In this document: piece by piece, positions 1 through 64,000 of the stretch
Numbering within the stretch: position 1 is the stretch's first letter
Layout of the letters: the number at the start of each line of letters is the position of its first letter
Source: Methanomicrobiales archaeon
Lineage (GTDB): Archaea; Halobacteriota; Methanomicrobia; Methanomicrobiales; JACTUA01
Assembly: GCA_015660865.1 (NCBI GenBank)
Contig: JACTUA010000005.1
Location: forward strand, 124,001 to 188,000
Length of the DNA stretch: 64,000 bases
Reading direction: 5' to 3'
Translations under genes and position numbers: made by a program
The notes under the pieces: model-generated
What the model was told of the DNA's origin: nothing
Seen by the model: only the letters and a program-made list of their open reading frames with translations
Database searches by the model: none

Positions 1-2
1 TC

Positions 3-974
3 GTCACAGAACCGGGCGGAGCCCCCTCCGGGATGTTCACCACCCTCTTCATGGAACTCCTCGGGGACCAGGATCTCCTTGACCGGGTGGGCGGGCAGGG
101 CCTCACCATCTTCGAATCCGTAGAGGACGAGGGGCTTGCCCACCGGTACCAGTCTTTGTACGAGGCCAGGCAGAAGCTGCTCTCTGCCATAGCCGTGCGC
201 CACCAGGAAGCCCTTCTATCCCTCTCCAGCTCTTTTGCCGCCGACCCTGCCCCTGCCACCCTTCCTGATCGTATCCGGGCCATCAAGAGGCGGCAGGTGA
301 AGAACCTCTGCCTCGAGATCCTCGCCACCCTGGATAGTCCCGGGGTCCATCACATCCTCATCCGGCAGTTCCATGACTCCCCTGCAGCAAGTGACCGGCT
401 CAATGCTTTCCGGCTCCTCCTTGCATCCTCATCCCATGACCGTCTCGCCATCTTCGAGAGATTCATGGATGAGTCCTCGAAGAACCTGGTGGCATGGGAG
501 GCCTTCCTCTCCACAGTGGCAGGATCGAACGCGCCCGATCTCGTGGACCTCGTGCAGCGTGCCGAGAAGTCACCGGCGTTCCGGATCGAGCAGGCCAACG
601 ACCAGCGGGCCCTCTACGGGCGGTTTGCCATGAACCGGAAGGTCTCCCTCCAGACCTCCGGGGGACGGACCTACTTCCTGAAGATCCTGGAAGGGCTCGG
701 CAGGGTGAACGAGACCTCCACGGTGCGGGCCCTCCAGGCCTTCGGGCACCTAGACCGGATGGAGGAGGAGTACCACCTCCCCCTCGCCGGGCTTCTCATC
801 GACCTTATGGGCGTCCTCGACCCGGCTGGAAACCCGGTGGCTTACAACACCATCAGGCGCCTCCTTCTCGGCGCCCCCTTGGCTCTGGCAGCGTACGAAG
901 GGAAGTTCGGACCGGTGAAAGCCCTGCACCCGGAGGAGACCAGGGAAGAACCGGAGAGTGGTTCTTCGGGCTGA
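3..974 (+). CDS. pepN: M1 family aminopeptidase N, C-terminal part (5' end outside window)
   Basis: The reading frame is open from the first bases of the window, so the gene begins upstream; only the last ~323 residues are present. The visible part matches the helical C-terminal domain of PepN-type M1 zinc aminopeptidases: a run of ARM-like helices, the element 'VAWEAFLSTVAGSNAPDL', then 'RALYGRFAMN' and 'GGRTYFLKILEGLGRVN', which parallel the E. coli PepN tail. The zinc site (HEXXH) would lie upstream and cannot be checked. The family removes N-terminal residues from peptides in the cytoplasm. The acidic, serine-rich tail after about residue 305 is not part of the fold. An internal ATG at 33 is unlikely to be the true start because the homologous domain continues before it. 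Confidence 0.85.
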   Translation, partial: VTEPGGAPSGMFTTLFMELLGDQDLLDRVGGQGLTIFESVEDEGLAHRYQSLYEARQKLLSAIAVRHQEALLSLSSSFAADPAPATLPDRIRAIKRRQVKNLCLEILATLDSPGVHHILIRQFHDSPAASDRLNAFRLLLASSSHDRLAIFERFMDESSKNLVAWEAFLSTVAGSNAPDLVDLVQRAEKSPAFRIEQANDQRALYGRFAMNRKVSLQTSGGRTYFLKILEGLGRVNETSTVRALQAFGHLDRMEEEYHLPLAGLLIDLMGVLDPAGNPVAYNTIRRLLLGAPLALAAYEGKFGPVKALHPEETREEPESGSSG

Positions 975-1058
975 AGGTGAAGGAATGGGAAACTTCAGAT
1001 CACGGACCTCCCGCTCCCCCATCCCAACCCTGAATATCCTCGCAGATCCATCCTGATC

Positions 1059-1724
1059 ATGCATCTCTCGAAAGGCAGGGCCATCATCGCAGGCATTCTC
1101 ATCCTCACCTTTGCCATCGCCATCGTCGCTTATCCCTACCTGCCGGACCGCCTGGCCTCCCACTGGGGCGTCTCCGGGGAGGTGAATGGGTACCTGCCGA
1201 AGATATGGGGCCTCTTCATCGTTCCCGTGATCTCGGCCGCCCTCACCCTCCTCTTCCTGCTTATCCCCAGGATCGATCCCCTCGGGAAGAACATCGCAAA
1301 GTTCATGGACGCCTACGAGCAGTTCGTCGTCATCATCCTCGCCTTTCTCTTCTATGTCTCTCTCCTCACGATCCTCTGGAATACCGGGATGCGGTTTTCC
1401 ATCGGCCAGGTTCTCTCCCCGGCCTTTGCCGTCCTTTTCTATGCATGCGGTATCCTCATCGGTAAGGCAAAGAGAAACTGGTTCATCGGGATCCGCACGC
1501 CCTGGACCCTCTCGAGCGACCGCGCCTGGGATAAAACCCATGCGATCGGCGGGAAGCTCTTCAGGATCGCGGGCGTTCTCGCCCTCGGGGGGATCCTCCT
1601 GCCAGGGATTGCATGGCTCTTCCTCCTCGGCCCAATCCTCCTCATCTCGGGTTACCTTGTCGTGTACTCCTATCTGGAATACCGGAGAGAGGAGGAGGAA
1701 AGAAAGCCATCCGATGGGACCTGA
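1059..1724 (+). CDS. SdpI-like DUF1648 integral membrane protein
   Basis: A 221-residue membrane protein. It opens with one hydrophobic helix followed by the DUF1648 signature 'LPDRLASHWGVSGEVNGY' (about residues 28-46), then further hydrophobic helices and the SdpI-type segment 'NWFIGIRTPWTLSSDRAWDKTH' region near residues 140-160, and two closing helices with a charged cytoplasmic tail. This order (DUF1648 then SdpI) is the usual one for the SdpI/YhfL group, in which Bacillus SdpI gives immunity to the SdpC toxin. In archaea the role is unknown and no toxin partner is seen nearby. It stands alone, converging with the next gene on the minus strand. Confidence 0.8.
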   Translation: MHLSKGRAIIAGILILTFAIAIVAYPYLPDRLASHWGVSGEVNGYLPKIWGLFIVPVISAALTLLFLLIPRIDPLGKNIAKFMDAYEQFVVIILAFLFYVSLLTILWNTGMRFSIGQVLSPAFAVLFYACGILIGKAKRNWFIGIRTPWTLSSDRAWDKTHAIGGKLFRIAGVLALGGILLPGIAWLFLLGPILLISGYLVVYSYLEYRREEEERKPSDGT

Positions 1725-1770
1725 CCATTTGTAAAGGTCCCGATGGAAAGGCCCGGTCACCTGACTGAAC

Positions 1771-2760
1771 TCAAACCCTCCCTTTCTCATCCGGGGACCG
1801 TATGCTGCACACCGACTGGCACTCGTTGCATTCCTCTTCGCAGGGCTCCACGTGGATGGTCACGTTCGCCCTCGGGAACTCGGTCCGGATATCCTTCTCA
1901 AGGTGATCGGTAAGATCATGAGCTGCCTCCACCGAGAGGTCCTTTCGCACGACCATATGGAGATCGATGAACTGCTCGGGGCCAGACCTTCTCGTGCGCA
2001 GGGCATGGAAGTCCGCATAGGTGCTGTAGTGATCGCAGATGATTGCCCGGATCCGTTCCTCGTCCCGGTCGGGGAGCCGCTGGTCGATGAGGTCGCCGAA
2101 GGACCTGCGGGTGATGTCATACGCGGCCTTCATGATGAGGACCGCGACCCCGATGGCAACGAGCGGATCGATCAGGAGGATTCCGGTGAGCCGGATCAGG
2201 ACGAGCCCCGCGAGAACACCGAGCGAGGTATACACATCGGTCCGGAGGTGCCAGGCGTCGCTCTCGAGGGCGATGGATCCCGAGGCCTTCGCCACCCCCA
2301 TGAGCCTCCTCGAGACGAACCAGTTGAGGCCGGCCGAGAGGGCCATCACCCCCATCCCTGCCGAGAGGATCCCCATCTCAAGCGCTCCCTCGCCGCCGAG
2401 GATCTTGTTTACTGCCTCGTAGACGATGATGCCGGCCGCTACGAAGATCAGGATAGACTCGAAGAGCCCCGAGATGTCCTCGAACTTCCCGTGACCGTAA
2501 GAGTGGTACTCGTCAGGGGGTTCGCTCGACTTTCTCACCGAGAGGAAAGCGACGACGGCAGCGATGAGGTCGATCCCCGAGTGGACCGCCTCGGAGATGA
2601 TGCTCACCGACCCGATGGCGATGCCCACGGCGAGCTTCAGGATCACGAGGCATGTGTTCGAGATGACCGAGAGCTTCGCGGCCTTCTTCTTCACCCCGTT
2701 CATCCCTGCGAGAGGATCTACAGGAGTAACTTCGGGCCCCCCTGGCCCGCGTTTGTTCAT
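1771..2760 (-). CDS. Cation diffusion facilitator (CDF) family metal efflux protein
   Basis: A 329-residue protein with the CDF plan: after a short basic N-terminus come transmembrane helices carrying 'EAVHSGIDLIAAVVAFLSV' and later 'LESDAWHLRTDVYTSLGV', the two H/D-containing metal-site helices (HxxxD and HxxxD), then a cytoplasmic domain from about residue 225 with 'DFHALRTRRSGPEQFIDLHMVV'. The C-terminus adds a Cys-rich tail (CEEECNECQSVC) that could bind metal. CDF proteins export Zn, Fe, Mn, Co or Cd by proton exchange. The frame stays open further upstream, but that extension overlaps chrA and lacks family similarity; ATG at 2760 is chosen, with ATG at 2703 an alternative. It is divergent from chrA, sharing the 2761-2872 control region. 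Confidence 0.88.
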   Translation of the reverse strand: MNKRGPGGPEVTPVDPLAGMNGVKKKAAKLSVISNTCLVILKLAVGIAIGSVSIISEAVHSGIDLIAAVVAFLSVRKSSEPPDEYHSYGHGKFEDISGLFESILIFVAAGIIVYEAVNKILGGEGALEMGILSAGMGVMALSAGLNWFVSRRLMGVAKASGSIALESDAWHLRTDVYTSLGVLAGLVLIRLTGILLIDPLVAIGVAVLIMKAAYDITRRSFGDLIDQRLPDRDEERIRAIICDHYSTYADFHALRTRRSGPEQFIDLHMVVRKDLSVEAAHDLTDHLEKDIRTEFPRANVTIHVEPCEEECNECQSVCSIRSPDEKGRV

Positions 2761-2833
2761 GTTCTGAAGAGGTGGGGCAGGGGTGGATATAGGAGTTTCG
2801 CTCTCCGGAACGCCCCTCTCTCCGAACAGCCGG

Positions 2834-2844
2834 TTTTTATACCT
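2834..2844 (+). promoter_or_regulatory. TATA box of chrA
   Basis: The sequence 'tttttatacct' lies about 30-38 bases ahead of the chrA ATG, within the divergent region between the CDF gene and chrA. Spacing fits an archaeal TATA element giving a very short leader. Confidence 0.5.
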
Positions 2845-2872
2845 TTCCGGTCTCACTTCTCCCCTAGTATAT

Positions 2873-4045
2873 ATGGCCTCTCTCCCCGAACCTTCCCCCG
2901 ACCCCCCCGGTCTCGCGACCATCTTCCTCTCCTTTCTCCTCCTCGGTGCAACCGCCTTCGGCGGGCCCGCCATGGTCGAGTACATCCGGAGGCTCTCTGT
3001 GGAAGAGAAGGGGTGGCTGGACGAGAGGTCCTTCCGCGACGGGGTGGCCCTCTGCACCACGGTGCCCGGGGCCACGGCCATGCAGGTGGCGGCCTATGTC
3101 GGCCTCCGCATCCGGGGAGTGTACGGGGCCGCGGTCTCGTACATCGGGTTCGGCCTTCCCGCCTTTCTCTTCATGATGATCCTCTCGGCGCTCTACCTGG
3201 AGATGAGGGGGATCGGGATGGCCATCTCCGCCTTCCAGGGGCTCAAGGTCCTCGTGGTCGCGATAGTGGGCGCGGCGGCGATCAGCTTCTCAAGGGATAC
3301 CCTTACGGGGATCCGGCCGTTCGCCATCGCCGCGATCGCTGCCGCACTCTTCCTCGCCGGCGTGAGCCCGATCCTGATCATCATCCTTGCGGGGGCCCTC
3401 GGAGTTCTCATCGGGACCCCCCTCCCCGTTCAGGGAGGTGCATCCGGAGATGCCATGGGCTCGACGGTCCGGCCACTCCTCCTCATCACCCTCTGCGCAG
3501 CAGGCCTCTTCCTCGCCCTCCTCCTCTTCTTCCCCGCCCTTGCCGGGATCTTTGCCCTCATGTTCAGGATCGACCTCTTCGCCTTCGGCGGGGGGCAGGC
3601 ATCCCTCCCCCTCCTCTACCACGAGGTTGTCCAGGCCCGGGGCTGGCTCGATGCCCAGACATTCCTGGACGGTATTGCGCTCGGACAGGTCACCCCGGGC
3701 CCCATCGTCATCTCGGCAACATTCATTGGCTACCTCCTCCAGGGGCCGCTCGGGGGAATTATGGCGACCCTCGGGATCTTCCTCCCCTCCTTCCTCATGG
3801 TCATCGGCATTGCCCCGTACTTCCCCCTGCTCCGCAGTTCGACCCGCATGAGCAGGGCCTTTGGGGGCATCGTCTCCTCCTTTGCCGGCCTCCTCATCTC
3901 GGTGACGATCCTCTTCGGCTCCCAGATCCCCTGGAACCTCCCCCGGGTGCTCATCGGCGGAGGCGCCTTCATCGCCCTCATGGGGAAGGTCAGGGTCCAC
4001 TGGGTCGTACTCGCGGGGATCATCGTCTCCCTCCTTTTCCTCTGA
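2873..4045 (+). CDS. chrA: Chromate transporter, two-domain ChrA
   Basis: A 390-residue membrane protein with the two repeated halves of the CHR family. The first half has 'FLLLGATAFGGPAMVEYIRR' (about residues 22-41) followed by 'GVALCTTVPGATAMQVAAY'; the second repeats these as 'FAFGGGQASLPLLYHEVV' and 'GIALGQVTPGPIVISATFIG'. Long ChrA proteins of this kind export chromate, possibly in exchange for another anion, using the membrane potential. ATG at 2873 is chosen because it follows a TATA box closely and gives the usual N-terminus; a longer upstream ORF start would place it before the promoter. No chrB regulator is nearby, so the physiological anion is uncertain. Confidence 0.92.
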   Translation: MASLPEPSPDPPGLATIFLSFLLLGATAFGGPAMVEYIRRLSVEEKGWLDERSFRDGVALCTTVPGATAMQVAAYVGLRIRGVYGAAVSYIGFGLPAFLFMMILSALYLEMRGIGMAISAFQGLKVLVVAIVGAAAISFSRDTLTGIRPFAIAAIAAALFLAGVSPILIIILAGALGVLIGTPLPVQGGASGDAMGSTVRPLLLITLCAAGLFLALLLFFPALAGIFALMFRIDLFAFGGGQASLPLLYHEVVQARGWLDAQTFLDGIALGQVTPGPIVISATFIGYLLQGPLGGIMATLGIFLPSFLMVIGIAPYFPLLRSSTRMSRAFGGIVSSFAGLLISVTILFGSQIPWNLPRVLIGGGAFIALMGKVRVHWVVLAGIIVSLLFL

Positions 4046-4110
4046 TCTGAGCCAACCCGGGGGATATGCTTTTTACACGGCATCCCCCAGCTTGCCGGAA
4101 GGGATGAACC

Positions 4111-4791
4111 ATGAAGCTCGGGGTCCTCTTCTCAGGTGGCAAAGACTCTGCCTTCGCCTGCCACAGGGCCATGGCGAAGGACGAGGTTGCCTGCCTCATC
4201 ACCGTCCTTCCGGTGAACCCCGAGAGCTACCTCTTCCACACCCCGAATGTCAGCCTGACGGCTCTCCAGGCCGAGGCGGCGGGGCTCCCCCTGGTGTCGG
4301 TGGAGAGCGAGGGGGTCGAGGAGGCCGAGGTCGCCGATCTCTCCCGGGCGATATCCCGCGCCGTGGAGGAGCATGGGATCGAGGGCGTGGTGACGGGCGC
4401 GATCCACTCGGTATACCAGGCAACCCGGATCCAGCGGGTCTGCCATGACCTTGACCTCTGGTGCTTCAACCCGCTCTGGCAGAGGGACGAGGAGGAGTAC
4501 CTGGAGGAGATCGTCTCTTCGGGGTTCAGGTTCCTCATCTCGGGGGTATCTGCTGCCCCCTTTGACAAGGCATGGCTGGGAACGGAGGTGGACCGGGGGA
4601 CCCTCGATGAGCTGAAGGCCCTGGCCCGGCGGTACCGGATGAATCCAGCCGGGGAGGGAGGGGAGTACGAGACCTTCGTCACCGATGCCCCGTTCTTCAG
4701 GAAGCGGATCGAGGTTCTCAGGGCATCAAGGGAATACCACGGGGATCGCGGAATATACCGGATCGAGGATGCGAGGCTGGTGGCGAGATGA
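4111..4791 (+). CDS. dph6: Diphthine--ammonia ligase family (DUF71 / Dph6)
   Basis: A 226-residue ATP-pyrophosphatase. The PP-loop 'SGGKDS' sits at residues 8-13, and the C-terminal family motif 'GEGGEYETFV' lies near residue 180. Archaeal and eukaryotic Dph6 make the last amidation of diphthamide on elongation factor 2, using ATP and ammonia. The start ATG follows 'ggaagggatgaacc', and the stop overlaps the start of the glutamine amidotransferase gene by four bases (ATGA). The overlap invites the idea that the next protein supplies ammonia from glutamine, which is an inference and not an established part of the pathway. Confidence 0.85.
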   Translation: MKLGVLFSGGKDSAFACHRAMAKDEVACLITVLPVNPESYLFHTPNVSLTALQAEAAGLPLVSVESEGVEEAEVADLSRAISRAVEEHGIEGVVTGAIHSVYQATRIQRVCHDLDLWCFNPLWQRDEEEYLEEIVSSGFRFLISGVSAAPFDKAWLGTEVDRGTLDELKALARRYRMNPAGEGGEYETFVTDAPFFRKRIEVLRASREYHGDRGIYRIEDARLVAR

Positions 4792-5369
4792 TCCTTGTCG
4801 TGGACCTCTCGTACCGGCCAGGGTCCCTCTCCCTCGATGAATTTGTCACCCCTGTCGAGCGTATCGTGCGGCAGGAGGGTTACCCCGCACGGATCCGGCA
4901 TTACACCGATATCTCTCACCAGGATATTGCATCGGCGGGTGGTGCAATCTTCTGCGGGACGGCGCTCGCGGACTTCGGGTACCTTGAAGGGCTGGAGAGG
5001 TTCGCCTGGCTCTCTTCCTTTCCCTGCCCCGTTCTTGGCATCTGCGCCGGGATGCAGGTACTGGTGCGGGTCTACGGCGGCGACGTTTATCCGGCGACCG
5101 GTATCGGGATGGCCGAGCAGCAGGTCGTCGCCCCCGACCCCCTGCTCGCCGGGAGGGACCGGTTCCCGGCCTACGAGCTCCATTGCCTTGCGGTGGAATC
5201 CCCACCATCTTTCATGGTCCTTGCCACCTCGCTGTCAGGAGCCCAGATCATCCGTCACCAGGACCGGCCGGTCTACGGGGTGATGTTCCACCCCGAGGTG
5301 CGGAACGAATGGCTGATCGGGCGGTTCCTCTCCCTCTGCCTGCCTGAGGGATGCGCTCATCTAGGATGA
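4788..5369 (+). CDS. Class I glutamine amidotransferase
   Basis: A 193-residue type 1 GATase domain standing alone. The nucleophile elbow 'GICAGMQ' puts the catalytic Cys at residue 86, and 'GVMFHPEVRNE' near residue 170 supplies the His-Glu pair, so the triad is complete. It resembles GuaA/TrpG-type glutaminase domains without a synthetase domain. Translationally coupled to dph6 (ATGA overlap) and followed 37 bases later by the AguB-AguA fusion gene. The partner that receives the ammonia cannot be named from sequence; Dph6 upstream is the obvious neighbour candidate. Confidence 0.82.
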   Translation: MILVVDLSYRPGSLSLDEFVTPVERIVRQEGYPARIRHYTDISHQDIASAGGAIFCGTALADFGYLEGLERFAWLSSFPCPVLGICAGMQVLVRVYGGDVYPATGIGMAEQQVVAPDPLLAGRDRFPAYELHCLAVESPPSFMVLATSLSGAQIIRHQDRPVYGVMFHPEVRNEWLIGRFLSLCLPEGCAHLG

Positions 5370-5390
5370 GGGCAAACGTGGGTGAAGGGA

Positions 5391-5399
5391 AAGGAGGGA
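5391..5399 (+). promoter_or_regulatory. Strong Shine-Dalgarno site pointing to an ACG start
   Basis: The run 'aaggaggga' is the best ribosome binding site in the area. It lies 41 bases before the first in-frame ATG (5440), too far, but 7 bases before an in-frame ACG at 5407 that gives exactly the missing first strand of the nitrilase fold. Confidence 0.55.
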
Positions 5400-5406
5400 G
5401 AGATCC

Positions 5407-7323
5407 ACGAACCGGAAGATAAGGATCGGCCTCATCCAGATGAAGGTCTCCGAAGACCCCGGCGACAACCTTGAGAGGGCGGTACGGGCCGCGGGTGAAG
5501 CAGCCGTACGGGGTGCAGAGATCATCTGCCTCCCCGAACTCTTCCGCACCCGCTACTTCCCCCAGGACGAGTGCGCAGACATGCCGGGCCTCTCCGAGAC
5601 CATCCCGGGGGAATCTACCCGGGCCTTCTCGGCCCTTGCGCGGAAGCACCGGGTGGTCATCATCGTCCCCATCTTCGAGCAGGGGGAGTCGGGAGCCTTC
5701 CACAACACGGCGGTTGTCATCGACCGTGACGGGGGTATCCTGCCGGTGTACCGGAAGGTCCATGTGCCCTTCGACCCCCTCTTCTACGAGAAGCATTATT
5801 TCGTCCCCGGGGATGGCTTCAGGGTCTACGATACCGATCCGGCCCGGTTCGCGGTCCTCATCTGCTATGACCAGTGGTTCCCCGAGGCCGCGAGGGCCGC
5901 CGCCCTCATGGGGGCCGAGATCATCTTCTACCCCACCGCCATCGGCTGGGTTGGGGGGGACAGGGCACCTGCCGAGGGGGACTGGCACGGTGCCTGGGAG
6001 GCGATCCAGCGGGGCCATGCCATCGCAAACGGCGTCCACGTGGCCGCGGTGAACAGGGCCGGGCAGGAGGGTGACCTGCTCTTCTGGGGCGGGTCGTTTG
6101 CGTCTGATTCCTTCGGGAACGTCATCGCGAGAGCAGGGGATGGAGAGGAGGTCCTCGTCGTTGACCTGGACCTCTCCATGAACCAGATGGTGAGAGAGGG
6201 GTGGGGGTTCCTCAGGAACCGGCGGCCGGATACATACGGGATCATCACCCGGCGCGTCGAGCGGGAGTATCCCTCCGCGACAGACCTGCCCGGCACCCCG
6301 AGAAAACTGGGTTTCTCCATGCCTGCCGAGTGGTACCCCCACGATGCCGTCTGGCTCGCATGGCCCCATGACCCCGAGACCTTCGGGGATATACCCGCCG
6401 TTGAAGAGGCCTATCTCGGGATCATCTCTGCCCTTGCACCCGGTGAGCAGGTGAACCTCCTCGTCAAGGACGGGGCAATGGAGCGGAGGGTGACTGCGCT
6501 CCTCCAGGGTACAGGGATCAATACGGGACGCGTGAGCCTCCATCGCTTTGACTACGCAGATGTCTGGTTCCGGGACTACGGGCCGACCTTCGTCGTGAAC
6601 CCGGGGGATCATACACTCGGCATGGTGGCCTGGGAGTTCAATGCCTGGGGGAACAAGTACCCCGGCCTCGTCAGGGATGGCCGGATCCCGTCTTGCCTGA
6701 ACACCAGGCTCGGGATCTCCCTCTTCCGGCCCGGGATCGTCCTCGAGGGCGGATCCATCGATGTGAACGGGAAGGGGATGGTCCTCACCACAAAGCAGTG
6801 TCTCCTCAACCCCAACAGGAACCCGGGCCTTTCGAAGGGGGAGGTGGAGTCTTATCTCCGCGAGTTCCTTGGCGCTTCAACGGTCATCTGGCTGGAGGGC
6901 GGGATTACCGGCGATGACACCGATGGACACATCGATGATGTTGCCCGGTTCGTGAATCCCTCAACCGTCGTGTACGCGGTGGAGGACGACGAGGGGGATG
7001 AGAACTACCGGGTCCTCCGGGAGAACGAGCGAATCCTCGGCAGGGCGCGGGACCAGGACGGAAAACCTCTCAATATCATCCCCATGCCGATGCCCTGGCG
7101 AATGGGAGAGGGCGCCCGGCTCCCCGCGAGCTACCTGAACTTCTTCATCGGGAACCGCGTCGTTCTGGTTCCGGTCTTCTCGGACCCGAACGACGAGAAG
7201 GCCCTTGGGATACTCAGGGTGGTCTTCCCCGGAAGGGAAGTGATAGGCATCGATTGCCGTGCCCTCCTGGAGGGGATGGGGGCCATCCACTGCATCACGC
7301 AGCAGCAGCCGCGGGTAGAGTGA
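5407..7323 (+). CDS. Fused N-carbamoylputrescine amidase and agmatine deiminase (AguB-AguA)
   Basis: One chain carrying two enzymes of putrescine synthesis. Counting from the first ATG (5440), residues 1-285 are a carbon-nitrogen hydrolase with Glu33 (CLPELF), Lys106 (YRKVHVP) and Cys142 (ICYDQWFPE), the full nitrilase triad; residues about 287-628 are agmatine deiminase with 'YADVWFRDYGPTF', 'EGGSIDVNGKG' and catalytic Cys618 in 'GAIHCITQQQP'. Agmatine deiminase makes N-carbamoylputrescine, which the amidase hydrolyses to putrescine, CO2 and ammonia; here the second enzyme comes first in the chain. The proposed start is ACG at 5407, adding 'TNRKIRIGLIQ', the usual first strand of the amidase, right behind a strong ribosome site; ATG 5440 would cut that strand. 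It is probably in an operon with the amidotransferase. Function is clear from both complete active sites. Confidence 0.9.
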   Translation, partial: TNRKIRIGLIQMKVSEDPGDNLERAVRAAGEAAVRGAEIICLPELFRTRYFPQDECADMPGLSETIPGESTRAFSALARKHRVVIIVPIFEQGESGAFHNTAVVIDRDGGILPVYRKVHVPFDPLFYEKHYFVPGDGFRVYDTDPARFAVLICYDQWFPEAARAAALMGAEIIFYPTAIGWVGGDRAPAEGDWHGAWEAIQRGHAIANGVHVAAVNRAGQEGDLLFWGGSFASDSFGNVIARAGDGEEVLVVDLDLSMNQMVREGWGFLRNRRPDTYGIITRRVEREYPSATDLPGTPRKLGFSMPAEWYPHDAVWLAWPHDPETFGDIPAVEEAYLGIISALAPGEQVNLLVKDGAMERRVTALLQGTGINTGRVSLHRFDYADVWFRDYGPTFVVNPGDHTLGMVAWEFNAWGNKYPGLVRDGRIPSCLNTRLGISLFRPGIVLEGGSIDVNGKGMVLTTKQCLLNPNRNPGLSKGEVESYLREFLGASTVIWLEGGITGDDTDGHIDDVARFVNPSTVVYAVEDDEGDENYRVLRENERILGRARDQDGKPLNIIPMPMPWRMGEGARLPASYLNFFIGNRVVLVPVFSDPNDEKALGILRVVFPGREVIGIDCRALLEGMGAIHCITQQQPRVE

Positions 7324-7341
7324 TACCCTCCCGGTAGGGGG

Positions 7342-8907
7342 CTATACCCTTGTCTGCGCCTGCTCCCTCATGTACGAGAGGAGGTAGTACGGCCCTCCAA
7401 CTCCCTTCCCCGTCGAACCGCTCGCCTTCCACCCGCCGAAGGGCTGGTGCCCCGCCCAGGCACCCGTCGTTGCCCCGCCCCGCCGGTTGGAGTAGCAGAC
7501 CCCGAACCGGATCTGCTCGAAGAATGATTCGACCTCCCCCTCATCCTCGGAGAAGATCCCTGCCGTGAGGCCAAACTCGGTGTCGTTCGCCTTCCCGAGG
7601 GCTTCATCGAGGGTGGAGAAGGTGTCGATGATGAGGAAAGGAACAAAGAGCTCCCTCTTTCCCAGGGGATGTTCCGGGGGAAGCCCGGTCACCATGGTGG
7701 GTTCCACGTAATACCCTCCCGGGAGCTGGCCTCCGTCAAGCACCTTCCCACCCGCAATCAGCGTTCCCCCGTCCTTTCTGCAGAGGTCCACCGCTTCGGT
7801 GAATGTCTTCTTCGCCTTTTCATCGATGACGGGGCCGGCGAATACCTCCCTCTCCCGGGGATCCCCGATCTTCAGGGCCTCGGTCCTTGCCCTCAGGGAT
7901 TCCATGAACTCCCCAGCGACCGACGCCTGGACATATGCCCTCGAGGTGGCGCTGCACTTCTGGCCGCTGTACCCGAAGGCGCCCCTGAGTACCCCCTCAG
8001 CCGCCTTCTCAAGGTCTGCCTTCGCCGTGACAATGACCGGGTTCTTGCTTCCCATCTCCGCGATGAGGGGCTTTGGGTAGGGCTGCCGGGCCGGGAAGGT
8101 GCGGTAGAGCCACATGCCCGCATCCCGCGATCCGGTGAAGGCGATGCCATCGACATCGGGGCTGGTGACCACCGCCTCTCCGAATGGCCCGCCCGGCCCG
8201 GTCACGTAGTTGATTGCCCCTGCCGGAACGCCACCGCCGATAAAGGCCCGGTAGAGTTTCAGGCCCGAGAGGGGGGCCGCGGACGTGGGCTTCAGGACAA
8301 CGGTGTTCCCGGTAAGGAGCGCCGCCGAGGCCATCCCTGCCGCGAGATCGAGGGGGAAGTTGAAGGGTGAGATGACCGCCCACGCTCCGTGCGGCTTCAT
8401 CACGCTCACCCCCCGCGCCCCGGCCGCCTCGGGTTCCATCGGTACGGTATACCCCTGGTTCTTCACGTACAGGTCGGTGTTGTACCTGAGCATGTCGATT
8501 GCCTCGCTGACCTCGGCGACAGCTTCGAACCGGTTCTTCCCGACTTCGTAGGTGATCAGGGCTGCAAGGAGGTACCTGTCGGTCTCAAGCCGATCCGCCG
8601 TCTTCCTGATGATCGCCGCCCGCTCCCTCCAGCCCCTCCGGCTCCACTCCGGAAATGCCATCTTCGCCTCCCGGAATGCCCTCCGGGCTTCATCCTCCCC
8701 GCCCATCTGGAAGGATCCGATGAGGATATCCCGGTCGATGGGCGACCTGACCTCGAACTCCCCCCCTGTTGAGACCTCACGCCCCCCGATGAGGATGGGA
8801 TGGCGTTTCCCGAGTTCCCTTGCCGCCATCTCGAGGGCGTCTTCATACGAACTGTGGAGACCCTCGTCCCCTTCCAGGGATACATACGTGACCTTCTTCT
8901 CCGGCAT
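7342..8907 (-). CDS. Aldehyde dehydrogenase, L-glutamate gamma-semialdehyde dehydrogenase-like
   Basis: A 521-residue NAD(P)-dependent aldehyde dehydrogenase. Visible landmarks are 'GAWAVISPFNFPLDLAAGM', the cofactor site 'FTGSRDAG', the catalytic Glu in 'PLIAEMGSKNPVIV', the catalytic Cys in 'GYSGQKCSATSRAYV', and 'GGATTGAWAGHQPFGGWKAS' with 'SGSTGKG' near the end. The last block and the length resemble PruA/RocA-type 1-pyrroline-5-carboxylate dehydrogenases, but the N-terminal stretch is not diagnostic, so the substrate is inferred. ATG 8907 is preceded by 'ggaggaactgagg'; the frame continues upstream without family similarity. It lies between convergent polyamine-synthesis and unknown genes, and might oxidise an aldehyde from polyamine or arginine metabolism. 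Confidence 0.85.
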   Translation of the reverse strand: MPEKKVTYVSLEGDEGLHSSYEDALEMAARELGKRHPILIGGREVSTGGEFEVRSPIDRDILIGSFQMGGEDEARRAFREAKMAFPEWSRRGWRERAAIIRKTADRLETDRYLLAALITYEVGKNRFEAVAEVSEAIDMLRYNTDLYVKNQGYTVPMEPEAAGARGVSVMKPHGAWAVISPFNFPLDLAAGMASAALLTGNTVVLKPTSAAPLSGLKLYRAFIGGGVPAGAINYVTGPGGPFGEAVVTSPDVDGIAFTGSRDAGMWLYRTFPARQPYPKPLIAEMGSKNPVIVTAKADLEKAAEGVLRGAFGYSGQKCSATSRAYVQASVAGEFMESLRARTEALKIGDPREREVFAGPVIDEKAKKTFTEAVDLCRKDGGTLIAGGKVLDGGQLPGGYYVEPTMVTGLPPEHPLGKRELFVPFLIIDTFSTLDEALGKANDTEFGLTAGIFSEDEGEVESFFEQIRFGVCYSNRRGGATTGAWAGHQPFGGWKASGSTGKGVGGPYYLLSYMREQAQTRV

Positions 8908-9045
8908 GATCCTCAGTTCCTCCCGGGTCAGGTGGCCCGGAGATGCTATAAAAGGGTTGCCCTGCCGCAAGGGTCCTATCCACCCCCGGCCCGTCCCGGA
9001 ACTCCTGGAGGAGGCGAAGGATGAAGGCGGGCAGCCGGCAATACC

Positions 9046-9055
9046 CATATATGCA
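9046..9055 (+). promoter_or_regulatory. TATA box of the 178-residue hypothetical gene
   Basis: 'catatatgca' centred about 25 bases before ATG 9076 fits an archaeal TATA element for a leaderless message. Confidence 0.45.
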
Positions 9056-9075
9056 ACTGGCCCTAACTCCCTCCC

Positions 9076-9612
9076 ATGGCTGATACGCCGGCGAAGAAGA
9101 CCATTGATGAGGCGAAGGTGGACCTGAAAGCCCTCCTTGCCGATCTCGATCTCGAGGAGGTAAAGGAATTCGACGAGAAGGAATTCTGGGGGTTCTGGGT
9201 GAACTTCGGGAGCTACCCCATCCTGATCGAGAACCAGAAAGGCACGGCCTTCTGCGTCGTAGCCTTCCAGATCACGCTCCCTCCCGGGGAGCCGGTTGCG
9301 AAGCTGAACGAGCTCTATGCAAAGAATGACTTCAAGTTCATCTTCGAGCTCTTCAGCGCCTTCTCATCGCCGGTGACCGGTTTCTCGCGGATCTTCGAGG
9401 GCGATAAGGTGGTCGGGTTCACGGTCTCCAAGTATATCTATCCCTTCCACGCCGGCTTCTCCATCCGTCACCTCGACGAGGCTCTCCAGGCTGTCACCAG
9501 TTCCGGGGCCATGGGGGTGATATTCCTGAAGTCCCTCCTCGGCGAGTGGAAGGAGGAGGAGAAGACGTTAAAGGAGCTCGGGAGGTCCGAGCCCGGACCG
9601 ATGTACGAGTGA
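9076..9612 (+). CDS. Conserved-looking hypothetical cytoplasmic protein
   Basis: A 178-residue acidic protein with no signal peptide or membrane segment. After a charged N-terminal helix (residues 5-35) comes an alpha/beta stretch with 'FWVNFGSYPILIENQKG', then 'FVVAFQITLP'-like strands and 'GFTVSKYIYPFHAGFSIRHL'. The alternation resembles YbjN-like or chaperone-like small folds, but I do not recognise the family. Its own TATA box and good codon use for this genome support expression. It faces the aldehyde dehydrogenase divergently, with about 170 bases between them. Confidence 0.7.
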   Translation: MADTPAKKTIDEAKVDLKALLADLDLEEVKEFDEKEFWGFWVNFGSYPILIENQKGTAFCVVAFQITLPPGEPVAKLNELYAKNDFKFIFELFSAFSSPVTGFSRIFEGDKVVGFTVSKYIYPFHAGFSIRHLDEALQAVTSSGAMGVIFLKSLLGEWKEEEKTLKELGRSEPGPMYE

Positions 9613-9683
9613 ACAGGATCTCGTGAAGCGTGGGCACTCACTGGAAGGTTTCCTGCACGGCCCTGAGCCGCAGATTCCCGCCT

Positions 9684-10535
9684 CTAACCCAGACCGGTGA
9701 CCTTCTCGAGAAGCCCCCAGAGCCGGTCCTGGAGATCGCGATCATGGGAGATCCCCGATGAGCGCTCCTCTTTCATCCCGTCAAAGTATTTCCCGCTCAC
9801 CCCTGCAACCCTCGGGGATGATGCAAGATAGACGGGGGTCCGGGCCCCTGCCTCGGGAGGCTCACATGGATAGTCCGGGAAGGCCGAATAGAAGAGCTTG
9901 GTGCAGATCACGCCGGGATGAAGGCAGTTCACCGTCACCTGCCCGGGATCGAGCCTCCGGGCAAGGGAATACGTGAATTGGACCACGCCGAGTTTCGAAC
10001 GGGAGTATGCCTCCCACCCGTCGTACTGCTTCTCACCCTGGAGATTGTCCCAGTCCAGTATGTTCGCATCGAAGTGGGCGCTGGAAGCGACGTTCACAAT
10101 CCGGGAGGGTGCACGCGACTCCAGGAGCGGCATGAGGAGATGAGACAGGAGGAAGGGGGCTGCGAGGTTCACGGCGAAGGTCATCTCCAGACCATTCCGG
10201 GTGAGGACCCGCTCCGGCATGTAAACCCCGGCGTTGTTGACGAGGACATCCAGGCGTTCATACCGGTCCTCTACTCCGGAGGCGAGGGCGCGAACCCCCT
10301 CGAGGGACGAGAGATCCGCCGTGAAGAGGTCGAGGGTTGCCCCGTCTATCTCCTTCCCGATCTCCCGGAGGACGGCACGACCTTTTTCCCGATCCCTCCC
10401 GTGGATGAGGACGCGGTGGCCCTGGCGGGCGAGGGCCTTTGCGGTCGCCTTCCCGATGCCGTCGGTGGAGCCGGTGACGAGGATGGTCCTCGTCACAGGG
10501 AGGGAGGCATCGGCAAGCGAATGTACCAGGGTCAT
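9684..10535 (-). CDS. Short-chain dehydrogenase/reductase (retinol dehydrogenase-like)
   Basis: A 283-residue SDR. The Rossmann nucleotide motif 'TGSTDGIGKATAKAL' is near residues 20-34, 'VLVNNAGVYMPE' follows at about 95, and the active site has 'IVNVASSAH' (Ser) with 'YSRSKLGVVQFTYSL' (Tyr-x3-Lys, here YSRSK). 'NCLHPGVICTKLF' completes the family pattern. The arginines after the first motif suggest NADP use. The substrate cannot be told. ATG 10535 is chosen because it follows 'caggaac'; the longer frame to 10655 shows no similarity. Confidence 0.88.
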   Translation of the reverse strand: MTLVHSLADASLPVTRTILVTGSTDGIGKATAKALARQGHRVLIHGRDREKGRAVLREIGKEIDGATLDLFTADLSSLEGVRALASGVEDRYERLDVLVNNAGVYMPERVLTRNGLEMTFAVNLAAPFLLSHLLMPLLESRAPSRIVNVASSAHFDANILDWDNLQGEKQYDGWEAYSRSKLGVVQFTYSLARRLDPGQVTVNCLHPGVICTKLFYSAFPDYPCEPPEAGARTPVYLASSPRVAGVSGKYFDGMKEERSSGISHDRDLQDRLWGLLEKVTGLG

Positions 10536-10724
10536 GTTCCTGAAAGGGTCTTTCTCTCCTGAATGGGGGTATCGGGTGATGGGGAGAAAAAGGTTTCCCG
10601 GCCGGCAGATTCCGAGAGCCTCCTTTCCGAAAGGATACGCCTGGAGGTGTTGCACAAGAATTGATACAAAATAGGATTCCCGGCAGGGGGTTTCCCTGGC
10701 CGGGTATTGGCCCGACGGGTCCTG

Positions 10725-11183
10725 TCAGAGCTCTGCAGCTGCCGTGCCCACCTGGGAGTTCGTTGTCACCGGCTGGGCCGAGCAGGCTTTGATTGAGGCC
10801 TTCGCCTGGTCGCGGAACTGCTTCCAGAGGCTTACCAGCTGCTGGTTCACGCCCTGGAGGGCCTTCCTGTCATGGTTCGTGAGGGCGTCGGAGAGGGCGG
10901 TCCTCTCGTTCCCGATGGCCGTGACGGTGGTCGTGAGGTCCCCCGTGGGGCACCCGTGGTTGCCGAGAACAGTGACTACCGCGTTCGCACCCTGGACCCG
11001 GGTGTTGTAGATCTGGAGCCGGTACTGTCCGTACGTGTTCCAGAGGTCGCTCTTCAGTTGCGGATCGATCTTTCCGGCCTGCCCAACCCCGTTCCCGTTC
11101 GCCTGCGCAGCCGATACCGGGAGCGCAATCGCGGCAACGATGATGAGGGCCAGGATGGCTATTGAGATGGTGTTTCTTGACAT
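10725..11183 (-). CDS. Small secreted protein of unknown function
   Basis: A 152-residue protein with a clear Sec signal peptide: basic start, hydrophobic run 'ISIAILALIIVAAIALPVSA' ending in an AxA-type cleavage site near residue 25. The mature part is helical, with two cysteines (in 'NHGCPTGDL' and 'IKACSAQP') that could form a disulphide outside the cell. There is no membrane anchor or known domain. It resembles periplasmic-type helical sensors or metal-binding proteins such as CpxP-like folds only in size and helicity. Its upstream region holds a perfect inverted repeat. Confidence 0.75.
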   Translation of the reverse strand: MSRNTISIAILALIIVAAIALPVSAAQANGNGVGQAGKIDPQLKSDLWNTYGQYRLQIYNTRVQGANAVVTVLGNHGCPTGDLTTTVTAIGNERTALSDALTNHDRKALQGVNQQLVSLWKQFRDQAKASIKACSAQPVTTNSQVGTAAAEL

Positions 11184-11292
11184 GGTGTTTCTCTCCTGTT
11201 TCTCTTCTTTGGGTGGTTTTTACCCTTGATCACAGGTTGAAGGTCTCAGCATATGTATTCGCAAAATAGGCGGGGTTCAGGGTGTCGACATA

Positions 11293-11313
11293 CCGGTTCA
11301 TTGATTGAACCGG
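11293..11313. promoter_or_regulatory. Perfect inverted repeat upstream of the secreted protein gene
   Basis: Arms 'ccggttca' and 'tgaaccgg' separated by five bases. No T-run follows, so an operator is more likely than a terminator. It lies about 110 bases upstream of the 10725-11183 gene. Confidence 0.4.
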
Positions 11314-11361
11314 CTGGTTCGATACCTGGCCCGGGAATTCTCTCTCACGGGTTCCTTTCAT

Positions 11362-11482
11362 CGCCACATGTGTGCCCCGTCGCAGATGGGCTTATTCCCC
11401 GAATCTCCCGCACCGGCAGTGCGTGACACGGTTGCGGGCCTCGCCTGAAGAGCCGTCCGCGGCGATGATCGGGATACCCATG
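11362..11482 (-). pseudogene. Truncated, frameshifted copy of the CDGSH gene 3' end
   Basis: On the minus strand this stretch reads 'GIPIIAADGSSGEARNRVTH' and 'CRCGRFGE' then a stop, closely matching the last ~40 residues of the intact CDGSH protein at 11794-12477; the DNA aligns base by base, from the CDGSH Cys motif back to the 'gggatacccat' segment. The reading frame is broken inside the second CDGSH motif and no 5' part exists. It has the same orientation as the intact gene and lies downstream of it, with a short expressed-looking ORF in between. Confidence 0.8.
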
Positions 11483-11513
11483 GGGAATAGGTTGTCTTTT
11501 TTTACAATTAGTT

Positions 11514-11533
11514 ACCTTTATATGACTAAAGGT
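11514..11533 (+). promoter_or_regulatory. Palindrome overlapping a TATA box
   Basis: 'accttta' and 'taaaggt' flank a six-base centre, and 'tttatatga' inside it looks like a TATA element 40 bases ahead of ATG 11560. A regulator bound here would block TBP, so this is a candidate operator-promoter for the 45-residue ORF. Confidence 0.45.
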
Positions 11534-11559
11534 TAAGTATACATTACATTGGTGGAACA

Positions 11560-11697
11560 ATGGTCATCTCAAGGATCTCCATGGGTACCATAGCAGTCTG
11601 CTGCATGATGGCCGTGGTCATGGCATTGAAGTGCGGGGACATAACATCCCTGGAAGCATGGCTTACGGCGTTCCGTGCAGCCCGCCACAGAGATTGA
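11560..11697 (+). CDS. Putative 45-residue membrane peptide
   Basis: ATG is preceded by 'ttggtgg' at good spacing and by a TATA box with an overlapping palindrome, so all expression signals are present. The peptide begins 'MVISRISMGTIAVCCMMAVV', a single hydrophobic helix with two adjacent Cys, then a short amphipathic tail containing 'LEAWLTAFRAARHRD'. The arrangement (one helix plus basic tail) is what small membrane toxins and regulators look like, but no family is recognised. It lies between the intact CDGSH gene and a broken copy of that gene's 3' end. Confidence 0.4.
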   Translation: MVISRISMGTIAVCCMMAVVMALKCGDITSLEAWLTAFRAARHRD

Positions 11698-11793
11698 TCC
11701 GGCCAACGGGGATAGCGGGACCGGAGAGAGCACTGGAAGGGTAGGACCCGGGCATGATACCGAAACCAGATAGTACGAGGAAGGGATCTCCTA

Positions 11794-12477
11794 TTATCCC
11801 TGCATGTGGCTCCCGTCGCAGAAGGGCTTGTTGGACGACCTGCCGCACCGGCAGAGCGTGACCCGGTTGCGGACCTCGTAGGGAAAGCCGTCCGCGGCGA
11901 TGATCGGGATCCCGCCACGGACCCAGAGGGGGCCGAGCATTCCCCCGACCGGTCCTTCGACGAGTCCGATGGACTTCTCGAACACGGGCTCAAGGGGTCT
12001 TTCGGTCTTTTTGTCCCAGACAACGAGGCGTCCCGAGTGGCAGTTTGCGGCCATCTCGAGGGTGGTTCTCTTCGCTTTTTCGCTGCCCGACTGCCCGATG
12101 AGGTCCCATATCCCTTTCCCGCGGACACAGAACCGGGCATGGGAGCAGAACCCCGGTGCATCGCTCAGCCGGATGTCGGGGCCCTCGGTCCACCCTGCCC
12201 GCTCCAGGTACGGCCTCCGGCTGGCCGTCTCGGTGCCGTCGAATTTGTTCGTCAGGTGGGTCCCATCGCAGAAGGGCCTGGTCCGGGAACCCCCGCACCG
12301 GCAGAGGGCATAGGTCTCCTGGAGGGGGTATCGTTCACCCTCCCTCCAGCCGATGGAATTCCCCTTCTTATCGCAGACGAGGATCTGTTTCACGAGCGGG
12401 ATGGACCCGGTGACCATGTACGGACCGTTCTTCGTCACCTGGATCCGGGCGTCCTCTTTTTTACCCGTACCTGGCAT
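11794..12477 (-). CDS. CDGSH iron-sulfur protein with two CDGSH domains and a central divergent ferredoxin domain
   Basis: A 227-residue protein with three iron-sulfur modules in order: CDGSH domain 1 ('CRCGGSRTRPFCDGTH', about residues 58-73), a central segment with 'PGFCSHARFCVRGKGIWDLI' and 'EMAANCHSGRLVVWD' that matches the divergent mono-cluster (DUF1271) domain, and CDGSH domain 2 ('CRCGRSSNKPFCDGSHM') at the C-terminus. Each CDGSH motif supplies three Cys and one His for a [2Fe-2S] cluster. Proteins of this plan are soluble electron-transfer or iron-sulfur handling proteins; the partner is unknown. A broken duplicate of its 3' end lies 310 bases downstream. Confidence 0.9.
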   Translation of the reverse strand: MPGTGKKEDARIQVTKNGPYMVTGSIPLVKQILVCDKKGNSIGWREGERYPLQETYALCRCGGSRTRPFCDGTHLTNKFDGTETASRRPYLERAGWTEGPDIRLSDAPGFCSHARFCVRGKGIWDLIGQSGSEKAKRTTLEMAANCHSGRLVVWDKKTERPLEPVFEKSIGLVEGPVGGMLGPLWVRGGIPIIAADGFPYEVRNRVTLCRCGRSSNKPFCDGSHMQG

Positions 12478-12734
12478 GCTTCTCCCCAGAAAAATGCAGG
12501 ATCATAGTATTTGAGCCCTCCCCTCCGTTCCGCCAGCCCATCGATCTCCATGGTACAGGGAATATTTTTCTTCGATCATTCTCCTGTCATTTTCAAAGGG
12601 TATTGGTAAAATCCCGGCCTGGATTTTTCGTGTTTTCGGGCAAACAGACCGGTTCCTTCTCCGGGCCATAATTCCTTTCACCCACACGTCAGTCGGCGGT
12701 GCATATTCTATAAAAACCGGCGCCCGCAGCGGTA

Positions 12735-13037
12735 TCACATGAACTGCGAGTGAACCGGCGAAACAGCCGGCCCGTCCATCAATTCAATCGTGTACCGGTG
12801 GGGATACCCGCTCTTCTTGAATGCCTGCGTCTCGGAGATAAAGAACCCGTACCTGTTCTTCCGGATATGGTTTCTCTGGAGAAACATCAGTAACGCGCCG
12901 ATGGAAGAGACGCATGTGCCTTTTACCTGGAGAGACCTTGCAATCTCCCTCGCGGTGCCATGAACACGGGTGATATTTTGCCTGAGCATGTGATTGCAGA
13001 TGATCTGTCCCGTGTCGTATCGCTTATTGCTGGCCAC
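12735..13037 (-). CDS. Hypothetical small protein, possible helix-turn-helix
   Basis: A 100-residue basic protein. Residues 10-60 are predicted helical and read like a winged-helix start ('REIARSLQVKGTCVSSIGAL'), followed by 'GFFISETQAFKKSGYPHRY', a strand-rich end. A DNA-binding role is possible but I do not recognise the family. The GC content is lower than its neighbours, and the upstream 12478-12734 stretch downstream of it carries no supportable gene. The start at 13037 lacks a clear ribosome site. Confidence 0.5.
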   Translation of the reverse strand: MASNKRYDTGQIICNHMLRQNITRVHGTAREIARSLQVKGTCVSSIGALLMFLQRNHIRKNRYGFFISETQAFKKSGYPHRYTIELMDGPAVSPVHSQFM

Positions 13038-13248
13038 CGATATTCCCCCGCTTATCCATTCTTTCCCTGCCTCCCTGTATGTGTAGGCTCGCCCGGGGGA
13101 TATAGCTGCGTATACAATGTTTTTTCATTAAAAAATGAATAAACCAGGCATTTTTCCCCGGTTATCTGCCAGATGTGCCATCGTCGGGTTCCGCAGGGCA
13201 AACCCTTTTCCCCGTTCCCGGTGAGGCACTTGTGGAGTGGGTTGTCCC

Positions 13249-14805
13249 ATGCCTCCCGGCATCACCGTGTACGACGGCGCAGACTGCATCGGCGGGAACA
13301 AGATCTATCTTTCCGACGGGAAGGACGGCATCTTCCTCGACTTCGGCAAGAACTTCGGGAAGTATGCCCGTTTCTACGAGGAGTTCCTGAAGAGCCGGAC
13401 CACCCGGGGGATCCACGACCTCCTCACCCTTGGCCTCATTCCGAGGATGAATATTTATCGGAGGGACCTCGTTCCTTCGGATGTCTCCCTCGAGGGGTAC
13501 CCGTTACTCCCCATCTCCGCCGTCCTTCTCTCCCATGCCCACCTGGACCACTGCGGGAACATCGGCCTTCTGGAGCAGTCCGTCCCCGTGTTCTCCACGC
13601 CCATGACAGCTGCCATCCTGAAGGGCTACCAGGACGCGGGGAAATCGACGACCGAGGCAGACGTCGCCTATACCTCCGAGCGGCAGCCGAACACGGCGGA
13701 TCCACTCTACCTGGAATCCGACCGGGGATGTTATGTAGGAAAGGAGTTCTGCCTCACGTCGAAGCCCACGGAGAAGTTCCTGGAGTTCCTCTCCTGGAGG
13801 CCCGGGCAGGACGGGAAGAATGCGAAGAAGCTGGAACCGGGCTGCTGCTGCATCATCGAGGAACACCGCCTACCCTTCCAGGTCTCGGCCTGCGAAGTGG
13901 ACCACTCGCTCTACGGTGCCTGCGGCTTTCTCATCGAAGGGGAGAGGACCGTCGCTTATACCGGCGACTTCCGCCTCCATGGCCGGAACGAGGCGAAGAC
14001 CCGGGAGTTCGTCCGGCGTGCGAAGGGAGCGGACGTGCTCATCACCGAAGGCACCCGGGTGAAAGATGCCGGCCCGGAGGACGGGAGCAGGATCACCGAG
14101 GAATCGGTCTGTGAGACCTGTCGGGGGGCCGTGGAGGAGTCGAAGGGCTTGGTGATCGCCGACTTCTCTGCCCGGAACTTCGAGAGGCTGGAGGCCTTCC
14201 GGGAGATCGCCGCCCGGACCGGCAGGGAGCTCGTTGTGACGGCCCGGGACCTCTACATGCTGTACGCCCTCTTCGCTGTTGACGGGGTGAAGCGGTGGGA
14301 GGGAGTGCGGGTGTACGACGAGATCGTCGACCACCGGAGGCGGAAGTGGGAGGCGGAGCTCGTGATTCCGCTCGCGGGGGAACAGTACCTGAAGCACGAT
14401 GCCATCCGCAGGGATCCCGGGCGGTACATCCTCTGCTTCTCCTTCTTTGACATGAATCACCTCCTGGACATCAAGCCTGACGGTGGGAGCTACCTCTACT
14501 CATCCTGCGAACCCTTCAACGAGGAGATGGAGATCGACTTCAGGCGGCTCTGGCAGTGGCTGGATTTCTTCAGGATCTCCCCCTGCGGATTCTCGATGGA
14601 GAAGGATGCGGCCGGAGACGTGGTGCCGGTGATGGACAAGCACTACCACGCCTCCGGCCATGCCTCGGGAGCGGACGTGGCCTGGGTTATCGACGAGATC
14701 GACCCCGATGTGATCATCCCGGTGCATACCGAGCAGCCGGGCTGGTTTGAGGAGAATTTTGACGGGGTGATTGTGCCGGAGGAAGGAAAGAGGTACGAGG
14801 TTTAG
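13249..14805 (+). CDS. MBL-fold / beta-CASP-like ribonuclease of the RNase J group
   Basis: A 518-residue metallo-beta-lactamase nuclease. The zinc motif 'LSHAHLDHCGN' puts HxHxDH at residues 96-101; later conserved pieces are 'YTGDFRLHGR' (motif III), 'SFFDMNHLLDI' and 'YHASGHASGADVAWVIDEID' followed by 'PVHTEQPGWF' (motifs B and C of beta-CASP RNases). RNase J-type enzymes degrade or trim RNA from the 5' end. There is an unusual Cys-rich stretch 'EPGCCCIIEEH' in the middle that is not typical. ATG 13249 is preferred to GTG 13237, which has a poorer ribosome site. It is a single-gene unit. Confidence 0.82.
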   Translation: MPPGITVYDGADCIGGNKIYLSDGKDGIFLDFGKNFGKYARFYEEFLKSRTTRGIHDLLTLGLIPRMNIYRRDLVPSDVSLEGYPLLPISAVLLSHAHLDHCGNIGLLEQSVPVFSTPMTAAILKGYQDAGKSTTEADVAYTSERQPNTADPLYLESDRGCYVGKEFCLTSKPTEKFLEFLSWRPGQDGKNAKKLEPGCCCIIEEHRLPFQVSACEVDHSLYGACGFLIEGERTVAYTGDFRLHGRNEAKTREFVRRAKGADVLITEGTRVKDAGPEDGSRITEESVCETCRGAVEESKGLVIADFSARNFERLEAFREIAARTGRELVVTARDLYMLYALFAVDGVKRWEGVRVYDEIVDHRRRKWEAELVIPLAGEQYLKHDAIRRDPGRYILCFSFFDMNHLLDIKPDGGSYLYSSCEPFNEEMEIDFRRLWQWLDFFRISPCGFSMEKDAAGDVVPVMDKHYHASGHASGADVAWVIDEIDPDVIIPVHTEQPGWFEENFDGVIVPEEGKRYEV

Positions 14806-14896
14806 ATAAGAATGGTATCAGGCCGGCCAGAAGTACTGAACGCATCTCTTTCCCTGACAATATCTTCATCCTTCGGAAGCGGATAAATACTCAATA

Positions 14897-16048
14897 ATGA
14901 AGAGATCCCTCCTTCTCGTTTCCATGCTCCTTGCGGCCACCGTCTTTCTCGGAGCCTGCACCCAGACTGCGCCCCGGCCGGCCCCGCCCGTAACCGTGGA
15001 ATCACTCCCGACTCCAGGCGGATCACCGGCGGTAACCGCATCCCCATCGGTTCCTGCCGGGGGTGGCGGCGGAGGTGCCCCTGCCACCCCCATCGTCACT
15101 CAACCGCCCGGGACTCCCGACCCCGCCTTCCTCGTGGATATCAACGTCCCCGATAAAACCTGGCAGGGCACCACCCTCTTCGCAGACAACCATGATCCGG
15201 CCAGGCCGAGGATCGTCGAGGTGAACATGCAGGGCGAGGTGACCTGGGAGTACGACCTTCTCGGGGAACTAAAAAGTTACACGAACCCCGGCGAGGACGT
15301 CGAACTCCTCCCGAACGGGAACATCCTCGCCCTCTTCCCCAGGTACGGGGTATACGAGCTCACGAAGGGAGGGCAGGTCGCCTGGAAGTACCTGGACCCG
15401 AAGGTCTCCCACGACGCTGACCGGCTCCCAAACGGAAACACCCTCATCGCCTTCGGCGCGTTTGACACCATGGGCGACATGCAGGTAAAGGAGGTCAACC
15501 CCCAGGGCGAGATCGTCTGGTCATGGCGTGCAAAGGATTCCTTCAACCGTGCACCCTACCTGGGGATCTCGAACGAGGGATGGACCCACACGAACGCGGT
15601 CACCCGGCTCGCGAACGGGAACACCCTCGTGAGCCTGAGGAACTTCAACCTCATCGCGGAGGTCGACCCGGCCGGGAAGGTCGTGCGGACCATCGGGGAA
15701 GGCCTCATCACGGAGCAGCACGACCCCGAGGTCCAGCCGGACGGGAACATCCTCATGATGGACCTGCCCCTGCCCAACGCGGCTATCGAGATGGCCCCGA
15801 ACGGCACCATCGTCTGGCGGTATACCCTTCTCGACAGGAACGAGTATCCCGCGAGGGATGCCGACCGGCTCCCCAACGGGAACACCCTTATCACCGCAGC
15901 CGACCGGATCCTCGAAGTAACCCCCGATAAGGAGGTTGTCTGGCAGCTCAGGCTGAAGGACGTGATCTTCACCGACCGGCAGTCGGCCCAGACCCGCGGG
16001 TTCTACAAGGCGGAGCGGGTGAGTGATGGGCTTATTTCAGGTGGGTGA
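14897..16048 (+). CDS. Lipoprotein with arylsulfotransferase (ASST)-like beta-propeller
   Basis: A 383-residue exported lipoprotein: signal peptide with lipobox 'LGAC' at residues 18-21, then a Pro/Gly/Thr/Ser-rich linker to about residue 75 typical of archaeal surface lipoproteins. The globular part repeats a blade motif with 'LPNGN' (for example 'VELLPNGNILALFPRYG', 'DRLPNGNTLIAFG', 'TRLANGNTLVSLRN', 'DRLPNGNTLITAADR'), each with a Trp-containing strand such as 'GEIVWSWRA'. This is the ASST/PQQ-like propeller plan. True arylsulfotransferases need a catalytic His that I cannot assign here, so activity is unproven; a surface-bound sensor or binding protein is equally possible. Confidence 0.8.
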   Translation: MKRSLLLVSMLLAATVFLGACTQTAPRPAPPVTVESLPTPGGSPAVTASPSVPAGGGGGGAPATPIVTQPPGTPDPAFLVDINVPDKTWQGTTLFADNHDPARPRIVEVNMQGEVTWEYDLLGELKSYTNPGEDVELLPNGNILALFPRYGVYELTKGGQVAWKYLDPKVSHDADRLPNGNTLIAFGAFDTMGDMQVKEVNPQGEIVWSWRAKDSFNRAPYLGISNEGWTHTNAVTRLANGNTLVSLRNFNLIAEVDPAGKVVRTIGEGLITEQHDPEVQPDGNILMMDLPLPNAAIEMAPNGTIVWRYTLLDRNEYPARDADRLPNGNTLITAADRILEVTPDKEVVWQLRLKDVIFTDRQSAQTRGFYKAERVSDGLISGG

Positions 16049-16128
16049 ACAACACCCGCGAGCAGGAGTTTTCACCGACGGATGGGAGCGATAATGATTT
16101 CTCCTCCCGTCCCCTACGGGGATATGGG

Positions 16129-16554
16129 ATGACTTCACTCAGGGTCACACCAGATACCAAACTTCGGCTGGACAGGCTGATGTTAAACCCGGAGGACTCC
16201 AGTGATACTATCATCAATCGTCTCATCGATTTTTACGAGGACGACGACCACCTGACCAGGGAAGATGTCGAGGGGATCAAGGGGGCCCTCCGGGAGCTGA
16301 AAGAGGGCAGGTTCTTCACCCACGAGCAGGTGAAGGAGGAGTTCGCCCCGGGCCGGGAAGAGCCCCCTGCTCCCATCGGCGATCCCCAGGCGGTGAAAGA
16401 CATGGAGGAGATCTTTTCGGGGACTGCGAAGAAGGTCCTCGATCCGGAGCTCACCAAGCCTGAGCCTGGCGACACCGACCCCGGTGATATCCACGAGATC
16501 GAGGGGTTTGATACGAGAGGGAGATCCCGGACCCCCCACCTGGATTCCCTCTGA
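16129..16554 (+). CDS. Antitoxin-like protein with long acidic tail
   Basis: A 141-residue protein whose first ~70 residues ('LRVTPDTKLRLDRLMLNPED', then 'INRLIDFYEDDDHLTREDVE') clearly match the neighbouring 16637-16870 antitoxin: ribbon-helix-helix-like start, basic strand, then acidic helices and 'ELKEGRFFTHEQVKEEF'. A 70-residue Pro/Glu/Asp-rich tail follows, which the paralogue lacks. No toxin gene follows it directly. ATG 16129 is chosen because it aligns with the paralogue start; a frame extension to GTG 16045 overlaps the previous gene. Confidence 0.65.
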   Translation: MTSLRVTPDTKLRLDRLMLNPEDSSDTIINRLIDFYEDDDHLTREDVEGIKGALRELKEGRFFTHEQVKEEFAPGREEPPAPIGDPQAVKDMEEIFSGTAKKVLDPELTKPEPGDTDPGDIHEIEGFDTRGRSRTPHLDSL

Positions 16555-16606
16555 GGCCGACCTGGTCCCCATCCTTTCATTTTCATCGCGGCGATGCAGG
16601 ATCTGT

Positions 16607-16618
16607 CTTTATATATCC
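16607..16618 (+). promoter_or_regulatory. TATA box of the RelE-type toxin-antitoxin operon
   Basis: 'ctttatatatcc' centred about 25 bases before ATG 16637, consistent with a leaderless message. Confidence 0.55.
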
Positions 16619-16636
16619 ACACATGTAGATCATTGT

Positions 16637-16870
16637 ATGCAAACGTCCTCACTCCGGGTCAACCCGAGGACCAAGTCCCGTCTTGAGAAGCTGAAGGTGC
16701 ACCCGAGAGAATCCTATGACAAGGTCATCGATCGCCTCATCGATTCCTACCATGATGACGAGCCCCTGACCGAGGAGGAGATCAAGGGGATCGAGGAGGC
16801 CCTCCAGGACCTGAAGGAGGGCCGGCTCTACACTCACGAACAGGTGAAAAAGAAGCTCGGGCTGTCCTGA
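16637..16870 (+). CDS. Antitoxin of a RelE-type toxin-antitoxin pair
   Basis: A 77-residue protein that directly precedes, without a gap, a RelE/ParE-type toxin. Residues 1-45 have the ribbon-helix-helix pattern seen in archaeal antitoxins ('SSLRVNPRTKSRLEKLK' then a helix 'KVIDRLIDSYH'), and the C-terminal part is an acidic helix that would bind the toxin. Such antitoxins also repress their own operon. It is paralogous to the protein encoded at 16129-16554. Confidence 0.75.
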   Translation: MQTSSLRVNPRTKSRLEKLKVHPRESYDKVIDRLIDSYHDDEPLTEEEIKGIEEALQDLKEGRLYTHEQVKKKLGLS

Positions 16871-17134
16871 ATGCCCTTTACCCTCATCTATACCTCCCGG
16901 GCCCTGAAAGACCTGGAGAACTTATCCAGAGCGGTGAACAGGAGGATTGTCATGACGCTCGAGCGGCTGGCGGAGGAGGATGATCCGGAATGGTCGGTGA
17001 AGCGTTTACAGGACTCCCCCCTCTATTCACTCCGCGTGGGACCATACCGTGTCATCCTGGATATCCGGCGGGAGAAGATTACCATCTTCGTCCTTCGGGC
17101 CGGGCCGAGGAGGACCGTTTACCGTGACCTTTGA
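16871..17134 (+). CDS. RelE/ParE family toxin
   Basis: An 87-residue protein with the RelE/ParE fold pattern: 'FTLIYTSRALKDLENLSRA' start, central helices, then 'YSLRVGPYRVILDIRREKIT' and the terminal 'VLRAGPRRTVYR'. The basic residues on the last strands (R-V-G-x-Y-R and the RRTVYR end) match the active surface of ribosome-dependent RNases of this family, though catalytic residues vary. Coupled directly to the antitoxin upstream; its last codons overlap the start of the HAD gene. Confidence 0.8.
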   Translation: MPFTLIYTSRALKDLENLSRAVNRRIVMTLERLAEEDDPEWSVKRLQDSPLYSLRVGPYRVILDIRREKITIFVLRAGPRRTVYRDL

Positions 17135-18137
17135 AGGAAACCCGAGGCATGGTCAGATCCGTGCCATCATCTTCGACATGGACAACACCCTCTTTGACTT
17201 CGTCGCGGCGAAGCAGCACGCCTGCCGGGAGGTCGCGAAGTTCCTCGGCCGGGACGACTGGGAGGCGCTCTTCTCCTGCTTCCTCAACTCCCCCCACGGC
17301 TTCGAGAGCCACGAGAACATCAAAGACTACTTTGACCTCTGCGGTTTACTGGAGGAGTGCAGTGCCAAACAGAATCCCGGTATGCCGGGTGAAAGACAGG
17401 ACGGTTCCCCGAGGACCTGCTCCATTACAGGTGAAGGATGCAACCCGGGGAGGATCCGCGATGAAGAAGGAGAAGAAAGGGGCAATTTTCCCGGGGAACC
17501 CCCTTCTCCTGGGAAGAAAATTCCGCCAGCCACTTCCCCTCCCCATGATCAGAGAAATGGGCAGCTCCCGTCCGCCTGCGGCGGCTCCTTCACATGGGAG
17601 GTGCATTCAACCCAGCCCTCCAGCAAGGAAACCAATCCCGTGGGATCAGGGAATCTCCTCGCCGACAAGTCCCTCTACTGCAACGAGGTCTTCTCCCGCT
17701 GCTGCACTATTTACGAGGCCGAGAAGGTCCGAGTACTTTCGCCCTACCCCGGCGTCCGCGAGACCCTCGGGGAACTGAAGCGGCGGGGCTTTCCCCTGGC
17801 AATCGTTACCGATGCGTACAACGGGAACGCCCTCGCCCGGCTCCGGAAGACGGATCTTTTTGATTTCTTTGATTTCATTATTTCTTACGATATGACCGGT
17901 GCGAAGAAGCCGGCGCCGGATGCGTTTTTGTTAGCGTTGAAGAAATTGGAGACTTTGCCGTCAGAGACTTTACTTGTCGGCGATAGCCTTAGGCGGGATA
18001 TTGCACCAGCTCAAGCGCTAGGGATGATTACGGCGTATGCAGCTTATGGAGACCGGAATGTCCGGACTGGCGATCCCCCTAACTGCCGGCCGGATTATGT
18101 CCTGACGAATATTGAGGAGATGGTGGGGTTGGTGTAA
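17124..18137 (+). CDS. HAD-family hydrolase with a ~100-residue insertion in the cap
   Basis: A 337-residue HAD hydrolase. Motif I 'IIFDMDNTLFDF' gives the nucleophile Asp, motif II is in 'PLAIVTDAYNGNALARLRK', and motifs III/IV are 'GAKKPAPDAFLLALKK' and 'LLVGDSLRRDIAPAQ'. This is the phosphatase/phosphoglycolate-type branch. Between 'DYFDLCGLLEEC' and 'LLADKSLYCNEVFSRC', where related proteins have only a short loop, about 100 extra residues rich in Gly, Pro, Ser and Glu are inserted in frame (17362-17660). The GC content of the gene also drops sharply from about 17857 on. The start is set at GTG 17124, overlapping the RelE stop; it is uncertain. Whether the enzyme still folds is not known. 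A second, broken 3' copy lies at 19943-20319. Confidence 0.75.
   Translation: MTFEGNPRHGQIRAIIFDMDNTLFDFVAAKQHACREVAKFLGRDDWEALFSCFLNSPHGFESHENIKDYFDLCGLLEECSAKQNPGMPGERQDGSPRTCSITGEGCNPGRIRDEEGEERGNFPGEPPSPGKKIPPATSPPHDQRNGQLPSACGGSFTWEVHSTQPSSKETNPVGSGNLLADKSLYCNEVFSRCCTIYEAEKVRVLSPYPGVRETLGELKRRGFPLAIVTDAYNGNALARLRKTDLFDFFDFIISYDMTGAKKPAPDAFLLALKKLETLPSETLLVGDSLRRDIAPAQALGMITAYAAYGDRNVRTGDPPNCRPDYVLTNIEEMVGLV
17362..17660 (+). other. In-frame low-complexity insertion in the HAD gene
   Basis: About 300 bases inside the HAD gene that have no counterpart in the family, encode a Gly/Pro/Ser/Glu-rich stretch and keep the frame open. No intein motifs, terminal repeats or transposase are present. 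Exact borders are estimated from where family similarity stops and resumes. Confidence 0.6.
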
Positions 18138-18412
18138 CCGCGGGATGTCGAGGACGCGGAAAGATCCAGAGGTTTTGCCCCCGGAGATCTCCTGAGAGTC
18201 AGGGTAAAGCAGTCGGGACCTCGATATTTCCGGATCGGAAACAAAATGTTTCCGGATCAGAAACACGGTCAGTCCGGCCATTCCCAACCATGGCTGCGGT
18301 GGGTCTCCCGCGAGGGAGGCCGTATCCGCGAGAGACTCTATCTCCTCAAGAACGCAGGATTTTCTTCGGAAGATAGAGTACTCCGACTTTGAGCTGTACG
18401 ATACAGGCTCAG

Positions 18413-18600
18413 TGTAAGGTTATCCTGCATTGCCTCAGGAGCGATAGGGCTGATGTAAGGTTATCACCGGTTGACTTAGGATGGCAACGGGATCGATAAG
18501 GTTATTCGATGTTGACCTGGAGAAAGGGGCTGGTTTTGATGGTACTCCTGGTTGACTTAGGGGCCGATGCTCTATATAAGTGAACTTTTGTTGACTTACA
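18413..18600 (+). repeat. Five degenerate direct repeats with ~40-base period upstream of fic
   Basis: A core resembling 'ttgacttagg' begins at 18430, 18471, 18512, 18552 and 18591 (steps 41, 41, 40, 39). The first three copies are preceded by 'gtaaggttatc' or a near match, making a unit of about 27 conserved bases and 13-14 variable ones. The last copy overlaps the promoter of fic. The rest of the 18138-18412 stretch holds no supportable gene. Confidence 0.65.
18571..18580 (+). promoter_or_regulatory. TATA box of fic
   Basis: 'tctatataag' lies between the fourth and fifth direct repeats, about 33-42 bases before ATG 18613. Confidence 0.5.
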
Positions 18601-18612
18601 AGACAATTTATA

Positions 18613-19794
18613 ATGTTACAGGCCGGAATAGTACGTATGGATACGTACTCTGAGAACAGAGCGGGTGTTTTTGTTCACCAGGACGGGGGATATGACACAT
18701 TTATCCCGCGCCCGTTACCTCCAAGAGGCCTGGATCTTGATGAGGGCCTATTATTCCTGCTTTCAAAGGCTGATAGTGCACTGGCACGCCTGGATGGTGT
18801 CACCCAGGTCCTCCCGAACCCCGACCTGTTCGTCGCGATGTACGTGAAGAAAGAGGCGCTTTTGAGTTCCCAGATCGAGGGTACGCAGGCCTCGCTCCAG
18901 GGTGTCCTGGAATTCGAAGCCCATATGAAACCGAGAGATGATATCAACGAGATACGGGAAGTCCTGAATTACATCAAGGCCCTGCATCACGGCATCGAGA
19001 AGCTGGAATTTTCAGAGGTATCTCTCGATTTGATCCACGAGATCCACAGGTTCCTGATTAAGGGAACCAGAGGGACGCACAGGCTCCCCGGTCAGCTCCG
19101 GAGGGTACAGAACTGGATAGGCCTTCACGGAGGCACGATCCATGATGCCGTATTCATTCCCCCGCCACCGGAGAAAGTCCCGGAGTTGATGGGAGACCTG
19201 GTACAGTTCATCCAGGCCGGAGACAAAACTCCGACCCTCGTCAAGGCCGCACTCATCCATGCCCAGTTCGAGACGATCCATCCTTACCTGGATGGAAACG
19301 GGAGAATGGGAAGATTACTGGTAACCTTTTACCTCTGTAGTGAAGGCGTATTATCGAGACCCCTCTTATACCTGAGTTATTACCTGAAGAAGAACCGCGA
19401 GAGGTACTATTCACTCCTCAACGAGGTCCGGCACCAGGGAAACTGGGAGGCCTGGCTGGAGTTCTTCTTCCAGGGGGTCATCGAGGTCTCCGGCAACTCG
19501 ATCGAGACTGCAAAGCGGATCATCCAGCTGAAGGGCGAGTTGATCGAGAAGCTCCTGGAGAGCAATATCAGCGGCGTTCATGCAGTCAAACTGGTGGACG
19601 ACCTGTTTGATCATCCGGTCATGACCATTGCACAGGCTGCCGATGCCCTGAGGATCAGCCGCCAGGCGGCCACGAAACTGGTGGGTAAATTCGAGAGAAT
19701 CGGCATCTTAAAGGAGATCACCGGAAAGGAGCGGTATAAAAGGTATCTCTTTATCGACTATGTGAAGATCATCGAGGAAGGTACGCGAACCTGA
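18613..19794 (+). CDS. Fic family protein (AMPylator-like) with C-terminal winged helix
   Basis: A 393-residue Fic protein. It has the Fic N-terminal helical region, a class II-style inhibitory motif 'SSQIEGT' near residues 85-91 whose Glu would block ATP, and the catalytic loop 'HPYLDGNGRMGRLL' beginning at His223. After about residue 310 a winged-helix segment follows ('AQAADALRISRQAATKLVGK'). Fic enzymes transfer AMP (or related groups) onto target hydroxyls; the intrinsic inhibitor suggests regulated activity. Downstream and upstream lie an intact and a broken copy of one HAD gene, so fic looks like inserted cargo. ATG 18637 is an alternative start. Confidence 0.9.
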   Translation: MLQAGIVRMDTYSENRAGVFVHQDGGYDTFIPRPLPPRGLDLDEGLLFLLSKADSALARLDGVTQVLPNPDLFVAMYVKKEALLSSQIEGTQASLQGVLEFEAHMKPRDDINEIREVLNYIKALHHGIEKLEFSEVSLDLIHEIHRFLIKGTRGTHRLPGQLRRVQNWIGLHGGTIHDAVFIPPPPEKVPELMGDLVQFIQAGDKTPTLVKAALIHAQFETIHPYLDGNGRMGRLLVTFYLCSEGVLSRPLLYLSYYLKKNRERYYSLLNEVRHQGNWEAWLEFFFQGVIEVSGNSIETAKRIIQLKGELIEKLLESNISGVHAVKLVDDLFDHPVMTIAQAADALRISRQAATKLVGKFERIGILKEITGKERYKRYLFIDYVKIIEEGTRT

Positions 19795-19942
19795 TGAATT
19801 CCAGCCGGGCACAAGCCCGTCTTCCCGGATAAAAAGACCGAAAAAGACCTTCACAGAAGAGTTCCCCTACCCCCGCATCCCCGAGACCCACCTTCCCGAT
19901 TCTCCCCACAGCAGGGTCCTGGAGCCCTGCCCCCTTATCCCT

Positions 19943-20319
19943 GAGACCCTGACGGAACTCAGGTGGCGGGGCTTTCCCATGGCCGTCGTCACCGATGCGC
20001 ACAACGGGAACGCCCTCGCCCGGCTCCGGAAAACGGATCTTTTCTGCTATTTTGATTATGTAATTTCTTATGATATGACCGGCGCGAAGAAGCCGGCGCC
20101 GGATGCGTTCCTGCTGGCGTTGAAGATGTTACAGACGTTGAATCGTCGGAGACGTTACTTGTTGGAGATAGCCTCAGACGGGATATCGCACCCGCACAGA
20201 TGGGAATGATTACGGCGTATGCGAAATACGGAGATCGGAATATACGGACCGGCGATCCACCTACCTGCCGGCCGGATTATGTGCTCACGACCATCGAGGA
20301 GCTGGTGGGGTTGGTGTAA
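19943..20319 (+). pseudogene. Broken 3' copy of the HAD hydrolase gene
   Basis: Aligns along its full length with 17760-18137 of the intact HAD gene (377 versus 378 bases), including 'RGFPMAVVTDAHNGNALARL', 'YDMTGAKKPAPDAFLLALK' and the stop-region 'ELVGLV'. A single-base change of frame near 20137 destroys the reading frame, and everything before the motif II region is missing. Sequence divergence is moderate, so the copy is older than the QueC one. The shorter 19795-19942 stretch upstream has weaker traces of the same gene. Confidence 0.85.
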
Positions 20320-20349
20320 ATGTGATGTACGCGTTAAAATATACTCCAA

Positions 20350-20390
20350 ATTATAAAAAATAAACTTCCAAAAACTTATATCAAACTTCC
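20350..20390 (+). promoter_or_regulatory. dnd promoter with paired direct repeats
   Basis: Two copies of 'aaacttcc' (20362-20369 and 20383-20390), 21 bases apart, bracket a TATA-like 'acttatatca'; another AT-rich 'ttataaaaaataa' precedes them. The spacing of two helical turns is typical of an operator for a dimeric repressor. Since DndB is known to repress some bacterial dnd operons, it is a candidate ligand. Confidence 0.45.
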
Positions 20391-20404
20391 ACATATGCTA
20401 ATTT

Positions 20405-21547
20405 ATGACGTCTTCTTTCCTTAAGGAAATCAGTACCATAGATTCATATAATTATAATTTTCCTGCAATCCGTGGTATCCAAGCTGGGAGAGAATATTAC
20501 CTCTCAATGTGCCCGTTAAAGCTAATCCCGAAAATCTTTCTGTACGATGAATCTTCGCTTCCAGCCCAGTTGAGAGCACAACGTACCTTAAATCATGCAA
20601 GGATACCAGAAATTGCTAATTATATTGTAAATAATCCAAAGGACTATGTTTTTTCCGCAATCTCTGCCTCAATCAGTGGTGCACCGGTCAAATTTATTCC
20701 AGCGGGGGACAACGGTATGGAAACCAAAATCGGAGCGATCGTTATACCGATGGATGCCCAATTTATCATCAATGATGGGCAGCATCGGCGAGCTGCGATT
20801 GAGGCTGCCCTCAAAGAGCGACCCGAACTAGGTAATGAAGCCATTGCAGTGGTATTTTTTATCGATGCCGGTTTAAAACGAAGCCAGCAAATCTTTTCCG
20901 ATCTCAACCGCCACGCAATCCGGCCCACCAAATCAATTAGTATCCTTTATGATTACCGAGATCCCTTTGCACGGTTTGTGTTGGATCTTGCAGATACACT
21001 TCCTATTTTCAAAGGCATTACTGAGCTCGAAAAGACCAGCATATCTAATCGTTCCACCAAAATGTTCACATTATCCAGCATTTATCAGGCAACAGCTGAA
21101 CTTCTGGGGAAGAAGAGGAAAATAAAAAAAGTTACTCCCGATGAGAGCACCATCGCGCAGGAATTTTGGATAGAGGTAACTACAAACATTCCAGAATGGG
21201 AACAATTGATTAAACAAACTGTATTGAGCAGTGAACTCAGAACTGAATTTGTCCACGCACATGGTATCGCTCTCCATGCACTTGGGATTGCTGGACATGC
21301 ACTTATCAAGATATACCCTCATGATTGGAAAGAGCAGTTAAAAATGCTGCAATTGATAAATTGGTCCCGCTCAAATGAGCAGATATGGGAAGGACGTGCG
21401 ATGAATAACGGGAGAATTTCCAAAGCGCATATGAACCTTACCCTAACAACAAACTATCTCAAACAGATAATGAAAATACCACTCACTGCTGAGGAAACCA
21501 GGATGGAGAAAAGATTCCTGAAACAAAATCCCGAGCATGCGTTATGA
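20405..21547 (+). CDS. dndB: DndB, DGQHR-domain regulator of the phosphorothioation operon
   Basis: A 380-residue protein with the DndB/DGQHR signature: 'FIINDGQHRRAAIEAALKE' near residues 121-139, preceded by 'RIPEIANYIVNN' and followed by 'QIFSDLNRHAIRPTKSISIL'. In bacterial dnd clusters DndB is not needed for sulfur insertion but lowers its extent and represses transcription. It is the first gene of the dnd operon here; its stop overlaps the dndC start (ATGA). GC content is clearly lower than that of flanking chromosomal genes. Confidence 0.92.
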   Translation: MTSSFLKEISTIDSYNYNFPAIRGIQAGREYYLSMCPLKLIPKIFLYDESSLPAQLRAQRTLNHARIPEIANYIVNNPKDYVFSAISASISGAPVKFIPAGDNGMETKIGAIVIPMDAQFIINDGQHRRAAIEAALKERPELGNEAIAVVFFIDAGLKRSQQIFSDLNRHAIRPTKSISILYDYRDPFARFVLDLADTLPIFKGITELEKTSISNRSTKMFTLSSIYQATAELLGKKRKIKKVTPDESTIAQEFWIEVTTNIPEWEQLIKQTVLSSELRTEFVHAHGIALHALGIAGHALIKIYPHDWKEQLKMLQLINWSRSNEQIWEGRAMNNGRISKAHMNLTLTTNYLKQIMKIPLTAEETRMEKRFLKQNPEHAL

Positions 21548-23001
21548 TCCAGCATACGCTCAATGGCAAACCAATGTCTGTCTTTGATGGAAAAGGGCTG
21601 GAAAACATCCATCATGAGATTCGGGAAGTCTATCTTAGTGACAACCGGCCATGGGTAATAGGGTATAGCGGGGGAAAAGATTCGACGACCGCGCTTCAGC
21701 TCGTTTGGTATGCATTATCTGAACTTCCCGAAGAAAAGCGAACTAAACCGGTCTTTGTCATCTCTTCGGATACGCTCGTTGAGACTCCAGTGATTGTGGA
21801 TTATATCACCACGACGCTTGAAAGAATCAATAAAAAAGCAATTGAAACAGAGATGCCTTTTAAAGCGGTAAAGCTGTATCCACGAATTTCTGATTCTTTC
21901 TGGGTAAATTTAATCGGGAAGGGATATCCAGCACCAAGTACTCAGTTCCGTTGGTGTACCGAGCGGTTAAAAATTAAAACTGCCGATCGGTTTATTCTTG
22001 AAAGTGTAACAAAATTTGGAGAAGTTGTTCTTATTTTGGGGGTGCGGAAGGGAGAGAGTGCAACACGAGATCAGGTAATGAATCTGTATAAAATACAAGG
22101 CTCGAAGCTCTCTCATCACTCACGGTTCCCTCAGTCATATGTTTATACACCCATCGAGGATTTTACGGTTAATGACGTTTGGACATATCTTTTACAGAAA
22201 CCCTCCCCCTGGGGCAACAATAACAGGGATCTCGTCGCCCTCTATAAGACTGCTCAAGATGGGGAATGCCCTCTCGTCGTAGATAAGACCACAGCGCCAT
22301 GCGGTAACAGCAGGTTTGGATGCTGGGTATGTACGGTTGTCCAAAAGGATCGGAGTATGGAGGCACTTATTGAGAGTGGAGAAGAATGGCTCGAGCCGCT
22401 CCTCGAATTTCGTAACGAACTTGCAGAGACTCAGATCCCAGAGAAGAAACATTTGTACCGTGATTATCGACGAATGGACGGCAAAGTAAAAATCATGAAA
22501 AAGGGAGATGGCCTGGAAATAATCCGCGGACCATACACACTTGATATTTCAAAGAAAATGTTGAGAACATTGCTGGAAGCCCAAATTAGTGTTAGGAAAA
22601 ATGGGCCAAATCCGAATTTAACCTTAATTTTACCAGAAGAATTGTTCGAGATTCGGCGCATCTGGCTAACTCAACGGAGTGATTGGGAAGATTCAGTCGT
22701 TCATATCTACAAAGAAGTGACAGGTGAAAACCTCGAATGGGCGAAGGATGATCTGGGAACCTTTTCCCAGACGGAAAAAGAATTATTAAAAAATATATGC
22801 GAAGAACGTAACATACCCCTCAGGCTCGTAACGAAGTTACTCGATGTCGAACAACAATTACAGGGGATGAATAGGCGTTCATCAATTTATATAAGAATTA
22901 ATGAGGTACTCGGAGAAGATTGGATCAGTGAGGAAGAAGTAAGAAAAGTAATGGTGAAACCAGGTGCCATTGATTCCCGCCGTCATATCAAGCACATCTG
23001 A
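21544..23001 (+). CDS. dndC: DndC, phosphorothioation ATP pyrophosphatase with iron-sulfur site
   Basis: A 485-residue PAPS-reductase-like protein. The PP-loop 'GYSGGKDSTTALQL' is at residues 40-53. 'TQFRWCTERLKIK' is the conserved substrate segment, and 'APCGNSRFGCWVCTVVQKDR' near residue 255 supplies Cys ligands for the [4Fe-4S] cluster known in DndC. It activates the DNA backbone phosphate with ATP for sulfur exchange, together with DndD and DndE. Overlaps dndB by four bases and is six bases from dndD. Confidence 0.95.
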   Translation: MIQHTLNGKPMSVFDGKGLENIHHEIREVYLSDNRPWVIGYSGGKDSTTALQLVWYALSELPEEKRTKPVFVISSDTLVETPVIVDYITTTLERINKKAIETEMPFKAVKLYPRISDSFWVNLIGKGYPAPSTQFRWCTERLKIKTADRFILESVTKFGEVVLILGVRKGESATRDQVMNLYKIQGSKLSHHSRFPQSYVYTPIEDFTVNDVWTYLLQKPSPWGNNNRDLVALYKTAQDGECPLVVDKTTAPCGNSRFGCWVCTVVQKDRSMEALIESGEEWLEPLLEFRNELAETQIPEKKHLYRDYRRMDGKVKIMKKGDGLEIIRGPYTLDISKKMLRTLLEAQISVRKNGPNPNLTLILPEELFEIRRIWLTQRSDWEDSVVHIYKEVTGENLEWAKDDLGTFSQTEKELLKNICEERNIPLRLVTKLLDVEQQLQGMNRRSSIYIRINEVLGEDWISEEEVRKVMVKPGAIDSRRHIKHI

Positions 23002-23007
23002 GGGTAT

Positions 23008-25041
23008 ATGCTTCTAAAATCAATCAGTATCGAAAACATTCGAATTTTCAAAGGGTCCCATACCCTTGACCTTGCACCCTTACATCAAGCTAACACCCAT
23101 AAACCGATCATTTTGATCGGTGGAATGAACGGGGCTGGAAAGACCACGCTTTTTGAATCTATCTTTCTCTGTCTCTATGGGCAATATTCTCCTGGTACAA
23201 GGATAACCAAAACAAAATATGAGCATTATGTCGAACAGATGGTTGCTTGGAATAAATATTCAGAAATTCCATTAAATCCTGCAATCGAGGTGATATTCGA
23301 GTTTTCGCATGCTGGTAATACTCATACCTATACAGTCAAAAGAGAGTGGACAGTAAAACCCAGATTTATCGAAAAACTTACCGTGAGAAGAGACGGTCAG
23401 ATTCTTTCAGATCTAGAAAGTGATCAATGGCAAGATCTATTAAATGAATTGATACCACCAAGATTTGCCCGGCTCTTTTTATTTGATGGGGAAAAAATTC
23501 AGAATCTCGTTGAAGATAATGCCGATAATTACTTCCTTCAAGATTCGTTTAAATCTATGCTCGGCCTCGACTTAGTTGAGAGGTTGAAAGCAGATCTAGG
23601 GATATATCTTAGCCGTTACATTAAAAGTAAAGAACTCAATCATTTTACCGAGAAATTAGAGAGTATTGATACACGGATTAGAGAAATTGAGGGGAAAAAA
23701 GATCTATGCCAGCAAGAAAAGGCACATATCCAGAGCCGGTATGATCAGATTCAAGGTGAGATCGAACGTCAAGAACAGATCCTTGCAAGTGAAGGGGGTA
23801 GTTTTGCTCGAAAGCGTGAAGAATTTAAGACCCAAAAAAACCAATTAGATCAAGAGATAACCTGGACTGAGAACGAGATCCGCAATATCTGTACTGGTTT
23901 ATTCCCCTTTTCCATTACTCCAAAATATTGTACACTTCTGAAAAAGCACCTTATCGACGAAGATCAAGTTCAAACTCGCCAAAGATCTCAAGAGGCTATC
24001 CAGTTATACCTGGATGAGTTAAGAAAATCGATAGAGACATTGGCATTTTGGTCGGATCTCAAAATCTCCTCAGCACAACAAGCGAAAATTAGGGAAAAAT
24101 TCTCAGCCCTTATCAGTCAACATTTGGCCGTCAATGACCATCCCGAAAATATTCCATTAATCCATCATCTTTCCCAATACGAATATCATAATTTATTGGA
24201 GTGGATCAGAGAAGCGACAACAAATGTCCCCAAACAAATGCATGATCTCTCCCTGCAACTTGAAAATCTCACTTTAAAACGCACGAAATTGACAGAGAGG
24301 ATTAATAAAGCTCCATCTGATGATATTATCGGTCCTTTTATCCAAAAATTGAATGAATTGCATAAGGATTTGGGACAACTCACCGAAATGCTGAGGAAAA
24401 CCGAAGAGACGATTAAAGAATTCGATCTCCAATTAATAGAACTTGAGAGACTGAAGGAAAAGCAGAATGAAGAAATTGAGGATATTAAAAGTAGCTCGGT
24501 TAAAATGAGCCTTGCCCAGCAAGTGACCCTTATCCTAAACGACTATGTAAAAGAGCTTCAACGACAGAAAATTTCACAATTAAGTGATAATATTCTGGCA
24601 TGTTTCACACGGCTGATCAGAAAAGACGATTATATAAAAGATATTGTGATCGATGAAAATTATAGCATTACCCTCTATGAACCGGATGGACATGCGATCC
24701 CCAAAGAGCTGCTATCCGCTGGCGAGAAAGAGATATTCGCAGTCTCATTGCTCTGGGGTTTGACACTTACATCGGGGCGACAGTTGCCTTTTATTATCGA
24801 CACACCTTTAGGGAGACTTGATAGTGAGCATCGGGGCAACCTTGTTATGGATTTCTTCCAGCACGCAGGAGACCAAATGATCATCTTCTCCACAGACACT
24901 GAAGTAGATAAAGAATATTTCCGAGTACTTCAACCATTTATTACTCGGGCCTACCATTTGGATTATTCGAAAAAGGAACGTCAAACAAAAATTTCTCCCG
25001 GATATTTCTGGGAGAGTGAACCTTTGGAGATCCCAACATGA
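23008..25041 (+). CDS. dndD: DndD, SMC-like ATPase of the phosphorothioation complex
   Basis: A 677-residue ATPase of the RecN/SMC type: Walker A 'GGMNGAGKTTLFE' at residues 38-50, a long coiled-coil middle (about 190-540), an ABC signature 'LLSAGEKEIFAVSLLWGL', and Walker B 'LPFIIDTPLGRLDSEHRG' near the end. 'RLFLFDGEKIQNL' (about residue 155) is a conserved DndD element. It is thought to open or nick DNA for sulfur insertion. The stop overlaps the dndE start (ATGA). Confidence 0.95.
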   Translation: MLLKSISIENIRIFKGSHTLDLAPLHQANTHKPIILIGGMNGAGKTTLFESIFLCLYGQYSPGTRITKTKYEHYVEQMVAWNKYSEIPLNPAIEVIFEFSHAGNTHTYTVKREWTVKPRFIEKLTVRRDGQILSDLESDQWQDLLNELIPPRFARLFLFDGEKIQNLVEDNADNYFLQDSFKSMLGLDLVERLKADLGIYLSRYIKSKELNHFTEKLESIDTRIREIEGKKDLCQQEKAHIQSRYDQIQGEIERQEQILASEGGSFARKREEFKTQKNQLDQEITWTENEIRNICTGLFPFSITPKYCTLLKKHLIDEDQVQTRQRSQEAIQLYLDELRKSIETLAFWSDLKISSAQQAKIREKFSALISQHLAVNDHPENIPLIHHLSQYEYHNLLEWIREATTNVPKQMHDLSLQLENLTLKRTKLTERINKAPSDDIIGPFIQKLNELHKDLGQLTEMLRKTEETIKEFDLQLIELERLKEKQNEEIEDIKSSSVKMSLAQQVTLILNDYVKELQRQKISQLSDNILACFTRLIRKDDYIKDIVIDENYSITLYEPDGHAIPKELLSAGEKEIFAVSLLWGLTLTSGRQLPFIIDTPLGRLDSEHRGNLVMDFFQHAGDQMIIFSTDTEVDKEYFRVLQPFITRAYHLDYSKKERQTKISPGYFWESEPLEIPT

Positions 25042-25424
25042 ACTTTAACAGGGTTCGCATCAGTACGAGTGCAACAATCCGTTTGAAGCAATTACAAATT
25101 CGGACTGGGCTAACGCCTAACATTCTCTCCAGAATTGCAATCTGTTATTCGCTTAACGATCCTGCAATCCCCAATCCCAACGACTACGATGAAAGGGGGA
25201 TGGAGATGAACCGATTTACCCTCACAGGAGATTGGGATTCCTTTTTCATAGCTTTAGTCATGGAACGTTGCATTCAAGATGGACTAGATCCCGAAAAAGA
25301 TCTCGCTGATCAGTTACGTGCACATCTCAATAGAGGCGTATACGGAATATTCTCACGAATCAAAGGATTAGGGGATTTCCAATCATTACTCACCCAGGAG
25401 GCCCCGGGAATCAAAACAAGTTAA
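25038..25424 (+). CDS. dndE: DndE, small DNA-binding component of the phosphorothioation complex
   Basis: A 128-residue protein with the DndE pattern: basic start 'NRVRISTSATIRLKQLQIRTGL', 'NILSRIAICYSL', and a C-terminal 'RAHLNRGVYGIFSRIKGLG'. DndE binds nicked double-stranded DNA as a tetramer in the studied case. Position between dndD and dndA matches the C-D-E-A order of archaeal clusters. Confidence 0.9.
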   Translation: MNFNRVRISTSATIRLKQLQIRTGLTPNILSRIAICYSLNDPAIPNPNDYDERGMEMNRFTLTGDWDSFFIALVMERCIQDGLDPEKDLADQLRAHLNRGVYGIFSRIKGLGDFQSLLTQEAPGIKTS

Positions 25425-25441
25425 TGTGTGAGATGTGATCT

Positions 25442-26605
25442 ATGGAAATTAAACGCCCGATATACATGGATTATCATGCGACGACTCCCGTTGACCCTCG
25501 AGTTCTCGAAACGATGCTCCCTTATTTTTCCGACTTATTTGGGAATGCGGGAAGTATTGACCATCTATTTGGGGCGACTGCAGCCGATGCAGTGAAAAAA
25601 GCCCGTGATCAGTCCGCTCACATTCTCAATGCTCATTCTGATGAGATAATCTTCACAAGTGGCGCAACGGAATCAAATAACATTGCAATCCTAGGCGTTG
25701 CGAAACAATACGCTGAAAAGGGGGATCATATCATAACCTGTGCGACAGAGCATAAGGCAGTTCTCGACACCTGTAAATATCTCCAGAAAATCGGAAAAAC
25801 CGTCACATTTCTTCCCGTTGATCAGTATGGATTGATTGATGTTGCCCAGCTCGAATCTGCCATTACCGACAGGACTATTCTTATAACAATCATGTCAGCG
25901 AACAATGAGATCGGGACTATCGCTCCAATAAAAGAGATCGGAAAGATTGCTCATGATAATAGAGTTATTTTCCACACAGATGCAGCCCAGGCTGTTGGTC
26001 ACTTCATGATTGATATTGAAGCAATGAATATCGATCTCCTCTCTTTTTCAGGTCACAAAATTTACGGACCGAAAGGGATTGGTGGGTTATACATCAGACG
26101 GAGAAATCCGAAAGTAAAACTCACTCCCATTATCTTTGGGGGCGGGCAAGAGAAGGGCCTTCGATCCGGAACATTGAATGTACCCGGGATCGTGGGGTTT
26201 GGGAAGGCACTCGCAATTGCAGAGAAAGAAATGAAAGACGAGGATGAGCGATTCCGGAAATGGACGCTGGAAATGTTTGATGCATTCAAAGAATTATTTC
26301 CTTCTCTGCTTTTAAATGGGCATCCGACCAAACGGCTTGCTCACAATTTGAATGTTTGTTTCCCTGGCATTGAAAGCAAAGCATTGATCCATCTATTGAA
26401 AGACGATCTTGCAATTTCTTCTGGTTCCGCATGTACGACCACGAGCGTCGAACCATCGCATGTGCTAAGAGCAATAGGCGTTCCCGAAGATTTAATCCAT
26501 TCCGCAATCCGATTTGGAATTGGTAGATTTAATACTAAGGAAGAAATTAAGTTTGTTGTCGAAAGGGTTACATCAAGTATAAATAAATTGATAAATATTA
26601 GGTAA
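25442..26605 (+). CDS. dndA: DndA, cysteine desulfurase
   Basis: A 387-residue PLP-dependent desulfurase: 'YMDYHATTPVDPRV' start, 'SGATESNNIAILG', 'DAAQAVGHFMIDI', the PLP Lys in 'SFSGHKIYGPKGIGGLY' and the sulfur-carrying Cys in 'ISSGSACTTTS'. It supplies persulfide sulfur to DndC. NifS/IscS-type function is alternative on family grounds, but position directly after dndE in the same operon fixes the role. No second gene lies between it and the restriction module; a 107-base AT-rich gap follows. Confidence 0.93.
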   Translation: MEIKRPIYMDYHATTPVDPRVLETMLPYFSDLFGNAGSIDHLFGATAADAVKKARDQSAHILNAHSDEIIFTSGATESNNIAILGVAKQYAEKGDHIITCATEHKAVLDTCKYLQKIGKTVTFLPVDQYGLIDVAQLESAITDRTILITIMSANNEIGTIAPIKEIGKIAHDNRVIFHTDAAQAVGHFMIDIEAMNIDLLSFSGHKIYGPKGIGGLYIRRRNPKVKLTPIIFGGGQEKGLRSGTLNVPGIVGFGKALAIAEKEMKDEDERFRKWTLEMFDAFKELFPSLLLNGHPTKRLAHNLNVCFPGIESKALIHLLKDDLAISSGSACTTTSVEPSHVLRAIGVPEDLIHSAIRFGIGRFNTKEEIKFVVERVTSSINKLINIR

Positions 26606-26646
26606 TTTTTCTTATGCATTTTTATAATTAAATGATAATGATAATC

Positions 26647-26658
26647 TTTTTATAAAAA
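26647..26658 (+). promoter_or_regulatory. Separate promoter of the restriction module
   Basis: 'tttttataaaaa' lies 55-66 bases before the helicase ATG in the AT-rich gap after dndA. Nearby are the repeats 'atgataat' (around 26632 and 26683). This suggests the restriction genes can be transcribed apart from the modification genes. Confidence 0.4.
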
Positions 26659-26712
26659 CAAAGAAAATAAGATTTAATAATTACATGATAATTAGAGAGT
26701 GATAGCGATAAG

Positions 26713-28848
26713 ATGTCATTGGACTCTTTGGATCTAAAATATTCTTATGATTCTGATGAAGACGATATTCTGAATGATTTTTATATTCCCGCCTTGTCTA
26801 ATGCTATATCTTATAAAAGAATTTCTGGTTTTTTTTCATCTAATGCTCTGGCTATCGCAGCTAGGGGGATAGCATATTTTATTAAAAATGATGGCGATTT
26901 TCGCCTAATCACTAGTGTACAATTATCGGAAGAAGATTTTACGAAGATAAAAGAAACTACACAGAATCAGATGTTGTTTTATCTGGAAGAGAAATTTTTA
27001 GAAGAGGTTGATGCATTAGAAAATGAGTTGATGAGAGATCATGTAAAAATGATGGGTTGGATGCTGAAAACGGGGCATTTGGAAATGAAAATTGCATTAA
27101 CTGCAGGAGGGATACAACATCAAAAGATTGGTATTTTTGAGGGCAATGAAGGTCACACTGTATCATTTAGTGGTTCGGATAATGAAACAAAGAAAGGATG
27201 GATTGATAATATTGAGGAATTCCATGTTTTTTGTTCTTGGCGTCAGAATGAAATGGAACATATTAATGACATAACCAGAAGATTTGATAAATATTGGCAT
27301 GATAAAGCACAGAGGGCCCGAGTATTTCCGATTAGTGAGGCAATAAAAGATAAATTGATTAAAATTGCTCCAAAAGATGATGATGAATTTGAGACGTTAT
27401 CCCTTGATACTACAAGGAATCTCCTTGCGAAGCATAAGGATAGTATAACGAAGAGAAAGAAGCAGGCGGGACCTATTTCAAATAATAAAAATAAGTATTT
27501 GAGTTTAAGAAACTATCAAAAAGATGCCGTCGATGCTTGGTTTGAAAATAAGAGAAAAGGAATTTTCGAGATGGCTACCGGAACAGGGAAAACAGAAGCT
27601 GCAATTGGTGTAATTGACCGTTTGATAAATTCCAAAGAGAAAATTATAATTATTATCACTGTTTGGGGGCAGTCTCTTTTAGAGCAATGGATAAATAAAT
27701 TAAAATTTTATGGTTATGGTGTTAAAGGTGCTTCTTCGGATCAAAGATATTCAAATTGGCAAGAAGAATTAGGGAGAGATATCTTAAACGTTTCTTGCGG
27801 TTATCGAAATCATTCAATCGTTGTTACAACGTATCAAACATTCTCTTCCAAGAAATTTACTGATTTGATACAAAAAATGCAAGGAAATGTTCTCCTTATC
27901 TGTGATGAAGTTCACCACGTTGGAGCTCCGGAACTTCAAAAAGGCCTTGTTGAAAACTATAATTTCCGTCTAGGTTTAAGTGCAACGCCCGATCGTTGGT
28001 TCGACGAAATTGGAACAGCACTAATCAGATCATATTTCGATAAAACAGTCTATGAATTTTCGATGAAAAAGGCCATGGATGAAATTAATCCAGATACTGG
28101 AAAACCATATTTATGTTCTTATAAATATTATCCAATTCTTGTTGAACTGAGCGCCGAAGAAAATGAAGAATATATTAAATTAACTAAGGAGATTGGAAGA
28201 AGATATCATACTACTAAACTGCGGAAAATTGATGATGAAAAATTAACAGGATTACTTATCAAGAGATCAAACATTAAGAATAATGCTCATGCAAAATATG
28301 ACGAATTAAAAATAATTGTTCCGAGATTTATAAATCAAATGAATTATTGTCTTATCTATTGTTCAGGAAAACAAATGGATTACATAAAATTACTATTGAA
28401 CCAATATAAAATCATTTATCACGAATTCACTCAATATACAACCCCTAAAATTCGTCAAGATATATTGTTAAAATTTGAAGAGGGGAGAAAATCTGGAGGA
28501 TATGATGTTCTATTGGCAATAGATTGCCTAAATGAAGGAATAGATATCCCCTCTGCCCGCATGGGAATATTTTTAGAGAATAGTCAAAATCCAATAGAGT
28601 TTATACAAAGAAGAGGGAGATTATTACGACCCCATGCAGACAAAAAAGAAGCAATATTATTCGATTTTATCGTTATCCCCAATTTTTACGGATTAGAGGA
28701 AAACTATAAAGAACTTGAAAAACGAGAACTCCAAAAGGAGTATAATCGATTGGTTGAATTCGCAAAATTAGCAAAAAACACTCAGGAAGCTCTTAAAGTC
28801 ATGGAAAAAATTGCCGATGAATATAACCTCGTTGTGATGAATGGGTGA
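26713..28848 (+). CDS. PLD-domain SF2 helicase of the phosphorothioation-linked restriction module
   Basis: A 711-residue protein. Residues 20-190 form a phospholipase D-like nuclease domain with 'HQKIGIFEGNEGHT' and 'FSGSDNETKKGW', one HxK half of the HKD motif. The rest is a superfamily 2 helicase: motif I 'MATGTGKTEAAIG' (about residue 290), II 'DEVHH', III 'LGLSATPDRW', VI 'IQRRGRLLRPH'. Its position right after dndCDEA matches the restriction part of the archaeal DndCDEA-PbeABCD system; I do not assign an individual Pbe letter. Very AT-rich, lysine- and asparagine-rich, unlike the dnd genes beside it. Its stop overlaps the SD of the next ORF. Confidence 0.85.
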   Translation: MSLDSLDLKYSYDSDEDDILNDFYIPALSNAISYKRISGFFSSNALAIAARGIAYFIKNDGDFRLITSVQLSEEDFTKIKETTQNQMLFYLEEKFLEEVDALENELMRDHVKMMGWMLKTGHLEMKIALTAGGIQHQKIGIFEGNEGHTVSFSGSDNETKKGWIDNIEEFHVFCSWRQNEMEHINDITRRFDKYWHDKAQRARVFPISEAIKDKLIKIAPKDDDEFETLSLDTTRNLLAKHKDSITKRKKQAGPISNNKNKYLSLRNYQKDAVDAWFENKRKGIFEMATGTGKTEAAIGVIDRLINSKEKIIIIITVWGQSLLEQWINKLKFYGYGVKGASSDQRYSNWQEELGRDILNVSCGYRNHSIVVTTYQTFSSKKFTDLIQKMQGNVLLICDEVHHVGAPELQKGLVENYNFRLGLSATPDRWFDEIGTALIRSYFDKTVYEFSMKKAMDEINPDTGKPYLCSYKYYPILVELSAEENEEYIKLTKEIGRRYHTTKLRKIDDEKLTGLLIKRSNIKNNAHAKYDELKIIVPRFINQMNYCLIYCSGKQMDYIKLLLNQYKIIYHEFTQYTTPKIRQDILLKFEEGRKSGGYDVLLAIDCLNEGIDIPSARMGIFLENSQNPIEFIQRRGRLLRPHADKKEAILFDFIVIPNFYGLEENYKELEKRELQKEYNRLVEFAKLAKNTQEALKVMEKIADEYNLVVMNG

Positions 28849-28853
28849 TGTTC

Positions 28854-29033
28854 ATGAAAAAGAAAATGAATACAAGGATCCTCAAAAAAATTGAAGATTC
28901 AGATCTAGATACTCCAATCAAGGAATTGCTCGTTGATATTATGGAATTTGAATCTCAATGGGTTAAGGGGAGTAGTTATTCTGAGTACTATCGAAAAAAA
29001 ATTGAAAAGGCAATTGCTATAAGGAGAACTTAA
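28854..29033 (+). CDS. Small protein of the restriction module
   Basis: A 59-residue, highly charged, all-helical protein with 'SDLDTPIKELLVDIMEFESQ' in the centre. ATG 28854 is chosen because 'gggtgatg' at the end of the helicase gene is a good ribosome site for it. It ends one base before the next ATG, so it is surely co-translated. No family recognised; a bridging subunit between the helicase and the SMC-like ATPase is a guess from position. Confidence 0.7.
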   Translation: MKKKMNTRILKKIEDSDLDTPIKELLVDIMEFESQWVKGSSYSEYYRKKIEKAIAIRRT

Positions 29034-29034
29034 T

Positions 29035-31011
29035 ATGACAAAAATAATGAATATTACTATTGAGAATTTTCGCCCGTTTTTTGGGATAAATAATTTAGAA
29101 TTCTCATCCGACAGTAATAAGAATTTTAATGTGGTTTTTGCCGGAACTGGGAGTGGAAAAACCTCTGTATTGGACGCCATTTCGTGGTGTTTATTTGGAA
29201 AAGAGTATCACAAACAGCTACCCAAAGATACCTTACTAAATGATAAAAAACGGGATGAATTAAAGAAAGAAAAAATTGCTGATGTTCGTGTAGAAATAAT
29301 AATGGGGGAAAAGCAAAATAACATTGAATTCATTTTCAATAGAAAAATATCATTTATAAAAAAATCGGATAAAAGCGTGACAATTTTACCTTCTTCAGAA
29401 AAATTTCATGCAAAACTTAAGGATGCACGTAATAATTTAATCGATGCTGCAGATCCGAGCGTTGTTGTAAATTGGGTATTTCCTGAGAGAATTCATCATC
29501 TCTTTATGTTTGATGGCGAAAAGCTACAGGATTTTTTTGAAACCGATAATATCAAAAATACAGAACATGCGATCAAAGACATTACACAAATGGATCAACT
29601 CGACAACGCCGTAGCACATTTAATTCATAGTTCAAAGGAATTTTTAACGAAAGAAGAGATGACCGATCCCCAAATACAACAACTAGAGGATTTCATTGAC
29701 AGTGTTCGAAAACGAGTTCAAGATAATCGTCTTGAGGAAGAATCAAGAAAAATTTCTTTAGAAGAAGCTAAAAAGGCGTTCGAAGCGGCAGATGAACAAT
29801 TGAAAAGAATTGATTTTGATGATAAAGGACTTTTAGAAGAAGAGAGATCGATTCAGGGAAGAATAAGCAATTCGGAATTAAAAATAAAAGAAATTGAAAT
29901 TAACCGATTTCATCACTTATTACAAGGAATCCCTACGATATTCTGCAAGAAAGAATTAGAGAGAGCAGTTCAAAAAATCGACAAGAAGTATGAATCAGGT
30001 GAATTGCCTTCTGATGTCAAAGTTGAATTTATTAATAAATTACTGGAAAAACAAAGATGTATTTGTAAAACGCCACTCATAAAAGGGTCAGAGGCACGAA
30101 AATTTGTTGAAGCTTATAAAAATGCTGCCCCACTCTCAAACTATGAGGACGAAATCAGACACGGACAAGCTGAAATCAAATCAATGCTAAAAGAAATAAA
30201 CCAATTTTTTGAGAAACGTGTAGATTATTATAAACAACTAGAAGAGACGAAACAATCATTGGATGATGATAAACAGAGATTTGAAAGTATTAAAAAGAAA
30301 ACTGAAAGTATAAATAATCCTGAAATTCAAAGATTACGATCTCTAAAAAGTTTTCATTTGGGTGAAATGCAAAGATATAATAAAGAAATAGGGGGCATCC
30401 AAAATAAAATTTCGGAAGATGAAGACGCAATACTCAAATTGGGAAAACAAAAAATGAAGTTGGAGAAAGAATCGATTAAAAACAAAGCAATGCGGGAAAA
30501 ATACGAAATTTGTGAAAAAGCATTATCGTTTTTGGAAAACACTCAAAAAAATCTCCTGGTTGAACTTAAAAAAGATATCGAACAAAGAACCAATTCTATT
30601 TTTAAAGAGAGCGTTATTGAGCCGAGAGTTAAGGAAGTAATCATTTCTGATTTTTATGAATGCCAAGTTCTCGATACTAGCGGATTGAATATATACCCTA
30701 CTCTTTCCAGTGGTCAAAAGCAAGGTTTGGCTACGGCCTTTATGATCGCACTACGTAGAGACTCTGGCTTCGACTCCCCGATTTTGATTGATTATCCTTT
30801 TGGTAGAATTGATCCTCGCTCCACAGCAGAATTTATTGATGTGTTGAAAAAAATATTAGCTGACGTTCAGGTGATTTTCTTTTTAATTGAAGGGAAAGAA
30901 TATAGTGACTCTGTGAAAGCTCAAATGCAAGATCGTTTAGGATCACTATATGAAATTTGTAAATTAAAAGATGAGAAAATGAGTGAGGTGATTAAGCATG
31001 CCCGAAACTGA
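29035..31011 (+). CDS. DndD-like SMC ATPase of the restriction module
   Basis: A 658-residue ATPase: Walker A 'AGTGSGKTSVLDAIS' at residues 41-55, 'HLFMFDGEKLQDF' near residue 157 (the same element as in DndD), coiled coils from about 200 to 560 with a central 'KQRCICKTPL' CxC site (a possible zinc hook), signature 'TLSSGQKQGLATAFMIAL', and Walker B 'SPILIDYPFGRIDPRS'. It is a second DndD-type ATPase in one island and not a duplicate of the modification one: similarity is confined to motifs. It may sense or pull DNA in the restriction step. Overlaps the following gene by 14 bases. Confidence 0.85.
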   Translation: MTKIMNITIENFRPFFGINNLEFSSDSNKNFNVVFAGTGSGKTSVLDAISWCLFGKEYHKQLPKDTLLNDKKRDELKKEKIADVRVEIIMGEKQNNIEFIFNRKISFIKKSDKSVTILPSSEKFHAKLKDARNNLIDAADPSVVVNWVFPERIHHLFMFDGEKLQDFFETDNIKNTEHAIKDITQMDQLDNAVAHLIHSSKEFLTKEEMTDPQIQQLEDFIDSVRKRVQDNRLEEESRKISLEEAKKAFEAADEQLKRIDFDDKGLLEEERSIQGRISNSELKIKEIEINRFHHLLQGIPTIFCKKELERAVQKIDKKYESGELPSDVKVEFINKLLEKQRCICKTPLIKGSEARKFVEAYKNAAPLSNYEDEIRHGQAEIKSMLKEINQFFEKRVDYYKQLEETKQSLDDDKQRFESIKKKTESINNPEIQRLRSLKSFHLGEMQRYNKEIGGIQNKISEDEDAILKLGKQKMKLEKESIKNKAMREKYEICEKALSFLENTQKNLLVELKKDIEQRTNSIFKESVIEPRVKEVIISDFYECQVLDTSGLNIYPTLSSGQKQGLATAFMIALRRDSGFDSPILIDYPFGRIDPRSTAEFIDVLKKILADVQVIFFLIEGKEYSDSVKAQMQDRLGSLYEICKLKDEKMSEVIKHARN

Positions 31012-31873
31012 GGCACCTCGCGATTTAGCAATTGATAGTTCAAAACATGGATTTTATGAGCGAATTAAAAAAGGGGAATATATACCCGAATTAAAAGGCT
31101 ACGAAATGGCATATTTATTTGCCATTGCAATGGCCTATGGTGTACATTATAAAAAACGCAAACCACTACGTCCTGGCCATATTAAACGATCAATCAGCAG
31201 GAATATGATCGATAAAGAATTTTCTTGGCTAATAAGGGCTATTGCTATAAGTGCGTTGGATGAAGGCGTGGACATCATTCCCGATCGCACTCAAATCTAT
31301 AAAATTGCTGAAGAATACGCAAATGGCGGTATTGAAATTATTGAAGAGGAAATAACAAATATCAAACAATTTGAGTTGGATATGGAGTTAGAATTAAATA
31401 AAATAATGGGTGAAATTGCCTCAAAAACCGAAAAAACGGATAAAATACAAACGATTCCTATTCAACCAAAACATGAATTAGAATCCATGCTCGATGCTTT
31501 CGAGGTTAGAATTCGAAAATTCATTGATAGCAAACTGACAGAGAATAAAGCCGATTATTGGTCTGATATTAATTTGGATTTCAAAAAAGATATTGATCAG
31601 AGAATTCGGGATTATCTTGTAAAGAATCCATCATTAAATTCAGAGGATATTAAGCCCCTTGAATTTTTTACGATGGGAGAATATTATAAAATTATGAAAT
31701 TTTATTGGATGGTGTTTGAATCTATTTTTAGATCTAAGACCGAGCTGGAGAAACATTTTCGAAATATCAATGAATTACGAAATTGCTTTAAACATGTTCG
31801 TGAACCAACTATTACAGAAAAGAAATTAGGGGAAGCTTCATTAATTTGGTTCGAAACAATACTAAATAAATAA
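30998..31873 (+). CDS. Last restriction-module protein, with C-terminal HEPN-type motif
   Basis: A 291-residue protein not recognised as a whole. The N-terminal ~115 residues are helical ('EMAYLFAIAMAYGVHYKKRK', 'FSWLIRAIAISALDEGVD'); a linker with 'IPIQPKHELESML' leads to a C-terminal helical domain (about 150-291) that ends in 'NINELRNCFKHVREP', i.e. R261-N-x3-H266, the RNxxxH form of the HEPN RNase motif, at the expected place ahead of the last helix. Compare Swt1-like HEPN domains. If real, the module carries a potential RNA-cutting effector. Overlaps the SMC-like gene, so is cotranslated. Confidence 0.75.
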   Translation: MPETEAPRDLAIDSSKHGFYERIKKGEYIPELKGYEMAYLFAIAMAYGVHYKKRKPLRPGHIKRSISRNMIDKEFSWLIRAIAISALDEGVDIIPDRTQIYKIAEEYANGGIEIIEEEITNIKQFELDMELELNKIMGEIASKTEKTDKIQTIPIQPKHELESMLDAFEVRIRKFIDSKLTENKADYWSDINLDFKKDIDQRIRDYLVKNPSLNSEDIKPLEFFTMGEYYKIMKFYWMVFESIFRSKTELEKHFRNINELRNCFKHVREPTITEKKLGEASLIWFETILNK

Positions 31874-32010
31874 AAACCAAAATTTATTAGAATTGTGGTA
31901 TTATTCGAGCCACCAATCCCCATAATTTATGAATTCTGACTCTATTGAGCTCGATAATCTGTTCGATCAGTCTTCTCCCGCCCGAATAAATAATCTGGAT
32001 GGACAGACAT

Positions 32011-32020
32011 TAATATATAC
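32011..32020 (+). promoter_or_regulatory. TATA box of queC
   Basis: 'taatatatac' lies about 37-46 bases before ATG 32057, at the border where the sequence returns to high GC. Confidence 0.5.
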
Positions 32021-32056
32021 AAATACCTCATCGCTCTCGAAAAAACGGATACCGCC

Positions 32057-32707
32057 ATGCGCTCCCTCCTCATCCTCAGCGGCGGGGTGGACAGCACCAC
32101 CCTGCTGTACGATCTGCTCCACCAGGGGTACGAAGTAGAGGCCGTCACCTTCGACTACGGCCAGAAACACAAGAAAGAGATCGAGTTCGCGAGGAAGACC
32201 TGCAAGAAACTGAACGTCCCCAATTCCGTCCTGGATCTCAAAATCCTAAACGAGGTCGCCCCGTCCAGCCTGACAAGGGACTCCTGGGAGGTCCCCGAAG
32301 GGCACTACACCGAGGATTCGATGAAGCAGACCGTGGTCCCGAACAGGAACATGATCTTCCTCTCCGTTGCAGCGGCCCGGGCCATCGCGGGCGGCATCCC
32401 GCACCTCTTCTACGCGGCCCACTCGGGGGACCATGCCATCTACCCGGACTGCAGGCCGGCCTTTGTGAGCGCCATGGAGACGGCCCTGCACCTCTGCGAC
32501 TGGACCGATATCACCCTCCATGCCCCGTACCTGAACCTCACCAAGGCCGATATCGTGAAGCTGGGCACCGGGCTCGGGGTCGATTACTCCCTCACCTGGA
32601 CCTGCTACCGGGGAGAGAGACTCGCCTGCGGGTTGTGCGGCTCCTGCACGGAGCGGCTGGAGGCGTTCAGGATAGCGGGAGTGGAGGACCCGTTAACCTA
32701 TGGTTAA
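32057..32707 (+). CDS. queC: QueC, 7-cyano-7-deazaguanine (preQ0) synthase
   Basis: A 216-residue PP-loop enzyme: 'ILSGGVDSTTLLYDL' at residues 5-19, 'VPNRNMIFLSVAAARA', '[19 protein letters not shown]', and the zinc site '[22 protein letters not shown]' region near the end. It converts 7-carboxy-7-deazaguanine to preQ0, the precursor of archaeosine in tRNA. GC-rich and typical of the backbone. A second copy of its last 295 bases (32413-32707) lies at 33601-33894, beyond an MNT/HEPN pair. Confidence 0.95.
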   Translation: MRSLLILSGGVDSTTLLYDLLHQGYEVEAVTFDYGQKHKKEIEFARKTCKKLNVPNSVLDLKILNEVAPSSLTRDSWEVPEGHYTEDSMKQTVVPNRNMIFLSVAAARAIAGGIPHLFYAAHSGDHAIYPDCRPAFVSAMETALHLCDWTDITLHAPYLNLTKADIVKLGTGLGVDYSLTWTCYRGERLACGLCGSCTERLEAFRIAGVEDPLTYG

Positions 32708-32733
32708 ACTCAGGTGTTGGCCTGTTTATCGAC

Positions 32734-32766
32734 TACTAAAGAATACTAAAATATACTAAATTAGTA
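32734..32766. repeat. Three 10-base-spaced 'tactaaa' repeats and a palindrome upstream of MNT
   Basis: 'tactaaa' occurs at 32734, 32744 and 32754, one helical turn apart, and the last copy forms the palindrome 'tactaaattagta'. This suits an operator for the toxin-antitoxin pair that begins 130 bases on. Confidence 0.45.
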
Positions 32767-32897
32767 GTTCATCCGGCGTTGAATAATGTTGACTTCTTAT
32801 TCAGCATCCAATCGGAAGGTGAGTAGCTTGCGAATTCTTCTTCCGGTAATCTCAACCCTCATATAGGGCATCGCCCCAATCCTGATCTTGACCATTG

Positions 32898-33218
32898 ATG
32901 AGGAAAAATCAGATCTTCTCGGGGAAACCATCCCTTGAGGAAATCCAGGCAATACTCCGCAAGCACCTGCCGGAGCTGAGGCGGGAGTATGGGGTCAGGT
33001 CTCTGGGCATCTTCGGTTCCTATACCCGCGGGGATGCAAAGAAGGGGAGTGACCTGGATATCCTCGTCGAATTCGAGAGGATCGGGACGCTCCTCGAATA
33101 TATCCGGCTGGAGGATACCCTCACCGATCTACTGGGTGTGAAAGTCGATCTGGTGGACCGATCCACGCTGAAACCCGGCATCAAATCCCGGATCCTGCGT
33201 GAGACCATCCCTCTATGA
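32898..33218 (+). CDS. MNT-type nucleotidyltransferase antitoxin
   Basis: A 106-residue minimal nucleotidyltransferase with '[19 protein letters not shown]' (the GSxxRGxxxxxSDxD signature) followed by the third Asp region 'VKVDLVDRS'. In MNT/HEPN systems this partner AMPylates or otherwise neutralises the HEPN toxin. It overlaps the HEPN gene by four bases (ATGA). ATG 32898 is used rather than TTG 32895. Confidence 0.85.
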
Positions 33219-33580
33219 AACCCGGCAGGAGCTACCGGATTTATCTGGAAGACATGCTCCGGGCAACTGAGAAGGCGCTCTCATTCACCGAGGGAATCGA
33301 ATATCCCGCCTTTGAGAGGGACGACGAGAAGATCTTCGCCGTCACTCATGCGGTCGAGATCATCGGGGAAGCGGCAAAGCAGGTGCCGGCACAGATTAGG
33401 AACCGTTATCCGGAGATACCCTGGAAACAGATAGCAGGTATGCGGGACAAGCTCATCCACGCTTATTTCGATGTGCATACCCGCCGGCTATGGGAAACCG
33501 TCAGGGAAGACCTGCCTGGGCTCCGATCCGCCCTCATCCAGATCCTCAAGGATGAAGGAGAGGACAAACCAGACGTGTGA
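33215..33580 (+). CDS. HEPN-domain toxin (DUF86 family)
   Basis: A 121-residue all-helical protein with the RNase motif '[13 protein letters not shown]' (R-x4-H), preceded by '[20 protein letters not shown]', as in DUF86/HepT toxins. HepT-like proteins cut RNA, often tRNA or mRNA. Cotranslated with the MNT gene ahead. It is cargo between the intact QueC and a QueC fragment. Confidence 0.88.
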
Positions 33581-33600
33581 CCCTTTCCCGGGTTATTGTC

Positions 33601-33894
33601 CGCGGCCCACTCGGGGGACCATGCCATCTACCCGGACTGCAGGCCGGTCTTTGTGAGCGCCATGGAGACGGCCCTCCACCTCTGCGACTGGACCGATATC
33701 ACGCTCCATGCCCCCTACCTGCACCTCACCAAGGCCGATATCGTGAAGCTGGGCACCAGGCTCGGGGTCGATTACTCCTTACCGGGACCTGCTACAGGGG
33801 AGAGGCCCTCGCCTGCGGGTTGTGCGGCTCCTGCACGGAGAGGCTGGAGGCGTTCCGGATCGCCGGGATCGAGGACCCGGTGGAGTACGGGTGA
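33601..33894 (+). pseudogene. Truncated, frameshifted copy of the queC 3' end
   Basis: 294 bases that align almost identically with 32413-32707 of queC, from '[20 protein letters not shown]' to the terminal '[10 protein letters not shown]' and stop. One base is lost around 33780 ('tactccttaccgg' versus 'tactccctcacctgg'), so the frame is broken and the zinc site cannot be translated in frame. No start is available. The high identity shows a recent duplication. Confidence 0.9.
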
Positions 33895-33899
33895 ATCCG

Positions 33900-34022
33900 A
33901 TGCCTGAAGAAAGGGATGGAGAAGAGAGCGATTGCCTCCTGGCCCTCGAACGGCTTCAGAACGAGGAGGACCTTGTCATATCATCGGATAAAATACGGAA
34001 CCAGATTATTCTCAGGGATTGA
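33900..34022 (+). CDS. Doubtful 40-residue ORF
   Basis: ATG 33900 follows the queC fragment and opens a 40-residue charged peptide ('LLALERLQNEEDLVISSDKI' and a final helix). No ribosome site is clear and the family is unknown. It may be a remnant of the material that came with the duplication, or simply chance. It is converged on by the HEPN gene on the other strand. Confidence 0.2.
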   Translation: MPEERDGEESDCLLALERLQNEEDLVISSDKIRNQIILRD

Positions 34023-34039
34023 AAGTAATCGAGAGGGAA

Positions 34040-34405
34040 TCAGCGTTTCTGTTCCGCCTCCCGCTTCTCCTGATCAGCAATAATCACCTGGATCTGGTTT
34101 TGCAGGGGCAGGAGATCCCTTTCGATGATCTCCCAGAGCACCTCGTAATCGATACGGAAGTACCCGTGGACAATGGCATCCCGGAGTCCGGCTGTCTTCC
34201 GCCATTCGACGGCAGGATACCTTGCCTTCAGGTCATCAGGAAGATTCTTGACCGCTTCGCCGATAACCTCGAAGTTCCAGACGACGGCATCCTTCCGCAT
34301 CTCATCTGATGAAAATTCCTCGAAGGACACTCCTTTCCTGAACTTCAGGATTTTGTCAGTCGCATCCTTTATATCATCGAGGAAGTGGAGCACCGTCCTA
34401 TGCAT
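34040..34405 (-). CDS. HEPN-domain toxin, second pair (HepT-like)
   Basis: A 121-residue helical protein with 'AGLRDAIVHGYFRIDYEVLW' containing R-x4-H, and 'WNFEVIGEAVKNLPDDLKARY', the DUF86/HepT family layout. Coupled to the MNT gene 34398-34685 (overlap of eight bases). It is only distantly similar to the first HEPN protein, so the two pairs are separate acquisitions. Confidence 0.87.
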   Translation of the reverse strand: MHRTVLHFLDDIKDATDKILKFRKGVSFEEFSSDEMRKDAVVWNFEVIGEAVKNLPDDLKARYPAVEWRKTAGLRDAIVHGYFRIDYEVLWEIIERDLLPLQNQIQVIIADQEKREAEQKR

Positions 34406-34685
34406 AGATGACCTCGGAGAGGATCGGTTCCCGCAGGCGGCGCTTGATGGCGTCCTTCATCACCAGGTCTACTTTCCGGCCGAAGAGGTCCTCAAGGTAG
34501 AACTTCAGGTCCATGTAGTGATCGAAGGTCTTCTCTCCCTCCCGGAACTCTATCAGAATATCCACGTCACTCTCCGGTTTCTCTTCTCCCCGCACGAAAG
34601 ATCCGAAGATTCCGATCCGTTCCACTCCGAACCGTTCCCTGATCTCCTGCTCGTGCAGCCGGAGGAGCGAGAGGGGGATTGTCAT
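34398..34685 (-). CDS. MNT-type nucleotidyltransferase antitoxin, second pair
   Basis: A 95-residue protein with 'GIFGSFVRGEEKPESDVDIL', the nucleotidyltransferase signature, and the third acidic site in 'RKVDLVMKD'. It precedes the HEPN gene and is cotranslated. Mode of action as for the first pair. Confidence 0.85.
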   Translation of the reverse strand: MTIPLSLLRLHEQEIRERFGVERIGIFGSFVRGEEKPESDVDILIEFREGEKTFDHYMDLKFYLEDLFGRKVDLVMKDAIKRRLREPILSEVIYA

Positions 34686-34752
34686 CGATCTCTGTTTTGG
34701 TTCTCCCGCTTTTTATAATTAGGGGGAGCTGCCGAAGATACCCTCAGGAGTT

Positions 34753-34989
34753 TCATACCTGAACCTCAATGACGGCGGTGAACTTCTCCTGTGAGCTAAT
34801 AGCGGCGTTGATTTCGTCGAGCATGCCGTACTCCTCGGCATTCTTCAGGTACAGATCGATGGCTTCCCGGATGTTCTCAAGGGCTTGCGATGGAGTGTCC
34901 CCGCAGCTCGTCACCTCCAGTTCAGCAGATTTTGCCACGTATGTACCCTTTTCCTCCCATATCGCAATGGTGAAATGATAGCGGGACAT
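34753..34989 (-). CDS. HicB-like antitoxin, no HicA seen
   Basis: A 78-residue protein with the HicB partial RNase H-like core: 'YHFTIAIWEEKGTYVAKSAE', 'VTSCGDTPSQALENIREAID' and a short tail. The start ATG 34989 follows 'gagaggaaaag'. HicB usually pairs with a small HicA toxin, and none is visible within several hundred bases; a solitary HicB-fold protein with another role is possible. Confidence 0.7.
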   Translation of the reverse strand: MSRYHFTIAIWEEKGTYVAKSAELEVTSCGDTPSQALENIREAIDLYLKNAEEYGMLDEINAAISSQEKFTAVIEVQV

Positions 34990-35133
34990 CTTTTCCTCTC
35001 TAATTAGTTGCATAGCCCTATGATTTTATTTTGGTATTACTCCTTTCGATTGCGAGGGCGGAGGACCCGCTTGAATGCGCAGATTCGTAACCCGCCCATA
35101 ATGTTGAATATGCCTTCATACACTGTATTCTTC

Positions 35134-35343
35134 ATGCCGCACCGGACCATCAGGATCACGGAGGAGGCATATTCCCGATTGAAGGCACTCAAATCAAACG
35201 AGAAGGAGTCCCTCTCCGATGTCATCCTGAAGTTTTACCCGAAGAAGCGGAAGCTCTCTGAGATCATTGCCACTATCAGGCCGAGCGAAGATCTCGCGGA
35301 CTCTATTGTGCAGGCCTCACGGGAGATTCGGCGATACGTCTAA
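35134..35343 (+). CDS. VapB-type antitoxin (DUF217-like), orphan
   Basis: A 69-residue protein with '[20 protein letters not shown]' and '[10 protein letters not shown]', the archaeal VapB/DUF217 ribbon-helix-helix pattern, followed by a toxin-binding tail. No VapC PIN gene follows; the next gene is on the other strand. ATG 35134 aligns with family starts. Confidence 0.72.
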
Positions 35344-35349
35344 AAAGGG

Positions 35350-35847
35350 TTACCCGGCCGCCGGTGTTGGTGTCGGAGTTTGCAAGCTCTTCTCCATGTC
35401 GAGGGCGATCTCCATCTCGATCTCCCTCAGTGTCGCATTCTGCGAACCGGTGAGCGACATGGTCGTGAGGTCGCAGTCGCAGGTAATCAGGGCACCGCCG
35501 GCTGACGGCACCGCTTTCACCGGGTAAGCGGTCCAGATGTCCTTGAGGCTTGCTATCCATGCTGCCTTCTTCTCGCCGGGGACGCTGGTGTTCTCGATAT
35601 ACCGGATCATCACTCCCTGCTCCTCCTTTCCTGCGACAATGATGAACCAGTGGGGCGTTGCATTGAGAAAGGCGGGATCGATGGTAAACCGGTCCATGAG
35701 GTCGTGGACGGATTCGACCGATGTGTCCTGGGAAGGACCGGGGCCTGTCCCCCTCGCCAGCTGCCCCGCCAGCATCGGCGCCATGACCAGGATGCCGAGA
35801 ACGATGAGCACGAGGATCCCGAGAACGACGATACGCTTCCTCTCCAT
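35350..35847 (-). CDS. Membrane-anchored secreted protein, paralogue A
   Basis: A 165-residue protein: one N-terminal hydrophobic helix ('IVVLGILVLIVLGILVMAPM'), then an extracellular domain with 'FTIDPAFLNATPHWFIIVAG', 'MIRYIENTSVPGEKKAAW' and 'TCDCDLTTMSLTGSQNATLR', with N-glycosylation-like sites. The C-terminus is Thr/Pro-rich. It is clearly paralogous to 37147-37671, which lies 1.3 kb away in the same orientation. Function not known; I see no domain name for it. Confidence 0.72.
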   Translation of the reverse strand: MERKRIVVLGILVLIVLGILVMAPMLAGQLARGTGPGPSQDTSVESVHDLMDRFTIDPAFLNATPHWFIIVAGKEEQGVMIRYIENTSVPGEKKAAWIASLKDIWTAYPVKAVPSAGGALITCDCDLTTMSLTGSQNATLREIEMEIALDMEKSLQTPTPTPAAG

Positions 35848-36079
35848 GCTTCTCACTTCCCCTTCTCTCCCCGCGGATGATATCCTTTTCTTCCGCCGGG
35901 ACGGTCCCTCCTCCGGGCACCCGATCGGGCACCGGAAACTGATCCCTGTTGATCCGTGCAGGAAGGAGACTCGCGGATTTCAGGGGCCGGGTGGAGCCGT
36001 TTCTCCTCTATGGGGATCTCCAGAAGTGTGCCGAAGCCCTCATCATGACTGCGGCAATACACCATAACAGAGGGATAAT

Positions 36080-36553
36080 ATGGGAAAGGATTGCGGACTG
36101 GATCTCTTCTGGGATTTTGAATTTGACGATATCACCAGCGCCAAACCTCCGGATGCGAAAGGCGTGTACATCATCAGGGTCCGGAAACCGGGTATGCCTC
36201 CCAGTGAGATTATCCGGAACCTCAAGCCTCATATCCAACGCCTGGGGTGGGAGATGGCCGGGAAGTATCTCCTTGACCGGATCGGGAGAATCGAGAAGAT
36301 CGGGGACTGTCCCATCATCTATATCGGGTCCGCCGGAACGAATCCGGGGAGCAGGCATACCCTTGCAGGACGGTACCGGGACCTCGTGAGCCGGCATACC
36401 ATCCAGTTCCCTATCTGGGCACTCCTCTACTTTGGCTGGGAACTGGACCTCGGGTGGAAGACGGATGAAAACCCGAAAGAACTGGAGAAAGATCTGAAGG
36501 AGAGATACGAGACCCGGCAGCGCCGGATCCCCCCGGCACTTGTTGTAAAATGA
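36080..36553 (+). CDS. GIY-YIG-like nuclease domain protein
   Basis: A 157-residue protein with 'DAKGVYIIRVRKPGM' and, after a longer loop, 'CPIIYIGSAGTNPG' followed by 'LAGRYRDLVSRH' where the family has the conserved Arg. This is the GIY-YIG plan (GVY and YIG). A Glu in the C-terminal helix 'NPKELEKDLKERYE' could be the metal ligand. Single gene between two paralogues and beside a dead PPOX gene; role (repair, restriction or mobile-element nuclease) is open. Confidence 0.65.
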   Translation: MGKDCGLDLFWDFEFDDITSAKPPDAKGVYIIRVRKPGMPPSEIIRNLKPHIQRLGWEMAGKYLLDRIGRIEKIGDCPIIYIGSAGTNPGSRHTLAGRYRDLVSRHTIQFPIWALLYFGWELDLGWKTDENPKELEKDLKERYETRQRRIPPALVVK

Positions 36554-36567
36554 TTCCTGAAAGGGAT

Positions 36568-36997
36568 TCAGAACCTGATCCTCGGGACCTCCCTCTCCCG
36601 GAGGTTCGCCTCCATGGTCCAGAACCAGGCCTCGCCGTGGGGGACCCGGAAGATGGCGAGCCGGGTTTCCGACGGGGCGTTCTTCATCGTGTCCTTCAGC
36701 CAGGGGCGGTCCCGGTAGAGCCGTTCCTCGAAGGCTGGGTCGGAAAGGAACTCGACCCTGCCGGCCACCCGCATCATCTTCATCCCGGGGCCGGGCGGGG
36801 TGCAGAAACAGAGCTCGGCCTGGGTTCTTCTTCAGCTGCCGGTAGATGTCCTTCGTCGAACCGGTGTGGTAGTAGAACCCGGACAAATCGGCAAACCACA
36901 TCGAGAAGGCCCGGACCCGGGGCTGGTTGCCCTAGGCAGTCCCGATGAAGGTGAGCGGGTACTCCTTCGCGAACTTGATGCAGTCCCCGAGATCCAT
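36568..36997 (-). pseudogene. Dead pyridoxamine 5'-phosphate oxidase-like flavoprotein gene
   Basis: Reading the minus strand: 'MDLGDCIKFAKEYPLTFIGT' is followed by an in-frame TAG at about 36934, then 'SMWFADLSGFYYHTGSTKD', then a frameshift near 36815, then 'MKMMRVAGRVEFLSDPAFEE' to a normal stop. Together these pieces are a PPOX/FMN-binding split-barrel protein of ~140 residues with two disabling changes. Restoring one base and the stop codon would give a full gene, so the decay is recent or is a sequence error; two defects make error less likely. Confidence 0.82.
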
Positions 36998-37146
36998 GGA
37001 AAGGATACTGATCATCTGATCCGATAAAAGTTCGGGGTGAAGGAAACAGGACCCGGGCTACCCACGACTTCCTCCGGCCGCCGTACTGAAAAAAACTTAT
37101 CAGGGAATCTCGCAGGTAAGGCAACCGGTGAGGGTGATCCTCCGGC

Positions 37147-37671
37147 TCACCCGGCCGCAGGCGTCGGCGTCGCCAGGTACTTCTCCATGTCAAGGGCGAT
37201 CTCCGTCTCGATCTCCCTCATGGTAGCGTTCTGCGAGCCGGTCAGGCTCATCGTTGAGAGGTTGCAATCGCAGGTGATTATGGTTCCCTGGGCCATGTCC
37301 ACCGCCTTCACCGGGTAAGCGGCCCAGATCCCCCTCATGGTCGATTCCCACTCGGCCTTCTTCTCCGATGCGACGCTGGTGTTCTCGATATACCGGATCA
37401 TCGCCTCCTGCTCCTTCTTCCCTGCGACGATGATAATCCAGTGGGGGGTCGCCTGGATGAAGGCTGGATCGATGGTGAACATCCCCAGGTCGCTGATGGA
37501 TTCGACCGATGTGCCGGTTCCCGCCTGGCTCTGGGGCTCCGGTTCCTGGACCGCCTGGATGCCAACGCCCGTCCCCTGGGCGACCTGCCCCTCAAACCTG
37601 AGCGCCATGAAGGCGATGCAGTACAGGAAAAAGAGCAGGATCCCGAGAATGATGATGCGCTTCCTTTCCAT
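37147..37671 (-). CDS. Membrane-anchored secreted protein, paralogue B
   Basis: A 174-residue protein with N-terminal membrane helix 'IIILGILLFFLYCIAFMALR', then an extracellular domain nearly the same as paralogue A: 'MFTIDPAFIQATPHWIIIVA', 'IRYIENTSVASEKKAEW', 'TCDCNLSTMSLTGSQNATMR'. A stretch rich in Gln/Gly/Thr not found in paralogue A sits after the helix. No domain name is known to me. Confidence 0.75.
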   Translation of the reverse strand: MERKRIIILGILLFFLYCIAFMALRFEGQVAQGTGVGIQAVQEPEPQSQAGTGTSVESISDLGMFTIDPAFIQATPHWIIIVAGKKEQEAMIRYIENTSVASEKKAEWESTMRGIWAAYPVKAVDMAQGTIITCDCNLSTMSLTGSQNATMREIETEIALDMEKYLATPTPAAG

Positions 37672-37751
37672 GGCTCCTCAAACTACCCTTCTCCTCCATG
37701 GACCAAAGCCCTTTCCTGTATATGGGGATCAGGAACAGGGTGAAAACCGAT

Positions 37752-37863
37752 GCTGCGGGCGGGAATCGAGCCCGCGATCTCCAGATATCCCAGATGATGG
37801 CGCTCCGACGTTTTCGCGAAAACCCTATGAGTCTGGCGCCCTAACCGGCTAGGCCACCGCAGC
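37752..37863 (-). tRNA. Elongator tRNA-Met (CAT) with an intron
   Basis: The minus strand folds as a tRNA: acceptor 'gctgcgg'/'ccgcagc', D-arm around 'agccggtta', anticodon stem 'ccaga'/'tctgg' with loop 'ctcata', T-arm 'gcggg'-'ctcgatt'-'cccgc'. The length (112) exceeds a mature tRNA by about 39 bases, which lie after the CAT anticodon (position 37/38), the common archaeal intron site; the intron holds a 'gttttcgcgaaaac' hairpin. Removal needs the splicing endonuclease and RtcB-type ligation. Confidence 0.85.
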
Positions 37864-38136
37864 ATATAGAAGAGGAAATCTGTTTTGATAAAGGTTCTCA
37901 TGCGGCATCCCGGTCTCCTCCGTCGGTTGCTGGAGGATAGCCGGTATCCGTCGGAATAGCGAAGAAGACGGTGGCATGCCAGGAGAAGGATCCCGGCCGG
38001 GACATGAGCAGACAGACCCGGTCCTTGTGAGATTCACCTCCGATGGCAACGGGGGATAATCCACGCCACATAGTCCAAAAGGAGAAGACTCGGAAAGGCA
38101 GCGAATTGAACGGGATAAAAAATGGAAACTGATGGT

Positions 38137-38697
38137 TCAGTAGCCGCCGCCACCGCCATAGTAGGGGACGGCGGTGGTCCTGACGGTCGTCGGCATGGTG
38201 GTCGCCGGAGCCGGAGTGGGGGTGAGGGTCACAACACCGGTGGGACTCATCACGTACCAGAGCTTGTTGAAGCCGTACCCGTTCGTGTCCCCGGGAGCCT
38301 TGTCAGCCGAGTAGTAGTAGAGGGGCCATCCCATGTACGTGGTCTGCTTTCCCCCGTCTGCACGGGTGAACTCCCCGAAGTCACTCGCCTTGAGAGGCGA
38401 GGAGACCATGACGGCAGTTGCATCGAAGGCGGGCCAGATCCCCGGGCAGGCGCCGGTGCAGGCGCTTGTCCCGGCCCTGGGGGTGTCTTTTGCAAAGTAG
38501 TAGAGCGTCATCCCGTTCGCATCAACGAGGATCTGCCCGTACTGCGGGTTCGCGACCACCTTGATGGTATCGGGCAAGGGGGTTGGCGTGACAGGGGTAG
38601 GAGCCGGGGTCGCCGGGGCCTTGGGCTGGGCGCAGCCGGCGAACAGGATCACTCCTGCAAGGAGCAGGAGGAGAACCGGATACACGATCTTCGTCAT
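38137..38697 (-). CDS. Lipoprotein with 'secreted repeat' (PF03640-type) domain
   Basis: A 186-residue exported protein: signal peptide with lipobox 'FAGC' at residues 19-22, a Pro/Thr-rich linker, then two copies of the PF03640 repeat, 'YGQILVDANGMTLYYFAKD' with 'SACTGACPGIWPAF', and 'TYMGWPLYYYSADKAPGDT' with 'GFNKLWYVMSPTG'. A Thr/Pro-rich stretch and a Gly-rich end follow. Such repeats occur in surface proteins that may bind haem or metals; function is not settled. The 37864-38136 stretch before it contains no gene I can support. Confidence 0.82.
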   Translation of the reverse strand: MTKIVYPVLLLLLAGVILFAGCAQPKAPATPAPTPVTPTPLPDTIKVVANPQYGQILVDANGMTLYYFAKDTPRAGTSACTGACPGIWPAFDATAVMVSSPLKASDFGEFTRADGGKQTTYMGWPLYYYSADKAPGDTNGYGFNKLWYVMSPTGVVTLTPTPAPATTMPTTVRTTAVPYYGGGGGY

Positions 38698-38839
38698 AGG
38701 ATCACGTCCTTGGATGTGGAATCTCGGCGTCTGTGTCTATTTATACCTATTCTCATCTTTCAGAAAACCTTCAGCTGCCAACAGGAGAGCCTTCGGGGGC
38801 TCATCTCCTGCCTGGAGAATACAAATTGGGGAAACCCGG

Positions 38840-40330
38840 TCACTTCCCCGGGTTCTTCCCCTTCGCCTTCCCGGCCATGTAGGCGTTCACCGCGGTGGTG
38901 ATGGCCACCACCTCCTTCCCACCCCGGAGAGAGGCGGCAAGGGTCTGCATCCGGGTCTCCTCCTCCCGGACGTAGCGCTCAAGGGTATCGAGGACCCCTT
39001 CGTCCTTGAGGAAGTGGGTGTGGGTATTCCCCTTCACGAACTGGGGGTGGTGCATGAGGGCGTGGTGGAGGGGTAAGGTGGTCTTCACCCCGAGGATGAC
39101 GTACTCGTAGATGGCCCGGCGCATCCGCTGGATGGCCTCGGCCCGGTTCCCGCCCCATGCCGTGAGCTTCGATATGAGCGAGTCGTAGAGGACCGGTATG
39201 GCGTAGCCCACGTGGATCCCCGAGTCGAGCCGGATCCCCGGCCCGCCAGGGGAGCGGTACCGGGTGATCTTCCCCGGGTCGGCCTGGAAGTTCTTCAGGG
39301 GGTCCTCGGCGTTGATACGGCACTCGATGGCATGGCCACGGATGGAGATATCGTCCTGGGTGAAGGGGAGGTCATGGCCGGCGGCGATAGCGATCTGCTG
39401 CTTCACGATATCGATCCCGGTGATGAACTCGGTGATGGTGTGCTCCACCTGGAGCCGGGTGTTCATCTCCATGAAGAAGTAATTCCCCCCCTGGTAGAGG
39501 AACTCCACCGTCCCGGCGTTGGTATACCCCGCCGTCTTTGCGACCCGGACCGCCGACTTCGACATCTTCTCGCGGAGCTCGGGGGTCATGATGGGGCAGG
39601 GGGCTTCCTCCACGAGCTTCTGGTGCCGGCGCTGGATGGAGCACTCGCGGTCATAGAGGTGGACCGTATGGCCGTCCGAGTCGGCAAGCACCTGGAACTC
39701 GATGTGCCGGGGGCGGACGAGGTACTTCTCGATGAAGACGGTCGCGTCCCCGAAGGCCGACTGGGCGATGCGCATCGAGCCGGAGAGGGCGGAGTCAAGC
39801 TCGGAGGGCTCGTTCACGACCTGCATCCCGATCCCCCCGCCGCCCGCCGAGGCCTTCACGATGACCGGGTAGCCGATCTCGTCGGCCACCTTCGCAGCCT
39901 TCTCCGGCGTGGTCGCCTCCTCGGTCCCGGGCAGCACCGGCACCCCCGCCTTCTTCATCATCCGCTTGGACCCGATCTTCGAGCCCATCGCCTCGATCGT
40001 CTTCCAGTGGGGGCCGATGAAGATGAGCCCCCCGGACTCCACGAGCTTCGCGAAGTGGTGGTTCTCGGCGAGGAACCCGTAGCCCGGGTGGATGGCCTGT
40101 GCCCCCGCCTTCCGTGCCACCTCCACGATCCGGTTCATGTTCAGGTAGGACTTCGAGGGGTGGGCCTCCCCGACGCAGAAGGCCTCGTCGGCGTACTTGA
40201 CATGGAGGGCGTTCTCGTCGGGCCTCGAGTAGATGGCCACGGTCTCGATCGCGAGCTCGCGGCAGGCCCGCATGACCCGGATCGCGATCTCGCCCCGGTT
40301 CGCGATGAGGATCCGCTCGAAGTCCGTCAT
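38840..40330 (-). CDS. pycA: Pyruvate carboxylase subunit A (biotin carboxylase)
   Basis: A 496-residue ATP-grasp biotin carboxylase: 'ILIANRGEIAIRVMRACREL' start, 'GYGFLAENHHFAKLVE', glycine-rich ATP loop 'KASAGGGGIGMQVV', 'FMEMNTRLQVEHTITEFITG' active-site strands. Archaeal PycA/PycB form a two-subunit pyruvate carboxylase making oxaloacetate for the incomplete TCA pathway of methanogens. It overlaps pycB by four bases (ATGA). A short C-terminal extension with 'GGKEVVAITTAVNAYMAGK' is seen. Confidence 0.95.
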   Translation of the reverse strand: MTDFERILIANRGEIAIRVMRACRELAIETVAIYSRPDENALHVKYADEAFCVGEAHPSKSYLNMNRIVEVARKAGAQAIHPGYGFLAENHHFAKLVESGGLIFIGPHWKTIEAMGSKIGSKRMMKKAGVPVLPGTEEATTPEKAAKVADEIGYPVIVKASAGGGGIGMQVVNEPSELDSALSGSMRIAQSAFGDATVFIEKYLVRPRHIEFQVLADSDGHTVHLYDRECSIQRRHQKLVEEAPCPIMTPELREKMSKSAVRVAKTAGYTNAGTVEFLYQGGNYFFMEMNTRLQVEHTITEFITGIDIVKQQIAIAAGHDLPFTQDDISIRGHAIECRINAEDPLKNFQADPGKITRYRSPGGPGIRLDSGIHVGYAIPVLYDSLISKLTAWGGNRAEAIQRMRRAIYEYVILGVKTTLPLHHALMHHPQFVKGNTHTHFLKDEGVLDTLERYVREEETRMQTLAASLRGGKEVVAITTAVNAYMAGKAKGKNPGK

Positions 40331-42054
40331 CGGACCACCAGGAGCACGTCGCCGCTCGCGACCACGTCCCCGGTATCCACGAAGATATCTGTCACCTTCC
40401 CGTCCCGCGGGCTCGCGATGGGGTTCTCCATCTTCATGGCCTCGAGGACCATGAGGGGGTCGCCCTTCTTCACCGCCTCCCCGACCCGGACGAGCACCTT
40501 TAGCACCATCCCCTGCATGTTCGAGCGGATCCCGCCCTCGATCTCGCCCCTGGGGGCCTTCTGGCCGGCTGCCGCCCGGGAGACAACCGCCGAGCCCGCG
40601 ACCGAGATGATCCGGACCGAGTAGACCTCCCCGTCCACCTCCACCTCCATCGCAGCCGGCACATCGGGCGAGGGCCCGGGCACGGCGGACTGTCTCTGGG
40701 GAAGCTGCTCCTGCTTCTTCTCGCCCCTGAGGAACGCCGGGGCGATGGCCGGGTAGAGGATGTAGGTGAGGACATCCTCGTCCTTCTTCACGAGGCCGGC
40801 CGCCGTTGCCTCCTTCTTCATCTGCTCGTAGATGGGCTCCAGGAGATCGGCGGGCCGCACCGTGACCACCTTCTCGTCCCCGATGATCTTCCTCCGGATC
40901 TCCTCGTTGACCGGCCCGGGGGGTTTCCCGTAGAGCCCCCGCAGGTAGTCCTTCACCTCCTTCGTGACGTTCGTGTACCGCTCGCCGCCGATCAGGACGT
41001 TGAAGACCGCCTGCGACCCGACGATCTGTGACGTCGGGGTAACGAGGGGCGGGTAGCCGAGGTCCTCCCGCACCCGGGGGATCTCCAGGAGCACGTCGTC
41101 CATTCGGTTCAGGGCATCCTGCTCCTTCAGCTGGGAGACCAGGTTCGAGATCATCCCGCCCGGGAGCTGGTAGAGGAGGACGTCGCTGTCCACCCGCTCG
41201 GAGATGGGGTCGAGGATCCCGATGTACTTCTCCCGGATCGTGAGGCAGATGTTCCTCACCTCGCGGAGCGTCCGGAGATCTATCCCCGTGTCCCGGTCCG
41301 TGCCCTGGACCGAGGCCACCACGCTCTCGGTGGGGGGCTGGGAGGTCCCGAGGGAGAAGGGGGACATGGCCGTGTCCAGGATGTCCACCCCGGCCTCGAT
41401 GGCCGCCTGGTACGACATGGGGGCGATGCCTGCGGTGGAATGGGAGTGGAGGTCGACGGGGAGCTTCGTCGCCTTCTTGATCCCGGTGATGAGTTCACGG
41501 GTGGGCCCCGGCTTGATCAGCCCTGCCATGTCCTTGATGCAGATGGAGTCGCAGTCCATCCCGTGGAGCTCCTCGGCCATCGCGATGAACCCCTTTACCG
41601 AGTGAACGGGGCTCGTGGTATAGCTGATGGCCCCCTGGAGGTGGGCACCGGCCTTCTTCACCTCCTGCATGGCCTTCTTCATGTTCCGGAGGTCGTTTAA
41701 CGCGTCAAAGACCCGGAAGATGTCCACGCCCCGCCTGTGGGCGGCGGCCACGAACCTCTCCACCACGTCATCGGGGTAGTGCCGGTAACCAACCAGGTTC
41801 TGGCCCCGGAGGAGCATCTGGATGGGGGTCTTCGGGAGAACCTCCGAGAACGCCGAGAGCCGGTCCCAGGGGTCGTCGTTGCAGAACCGGATGGCCGTGT
41901 CAAAGGTCGCCCCTCCCCATGCCTCGACCGAGTAAAAGCCCGCCTTCTCGATGGCCCGGGCGAGCGGGAGGCTGTCCTCGGTCCGAAGCCGTGTCGCGAT
42001 GAGAGACTGGTGGGCGTCCCGCAGCGTGGTATCCGTGATGTGCACTCGGTGCAT
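40327..42054 (-). CDS. pycB: Pyruvate carboxylase subunit B (carboxyltransferase with biotin domain)
   Basis: A 575-residue protein: N-terminal HMGL-like carboxyltransferase ('ITDTTLRDAHQSLIATRL', 'SVEAWGGATFDTAIRF', metal site 'DLHSHSTAGIAPMSY'), a conserved oxaloacetate-decarboxylase-type middle, and a C-terminal biotinyl domain with 'VLEAMKMENPIASP', whose Lys takes biotin. ATG 42054 is preceded by 'ggaggggggagt'. The gene is followed by pycA and lies next to the biotin transport and BirA genes, the supply of its cofactor. Confidence 0.95.
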   Translation of the reverse strand: MHRVHITDTTLRDAHQSLIATRLRTEDSLPLARAIEKAGFYSVEAWGGATFDTAIRFCNDDPWDRLSAFSEVLPKTPIQMLLRGQNLVGYRHYPDDVVERFVAAAHRRGVDIFRVFDALNDLRNMKKAMQEVKKAGAHLQGAISYTTSPVHSVKGFIAMAEELHGMDCDSICIKDMAGLIKPGPTRELITGIKKATKLPVDLHSHSTAGIAPMSYQAAIEAGVDILDTAMSPFSLGTSQPPTESVVASVQGTDRDTGIDLRTLREVRNICLTIREKYIGILDPISERVDSDVLLYQLPGGMISNLVSQLKEQDALNRMDDVLLEIPRVREDLGYPPLVTPTSQIVGSQAVFNVLIGGERYTNVTKEVKDYLRGLYGKPPGPVNEEIRRKIIGDEKVVTVRPADLLEPIYEQMKKEATAAGLVKKDEDVLTYILYPAIAPAFLRGEKKQEQLPQRQSAVPGPSPDVPAAMEVEVDGEVYSVRIISVAGSAVVSRAAAGQKAPRGEIEGGIRSNMQGMVLKVLVRVGEAVKKGDPLMVLEAMKMENPIASPRDGKVTDIFVDTGDVVASGDVLLVVR

Positions 42055-42146
42055 ACTCCCCCCTCCATGGGAGACGTTCATCGGCAGGCGGGCTGAAAAG
42101 CCCAAACCTTTGAAAAATGGATGGTGCAAGTATAAAAAATATCACT

Positions 42147-42776
42147 TCAGGGCAGGAGGGCGAGAAGAGCGATCCCCACGGCGAGAGCGGCCTCCGCTCC
42201 ATCCCATCGCCCGCGGGTGAACCTCGGGCAGAGGCTCCCTCCCGCCCGGTACCCCCGGACCGCGAGGATATCCCCGATGTCCCGGGACCGGTCCAGTTCC
42301 CTCCTCACCAGGAGCCCGAGGGCCGGGACAAGGGATCTCAGGGTGATCCGCCCGCCGGTCTTGAGCCGCAGGGCAAGACGGAGCATGGCCAGGTCGCGGT
42401 CAAGGCCCTCGAGGGACTGGACCGCCATCTCGGCGATGAGCCCCAGCTCGAACCCGGTCCGGTTCCCGAGGGCCCAGGTCCCCATGTCCAGGAGCTCCCC
42501 GCCACTCCGCTCGCTGTATGCCCAGGAGGCGATGAGGAGCACCACCGAGATCCGGAAGAGATAGGAGAGGCCATTCCCACCGGAGAGGGAGACGAGGACC
42601 GCAGTTGCACAGACCAGGATGAAGAGCCCGAGGGCAGACCGCCAACGGTGGAGGGGGAGCCGGCGGGGCGTGGCAAGGAGCCACCAGGCGAGGGCGAGGA
42701 GAGCTCCCCAGGCGCTCGCAAAGGCCGCGAGGGAGAGGGCCACGGTGGAGAGGAGGGTCAGCCGGGGGTCCTGCAC
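42147..42776 (-). CDS. ecfT: Energy-coupling factor transporter transmembrane protein (EcfT)
   Basis: A 209-residue membrane protein with several hydrophobic helices and two arginine-containing cytoplasmic segments 'RALRLKTGGRITLRSL'-like and 'ELDRSRDIGDILAVRGYRAGG', the CbiQ/EcfT coupling motifs. In ECF transporters EcfT links the substrate-binding S component (BioY here) to two ATPases. It overlaps the ATPase gene upstream. Last in the unit. Confidence 0.85.
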   Translation of the reverse strand: MQDPRLTLLSTVALSLAAFASAWGALLALAWWLLATPRRLPLHRWRSALGLFILVCATAVLVSLSGGNGLSYLFRISVVLLIASWAYSERSGGELLDMGTWALGNRTGFELGLIAEMAVQSLEGLDRDLAMLRLALRLKTGGRITLRSLVPALGLLVRRELDRSRDIGDILAVRGYRAGGSLCPRFTRGRWDGAEAALAVGIALLALLP

Positions 42777-43462
42777 AGCGCATCCCTCACGTCGCCCGGG
42801 GTGATATTTTCGGGAATTATACCCTTGTCAAGGGCAGCACGGATGTACCGCGGCGGCCGTGACCACCGCCGGATGGCCTCAGGCACCCTACCCAGGGAGA
42901 CAAGCCGGCCGGCCTGGATCTCCCAGAGCTCGTCCACCCTTGGGAGGATCTCATCTTCGTGGGTGAAGATGATGGTGATCCCCTCCCGCCGTTCACCAAG
43001 CCGCCGGGAGAATGACTCCTTCCAGGCGCAGTCGAGGGAGCTGTAGGGCTCGTCCAGGATGAGGAGGTCCCACTCCCAGGCGAGGATGCACGAGAGGACC
43101 AGGCGTTTCAGCTCGCCCTGGCTGCACCGGAGGACGTCCTCCCCGCCCCTCCCCGAGAGCCCCGCGGTTTTGAGGACCGATGCAGGAAGAAGCCCCCAGG
43201 AGGCTGCCTCCCCCGCAAGGGTATCGCCCGTGATGTGGTACTCGGGGAATGGAAGGGAGAGGATCCGGGACCTGATCCCTTCCTCCCCGATCCGCCCGGC
43301 CACGGGCAGGAGCGCCCCTTCGAGGGCGAGGGCGAGGGTGGACTTCCCGCTCCCGACAGGGCCCGTGACCAGGTGGACCCCTTCGGAGAAGGTGCCCGAA
43401 GCCTCAAGCTGGAACGAGCCCCGCCGTATGATCACGTCGTCCAGAATGGCCCTCATCGACAC
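42758..43462 (-). CDS. ECF transporter ATP-binding protein 1
   Basis: A 234-residue ABC ATPase: Walker A 'GPVGSGKSTLALALEGALL', signature region 'RCSQGELKRLVLSCILAWEW', Walker B 'LLILDEPYSSLD'. It is one of two ATPases encoded in tandem with EcfT and BioY, as in complete biotin ECF transporters. Overlaps both neighbours. Confidence 0.87.
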   Translation of the reverse strand: MSMRAILDDVIIRRGSFQLEASGTFSEGVHLVTGPVGSGKSTLALALEGALLPVAGRIGEEGIRSRILSLPFPEYHITGDTLAGEAASWGLLPASVLKTAGLSGRGGEDVLRCSQGELKRLVLSCILAWEWDLLILDEPYSSLDCAWKESFSRRLGERREGITIIFTHEDEILPRVDELWEIQAGRLVSLGRVPEAIRRWSRPPRYIRAALDKGIIPENITPGDVRDALCRTPG

Positions 43463-44121
43463 CCCCAGGAGGGCGGGTGGAACGGGGTGCCGGTGAGGGC
43501 TGCAAAGACCGCTGTCGGGTTTCCGGAATGAAGGACCCGGCCCCTCTCCAGGAAGAGGATGTGATCCGCCCTGGCCGCGAGTTCCATCCGCTGGGTGGCC
43601 TGGAGGACGTGGGAGCAGGATATGCCCCTGATCAGGCCTTCCACCGTGCCGGCGCTCTCCTGGTCCAGGTTCGAATCTGTCTCGTCCAGGATCAGGATGT
43701 CAGGCTTCGCAGCGAGGGCAGCCGCAAGTGCAACCAGGGCCTTCTCGCCAGCCGAGAGATCCCTCGTCTCCCGTCCGAGGAGTTCCCCGATCCCGAGCTC
43801 CCCGGTAAGAGCCTTCACCCGTTCATCCACGAAGGGGCATGGATCGTTCCGGAACCTGAGCGGGGATGAGATCTCGTCGGAGACCCGGTGGAAGATGATC
43901 TCACGTTCAGGCTGCTCCCCCACCCACCCCACCTCCCTCGACCGCGGCGCGAGGCCGTCGATGAGGATCTCCCCCGCGACGGGGAGATCGATCCCTGCCA
44001 GGAGCCGGAGGAGGGTCGTCTTCCCGCCGCCGTTCGGCCCGATGACCGCCACTCTCCCGGCGGGAATGAGAAGGTCCGGGATCTCCAGGATCCGGTGGGA
44101 GACCCCTCGGATGGCGATCAC
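43453..44121 (-). CDS. ECF transporter ATP-binding protein 2
   Basis: A 222-residue ABC ATPase: Walker A 'GPNGGGKTTLLRLLAGI', signature 'LSAGEKALVALAAALAAKP', Walker B 'DILILDETDSNLD'. Partner of the first ATPase in the biotin ECF transporter; the two overlap by ten bases. Its own start is within four bases of the bioY stop. Confidence 0.87.
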   Translation of the reverse strand: MIAIRGVSHRILEIPDLLIPAGRVAVIGPNGGGKTTLLRLLAGIDLPVAGEILIDGLAPRSREVGWVGEQPEREIIFHRVSDEISSPLRFRNDPCPFVDERVKALTGELGIGELLGRETRDLSAGEKALVALAAALAAKPDILILDETDSNLDQESAGTVEGLIRGISCSHVLQATQRMELAARADHILFLERGRVLHSGNPTAVFAALTGTPFHPPSWGCR

Positions 44122-44627
44122 CTAAGCCGCTCCCCCAGGAGAAAGACCCCGGCGCCCTTAAGGATGTCACCAGGGAGGAACAGGAGTACTCCGACGAGCA
44201 ATGCGGCAGGGAGGGAGATACCCGCCGAGAGGAGGAGCCAGGCGGCCCCGCAGCCATAGATGATGATGGTCCCCGCAGCCAGCCCGGCGATCCGGATCAT
44301 CCGGGACCTCTTCTCGTATGCGAGCCCTGCGACCGCGGCTGCCGGAATAAAGCCGGCGAGGAACCCACCGGAGGGGCCGAGGAGGACCCCGATCCCCGAG
44401 AGGCCGGAATGGAAGACCGGGAGGTTCAGGGCCCCCAGGAGAAGATAGAGAGAGGCAGGGACGACCGCCCTGCGCTTCATCACCGGCGCGGCAAGGAGGA
44501 GGAAAAAGGTCTGGAGGGTAACGGGGACCGGCCCGACGGGGAAGGCGGCCCAGGCACCCGCGGCGAGGAGGGCGATGAAGGTTGCGGACCGGGCAAGGAG
44601 AGCGGTGCGCTCGGGGTTTCCGTGCAT
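44118..44627 (-). CDS. bioY: BioY, biotin transport S component
   Basis: A 169-residue protein with six hydrophobic segments and BioY motifs 'PVGPVPVTLQTFFLLLA', 'YLLLGALNLPVFHSGLSG' and 'GPSGGFLAGFIPAA'. It binds biotin and works with EcfT and two EcfA ATPases, all encoded directly downstream. Forms a single unit with birA. Confidence 0.93.
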   Translation of the reverse strand: MHGNPERTALLARSATFIALLAAGAWAAFPVGPVPVTLQTFFLLLAAPVMKRRAVVPASLYLLLGALNLPVFHSGLSGIGVLLGPSGGFLAGFIPAAAVAGLAYEKRSRMIRIAGLAAGTIIIYGCGAAWLLLSAGISLPAALLVGVLLFLPGDILKGAGVFLLGERLR

Positions 44628-44633
44628 GGGACA

Positions 44634-45614
44634 CTAGATGTGGCGGCAGTCCCCGGCGATGACCCGCTCCACGGCCCCCGTCTCCTTTCTCACGAGGAGT
44701 GCCCCGAACTCGTCGATATCCACCGCCTCCCCCTCGAAGGTCTTTGCAAGGGTCGTGATCCTGACCCGGTGGCCCAGGGTGAGGGAGAGGCTCCGCCACT
44801 CCCGGACGATGGCCTCGTACTCCCCGGCCTCGAGGAGCTCGTAGTGGCGCTCGAACTCCCGAAGGACCGTGGCCAGGAATGCGGGCCGGTCCACCTCCCT
44901 CCCGAGCTCGGCGGAGAGGGAGGTGACGGCGGCCCGGAGCCCGGGGTCGAGGCGGGCGATGCTGATGTTTGCGTCGATCCCGAGCCCGAGGAGGGTATAG
45001 TTGACGACGGCATTCTCGGCGGAGAGCTCGAGGAGGAGGCCGGCCACCTTCTTGTCGCCGATGAAGATGTCGTTCGGCCACTTGATCAGGGCCCCGAGAT
45101 CGAGGTCCTTTCTTACGGCCCGGGCCACCGCGATCGCGGCCGCCATGGTCACCATGAAGACCCGGTCGATGGGTATCTTCGGCGCGAGGATGATGGTGGT
45201 CCAGATGCCCCCGGGCGGGGATGCCCATGCCCGCCCGAGCCGCCCCTGTCCCCCCGTCTGCTCCTCGGCGATGACCATCGTCCCGTGGAGCTGGGCCGGG
45301 TCCTGCCTGCAGGCGAGGTCCCGTGCGATCCAGGTGGTGGATTCGGTCGTCTCCAGGTACTTCATCCGCCGGCCGATGAACTTCGTCCCGAGGTGCTTCT
45401 GGATCTCGTAGGGAAGGAGGCGGCCCGACCGCTTCGTGAGCTGGTACAGGTCCTTCCTTGGCTCTGCGATGGCGTAGCCGAGGGCACGGAGCCGGTCCAC
45501 CGCCTCGGTGACCCGGGACCGGGGGATCCCGAGGGAGGCGGTGATGGTGTCGGCCGGGGCGCTCCCCCCGCCCTCGTCCAGGACCCTGAGCACATCGAAG
45601 GCCGGATCGTCCAT
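44634..45614 (-). CDS. birA: BirA, biotin--[acetyl-CoA/pyruvate carboxylase] ligase with regulator domain
   Basis: A 326-residue bifunctional protein: N-terminal winged-helix DNA-binding domain (residues 1-70), then the ligase: 'EQTGGQGRLGRAWASPPGG' (about 110), 'LIKWPNDIFIGDKKVAGLL', and the C-terminal SH3-like domain. It makes biotinyl-AMP and attaches biotin to PycB. The HTH suggests it represses biotin uptake when biotin is plentiful, as in bacteria. Direct operon neighbour of bioY. Confidence 0.92.
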   Translation of the reverse strand: MDDPAFDVLRVLDEGGGSAPADTITASLGIPRSRVTEAVDRLRALGYAIAEPRKDLYQLTKRSGRLLPYEIQKHLGTKFIGRRMKYLETTESTTWIARDLACRQDPAQLHGTMVIAEEQTGGQGRLGRAWASPPGGIWTTIILAPKIPIDRVFMVTMAAAIAVARAVRKDLDLGALIKWPNDIFIGDKKVAGLLLELSAENAVVNYTLLGLGIDANISIARLDPGLRAAVTSLSAELGREVDRPAFLATVLREFERHYELLEAGEYEAIVREWRSLSLTLGHRVRITTLAKTFEGEAVDIDEFGALLVRKETGAVERVIAGDCRHI

Positions 45615-45615
45615 G

Positions 45616-46038
45616 TTACCTCTTCGCGCCGACCTGCTCCGAGGGGAGGGGGCAGGGGTCCTTCCCGCAGACCTGCTTCATGATGGCGCTCTGGTGCTCC
45701 ATGAGGGTCGCGAGGTCGAAGATGCCCGTGATGTCGACGACGCCGATGGCCCCGACGGCCTCGCCCCGTTCGTTCCTCACGGGTGAGACGACCACCGGAA
45801 CTCCCTTGTAGGCCCCGGACCCGGGGGTCTTTTTGAGGAGCCGGTTCTTCTCGATGGCCTCCTGCAGGGTGGGGCCGGTGAACGCCATGTCCACGACCTT
45901 CCCTTCCTCGATCCTGATCCCCGGGTGATCCCTCGAGCGTGCGGTGACCGGGAGCCGGTTGAGGAGCTCGTGGAGGGAGAGGAGAAGAGGCTTCCAGTCC
46001 TCTGACGTGGAACCTGCCGAGATGACGGGGTCTCTCAT
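45616..46038 (-). CDS. DUF2111 protein of methanogens
   Basis: A 140-residue cytoplasmic protein with 'NRLPVTARSRDHPGIRIEEG', 'GPTLQEAIEKNRLLKKTPGSG' and 'ERGEAVGAIGVVDITGIFDL'. DUF2111 occurs in methanogenic archaea and its role is unknown; the strand order is reminiscent of small ligand-binding domains. It precedes birA by one base, so it is in that operon. ATG 46038 is preferred to a long open frame upstream. Confidence 0.7.
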   Translation of the reverse strand: MRDPVISAGSTSEDWKPLLLSLHELLNRLPVTARSRDHPGIRIEEGKVVDMAFTGPTLQEAIEKNRLLKKTPGSGAYKGVPVVVSPVRNERGEAVGAIGVVDITGIFDLATLMEHQSAIMKQVCGKDPCPLPSEQVGAKR

Positions 46039-46069
46039 GGAACCATCCTCACACACTCTCTCCCATCCC

Positions 46070-46648
46070 CTACAATAAGGCTTCCTCCCCGCCGCAGGAG
46101 AAGGAGGCGAGGAAACCCCTTGAGGGATACTCGTGGATGGTCGCGGCGAGGACGAGTCCCTTCCCCACACACTTCTCCACGACCACGGCCTCCCCCCCAT
46201 CGGCAGTGGCAACCGCCGTCCCGTCGTGCTCGGGGAACGTGCCATCACACTCGATGGCAAGGGGATCGTACCCTTCCACGAGGCTCGCCCAGGGGCTCCC
46301 GGGGGCGAAGGTGATGCGCCGGGGGGCATAGCTGTGCCGGTAGGTGAGCCCGAAGGGCAGCCAGTCATAGGCCCCGGGCCGCTCGTCCGCCGCCCCGAAG
46401 ACAAGGATCCTTCCCCCGGATTCCAGGAACCGCTCGATCCGGCGGGAAGATGCCCGGAGGGCCGGAAGGAGCCTGGAGTAGAGGGGATTCCCGAACCCGG
46501 TGGGGATGACGATTGCGGTGAACCTCCCCTTGTAGAAGGGCGAGGCGAGGAGCTGGGGGGTGACCAGCTCGCAGCAGCCGGTGCACTCCTCGATAAGCCG
46601 GGTGAAGATCTGGGGCGAGTCCCAGAGGAAGCCCGTCCTTGCGATCAC
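46070..46648 (-). CDS. Hypothetical protein with glutamine-amidotransferase-like fold
   Basis: A 192-residue protein with a Rossmann-like beginning ('FTAIVIPTGFGNPLYSRLL', then 'FLESGGRILVFGAADE') that resembles class I amidotransferase-like folds (ThuA or BPL-N types), but no catalytic Cys in the usual place. The end has strands with 'VGKGLVLAATIHEYPSRGF'. Four bases overlap rtcB upstream. Likely conserved in methanogens; function not known. Confidence 0.6.
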   Translation of the reverse strand: MIARTGFLWDSPQIFTRLIEECTGCCELVTPQLLASPFYKGRFTAIVIPTGFGNPLYSRLLPALRASSRRIERFLESGGRILVFGAADERPGAYDWLPFGLTYRHSYAPRRITFAPGSPWASLVEGYDPLAIECDGTFPEHDGTAVATADGGEAVVVEKCVGKGLVLAATIHEYPSRGFLASFSCGGEEALL

Positions 46649-48078
46649 CCCTTGATCACCCCGAGGGGGACGAGCTTCGCGACGAGCCGGGAGATGCCGA
46701 GGGCATCCACGACCCGCACCACCTCCTCGGAGGGCTTGTACACCTGGGGGGCCTCCTCGGCGATGGAGGCCTCGGACGGGGCACGGACGATGATCCCTTC
46801 CCGTGCGAGCTGGTCCCGGATGTCCCTCCCCCGCACGTCCTTCTTCGCCTGGGTCCGCGAGGTCACCCGGCCTGCGCCGTGGCAGGTGGACCCGAAGGTC
46901 TTCTCCATTGCGATAGCGGTGCCGCAGAGGAGGAACGAGGGGGTCCCCATCGAGCCCGGGATGATGACCGGCTGGCCGGTCTCAGCGAACTCCGAGGGAA
47001 GATCCGGGGAGCCCGGCCCGAAGGCCCGGGTCGCACCCTTCCGGTGGACGCAGACCTGCACCTCCTTCCCATCCACTCGGTGGACCTCCATCTTGGCCAC
47101 GTTGTGGGCTACATCGTAGACGAGGGGCATCTGCTCGTACTTGATCCCGTAGAGCTTCACGAGCACCTTGCGGGTCATGTCGGTGATCATCTGCCGGTTC
47201 GCCCACGCGTAGTTGGCGGCGGCCGCCATGCCGCCGAAGTACGCCTTTCCCTCCGGAGAGGTGATGGGGGCACAGGCGAGCTGCCGGTCGGGGAGCTGGA
47301 TCCCGTACTTCTTCGTGGCCGCCTCCAGGTTCCTGAGATGGTCGGTACAGACCTGGTGGCCAAGTCCCCGGGAGCCGCAGTGGATCATGACCGCGACCTG
47401 CCCCCGCGATACGCCGAAGAGCGAGGCTGCCTTCTGGTCGTAGATCTCCTTCACCTCCTGGATCTCCAGGAAGTGGTTCCCGGACCCGAGCGTCCCCGAC
47501 TGGGGGAAGCCCCGCTGCCGGGCCTTCTGGCTCACCGAGGCGGTATCCGCCCCCTTCATCGCCCCCTGCTCCTCGCACCGTGCGATGTCCCCGGGGACAC
47601 CGTACCCGTGGTCCACCGCCCACCGTGCCCCTGCGAGCATCATCTCCTCAAGCTCCCGGCCCGAGAGCCGGAGGTCCGCCTTTGCCCCGACGCCCGTCGG
47701 GACCGCCTGGTAGAGCCGCTCCACGAGCTCCCGCCGGTTCTTCAGGTCCTGGACGGAGAGAGGTGTTGCGAGGAGCCGGACGCCGCAGTTGATGTCAAAC
47801 CCGACCCCGCCGGGGGAGATGACCCCGGTGGAGATATCGAAGGCCGCCACGCCCCCGATGGGGAAGCCGTAGCCCCAGTGGATATCGGGCATGGCGAGGG
47901 CGTACTTCACGATGCCCGGCATGGTGGCAACGTTCGCGAGCTGCTGGATGGCGCCTGACTCCAGGCTCTTCCTGAGCGCCTCCGAGAGGAAGAACCGGCC
48001 CGGGACCCGCATACCGGGGGTGAAACCGACAGGAACCTCCCACTCGTAGTCCGTGATCCTCTTTACCCCGTCACCCAT
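46645..48078 (-). CDS. rtcB: RtcB, tRNA-splicing RNA ligase
   Basis: A 477-residue RtcB: 'LANVATMPGIVKYALAMPDI', 'HWGYGFPIGGVAAFD', the metal and guanylylation core 'GGVGFDINCGVRLL', 'MIHCGSRGLGHQVCTDHLR' and the C-terminal 'STCHGAGRVTSRTQAKKDVR'. It joins tRNA exons after intron removal using GTP and Mn. The archease gene lies ten bases upstream. The tRNA-Met intron in this window needs such an activity. Confidence 0.96.
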   Translation of the reverse strand: MGDGVKRITDYEWEVPVGFTPGMRVPGRFFLSEALRKSLESGAIQQLANVATMPGIVKYALAMPDIHWGYGFPIGGVAAFDISTGVISPGGVGFDINCGVRLLATPLSVQDLKNRRELVERLYQAVPTGVGAKADLRLSGRELEEMMLAGARWAVDHGYGVPGDIARCEEQGAMKGADTASVSQKARQRGFPQSGTLGSGNHFLEIQEVKEIYDQKAASLFGVSRGQVAVMIHCGSRGLGHQVCTDHLRNLEAATKKYGIQLPDRQLACAPITSPEGKAYFGGMAAAANYAWANRQMITDMTRKVLVKLYGIKYEQMPLVYDVAHNVAKMEVHRVDGKEVQVCVHRKGATRAFGPGSPDLPSEFAETGQPVIIPGSMGTPSFLLCGTAIAMEKTFGSTCHGAGRVTSRTQAKKDVRGRDIRDQLAREGIIVRAPSEASIAEEAPQVYKPSEEVVRVVDALGISRLVAKLVPLGVIKG

Positions 48079-48087
48079 GGATCTCCC

Positions 48088-48495
48088 TCATACGTCTGCG
48101 ATGATTTCCAGTATATAGCTCTCACCCTCCCTATATATGGAGAGGCCGGAGTACGAGATCCCCTTGATCTCTGCCCCTCCCCCGTGCTTCTCCCTCCGGA
48201 ACTCCTCGCCCCGGCAGAGGGCCGTGAGCCTGTTCCCCAGGATCTCGACCTCGAAGGAGCAGAACGCGATGGACTCGGCATCTGAGAGGTAGAGGAGCTC
48301 GGAGAGGAAATCTGCAAGGAGGGACTCGGTATCTGCCGCCTCCACCTCCACCCTGCGCACGACCCCTTCCGGCGTGCAGTTCGGGGCCATGGTCTCGCAG
48401 ACCGCCCGGGCCGCCTCCTCAAAGGCCTCCGCGAGAGTCCGTCCCCTCACCCTGAACTTCACGTCGGCCGTATGGTCGAGAACCTCGTAGGGCAT
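48088..48495 (-). CDS. Archease, RtcB activator
   Basis: A 135-residue archease: 'YEVLDHTADVKFRVRGRTLA' start, 'EAARAVCETMAP', 'LSDAESIAFCSFEVEIL', C-terminal 'GISYSGLSIYREGESYILEI'. It lowers the barrier for guanylylation of RtcB and allows multiple turnover. Cotranscribed with rtcB. Confidence 0.9.
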   Translation of the reverse strand: MPYEVLDHTADVKFRVRGRTLAEAFEEAARAVCETMAPNCTPEGVVRRVEVEAADTESLLADFLSELLYLSDAESIAFCSFEVEILGNRLTALCRGEEFRREKHGGGAEIKGISYSGLSIYREGESYILEIIADV

Positions 48496-48499
48496 ACCG

Positions 48500-48766
48500 T
48501 CAGAACCGGTCCAGGAAACGGGGGATCATCCCGGCGTGGATGGTATCGTTGTACCGGGCCTGGTACCGTGAGACGTAGACCGTCCAGTCCCCCACCGGGA
48601 TACTGAGGTCGGTCGGCTTCGGCGGGTGGAGGGAGGTGGGGAGGAGGATGGGGCCCCCGCAGGAGGTGCAGACCCGCATGTCGTGCTGCCGCTTCCGGAC
48701 ATAGGATCGCACCTCGTCGGTAACCCGGATCCCGTCAGCAGCCGGTGGTGGAAAGGACCGGTCCAT
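48500..48766 (-). CDS. Small protein with CxxC motif
   Basis: An 88-residue protein with 'MRVCTSCGGPILLPTSLHPP', a zinc-ribbon-like half site (one CxxC), and a C-terminal 'YNDTIHAGMIPRFLDRF'. Four bases separate it from the archease gene, hence it is probably in the same unit. Function unknown; the CxxC may bind metal if it dimerises. Confidence 0.55.
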   Translation of the reverse strand: MDRSFPPPAADGIRVTDEVRSYVRKRQHDMRVCTSCGGPILLPTSLHPPKPTDLSIPVGDWTVYVSRYQARYNDTIHAGMIPRFLDRF

Positions 48767-48811
48767 GGGGAGCGTTGCACCGGGAGGGTAAAAAAGGTGC
48801 TGGGTTCGCGT

Positions 48812-49123
48812 TCAGGCGACGAGCAGCTGGGTCACCACGTCCACGTACTCCTCCCTGAGCTCGTAGACGGCATAGGGGCTGTCCTGCTGCTTCCTGACAT
48901 GGAGGATCCCGATCCGGGAGGCGATGATCCCCACCATGGAGGCAAGGGCATGGTAGCTCACGGAGAAACGCCGGGTGAGGGCCTCGTAGATCCTCGGGAT
49001 GGTGAGGGAGCGGAGGCGCAGGAAGAGGCCGAGGACCTCCCGCCGTATCCCGGTCCTGTCCCGGAGCAGGTAGCCCCGCAGGCGTCTCCGGATCTCTCTC
49101 CTGATGCCCTCTCTGGATCCCAT
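48812..49123 (-). CDS. DUF2551 protein (helix-turn-helix-like)
   Basis: A 103-residue basic protein with 'REIRRRLRGYLLRDRTGIRR', 'LTIPRIYEALTRRFSVSYHA' and 'SMVGIIASRIGILHVRKQ'; the pattern of three helices plus a wing fits a winged-helix domain and the DUF2551 family of methanogens. A TATA-like 'aaataaag' on the minus strand lies about 25 bases upstream of ATG 49123. The 49124-49360 stretch upstream holds GC-rich hairpins but no clear gene. Confidence 0.7.
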   Translation of the reverse strand: MGSREGIRREIRRRLRGYLLRDRTGIRREVLGLFLRLRSLTIPRIYEALTRRFSVSYHALASMVGIIASRIGILHVRKQQDSPYAVYELREEYVDVVTQLLVA

Positions 49124-49366
49124 ACGAGCCACATTCTTCAGCGCTTTATTTAACCGTTGTCATTTGCACTTTTTCGGGGAGAAAAATGTGCCCGGGGCGC
49201 TCCCGACGGGGAGGAGGGAGTGCTCCGGTGTACCCGTTTCGAGGAGGAAGGTGTGCGAGGAGCATCCCTGACGACGAGAAATAGGTGCCGAGCATCCCTT
49301 CCGGGGAGGACGGGATGTGAGGTGCTCCTTCGCACCGCGGTGGAGGGGGGATGCAGAAAATCCCAA

Positions 49367-49376
49367 CTATTTAATC
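49367..49376 (+). promoter_or_regulatory. TATA box of secFD
   Basis: 'ctatttaatc' about 24-33 bases before ATG 49400; the message would be leaderless or nearly so. Confidence 0.5.
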
Positions 49377-49399
49377 CTCCTGCGACCCCACTGTACGGT

Positions 49400-50254
49400 A
49401 TGGACTGGTTCTCGTACGATATCAACCGCTATACCAACGTGAGGATGGTGGCCATCCCCATGGTCCTCTTCCTCCTCTCCCTCATCGTCGTCGGGATGAC
49501 CTTTGCCTCCACGGGCCTGCCCGTCAGGCCCGGCATCGACTTCACGGGGGGGACCTCCGTGACCATTGCCACGAACGACAGTGAAGCCACCCTCCAGGCC
49601 TACTTCGCAGGCTTCCCCCTGGAGCCCATCACCCGCGATGTCACCTCAAAACTCTACCTCCTCAAGTTCACGAAGATGTCTGCCGGAGAGAACCAGCAGC
49701 TCATCGATAAGATCAACGCACGGTACCCTGACGCGAGCGTGGACTACATCGACGAGACATTCGGGCAGACCCTCCAGGGCCAGGCCATCATCGCCCTCAT
49801 CTTCTCCTTCATCGGGATGGCCGTGGTGGTCTTCATCGCGTTCCGGACCTTCATCCCGTCCATCGCCGTGGTCACGTGCGCCTTTATCGACATGGTGGGG
49901 ACCGCCGCCGGGATGAACGTCCTCGGCATCCCCCTCACCCTCCCCACCACGGCGGCACTCCTGATGCTCATCGGCTACTCCGTGGACAGCGACATCCTCC
50001 TCACCATGCGGGTGCTCAAGCGGCAGGGAAAGCTCGAGGATAAGCTCGCCGGGGCCTTCCGGACCGGGATCATCATGACCTCCACCGCCCTCGCCGCGGT
50101 CCTCTCCCTCTGGATCGTCTCTACCTTGGGGCAGATCGAGGTGATCAGGGACATTGCAGCGGTCCTCTTCGTGGGCCTGGTCCTGGACATCATCAACACC
50201 TGGATCACGAATGCCACGATCCTCAAGTGGTACGCCGAGAGGAAGGGATCCTGA
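49400..50254 (+). CDS. secF: SecF, protein export membrane protein
   Basis: A 284-residue protein with six membrane helices; the first is followed by 'PVRPGIDFTGGTSVTI', and the helix-4 to 6 region has 'GQTLQGQAIIALIFSFIGMA' and 'LMLIGYSVDSDILLTMRV' with the conserved Asp pair, then 'RTGIIMTSTALAAVLSLWIV'. SecDF uses the ion gradient to pull exported proteins across the membrane. ATG 49400 is used because it gives the standard N-terminus just behind the TATA box. Overlaps secD by one base. Confidence 0.94.
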   Translation: MDWFSYDINRYTNVRMVAIPMVLFLLSLIVVGMTFASTGLPVRPGIDFTGGTSVTIATNDSEATLQAYFAGFPLEPITRDVTSKLYLLKFTKMSAGENQQLIDKINARYPDASVDYIDETFGQTLQGQAIIALIFSFIGMAVVVFIAFRTFIPSIAVVTCAFIDMVGTAAGMNVLGIPLTLPTTAALLMLIGYSVDSDILLTMRVLKRQGKLEDKLAGAFRTGIIMTSTALAAVLSLWIVSTLGQIEVIRDIAAVLFVGLVLDIINTWITNATILKWYAERKGS

Positions 50255-51756
50255 TGGCGAAGCCGAAGAAGAAGAAGGAGGCTGAGAAGAAGCCGGAGCC
50301 CGTGAAGAGGGAGGGACTCAGGGCGGTCGTGAAGGACTGGAGGGTACTCATCCTCATTGCCCTGCTTGTTTTCTCGGTCGCCTCCATCTACCCCCACTTC
50401 GAGAACGGCAAGTTCACCACCGCACTCCAGTTCGGCCTCGACCTCCAGGGAGGCTCCTGGCTCCAGATGACCTTTTCCTCCGAGGTGGTGGGGTTCACCT
50501 CCCAGCGCTCCGCCGATGACCTGGCCGCCGCCCTGAACAGCCGCCTGGATGCCGAGGTGTCGCAGGTCGCGCCCGGCCAGCTGGAGATCCGGAAGCTGAT
50601 CCCGAGGGCTGAGCTCGAGCAGGCGTTCTCGGCCGAGAATGCCACCCTGACCACCTATGAGCAGGGGGTCTCCCGGGCAACCGGGGACGATATCAAGAGG
50701 ATCCTCGAGGAGAAGATCAATACCCTGGGGACAAAAGATGCACGGGTGAACCTTCTCACCCCGGTAGGCACGAACGTCGTCCGGTACGTGCGGGTGGAGC
50801 TCGCGGGGGTGGACATCAACACCGCGAGGAACATCGTCGGCAAGCAGGGGCTCTTCGAGATCCGGATCAAGACGGTCGGGAACGAGACCGAGCATGTCCT
50901 CTTCGGGAACGCCATCACCTCGGTGGGGAACCCCCAGCAGGACCCGACGCGGATGACCTGGGGCGTCCCCTTCACCCTCTCTGACCAGGGCGCGGCAGAA
51001 TTCCGGCAGGCCGCGAACGAGTACAGCGCCGTGACCGACCCCGAGAACCATCCCATCTCCATGCTCCTTGACAATGTCACCGTCTTCTCCGCACCTCTCG
51101 ATGTCACCCTGGCAAAGGAGCTCCTGACCCAGGATGTCTCGAGGCTGCAGGCCAGCACCGGCTCGGGGACCGCGGGGATGAACGAGGCCCAGACCCTGGA
51201 GATCCACCTCCGTGCAGGTGCTCTCCCTGTCAACGTGCAGGTGGCGAACTTCGGCCAGGTCTCCGCCCCCCTCGGTGAGTACTTCAAGTCCATGTCCTTC
51301 ATCGCCGGCATCCTTGCGCTCCTCACCGTCGGGCTCGTCATCTACCTCCGCTACCGCGAGCCCTCCATCGTCCTCCCCATGGTGGGGACGAACTTCGCCG
51401 AGGTCATCATCCTCCTCGGGATCGCCCGGTTCGTCCAGCAGCTCGACCTCGCCTCCATCGCCGGCCTCATCGCCGTCGTGGGGACCGGGATCGACCAGCT
51501 CGTGGTCATCACCGACGAGGTCCTGCACGAGGGGAAGGTCCCCTCGCCTGCCCTCTACTTAAAGCGCCTGACCCGGGCCCTCGCCATCATCCTCGTAGCC
51601 GCGGGCACGGTGGTCGTTGCCATGCTCCCCCTCGCCCTCATGGACCTCTCCACCCTGAAGGGGTTCGCCTTCATCACCATCCTCGGGGTCCTCATCGGGG
51701 TCGCGATCACCCGCCCGGCCTACGGGAAGATCATCATGGCGGTGCTGTCGAAGTAG
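50254..51756 (+). CDS. secD: SecD, protein export membrane protein
   Basis: A 500-residue protein: Lys-rich start, first helix, 'LQFGLDLQGGSWLQM' (family motif), large extracellular P1 domain to about residue 345, then helices 2-6 with 'LASIAGLIAVVGTGIDQLVV' and the end 'GVLIGVAITRPAYGKII'. Gene order secF-secD is the reverse of most bacteria and usual for Euryarchaeota. TGATG overlap couples translation with secF. Confidence 0.94.
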   Translation: MAKPKKKKEAEKKPEPVKREGLRAVVKDWRVLILIALLVFSVASIYPHFENGKFTTALQFGLDLQGGSWLQMTFSSEVVGFTSQRSADDLAAALNSRLDAEVSQVAPGQLEIRKLIPRAELEQAFSAENATLTTYEQGVSRATGDDIKRILEEKINTLGTKDARVNLLTPVGTNVVRYVRVELAGVDINTARNIVGKQGLFEIRIKTVGNETEHVLFGNAITSVGNPQQDPTRMTWGVPFTLSDQGAAEFRQAANEYSAVTDPENHPISMLLDNVTVFSAPLDVTLAKELLTQDVSRLQASTGSGTAGMNEAQTLEIHLRAGALPVNVQVANFGQVSAPLGEYFKSMSFIAGILALLTVGLVIYLRYREPSIVLPMVGTNFAEVIILLGIARFVQQLDLASIAGLIAVVGTGIDQLVVITDEVLHEGKVPSPALYLKRLTRALAIILVAAGTVVVAMLPLALMDLSTLKGFAFITILGVLIGVAITRPAYGKIIMAVLSK

Positions 51757-51843
51757 GACCGCTCCTCTTTTTTAACCTGACTTCGGCGACCTGGCAGCAC
51801 TGTCCGGTGTGTAAGATTATGCTGCCCGACGCCATATCGAATT

Positions 51844-51917
51844 GAATTCGCTATCTAACTGGTTAGTACGTCGCTTTCACATGGCGGAGGTCTCGAGTTC
51901 GAATCCCGACGAGCCCA
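51844..51917 (+). pseudogene. Decayed tRNA-Val (CAC)
   Basis: Exactly tRNA length. The anticodon arm is intact ('tcgct' / 'ggcgg' around loop 'ttcacat'), and the T-loop 'ttcgaat' is present. The acceptor pairs badly: 'gaattcg' against 'cgagccc' (two A.C mismatches and one U.G); the D-stem has two mismatches, one T-stem pair is A.C, and position 8 is C instead of the universal U. No complementary 5' acceptor 'gggctcg' is seen nearby. A non-canonical but functional tRNA cannot be excluded. It sits at the edge of a lower-GC patch. Confidence 0.65.
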
Positions 51918-51954
51918 TCTATTCTGACACATTTTGGAAATTCGCAAAAAAATG

Positions 51955-53007
51955 TTATTCCTGCGGGTGGATGATAACTTTTAAACTCCCATCCCGGTGC
52001 CGGGCAGTTAAGAGAAAACCTTTAACCGTTTCTCTTAAGGGAAAAACATGGGTTATCATATCGGCCACATTCACTCTTTTATACTGAATCCATTTCAGGG
52101 CTGTGGAAAGATTATGGAAATCGGCACCATAGGAATGGGTAATCGTAACCTCCTTTTGCCACAGGTTCCAGAGATTAATTTCGGATTGGATCTCAGGATG
52201 TGTGGGGGCAAAAAATAAGATCGTACCCCCGGGTCCGATGGCTTCAAGTGACTGTTTCACACAAATGGGAACCGGTGCGGTCATAATAACGGTGTCTGCG
52301 CCCAGGCCGCCATTTAATTCTTTAAACCTTCCGGGAACATCTTCCGTAGCGGAAATGGTTGCATCGGCACCGAATTTCCGGGCGACCTTTAACCGATCGG
52401 GACTCGGGTTGGAGACAGCAATAAATCCCGCACCATTCAGACGGGCTGCCTGGATATGCAACAATCCGGTTATACCGGCACCGATGATGAGGACGGATCG
52501 ACCATCCGAGGTCGGAGCCCATTGTTGCCCACGTAAAACACTTCCAAGGGGTTCAACAAAGGTTCCCATCTCAAAGGAAACCGGTTCTGGAAGGCGTAAC
52601 ATACCCCGATCCACGTTGATCCCGGGTAAAACAACATATTCTGCAAATGCCCCGAACGCATTTTTAAATTTTGTTTTTTGCAGTGTGTCACAGGCGGTCG
52701 TATGCCCACGCATACAGGCATTACACGTATTGCAGGGAACATGATGGGTAACCACGACCCGATCTCCCACGTTCCATTTCGGATCTACGCCGGAACCAAC
52801 TTCTGCAATAATTCCTGTGCATTCATGTCCAAACGCTCCAATACCACCCGGTCTTCCGGCACGCTTCATCCGATACCATTCCATGACATCCGACCCGCAA
52901 ACTCCGCAGGCCATGATTTTGACCTTGATTTCTCCCGGTCCGACTGACAGATCTTCAACATCTTCGGTGCGGATGTCACTGTTCGAATAATAGACGGCTG
53001 CTTTCAT
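51955..53007 (-). CDS. Zinc-dependent alcohol dehydrogenase (MDR family)
   Basis: A 350-residue medium-chain dehydrogenase. The catalytic zinc site is 'ACGVCGSDVMEW' with 'GHECTGIIAEVGSGV', the structural zinc site 'PCNTCNACMRGHTTACDTLQ', and the NAD domain motif 'VLIIGAGITGLLHIQAARL'. It resembles threonine/sorbitol dehydrogenase-type MDR proteins; the substrate is not evident, but a sugar phosphate or polyol fits the aldolase upstream. GC content is lower than that of flanking chromosomal genes. Starts 44 bases downstream of the aldolase gene. Confidence 0.88.
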   Translation of the reverse strand: MKAAVYYSNSDIRTEDVEDLSVGPGEIKVKIMACGVCGSDVMEWYRMKRAGRPGGIGAFGHECTGIIAEVGSGVDPKWNVGDRVVVTHHVPCNTCNACMRGHTTACDTLQKTKFKNAFGAFAEYVVLPGINVDRGMLRLPEPVSFEMGTFVEPLGSVLRGQQWAPTSDGRSVLIIGAGITGLLHIQAARLNGAGFIAVSNPSPDRLKVARKFGADATISATEDVPGRFKELNGGLGADTVIMTAPVPICVKQSLEAIGPGGTILFFAPTHPEIQSEINLWNLWQKEVTITHSYGADFHNLSTALKWIQYKRVNVADMITHVFPLRETVKGFLLTARHRDGSLKVIIHPQE

Positions 53008-53051
53008 GGTTTTCCCCGTGGAGAGCAAATGTACAAAAACATATGAAAAAT

Positions 53052-53876
53052 TCAGTCAAGCCTGGATGCACCGGGTAAACATGCGTTGTAAATATCCAGG
53101 GCTTCCTTTACCGTATGATTTCCATGGACAATTGAACTGATTGCCTTGATCATGCCTATCGGATTGTCATCCTGGAAAATATTTCGTCCAAAGTCAACCC
53201 CCGCTGCACCTGCCTGGACAGAATGGTAGGCCATTTGAAGAGCATCAGGAGGACTTGAATACTTACCTCCTGCAACGACGACCGCAGTGGGAGAAACCGA
53301 GTCAACTACTCTCGAAAATTCCTCACAATAATAGGTCTTGATAATCCGGGCCCCGGCATCCTGGCAGATACGGGATGCCAAAGCCAGATAGCGCAAATCC
53401 CGGGCCATGTTTTTACCCACGGCCGTGACTGCCAGAACGGGAATTCCGCATTCTTCGGCCTGGTTGATCATATCAGTGAGATTTAGAATCGTTTGTTGCT
53501 GATTGGCAGAGCCGATATACACACTGATGGCGACACCGGCCGCATCCATCCGAATGGCTTCTTGAATCGTAACAGTAATCTTTTCATCACTTAACTCTTC
53601 ATTTAAAACGCTGTTTCCCCCCGTGACACGTAACATGATGGGTTTTGATCCGACATCTTCGGGCGCGATATTGCTCCGCACAGCCCCGCGTGTCGTCATC
53701 AGACAATCGCAATAGGGAAGCAGTGTTTTTATTGTTTTACTCATGTTACGCAAGCCCGTTGTCGGCCCCTGAAAATAAGGATGGTCTATCGCGAGCATTA
53801 CCACCCGATTATCTTTCGGATTGATTATCCGGTTCATCCGGCTTTGAATTCCAATGTCGAGATATGCAGGTACCAT
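53052..53876 (-). CDS. LsrF-like class I aldolase/thiolase
   Basis: A 274-residue (beta/alpha)8 protein strongly like LsrF: 'AIDHPYFQGPTTGLRN', 'LMTTRGAVRSNI', 'IMLRVTGGNSVLNEELSDEK', 'VYIGSANQQQTILNLTD', 'VTAVGKNMARDLRYLALASR', catalytic Lys in 'GARIIKTYYCEEF', 'VVAGGKYSSPPDALQMAYHS', and 'GVDFGRNIFQDDNPIGMIKA'. LsrF acts on phosphorylated AI-2 products in bacteria; related enzymes are DhnA-type fructose-bisphosphate or hept-ulosonate aldolases. Without lsr transport genes the substrate in this archaeon is unknown. A 'ttttttatag' TATA lies upstream on the minus strand. GC content is low, like the dehydrogenase. Confidence 0.85.
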   Translation of the reverse strand: MVPAYLDIGIQSRMNRIINPKDNRVVMLAIDHPYFQGPTTGLRNMSKTIKTLLPYCDCLMTTRGAVRSNIAPEDVGSKPIMLRVTGGNSVLNEELSDEKITVTIQEAIRMDAAGVAISVYIGSANQQQTILNLTDMINQAEECGIPVLAVTAVGKNMARDLRYLALASRICQDAGARIIKTYYCEEFSRVVDSVSPTAVVVAGGKYSSPPDALQMAYHSVQAGAAGVDFGRNIFQDDNPIGMIKAISSIVHGNHTVKEALDIYNACLPGASRLD

Positions 53877-53924
53877 GGGGACACTTCACGAGAATTACTG
53901 TACACAACTATAAAAAAGGTGGGA

Positions 53925-54143
53925 TTATTCCTGCTTCGGTCTGATGATCAGGTATCCCTTCTCTGTCAACCAGTGGTGAAATTCATGAGTACTATGGATA
54001 CAATTGGATGCACAGATCGCCCGGATTTCTTCATATTTTGTAGATTTTCCCACTTCGTTATTCAAAAGCAATTGTATCGGACATTTCACATCATTACAAT
54101 ATTCCCGACGCTTATAATCGATATACCCATCCATCGACTGCAT
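53925..54143 (-). CDS. Small Cys-containing hypothetical protein
   Basis: A 72-residue protein with 'YKRREYCNDVKCPIQLLLN' and 'IRAICASNCIHSTHEFHHW', i.e. four Cys and several His arranged CxxxxxC and CxxxC, followed by 'GYLIIRP'. This would suit a metal or cluster site. The pattern looks conserved but the family is not known to me. Between it and thioredoxin (54144-54442) nothing is supported except promoter-like sequence. Confidence 0.6.
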   Translation of the reverse strand: MQSMDGYIDYKRREYCNDVKCPIQLLLNNEVGKSTKYEEIRAICASNCIHSTHEFHHWLTEKGYLIIRPKQE

Positions 54144-54442
54144 AACAGATTCTTACTCATGCAATGAAAAAGGCTTACGGAATTGTTATCTAGTCATCCA
54201 CGCTCCCGGGGCGGTGTGAGTACCGACCCGCAGCAAGGACGAGGGAGCTTGCGATGTGCACTTATTTTTCCGGGGCGCTTTTCCTGATGGGAGCCCGTAG
54301 GCAATGAGGGCCATCCCGATAAGCCATTCCGCACAGAAGATCCCGGCATTCACCCGGCAGGTCTCGCCAGCTGTGCAACCGGGGCCGGCCCTGTATACGA
54401 ATCTTTATGTCCCCTCCCGGTACTCCTTCTTCCGGTGACTGA

Positions 54443-54715
54443 ATGGGAAAGCCCGTTTTGATCGATTTTTACGCCGACTGGTGCGGCCCCTGCAAGCTCC
54501 AGAGCCCAATCGTTGAGGAGCTCGCCCGGAGGATGGGCGACCAGGTCGAGGTGAAGAAGATCAACGTGGACGACCACATGGAGATGGCCAACCAGTACAG
54601 GATCTACGTGGTCCCGACCCTGATCATCGAGAAGGACAAGAAGGAGATCAGGAGGATCGAGGGGCTCACCGACGCCGCGTCCCTCGAGGCCATCATGAAG
54701 CCGCTGGTGGAATAA
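54443..54715 (+). CDS. Thioredoxin
   Basis: A 90-residue thioredoxin lacking the first strand of longer forms, with active site 'YADWCGPCKLQSP' and cis-Pro 'YVVPTLII'. It reduces disulphides in cytoplasmic proteins. It precedes the F420 reductase by one base, so a shared electron role is plausible but not proven. 'aatctttatgtcc' upstream may be its TATA box. Confidence 0.93.
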   Translation: MGKPVLIDFYADWCGPCKLQSPIVEELARRMGDQVEVKKINVDDHMEMANQYRIYVVPTLIIEKDKKEIRRIEGLTDAASLEAIMKPLVE

Positions 54716-54716
54716 C

Positions 54717-55367
54717 GTGAAGGTCGGTATCGTCGGCGGAACGGGGGATATCGGTGAGGGCATGGCCCTCCGGATCTCCCAGGTCCACGAGGTGATCCTG
54801 GGCTCGCGGGAGGAGGAGCGGGCGTGCGCCTCCAGCGACGCCTGCCACCTGGCGCTCGACGAGAAGGGGCTCCCCTGCACCTGCTCGGGCGACTCGAACC
54901 AGGACGCGGTCGACCGGGCCGGAGTGGTGATCCTCGCCGTCCCCTTCCAGCACCTCGCCCCGACCCTCGCGTCCCTCGCGGGGTTCGAGGGGAAGGTGGT
55001 CGTCTCCCCCGTGAACCCCATGGTCCGGAAGGATTTCTTCTTCTTCGCACCTCCCCCCGAGGGCTCCGCGGCCCAGCTCGTCCGGCGACTCCTCCCCGGG
55101 AAGGCAGCGGTCTGCACGGCGTTCAACAACATCGCGGCCGGCTCCTGGAAGGCCCTCGACGCCCCCTTCACCCACTCCGTCGCGGTCTGCGGCGACGATA
55201 CGGCGGCGAAGGCGGTCGTGATGGAGCTCGTCGGGAGCATACCCCGCCTCGCGGGCTTCGACGCGGGGCCGCTCGGGGTCTCCCCCATGGTCGAGGCCAT
55301 CACCCCCCTCCTCCTGAACATCGCGAAGTACCAGAAGATGCGGGATGTCGGGATCCGGTTCAGTTAG
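54717..55367 (+). CDS. fno: NADPH-dependent F420 reductase (Fno)
   Basis: A 216-residue protein beginning at GTG 54717 just after the thioredoxin stop: 'VGIVGGTGDIGEGMALRIS' NADP motif, 'VILAVPFQHLAPTL', 'VVSPVNPMVRKDFFFFAPPP', 'AVCTAFNNIAAGSWKA'. The enzyme moves hydride between F420H2 and NADP, the link to NADPH for biosynthesis in methanogens. Its C-terminus overlaps the aldolase start by 23 bases. Confidence 0.92.
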   Translation: MKVGIVGGTGDIGEGMALRISQVHEVILGSREEERACASSDACHLALDEKGLPCTCSGDSNQDAVDRAGVVILAVPFQHLAPTLASLAGFEGKVVVSPVNPMVRKDFFFFAPPPEGSAAQLVRRLLPGKAAVCTAFNNIAAGSWKALDAPFTHSVAVCGDDTAAKAVVMELVGSIPRLAGFDAGPLGVSPMVEAITPLLLNIAKYQKMRDVGIRFS

Positions 55368-55908
55368 TGAAGAACTCGCCCGGGTCGGGAGGCGGGTCAT
55401 CGCCGAGGGGCTGGTCTCGGGGAACTTCGGGAACGCGAGCATCCGGTCCCGGGACGGGTTCCTCGTCAAGCGGACCGGGGCCTACCTGGACGACCCGGGG
55501 CCCCTTGCCTTCGTCCCCCTCGAGGGCGATCTCCCCGCCGAGGCGTCCCGGGAGGCCCTGATCCACCGGGCCATCTACCAGGAGACCCGCCATGGCGCCG
55601 TCCTCCACGCCCACCCCGTCTTCGCTGTCACCCTCTCCCTCTCCCGCGAGAAGGTCGTCCCCGTCGACTCCAAGGGGCAGCTCCTCTGCCCCGCGATACC
55701 CGTCGTGTCAGGTGCCTCCGGGTCGCAGAAGCTCGGGGACCGGGTGGCGGAGGCGCTGGTGCACGGGAAGATCGCCATCGCCCGGGGGCACGGCACCTTC
55801 GCCGCGGGGAAGGACCTCGAGGAGGCCTACCTCGTCACCTCTGCCGCTGAACACGCGTGCAGAATCCTCTACCTTGCTGGTACTCTGGCCAGGCAATCCG
55901 GCAGATAA
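55345..55908 (+). CDS. Class II aldolase/adducin family protein
   Basis: A 187-residue class II aldolase: 'VSGNFGNASIRSRDGFLVK' (phosphate site), zinc ligands 'VLHAHPVFAVTLSL', and 'IARGHGTFAAGKDLEEAY' with the third His. In archaea such L-fuculose-phosphate aldolase-like enzymes act on sugar phosphates; a role in F420 lactate supply has been described for a methanogen relative, which is notable given its coupling to the F420 reductase gene, but the substrate cannot be set from sequence. Confidence 0.82.
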   Translation: MSGSGSVSEELARVGRRVIAEGLVSGNFGNASIRSRDGFLVKRTGAYLDDPGPLAFVPLEGDLPAEASREALIHRAIYQETRHGAVLHAHPVFAVTLSLSREKVVPVDSKGQLLCPAIPVVSGASGSQKLGDRVAEALVHGKIAIARGHGTFAAGKDLEEAYLVTSAAEHACRILYLAGTLARQSGR

Positions 55909-55926
55909 AAAACGGATCCCCGGCTC

Positions 55927-56850
55927 TCACCGTGGCTGCCGGGGCTGCTGGAGGAGCTGGATCTCGTGGAGGATCTCGCGGTGGAACGCGAGGAGGATAT
56001 CGCTGATCACCCCGAACATGAAGATCTCGAAGCCCACCATGATGAGGAGCAGGGTGAGGATGGTCATGGGGATGTGGTTGATCCCCTTGAGCCATTCCAT
56101 GACCACGTAGACCCCTACCCCCATCCCGGCCAGGGAGAGGACGATCCCCATGAGGCCGAAGTAGAAGATGGGGTTGTTCACCTTGGCGAGCCGGTAGATG
56201 GTGGTGATGATCTTCACCCCGTCGTAGACGGGATCGAGCTTGGTCCGGGTCCCCAGACGCTTCCGGTAATGGACGGGCACGACCATGATGCGCTGGCCGT
56301 TCCTCACTGCTTCCACGGTCATCTCGGTCTCGATCCCGAACCCCTTCTCCTTGAGGCGCATGGACCGGAGGGACTCCATGGTGAAGGCCCGGTACCCGGA
56401 GAGGATGTCATGGAGGTCGCTCCCGTGGGCGATCTTGAAGAGGATATTGATGAGCTGGTTTCCCGTGTGGTTCAGGAGATTGAAGGCACCCTTATCGGCG
56501 GTGTTCAGCCGGTCGCCGATCGCATGGTCAAAGCCAAGGTAGAGGGGGCGGAGGAGCTTCTCGGCATCCTTGGCCGTGTAGGTGCCGTCCCCGTCCACGA
56601 GGATGACATAGGGCTGCTTGATCTGCTCGAGTGCCTCGATGAGGGCAGTCCCCTTCCCCCTGCCCGTCTGGGTCTTCACCGTGACGCCCAGTCCCCGGGC
56701 GATCTCCAAAGTCTTATCTGTGGAGTGGCCGTCCATGACGAGGATGTGTCTGTACCCGAGCTGCTGGAACTCTTTTATGACCGAACCGATGGTGGGGGCC
56801 TCGTTCAGCGTCGGAATGAGGACACAGACCTCATCCGGGTTGATCTTCAT
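55927..56850 (-). CDS. AglJ-like dolichol-phosphate glycosyltransferase (GT2)
   Basis: A 307-residue GT2 enzyme: 'VLIPTLNEAPTIGSVIKEF', 'VMDGHSTDKTLEIARGLG', DxD-type 'YVILVDGDGTYTAKDAEKL', 'HDILSGYRAFTMESLRSMR', and two C-terminal membrane helices ('GLMGIVLSLAGMGVGVYVV' and 'ILTLLLIMVGFEIFMFGVI'). Archaeal homologues start the lipid-linked sugar for S-layer N-glycosylation. Converges with the aldolase gene. Confidence 0.87.
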   Translation of the reverse strand: MKINPDEVCVLIPTLNEAPTIGSVIKEFQQLGYRHILVMDGHSTDKTLEIARGLGVTVKTQTGRGKGTALIEALEQIKQPYVILVDGDGTYTAKDAEKLLRPLYLGFDHAIGDRLNTADKGAFNLLNHTGNQLINILFKIAHGSDLHDILSGYRAFTMESLRSMRLKEKGFGIETEMTVEAVRNGQRIMVVPVHYRKRLGTRTKLDPVYDGVKIITTIYRLAKVNNPIFYFGLMGIVLSLAGMGVGVYVVMEWLKGINHIPMTILTLLLIMVGFEIFMFGVISDILLAFHREILHEIQLLQQPRQPR

Positions 56851-56888
56851 CGGTACATTATTTAAAATCCCCCGTCATAAGACCTTGC

Positions 56889-57467
56889 ATGCACCTCGCA
56901 AAGCGGGGACTGCGGGCGCTGGGCATCGCCGAGTCCTTCTCCGGGAGGACCATCTCCACGATGGCCGGGGTCGTGATGAGGAAGGACCTCCGTATCGACG
57001 GGGTCGCCATCGCCTCCCTCACCGTGGGGGGGATGGATGCCACCGGTGCCGTGCTCTCGATCATCGCCTCTCTCAGGCGCCGGGATATTAACGTGGTCCT
57101 GGTGAGCGGCTCGGTGGTGGCCTGGTACAACATCCTGGACCCGGAGGCGATCTCGAAGGAGACCGGTCTCCCCCTCATCGTCGTGACCTACGAGGACTCG
57201 GAGGGGCTCGAGGAGGATATTATCCACCATTTCCCGGGGGACGAGGCCCGGCTCCAAGCGTACAGGAACCTCGGCGACCGGGTTCCTGTTCTTCTCAGGG
57301 ATGGCTCACGGGTCTTTACCCGCACAGCGGGGCTCTCCACCGAAGATGCGGCAAGGATCCTCAGGGACTTCACCCGGGACGGGAAGGTCCCCGAACCTGT
57401 CAGGGTCGCCAGGCTCGTTGCCCGGGCCGCCATGCGGTGGCACAGGGATACCGGGGCTCCAAGGTGA
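56889..57467 (+). CDS. DUF99 family protein
   Basis: A 192-residue protein: 'GIAESFSGRTISTMAGVVMR', 'VGGMDATGAVLSIIASLRRR', 'NVVLVSGSVVAWYNILDP'. DUF99 is structurally like endonuclease V, but activity has not been settled. The last 35 residues are basic ('VARLVARAAMRWHR'), suggesting nucleic acid contact. Divergent from the glycosyltransferase, sharing its promoter region. Confidence 0.8.
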   Translation: MHLAKRGLRALGIAESFSGRTISTMAGVVMRKDLRIDGVAIASLTVGGMDATGAVLSIIASLRRRDINVVLVSGSVVAWYNILDPEAISKETGLPLIVVTYEDSEGLEEDIIHHFPGDEARLQAYRNLGDRVPVLLRDGSRVFTRTAGLSTEDAARILRDFTRDGKVPEPVRVARLVARAAMRWHRDTGAPR

Positions 57468-57622
57468 GACCGCACTCCAGGCCCGCCCGGCCCCCCCCCC
57501 TGTCGGACCTCTTCCCGTACACCACCCTGCCGGGATGCCCCAGCATCCCGTAGACACGGGATTCTCATGGGTAGAACGGGATAAGGTTTGCGAGGCCGGG
57601 AAAGGCCCCCCGGAGCAGGTAT

Positions 57623-58150
57623 CTAGAAGACCTGGTATGTATCGCTCGAGATGACGGTGTTTTTTGATTTGGAGAAGATATCGATCCGAAGCTCGTCGCC
57701 GGGATGAAGGGTCCCGTTATTCAGGTCGATGGTGAGGGTCTCCCCCGGGGCCCAGGTCTTCCCCTGGGATCCCGGGCCGTACAGCCTCGAAAGGCCGGTA
57801 TGCACGGTGCTCTGGATCTTCACCCCGTTCAGGGTATCGATCCTGCAGTTCAGCTGCTCCCCGTTCCTGTAGACGAGGGCCCTGAGATCGTCGTTCTCCA
57901 GCTCGCGGGTCCCCTTGTGGGTGAGAAGGACGCGGCTGTCGTAGTTCATGGCATGGGCGTACTCGTCATCCTGATCATAGACCGCCGTGATCTCGATATA
58001 CTGCAGATCTTTCATGGTATCGAGCGGCATGGATGCGGGGAGACCGGCTACCATGAGATAGACGAGTGCCGAGAGGAGCACAGTCAGCCCTACGAGGAGC
58101 ATGGTGGCGATCACCGGGGAGATGGCACGCGATTGCCGGCGGGGATCCAT
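57623..58150 (-). CDS. Archaeal type IV pilin
   Basis: A 175-residue pilin of the DUF1628 type: class III signal 'RRQSRAISPVIATMLLVGLT' with the cleavage site before 'AISPVIATMLLV', a hydrophobic helix, then a beta-rich surface domain with 'YIEITAVYDQDDEYAH' and N-glycosylation-like 'NNGTLHPG'. The prepilin peptidase EppA/PibD would process it. It is a single gene, about 150 bases before the regulator gene. Confidence 0.85.
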   Translation of the reverse strand: MDPRRQSRAISPVIATMLLVGLTVLLSALVYLMVAGLPASMPLDTMKDLQYIEITAVYDQDDEYAHAMNYDSRVLLTHKGTRELENDDLRALVYRNGEQLNCRIDTLNGVKIQSTVHTGLSRLYGPGSQGKTWAPGETLTIDLNNGTLHPGDELRIDIFSKSKNTVISSDTYQVF

Positions 58151-58273
58151 GGGCGATACGAGATACCTCCCGCCGGTGATAAAGGTTGTGAATTGTGTCC
58201 GGGAAGGGTGAAGGGGGTGATGAATTGCCAGGGGAGAAGACCGCGAGGAGGCGAGATCGAGGGAAGAGAGGAA

Positions 58274-58618
58274 TCAGCTCTCGGTATGTTCCTCGATAGC
58301 GAGCTGGTACATCCAGTCGAGGAGGAGGTTGCACGAATTGACGACGCACTCCCGATCGCAGCAGATGCACGGGATGAGCTCTCCTCCAGCAAGGATGAGC
58401 GCCGGCCTGATGGACTTCTTGACCGCCCGGAGGGTAAAAGTCTTGATCCCGTCTCCCTTGAACTCGACCCGCTCGACGAGACCGCTGTCCAGGAGCTTCT
58501 TCACGATCCTTGAGCACTTGCGGCTGTCCACCCCGAGGAGCTTCCAGAGCTCGCTCTGGAGCACGCCATCGCGGCTGGACTGGATGATCCTGAGAGCCTT
58601 TTCGAGGTGATCTGCCAT
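58274..58618 (-). CDS. Winged-helix transcriptional regulator with Cys-rich C-terminus
   Basis: A 114-residue protein with 'SRDGVLQSELWKLLGVDSRK' and 'CSRIVKKLLDSGLVERVEF', the winged-helix DNA-binding domain, then a C-terminal 'LIPCICCDRECVVNSCNLLL' with five Cys that may bind an iron-sulfur cluster or respond to redox. Targets are unknown. Directly follows the Sm-like gene. Confidence 0.8.
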   Translation of the reverse strand: MADHLEKALRIIQSSRDGVLQSELWKLLGVDSRKCSRIVKKLLDSGLVERVEFKGDGIKTFTLRAVKKSIRPALILAGGELIPCICCDRECVVNSCNLLLDWMYQLAIEEHTES

Positions 58619-58622
58619 GGCT

Positions 58623-58886
58623 TCAGATGACCGGCGAGATGGTCAGGATGTTGTTCCCGCGGATGACCACGGTCCCCAGACTGCGGCCCCTCTCGTCCCC
58701 GATGAGTTCGATCGTCTCGTCCATGTGGATATTCAGGTACTCGTCCACGCTGATGAGACGCCCCTGGAACTTCCTGTCCTCGTCCTTGATCTCCACGGTG
58801 ATCCGGGAGTCGACGAGGGCAAAGACCTTCTTGATCGGGAGCACCATGCTGGTTGGCATCTTCGGTAATCTGGTTGGTATCACCAT
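58623..58886 (-). CDS. Archaeal Sm-like (LSm) RNA-binding protein
   Basis: An 87-residue protein whose 'FALVDSRITVEIKDEDRKFQ' (Sm1) and 'GRLISVDEYLNIHMDETIEL' lead to 'LGTVVIRGNNILTISPV' (Sm2). Sm-like proteins form heptameric rings on U-rich RNA. The start may be the ATG at 58886, or a later ATG (58859 or 58847), since homologues begin near 'MVLPIKK'. Operon with the regulator downstream. Confidence 0.85.
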   Translation of the reverse strand: MVIPTRLPKMPTSMVLPIKKVFALVDSRITVEIKDEDRKFQGRLISVDEYLNIHMDETIELIGDERGRSLGTVVIRGNNILTISPVI

Positions 58887-59119
58887 ATCAATGTTTCTTC
58901 ATGCTCCTCCTGCACGAATAACGAGTTTCCAGCAAAATATACTCTTATCCCGGAGTTTCATTCTCCAAGGTGCAGTTCCCCATCTGGAACCCGGCTCGGA
59001 GGGGACTCGCGGTCTGCCCGATCTGGATCAAAGAAGGGATGGCTCCGGTGACTGACTGGATGCATTTTGGCAAGAATGAAATAACTTCCACACCTATCTT
59101 TTAAGCCGGAGGCCGGGAA

Positions 59120-60562
59120 TTGGAGTTCAGGAACAGGGTATTGATCCTCGGATACGGTGCAGTGGCAAAGTGTACGCTGCCGATCCTGCTCGAGCATGTG
59201 AAGATACCGTACGATCGGATCACGATCCTGGACTTCGAGGACAAGAAGGCCGCCCTGGCTCCATGGACGGCGAAGGGGATCCGCTATTTCCGGCGGCGCA
59301 TCACCCCTGAAAACCTGGGCACTGTCCTCTCCGAGTACCTCTCGCCGGGGGGACTGCTCATCGATCTCGCCTGGAACATCGACTGCTGCGAGATCGTGAG
59401 CTGGTGCCATGACCACGAGGTGCTGTATGTGAACACCTCCGTCGAGGTCTGGGACTCGTACGGGGAGAGGTTCTCGGCAACCCCGTATGAGAAATCCCTT
59501 CACAGGCGGCAGATGAAGCTCCGGGAGCTCGCGAAGGACTGGAAGGATGCCCCGACCTTCATCGTCGATCACGGCGCCAACCCGGGCCTCATCTCCCACT
59601 TTGCCAGGCAGGGGCTCGTTGACATCGCAAGGCGGATGATCGCCGATGGGCTGGCAGAGAATCCGAAGAACCTGGAGAGGCTGATCCAGAAGGGGGATTT
59701 TGCCGGGCTTGCCATGGCAGTGGGGGTGAAGGTGGTCCACTGCTCGGAAAGGGACACCCAGATCTCCTGCCAGCCGAAGCAGGTCGGCGAGTTCGTCGGG
59801 ACCTGGTCCATCGAGGGGCTGCGGGAGGAGGGGACCGCACCGGCCGAGATGGGATGGGGGACCCATGAGAAGGAGGTCCCGGACCTCGCCTTCGTGCCCC
59901 CGGCCGAACCAAAGAACCAGATCATGCTTGCCCGGATGGGGATCAACACCTGGGTAAGGTCCTGGGTCCCGGGCGGCGAGATCGTGGGGATGGTGATCCG
60001 GCACGGGGAGGCCTTCGGGATCTCGGACAGGTGGACCGTCTGGCGGGACGGGAAGGCCGTGTACCGGCCCACCGTGCACTACGCCTACGTGCCGTGCGAT
60101 GCAACTATGGCCTCCCTGCAGGAGCTGAGGGGGAGGAATTACGAGCTGCAGCCGAGGCTCAGGATCATGAACGACCGGGATATCATTTCGGGGGCGGATA
60201 TCCTGGGCGCCCTCCTGATGGGCCACCCGTACAGCTCCTGGTGGACGGGAAGCATCCTCTCCATCGAGGAGTCGAGGAGGCTCGCGCCCGGCGAGAACGC
60301 CACCACCGTCCAGGTGGCGCTCGGGGTCGTCTCCGCGGTCATGTGGATGATCGGGAACCCCAGGAAGGGGTTCTGCCTGCCCGACGATCTCCCCCACGAG
60401 TTCGTCCTCTCGATCGCCAAGCCCTACCTCGGGGAGTTCTCCTCGGGGCCATCGGACTGGACACCTCTCAAGGACAGGGCCGTATACTTCCGGGAGAACC
60501 CTGCCAATACCTATGACCAGGAGGATCCCTGGCAATTCAAAAACTTCTTATTCGTGCAATGA
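59120..60562 (+). CDS. Homospermidine synthase
   Basis: A 480-residue saccharopine dehydrogenase-like enzyme: 'RVLILGYGAVAKCTLPILLE' (NAD motif), 'DLAWNIDCCEIVSWCHDHEV', 'FIVDHGANPGLISHFARQGL', 'HPYSSWWTGSILSIEESRRL'. It makes homospermidine from two putrescines (or putrescine and spermidine). The start is TTG 59120, placed seven bases after a strong 'ggagg'; no nearby ATG gives the N-terminal NAD motif. The following decarboxylase gene starts 13 bases on and would provide putrescine. Confidence 0.9.
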   Translation: MEFRNRVLILGYGAVAKCTLPILLEHVKIPYDRITILDFEDKKAALAPWTAKGIRYFRRRITPENLGTVLSEYLSPGGLLIDLAWNIDCCEIVSWCHDHEVLYVNTSVEVWDSYGERFSATPYEKSLHRRQMKLRELAKDWKDAPTFIVDHGANPGLISHFARQGLVDIARRMIADGLAENPKNLERLIQKGDFAGLAMAVGVKVVHCSERDTQISCQPKQVGEFVGTWSIEGLREEGTAPAEMGWGTHEKEVPDLAFVPPAEPKNQIMLARMGINTWVRSWVPGGEIVGMVIRHGEAFGISDRWTVWRDGKAVYRPTVHYAYVPCDATMASLQELRGRNYELQPRLRIMNDRDIISGADILGALLMGHPYSSWWTGSILSIEESRRLAPGENATTVQVALGVVSAVMWMIGNPRKGFCLPDDLPHEFVLSIAKPYLGEFSSGPSDWTPLKDRAVYFRENPANTYDQEDPWQFKNFLFVQ

Positions 60563-60575
60563 TGCAGGATACGTA

Positions 60576-61787
60576 ATGGCAAAGGAAGAGGAGGCAAAGA
60601 GAGGCATGAAGAGGGAGGGGCAGGCGGACGGGGTGCCTCACCTCGATAAGGAGCAAAAGGATCTCCTGCAGGATCTGGCGAGAAGGGAAGGAACCCCGAT
60701 CTTTGTCATCGACCATGAGAAGATCCGCGAGAATTACCGGGAGTTCAAGGATCACCTGCCCAATGTCCAGATCTACTATGCCGTGAAGGCGAACTCGAAC
60801 CCCCGGATCGTGAAGACCCTCTTTGACCTGGGCTGCAGCTTCGACGTCGCATCCATGCCGGAGTTCATGCTCGTCCACGAGAATATCAGGAACATGCCCG
60901 ACAAGGAGAGGCAGGACTGGATCTGGGACAAGATCATCTATGCGAATACCATCAAGCCGATCGATACCCTTGAAGCCCTGGACAAATACAAGCCCCTCGT
61001 CACCTTTGACAATATCGAGGAGCTGAGGAAGATAAAACTGCATGCACCGAATGCCGGCCTGGTGCTCCGGATCCGGGTCCCGAACACCGGTTCGATGGTC
61101 GAGCTCTCCTCCAAGTTCGGCGCACACCCCGGGGAGGCCGTGGACCTGATCGCGGAGGCGTTCAACCTGGGCCTCATCGTCGAGGGACTGAGCTTCCATG
61201 TCGGCAGCCAGTGCACGAACTTCGAGAACTATATCCAGGCGCTCCAGCTCTCGGCGAATATCATCAAAGAGGCCGAGACACGGGCCGGCCAGAGGATCAA
61301 GATCCTGGACATCGGCGGAGGGTTCCCCGTCAAGTACAACCCCGAAGTGAAATCCTTACGAACCCTCACGCGGAGGCTGAACGGAGAGATAAAAAGGCTG
61401 TTCACGCCGGACACGGAGATCCTTGCCGAGCCCGGGAGGTTCATGGTGGCGAATGCCTGCTCGCTCGTTGCAAAGGTCATCGGGAAGGCTGTCCGGGACG
61501 GGAAGAAATGCTATTACATCAACGACGGCATATACCACACCTACTCGGGGCAGATCTTCGATCATTGCACCTATCCGGTCCTTGCGTTCAGGGAGGGTGA
61601 GAAGCAGATCTCCGCGGTCTTCGGGCCGACCTGCGATGCCTTCGATACCATCACCCTGGGCGCGGAGCTGCCCGAGCTTGAGATCGGCGATCTCGTCTAC
61701 TCCGAGAATATCGGCGCCTATTCCCATGCCTCTTCCACGTGCTTCAACGGCTTCCCGCCCGCGAAGGTCGTGCACATCAACCGTTGA
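60576..61787 (+). CDS. Ornithine/lysine-type decarboxylase (PLP fold III)
   Basis: A 403-residue fold III decarboxylase: PLP Lys in 'YYAVKANSNPRIVKTLFDLG', 'GLSFHVGSQCTNFENYI', 'ILDIGGGFPVKYNPEVK', 'EPGRFMVANACSLVAKVI', and the C-terminal active site 'FGPTCDAFDTITLGAELPEL'. It makes putrescine (or cadaverine) for the homospermidine synthase upstream. Specificity between ornithine and lysine cannot be told; carboxynorspermidine decarboxylase is less likely because of the ODC-like C-terminal site. ATG 60576 aligns with the operon gap. Confidence 0.88.
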   Translation: MAKEEEAKRGMKREGQADGVPHLDKEQKDLLQDLARREGTPIFVIDHEKIRENYREFKDHLPNVQIYYAVKANSNPRIVKTLFDLGCSFDVASMPEFMLVHENIRNMPDKERQDWIWDKIIYANTIKPIDTLEALDKYKPLVTFDNIEELRKIKLHAPNAGLVLRIRVPNTGSMVELSSKFGAHPGEAVDLIAEAFNLGLIVEGLSFHVGSQCTNFENYIQALQLSANIIKEAETRAGQRIKILDIGGGFPVKYNPEVKSLRTLTRRLNGEIKRLFTPDTEILAEPGRFMVANACSLVAKVIGKAVRDGKKCYYINDGIYHTYSGQIFDHCTYPVLAFREGEKQISAVFGPTCDAFDTITLGAELPELEIGDLVYSENIGAYSHASSTCFNGFPPAKVVHINR

Positions 61788-61925
61788 GGAACCGGGCATC
61801 AGCCGGTGGCAGGGCCCAGGCTCTTCCCAGACAATTTCAAGCGGTGGAAAAATAGGATTTTAAGAATTTTTACAATTCTCCGGATTTCCCTTCAGGTTAT
61901 CGAGGTATCCCGCCCCCGAAGGGAA

Positions 61926-63023
61926 TTACTCCGGTATCTTCTCCCACCGGTGTTTCAGCTCCTTCTCCACTCCGGGGAGGGTGGTGTACTCCATCTCCGA
62001 GAGGGAGAGCCGGTGGGGCTCGAAGGGGCCGTGGGCCCGGAGGATGTCGGCGAGTTCGTTGCACCGGGACCGGACCCGGTCGAAGGCTACGTCGTCGAAC
62101 ATGTCGACGGGCCCGATAAGCTTCCCGTTCGCGACCTGGAACCCCAGGCAGATGACCCGGGGCGGACCGTCGAACCGGGTGCAGTTCGCATCGCAGAGTC
62201 CGACAGGCATGAAGGGCCCGTGGTGGGAGCCCCGCATCCACCCTGCAACGATGATGGGGGTCGCGAACGGCTCGATGACCTCGCCGACGGCAGGGAGGCC
62301 GCTCTGGGCCCGGATCATCATGACCGGGTCGTCCTTCCCCACGTACTTGCCGGCTATGAGGGAGAGCCTCTGGGTGGAGGTCGAGGCCGCGATCAGGCCA
62401 TCCTTCCGAAAGACATGCTTCACCACGTAGCGGGAGGGGGCCCCGATGTAGACGAGCAGGCTGTAGGACTCCTCGGGGGTGCGGAACATGATCCGCCGCT
62501 TCTCCACCACGTCGTGGACCTCGAAGATGAAGCCCTCGTGCATCCCGGGGTCGATGACAAGGCCCGAGGTGTTGAAGGGATCGGCGAAGACCTTGTACAG
62601 GTAGAAGTTCCACGCGCCCGGCTCGGTCTTGTCGGCCATGAAGCAGAGGAGGGGATCGGACCCCCGTTCTTCGAACTCCATCTCGGCCACGCCCGGCCCC
62701 ATCCCCTTCACGTTCCCGGAGAAGGCGTCCGAGAGGATGTCCTGCCCTGCACCGTAGAGCTTCATCTTCTTTGCAAGGGCCGCACACTCGGTGAAGACGG
62801 TCCATGCCAGCTTATGGATCTCGGGGCTGTCCACGCCTTTCGTGTGGGTCATGAGGAGCTCGAGATCATCCCCGCAGTGGGTGACGAAGGAGTCGGTGAG
62901 GACCTTCCCCTCGGCCTCGGAGAGCATCTTCTGGGCCTTCTCGAGGAGCTGCGGGTGGATGCGGGAGTGGCCCGGAAAACTCCCGATGTCCGCCTTGATC
63001 AGGGAGACGGTGGTCTTGACCAT
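61926..63023 (-). CDS. Fructose 1,6-bisphosphate aldolase/phosphatase
   Basis: A 365-residue bifunctional FBP aldolase/phosphatase: 'VSLIKADIGSFPGHSRIHP' start, 'TDSFVTHCGDDLELLMTH', 'GAGQDILSDAFSGNVKGMGP', 'FMADKTEPGAWNFYLYK', and the C-terminal 'FDDVAFDRVRSRCNELADIL'. It catalyses both steps from triose phosphates to fructose 6-phosphate in archaeal gluconeogenesis. ATG 63023 is chosen; ATG 63032 is an alternative. Degenerate repeats lie upstream. Confidence 0.95.
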   Translation of the reverse strand: MVKTTVSLIKADIGSFPGHSRIHPQLLEKAQKMLSEAEGKVLTDSFVTHCGDDLELLMTHTKGVDSPEIHKLAWTVFTECAALAKKMKLYGAGQDILSDAFSGNVKGMGPGVAEMEFEERGSDPLLCFMADKTEPGAWNFYLYKVFADPFNTSGLVIDPGMHEGFIFEVHDVVEKRRIMFRTPEESYSLLVYIGAPSRYVVKHVFRKDGLIAASTSTQRLSLIAGKYVGKDDPVMMIRAQSGLPAVGEVIEPFATPIIVAGWMRGSHHGPFMPVGLCDANCTRFDGPPRVICLGFQVANGKLIGPVDMFDDVAFDRVRSRCNELADILRAHGPFEPHRLSLSEMEYTTLPGVEKELKHRWEKIPE

Positions 63024-63107
63024 GCCATACACCTACGTAGTAACATATCGCGAAGACTATATCTTTGTGTTGATTTTGCAAACGGTGAGCGAAGCGAGCC
63101 GTCGGCG

Positions 63108-63300
63108 CATATCAATGCGACGATCGCCGAGTGTTCACGAGGCGAGAGACACATGTCAATGTGGCGAACGGCGCAAGGTTATACCTGTGACGAAAGACGT
63201 ATATCAATGCGTCGAACGACGCTGGATATGTTGGGTGTCGAACGGTGGAAGCTATCTTTGCGATCCGAACGACGCATGATAACCCTGTGTGTCGAACGAG
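63108..63300. repeat. Degenerate repeats upstream of the FBP aldolase/phosphatase gene
   Basis: Several near copies of 'atatcaatgcgtcgaacgac' (about 63108, 63152, 63199) and shorter 'gtgtcgaacg' or 'gatccgaacg' forms (63226, 63251, 63277), the later ones 25-27 bases apart. No gene is seen in the 63033-63315 gap. Confidence 0.45.
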
Positions 63301-63315
63301 GGGAAAAGAGGGGAT

Positions 63316-63750
63316 TTATCCTGTTGGTTCGGGGATCCTGCGGAATCTCACCTGGAGGACCCCGTTCCTGCAGCTCGCCCTGAGGGAGTCCGGATCCACC
63401 GGGGGGAGCTCGGCCCGGCCCATGAAACTCCGGGCCCCGTCCGAGGCGGCAATCCGGAGGGCCCCTTCCTCGAGATCGAACCTGACCTGGTCTTCGGAGA
63501 CCCCGGGGAGCTCGGCGAGGACGAGGACCTCGTCCCCGTCCCCCTCGTGTACCTCGATGAGGGGTTCGAGGGAGTCCCCGTTCTCAGGCGCAGGGCCGAA
63601 CTGCCCTGCAGGGAACGGCCCGCCCCCCCGGATGACGATGGTGAACCCCATGGGCTGTGCCATGAAGTTCCCCTGCTCCATGCTCTCGCGGATCATCTGC
63701 TCCAGGAACTCCTGGAGCTTCCTGAATGAATCACTGGGTGTATCTTCCAT
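63316..63750 (-). CDS. Hsp20/alpha-crystallin-like small heat shock protein
   Basis: A 144-residue protein: Gly/Pro-rich middle, 'EVHEGDGDEVLVLAELPGVS' and 'VRFDLEEGALRIAASDGARS', then the C-terminal 'CRNGVLQVRFRRIPEP'. This is the alpha-crystallin core and resembles archaeal Hsp20/GvpH types. Small Hsps hold unfolded proteins; in gas vesicle clusters GvpH has the same fold, but no gvp gene is here. It is followed five bases away by the partial gene. Confidence 0.82.
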   Translation of the reverse strand: MEDTPSDSFRKLQEFLEQMIRESMEQGNFMAQPMGFTIVIRGGGPFPAGQFGPAPENGDSLEPLIEVHEGDGDEVLVLAELPGVSEDQVRFDLEEGALRIAASDGARSFMGRAELPPVDPDSLRASCRNGVLQVRFRRIPEPTG

Positions 63751-63755
63751 CTGTC

Positions 63756-64000
63756 CTACCTTGCCGTGAGGGGCACCCTGTCCGGGAGCTTCTGACGTTT
63801 CTCCAGGATCTTCTCCAGCCTTGTCATGCTCTTCTTCAGTTCCTTCCAGTCCTTGCGCCTGGCAAAGACCCTTGACCTGAGATCCTCCATCCCTTTCACC
63901 AGTTCATCGGAGGGCTCGAGCCCGGTTGACGCGAGGTCTGTCCTCTTCACGAGGGCGAGAGCGTTCTCCAGGGCTTTTCTCTCCTCTGCATTGAAGATCA
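63756..64000 (-). CDS. Hypothetical helical protein, 5' end outside window
   Basis: The frame is open to the edge, so at least 81 C-terminal residues are seen: 'FNAEERKALENALALVKRTD', then 'SDELVKGMEDLRSRVFARRK' and a basic end. All-helical and charged, probably coiled. A GTG at 63950 could be an internal start but the frame remains coding-like upstream. Lies five bases upstream of the Hsp20 gene, so the two are likely an operon. Family not recognised. Confidence 0.6.
   Translation of the reverse strand, partial: IFNAEERKALENALALVKRTDLASTGLEPSDELVKGMEDLRSRVFARRKDWKELKKSMTRLEKILEKRQKLPDRVPLTAR

Follow-up and report, generated by a model that had tools for sequence, protein, structure and literature searches.

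Threonine dehydrogenase (Tdh) oxidises a CH3-CHOH group, and the step that follows it, catalysed by 2-amino-3-ketobutyrate CoA ligase, a PLP enzyme, is a CoA-dependent cleavage. CoA-dependent cleavage is also the reaction of Escherichia coli LsrF, the P-HPD thiolase (PDB 3gkf, 3glc, 4p2v), whose products are reported as acetyl-CoA and DHAP (PMC7828210). In this enzyme the Schiff base is assigned to Lys203, and phosphate binding to Gly226, Gly227, Gly253 and Arg254 (PMC2728841). Homologues of lsrF in archaea have been taken, by homology, as quorum-sensing genes (PMC11442133). A further related system is the disposal of 5-deoxyribose by drdK/drdI/drdA and the DHAP shunt (PMC6079011, PMC10986504), where a bacterial class II aldolase is described as converting 5-deoxyribulose 1-phosphate into DHAP and acetaldehyde, with an equilibrium that favours the uncleaved sugar (PMC6079011).

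Here we describe an LsrF-type gene in a stretch of 64,000 nucleotides from a Methanomicrobiales archaeon (contig JACTUA010000005.1), hereafter the window. Unlike E. coli LsrF, its product is partnered with a zinc-binding MDR dehydrogenase and a 72-aa protein; these three genes are referred to as the trio. The enzyme families involved are known, but the module appears to be undescribed, searches of openly licensed papers having found no description of it, and its third protein is an orphan.

A low-GC insert between SecD and thioredoxin

The trio and a tRNA-Val relic make up the contents of an insert between the native SecD and thioredoxin genes (Table 1). The GC content of the patch at positions 51844-54143 is 0.475 in a composition scan of the window, against a baseline with a mean of 0.619, a standard deviation of 0.034 and a minimum of 0.535, obtained from 414 overlapping 2300-bp windows that exclude both this patch and an island at 20-32 kb. 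This confirms the GC drop at 51.9-54.1 kb noted in a preliminary description of this DNA, which had also recognised the LsrF-type and MDR genes; both are intact and of the kinds it stated, but the third intact gene, encoding the 72-aa protein, had been missed. The island at about 20-32 kb is a second low-GC region of the window, larger and more extreme than the patch. Outside the insert there is a native class II aldolase gene of the NF006413 family, to which the gene found after MDR in two divergent genomes, L144 and L153, also belongs.

Table 1. Position and identification of the features of the SecD-thioredoxin region.
Feature	Position in the window	Strand	Basis
tRNA-Val(CAC) relic, at the patch edge	51844..51917	+	Full-length alignment to intact tRNA-Val(CAC) genes
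Zinc-binding MDR dehydrogenase gene, 350 aa from ATG	51955..53007	-	Intact ORF; nearest to L-threonine 3-dehydrogenases
LsrF-type DeoC/LacD-family gene, 274 aa, candidate CoA-dependent thiolase	53052..53876	-	Intact ORF; NF006081; 3gkf match
72-aa Cys/His-rich protein gene, third member of the unit	53925..54143	-	Intact ORF, upstream of the LsrF-type gene
SecD-thioredoxin interval	51757..54442	.	2686 bp here, 56-273 bp in six family relatives
Class II aldolase gene	55345..55908	+	NF006413, 212.2 bits (cut-off 203); PF00596; native, outside the insert

The three encoded proteins

The sole model passed by the LsrF-type protein is that of the P-HPD thiolase, NF006081, with 345.4 bits for a cut-off of 297, and the protein matches E. 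coli LsrF (3gkf) with an E value of 1.5e-73. Its residues K180, D31, H32, G203, G204, G230 and R231 do not vary across an alignment of 49 archaeal sequences and correspond to Lys203, Asp57, His58, Gly226, Gly227, Gly253 and Arg254 of the E. coli enzyme, so that the Schiff-base lysine and the phosphate-binding residues are kept; at the N terminus, the E. coli protein extends about 28 residues further than the archaeal ones. Superfamily PF01791 is shared with the MJ0400-type 2-amino-3,7-dideoxy-D-threo-hept-6-ulosonate (ADH) synthase, but the score against the model of the latter (TIGR01949) is 168.6 bits, under its cut-off of 299.45, and the scores against FBP-aldolase models are also under cut-off. 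Two paralogues, 31-32% identical, are found in tandem elsewhere in the source genome.

The MDR protein is closest to L-threonine 3-dehydrogenases, yet it falls below every equivalog cut-off. Since its score against the L-threonine 3-dehydrogenase model TIGR00692, 151.9 bits, is far below the cut-off of 458.35, we rejected its identification as a threonine dehydrogenase proper; likeness to Tdh is common to many polyol dehydrogenases. Residues C37, H61, E62, C92, C95, C98 and C106, which we take to be zinc ligands, are invariant in 40 aligned sequences, L059 (31% identity) having been left out of both the MDR alignment and the tree. At the end of the second strand of the nucleotide fold, MDR has an Asn in place of Asp, a D-to-N exchange from which an altered preference between NAD and NADP is predicted.

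No Pfam or NCBIfam family was matched by the 72-aa protein. Its predicted structure has a mean pLDDT of 64.6, and the best E values were 6.7 in a fold search with this model and 0.45 when its profile was compared with PDB sequences. Seven residues, namely, C16, C21, C44, C48, H50, H56 and W58, are invariant in a 27-row alignment of the family, and in one genome (L152:1339-2394) the small protein is fused in frame to the LsrF-type protein. The small protein probably binds metal and acts on the LsrF-type enzyme as a partner or a regulator.

Distribution and linkage of the trio

The trio also occurs in Methanomicrobiales and in Sigyn- and Lokiarchaeota MAGs, and in a more diverged form in other families of the phylum. 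This wide conservation, like a plausible substrate (see below), had escaped the preliminary description. Carriers within the order are patchy, amounting to 28 of 232 genomes; in three of these matches (G128, G156 and G230) the matched frame contains a stop, but the G156 ORF, of 70 aa, is intact. At the 26 closest loci (L031-L056) the 72-aa gene was found in 25 cases and MDR in 23, with the absences at contig ends. Among 17 divergent genomes outside the order, the 72-aa gene was present in 12 and not recognised in five, while MDR was present in 14 within the stretch first fetched, directly adjacent in 10; in L144, L150 and L152 it lies 2.5-7 kb away from the LsrF-type gene. A class II aldolase gene follows MDR in five of the divergent genomes (L144, L153, L158, L159 and L160), as does deoC in all of these except L160, whereas neither adjoins the trio in L031-L057. 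These locus counts are not independent, as contig-set and G-genome loci overlap (the match coordinates of L061 are those in L037), and the contig scan, which used exact peptide patterns, finds close relatives.

Carriage of the trio by viruses or plasmids was considered and rejected. Exact peptide patterns gave no match in viral contigs, and all matches in phage records (three) and in a plasmid collection (227 records) were below 60% identity. Among the 30 of these 227 plasmid matches that were listed, 19 had identities of 42.8-46.5%, most of them carrying a bacterial lsrF annotation; the other 11 were less similar.

A possible route for deoxysugar phosphates

Tentatively, and with less than even confidence, we read the trio as a laterally acquired three-gene metabolic module for the oxidation and subsequent thiolysis of a deoxysugar phosphate. 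MDR would act on a 5-deoxypentulose 1-phosphate, for example 5-deoxyribulose 1-phosphate, oxidising its C4 hydroxyl, in the terminal CH3-CHOH group, to yield 3-hydroxy-5-phosphonooxypentane-2,4-dione. This diketone phosphate is the known substrate of LsrF in E. coli, and the LsrF-type enzyme of the trio would then thiolyse it with CoA into acetyl-CoA and DHAP. The sugar phosphate itself may have either of two origins: 5'-deoxyadenosine, processed by phosphorylase and MtnA, or acetaldehyde and DHAP, joined by the class II aldolase. The presence after MDR of class II aldolase genes in five genomes, and of deoC in four, fits this mechanism.

The proposed logic, oxidation of a CH3-CHOH group followed by CoA-dependent cleavage to acetyl-CoA, is that of Tdh and 2-amino-3-ketobutyrate CoA ligase, and Tdh is what MDR most resembles; however, the second enzyme is here a Schiff-base enzyme (DeoC/LacD) rather than a PLP enzyme. 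With drdK/drdI/drdA and the DHAP shunt, as these are described (PMC6079011, PMC10986504), the module would share 5-deoxyribulose 1-phosphate as intermediate and DHAP as product, but oxidation and thiolysis to acetyl-CoA would take the place of aldol cleavage to acetaldehyde. A cluster of the DHAP-shunt type (kinase or phosphorylase, isomerase and class II aldolase) was not seen around the trio, no kinase or isomerase gene was seen beside it, and MtnA or phosphorylase genes were not seen to cluster with it. Genome-wide, the genes of this shunt are present: phosphorylase in 26 and class II aldolase in 27 of the 28 carrier genomes, and MtnA in 228 of the 232 genomes of the order at E≤0.001, over its cut-off in 202. 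Being near-universal, they lend the proposal weak support.

Other functions have to be weighed against this one. The LsrF-type protein could be an ordinary DHAP-dependent class I aldolase devoid of thiolase activity, with MDR oxidising or reducing the aldehyde partner or another sugar phosphate, and with a different ketose phosphate being made or broken. This is possible, if somewhat doubtful: its core residues are described as common to the whole superfamily (PMC2728841), and it obtains scores, albeit below cut-off, with MJ0400-type and FBP-aldolase models, but the thiolase model is the only one that it passes. In a variant of our own reading, DHAP would serve as a carrier of acetaldehyde, with the class II aldolase joining DHAP and acetaldehyde from DeoC or another source, MDR oxidising the product, and the LsrF-type enzyme releasing acetyl-CoA and DHAP, for a net conversion of acetaldehyde, CoA and NAD(P) into acetyl-CoA. 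The succession of MDR, class II aldolase and deoC in L144, L153, L158 and L159 agrees with this, as does the class II aldolase of nearly all carriers; yet we consider it improbable: neither in the window nor at the closest loci (L031-L057) does the trio have class II aldolase or deoC as a neighbour. As for breakdown of AI-2 (phospho-DPD) as in enteric bacteria, membership of the NF006081 family and the published interpretation of archaeal lsrF homologues (PMC11442133) would speak for it. However, in contrast with the lsr system, an LsrK-type FGGY kinase (PF00370) over cut-off was found in none of the 28 carrier genomes, 14 of which are at least 90% complete, a single sub-threshold match occurring in G143, and the loci read show no lsr genes adjacent to the trio. 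The classical AI-2 route is therefore unlikely, and we rejected AI-2 breakdown as a function that is hardly credible here.

Oxidation and thiolysis of a deoxysugar phosphate offers a concrete alternative to the quorum-sensing reading, one that names a substrate and lends itself to a simple assay. If true, it would allow both parts of the radical-SAM by-product 5'-deoxyadenosine to be recovered as central metabolites independently of oxygen, and would link a thiolase with a family of orphan proteins. A broader claim can be made, namely, that this is a new archaeal branch leading from 5-deoxypentulose phosphates, derived from radical-SAM 5'-deoxyadenosine or from acetaldehyde and DHAP, through a diketone and CoA thiolysis to acetyl-CoA and DHAP, in which the thiolase is acted upon by a small metal-binding protein of a new kind, in a unit mobile among methanogens and to or from Asgard archaea, where the role of LsrF with enteric AI-2 would be one recruitment of a broader, general deoxysugar-phosphate thiolase. 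Taken as a whole, this we regard as doubtful.

Probable recent lateral transfer of the trio

Recent lateral transfer of the trio into this high-GC methanogen is well supported. A close LsrF-type homologue exists in only two of 11 family genomes (100% and 87%), the matches of the others being distant paralogues, and the two close homologues do not share a locus. In six family relatives SecD lies next to thioredoxin with no trio in between, and the GC content of the trio departs here from that of its host, which it roughly tracks in other carriers. The transfer of a sugar-phosphate enzyme pair, as put forward in the preliminary description, is upheld in this respect. Asking, as it had suggested, whether all close relatives have both genes with the same flanks, the answer is no: no more than two family genomes have a close homologue and six junctions are free of the trio, though several relatives are incomplete drafts.

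Vertical inheritance, with loss of the trio in relatives and drift of its composition, is by comparison very improbable. Most family genomes are incomplete drafts, and the patchy presence in the order could also come from loss; but this explanation has to face the empty junctions of six relatives, the different location of the trio in G010, and a GC3 of 0.47-0.49 in a neighbourhood of 0.66 GC, when elsewhere the composition of the trio is roughly that of its carrier. In addition, the nearest sequences in the LsrF-type tree are those of L054 and L044 and not that of G010, although these branches are not strongly supported. This locus is also a well-documented instance of metabolic genes entering a high-GC methanogen.

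The decayed tRNA-Val that had been noticed beside the patch is real, but its interpretation as an integration mark is unsupported. The 3' end of the relic (21 nt, with up to three mismatches) occurs once in the window, with no copy at the other border, and there is no integrase or transposase among the genes inspected between SecD and 55.9 kb, the insert included. Neither ARAGORN nor Rfam calls a tRNA here. The best matches of the relic, 90-91% over 66-70 nt, are in other genomes of the order, and several of these together with family member G007 (89%) make the trace of a donor ambiguous. Where the relic departs from intact tRNA-Val(CAC) genes, it does so mainly in the acceptor stem and the D stem.

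Evidence for lateral acquisition of a three-gene module

The preliminary description pointed to a low-GC patch, and the contrast is real: GC content is 0.475 at 51844-54143, against a mean of 0.619 (sd 0.034, minimum 0.535) in 414 overlapping 2300-bp windows that leave out this patch and an island at 20-32 kb. The patch does carry the two genes first described, an LsrF-type gene of the DeoC/LacD family and a zinc-binding dehydrogenase (MDR) gene, but an intact gene for a 72-aa protein had been overlooked.

Features of the patch, its surroundings and two compared loci
Feature	Position	Strand	Remark
SecD gene	50227-51756		one flank of patch
tRNA-Val(CAC) relic	51844-51917
MDR gene	51955-53007	minus
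LsrF-type gene	53052-53876	minus
72-aa gene	53925-54143	minus	intact
Thioredoxin gene	54443-54715		other flank of patch
NF006413 aldolase gene	55345-55908		beyond thioredoxin and an F420-dependent-oxidoreductase-family gene
Extra-gene stretch, locus L034	6823-7628		between LsrF-type and MDR genes
Extra-gene stretch, locus L035	5733-6971		between LsrF-type and MDR genes

Of the 11 genomes of the host's family, 2 contain a gene closely homologous to the LsrF-type gene. SecD and thioredoxin genes, 2686 bp apart in the window, are separated by 56, 57, 58, 81 and 142 bp in family members G008, G005, G007, G006 and G002, respectively, and by 273 bp, at a contig end, in G003. In G010 the trio lies on a different contig, and the SecD-thioredoxin site measures 1521 bp; in G004 and G009 the two flanking genes lie on separate contigs, and G001 gave no SecD match. 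The window's trio has a GC content of 0.485-0.494 (GC3 0.47-0.49) in a neighbourhood of 0.66. In other loci trio GC roughly tracks the host (0.41 in 0.42 at L040; 0.47-0.48 in 0.43 at L056), with larger departures at L011 (0.62-0.65 in 0.54) and L047 (0.50 in 0.44). A recent acquisition of this three-gene module, conserved among archaea, is thus well supported. In the LsrF-type tree the window groups, not strongly, with Methanoregulaceae loci L054 and L044 (supports 93/76 and 93/74), and the MDR tree gives it no resolved placement; the donor was likely a recent one, of medium GC, within Methanomicrobiales.

The tRNA-Val relic, previously taken as an integration mark, is indeed present, but this role is unproven, and its 3' end has no second copy in the window. 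Its sequence matches tRNA-Val(CAC) genes elsewhere in the order (90-91% over 66-70 nt) better than the intact copy of the host (80% over 50 nt), although family member G007 also reaches 89%. Among 37 other loci scanned, a single one has a tRNA, a tRNA-Leu about 0.8 kb past MDR.

Elsewhere in the window, a low-GC island (31-45%) at 20405-31873 looks by eye like DNA phosphorothioation (Dnd) genes, in the order DGQHR/DndB-like, DndC-like, DndD-like ATPase, cysteine desulfurase, helicase and second SMC-like ATPase; a Fic-domain protein, also recognised by eye (18613-19794), directly precedes it.

Conservation of the trio

One scan of genome_contigs gave 30 loci. In the closest 26 (L031-L056, LsrF-type identity at least 71.9%) the 72-aa gene is found in 25 and MDR in 23, the four missing genes being accounted for by contig ends. 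MDR follows the LsrF-type gene by 29-72 bp in 17 of the 23; the other six (L034, L035, L038, L042, L043 and L051) have 586-1239 bp between them, occupied in four by a flavodoxin-like gene (Pfam was run on one). The 72-aa gene of L052 is located 1.4 kb upstream. The remaining four loci are 46-50% identical. In L057 (Freyarchaeota) MDR follows at 99 bp, but a 72-aa gene was not recognised; L059 has an MDR of 31% identity 2.5 kb off, and L058 and L060 have none within the stretch covered.

Across the order, the 72-aa gene occurs in 28 of 232 genomes and 12 of 40 genera. Among 392 genomes drawn from the whole phylum, 30 have the LsrF-type gene (E up to 1e-60), and 17 of these 30 lie outside the order. 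The 17 include 12 with the 72-aa gene and 14 with MDR (at least 40% identity), directly adjacent in 10 and 2.5-7 kb distant at L144, L150 and L152. In G277 (L154) an MDR is found about 21 kb off. Three of the closest 26 loci come from Asgard MAGs, two of Sigynarchaeota and one of Lokiarchaeota (72-78% identity). Both trees unite these sequences in a single clade; in one tree it stands beside the methanogens, and in the other, whose root is unsure, it falls within them, so that transfer may have run in either direction.

Protein families

Against the NCBIfam thiolase model the LsrF-type protein scores 345.4 bits, above the cut-off of 297, and its match to E. coli LsrF has an E-value of 1.5e-73. 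Excerpts of PMC2728841 name the LsrF residues for Schiff base formation, acid/base catalysis and phosphate binding; their window counterparts, K180, D31, H32, G203, G204, G230 and R231, are invariant across 49 archaeal sequences. Two tandem paralogues (31-32% identity) at G000:C9:129477-131077 in the window's own genome are probably MJ0400/DKFP-type; the tandem recurs in the family, with one TGA within the matched frame of one copy in G010.

The MDR protein best resembles L-threonine dehydrogenase, reaching no equivalog cut-off. Residues that we take to be its zinc ligands are invariant in 40 sequences. The window's protein carries Asn (SNP) where the second strand of the nucleotide fold ends, as do 12 of 24 other close homologues; the remaining close and the divergent homologues have Asp there, and this substitution may change NAD/NADP preference.

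For the 72-aa protein, searches that included divergent relatives found no Pfam or NCBIfam family; PDB sequences gave no relative, and a fold search with a low-confidence model no match. At L142, L143 and L146 a shorter form, with 30-38% identity to the protein of the window, is encoded behind MDR instead, and at L152 the small and LsrF-type proteins are a single ORF of 352 aa. By eye, an ABC-2 type permease, its ATPase and a PadR-like regulator lie beside the small-protein gene at L144, L148 and L150.

Proposed function

The enzyme families of the module are known; no description of their combination, or of the small protein, was found in the openly licensed literature searched. 5-Deoxyribulose 1-phosphate is CH2OP-CO-CHOH-CHOH-CH3. 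Its oxidation at C4 would give CH2OP-CO-CHOH-CO-CH3, that is, 3-hydroxy-5-phosphonooxypentane-2,4-dione, the compound that names the LsrF model. LsrF yields acetyl-CoA and DHAP (PMC7828210, in excerpt). According to passages of PMC6079011, class II aldolase splits 5-deoxyribulose 1-phosphate into DHAP and acetaldehyde, and equilibria of that kind strongly favour the intact sugar. On our reading, an oxidative exit trapping the product with CoA would overcome this. Judging from sequence, we propose this function for the module with at best moderate confidence, and the complete reading, an acquired module in which MDR oxidation precedes LsrF-type thiolysis, is offered tentatively.

Genes that could supply the substrate give the scheme no support by themselves, being near-universal: a PNP-type phosphorylase is found in 26 and class II aldolase in 27 of 28 carrier genomes, and MtnA in 228 of the order's 232 (E<=0.001; 202 above cut-off). 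No carrier genome has an FGGY kinase above cut-off (one weak match). Support comes instead from five divergent genomes, where MDR is followed by class II aldolase and deoC genes (L144, L153, L158 and L159) or by class II aldolase, 175 bases before the stretch ends (L160); L158, L159 and L160 belong to the same genomes as L150, L152 and L154, respectively. At L144 and L153 the aldolase passes NF006413 and deoC passes TIGR00126; neither gene was found in L031-L057. These same neighbours would also be compatible with a route in which acetaldehyde is carried to acetyl-CoA on DHAP.

For M. jannaschii, secondary citations report an isomerase whose substrate is 5-deoxyribose 1-phosphate, as well as a further use for 6-deoxy-5-ketofructose 1-phosphate. 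In the syntroph Syntrophobacterium fumaroxidans, the LsrF homologue Sfum_2464, termed an AI-2 receptor, is up in co-culture with methanogens, according to an extract of PMC10787695.
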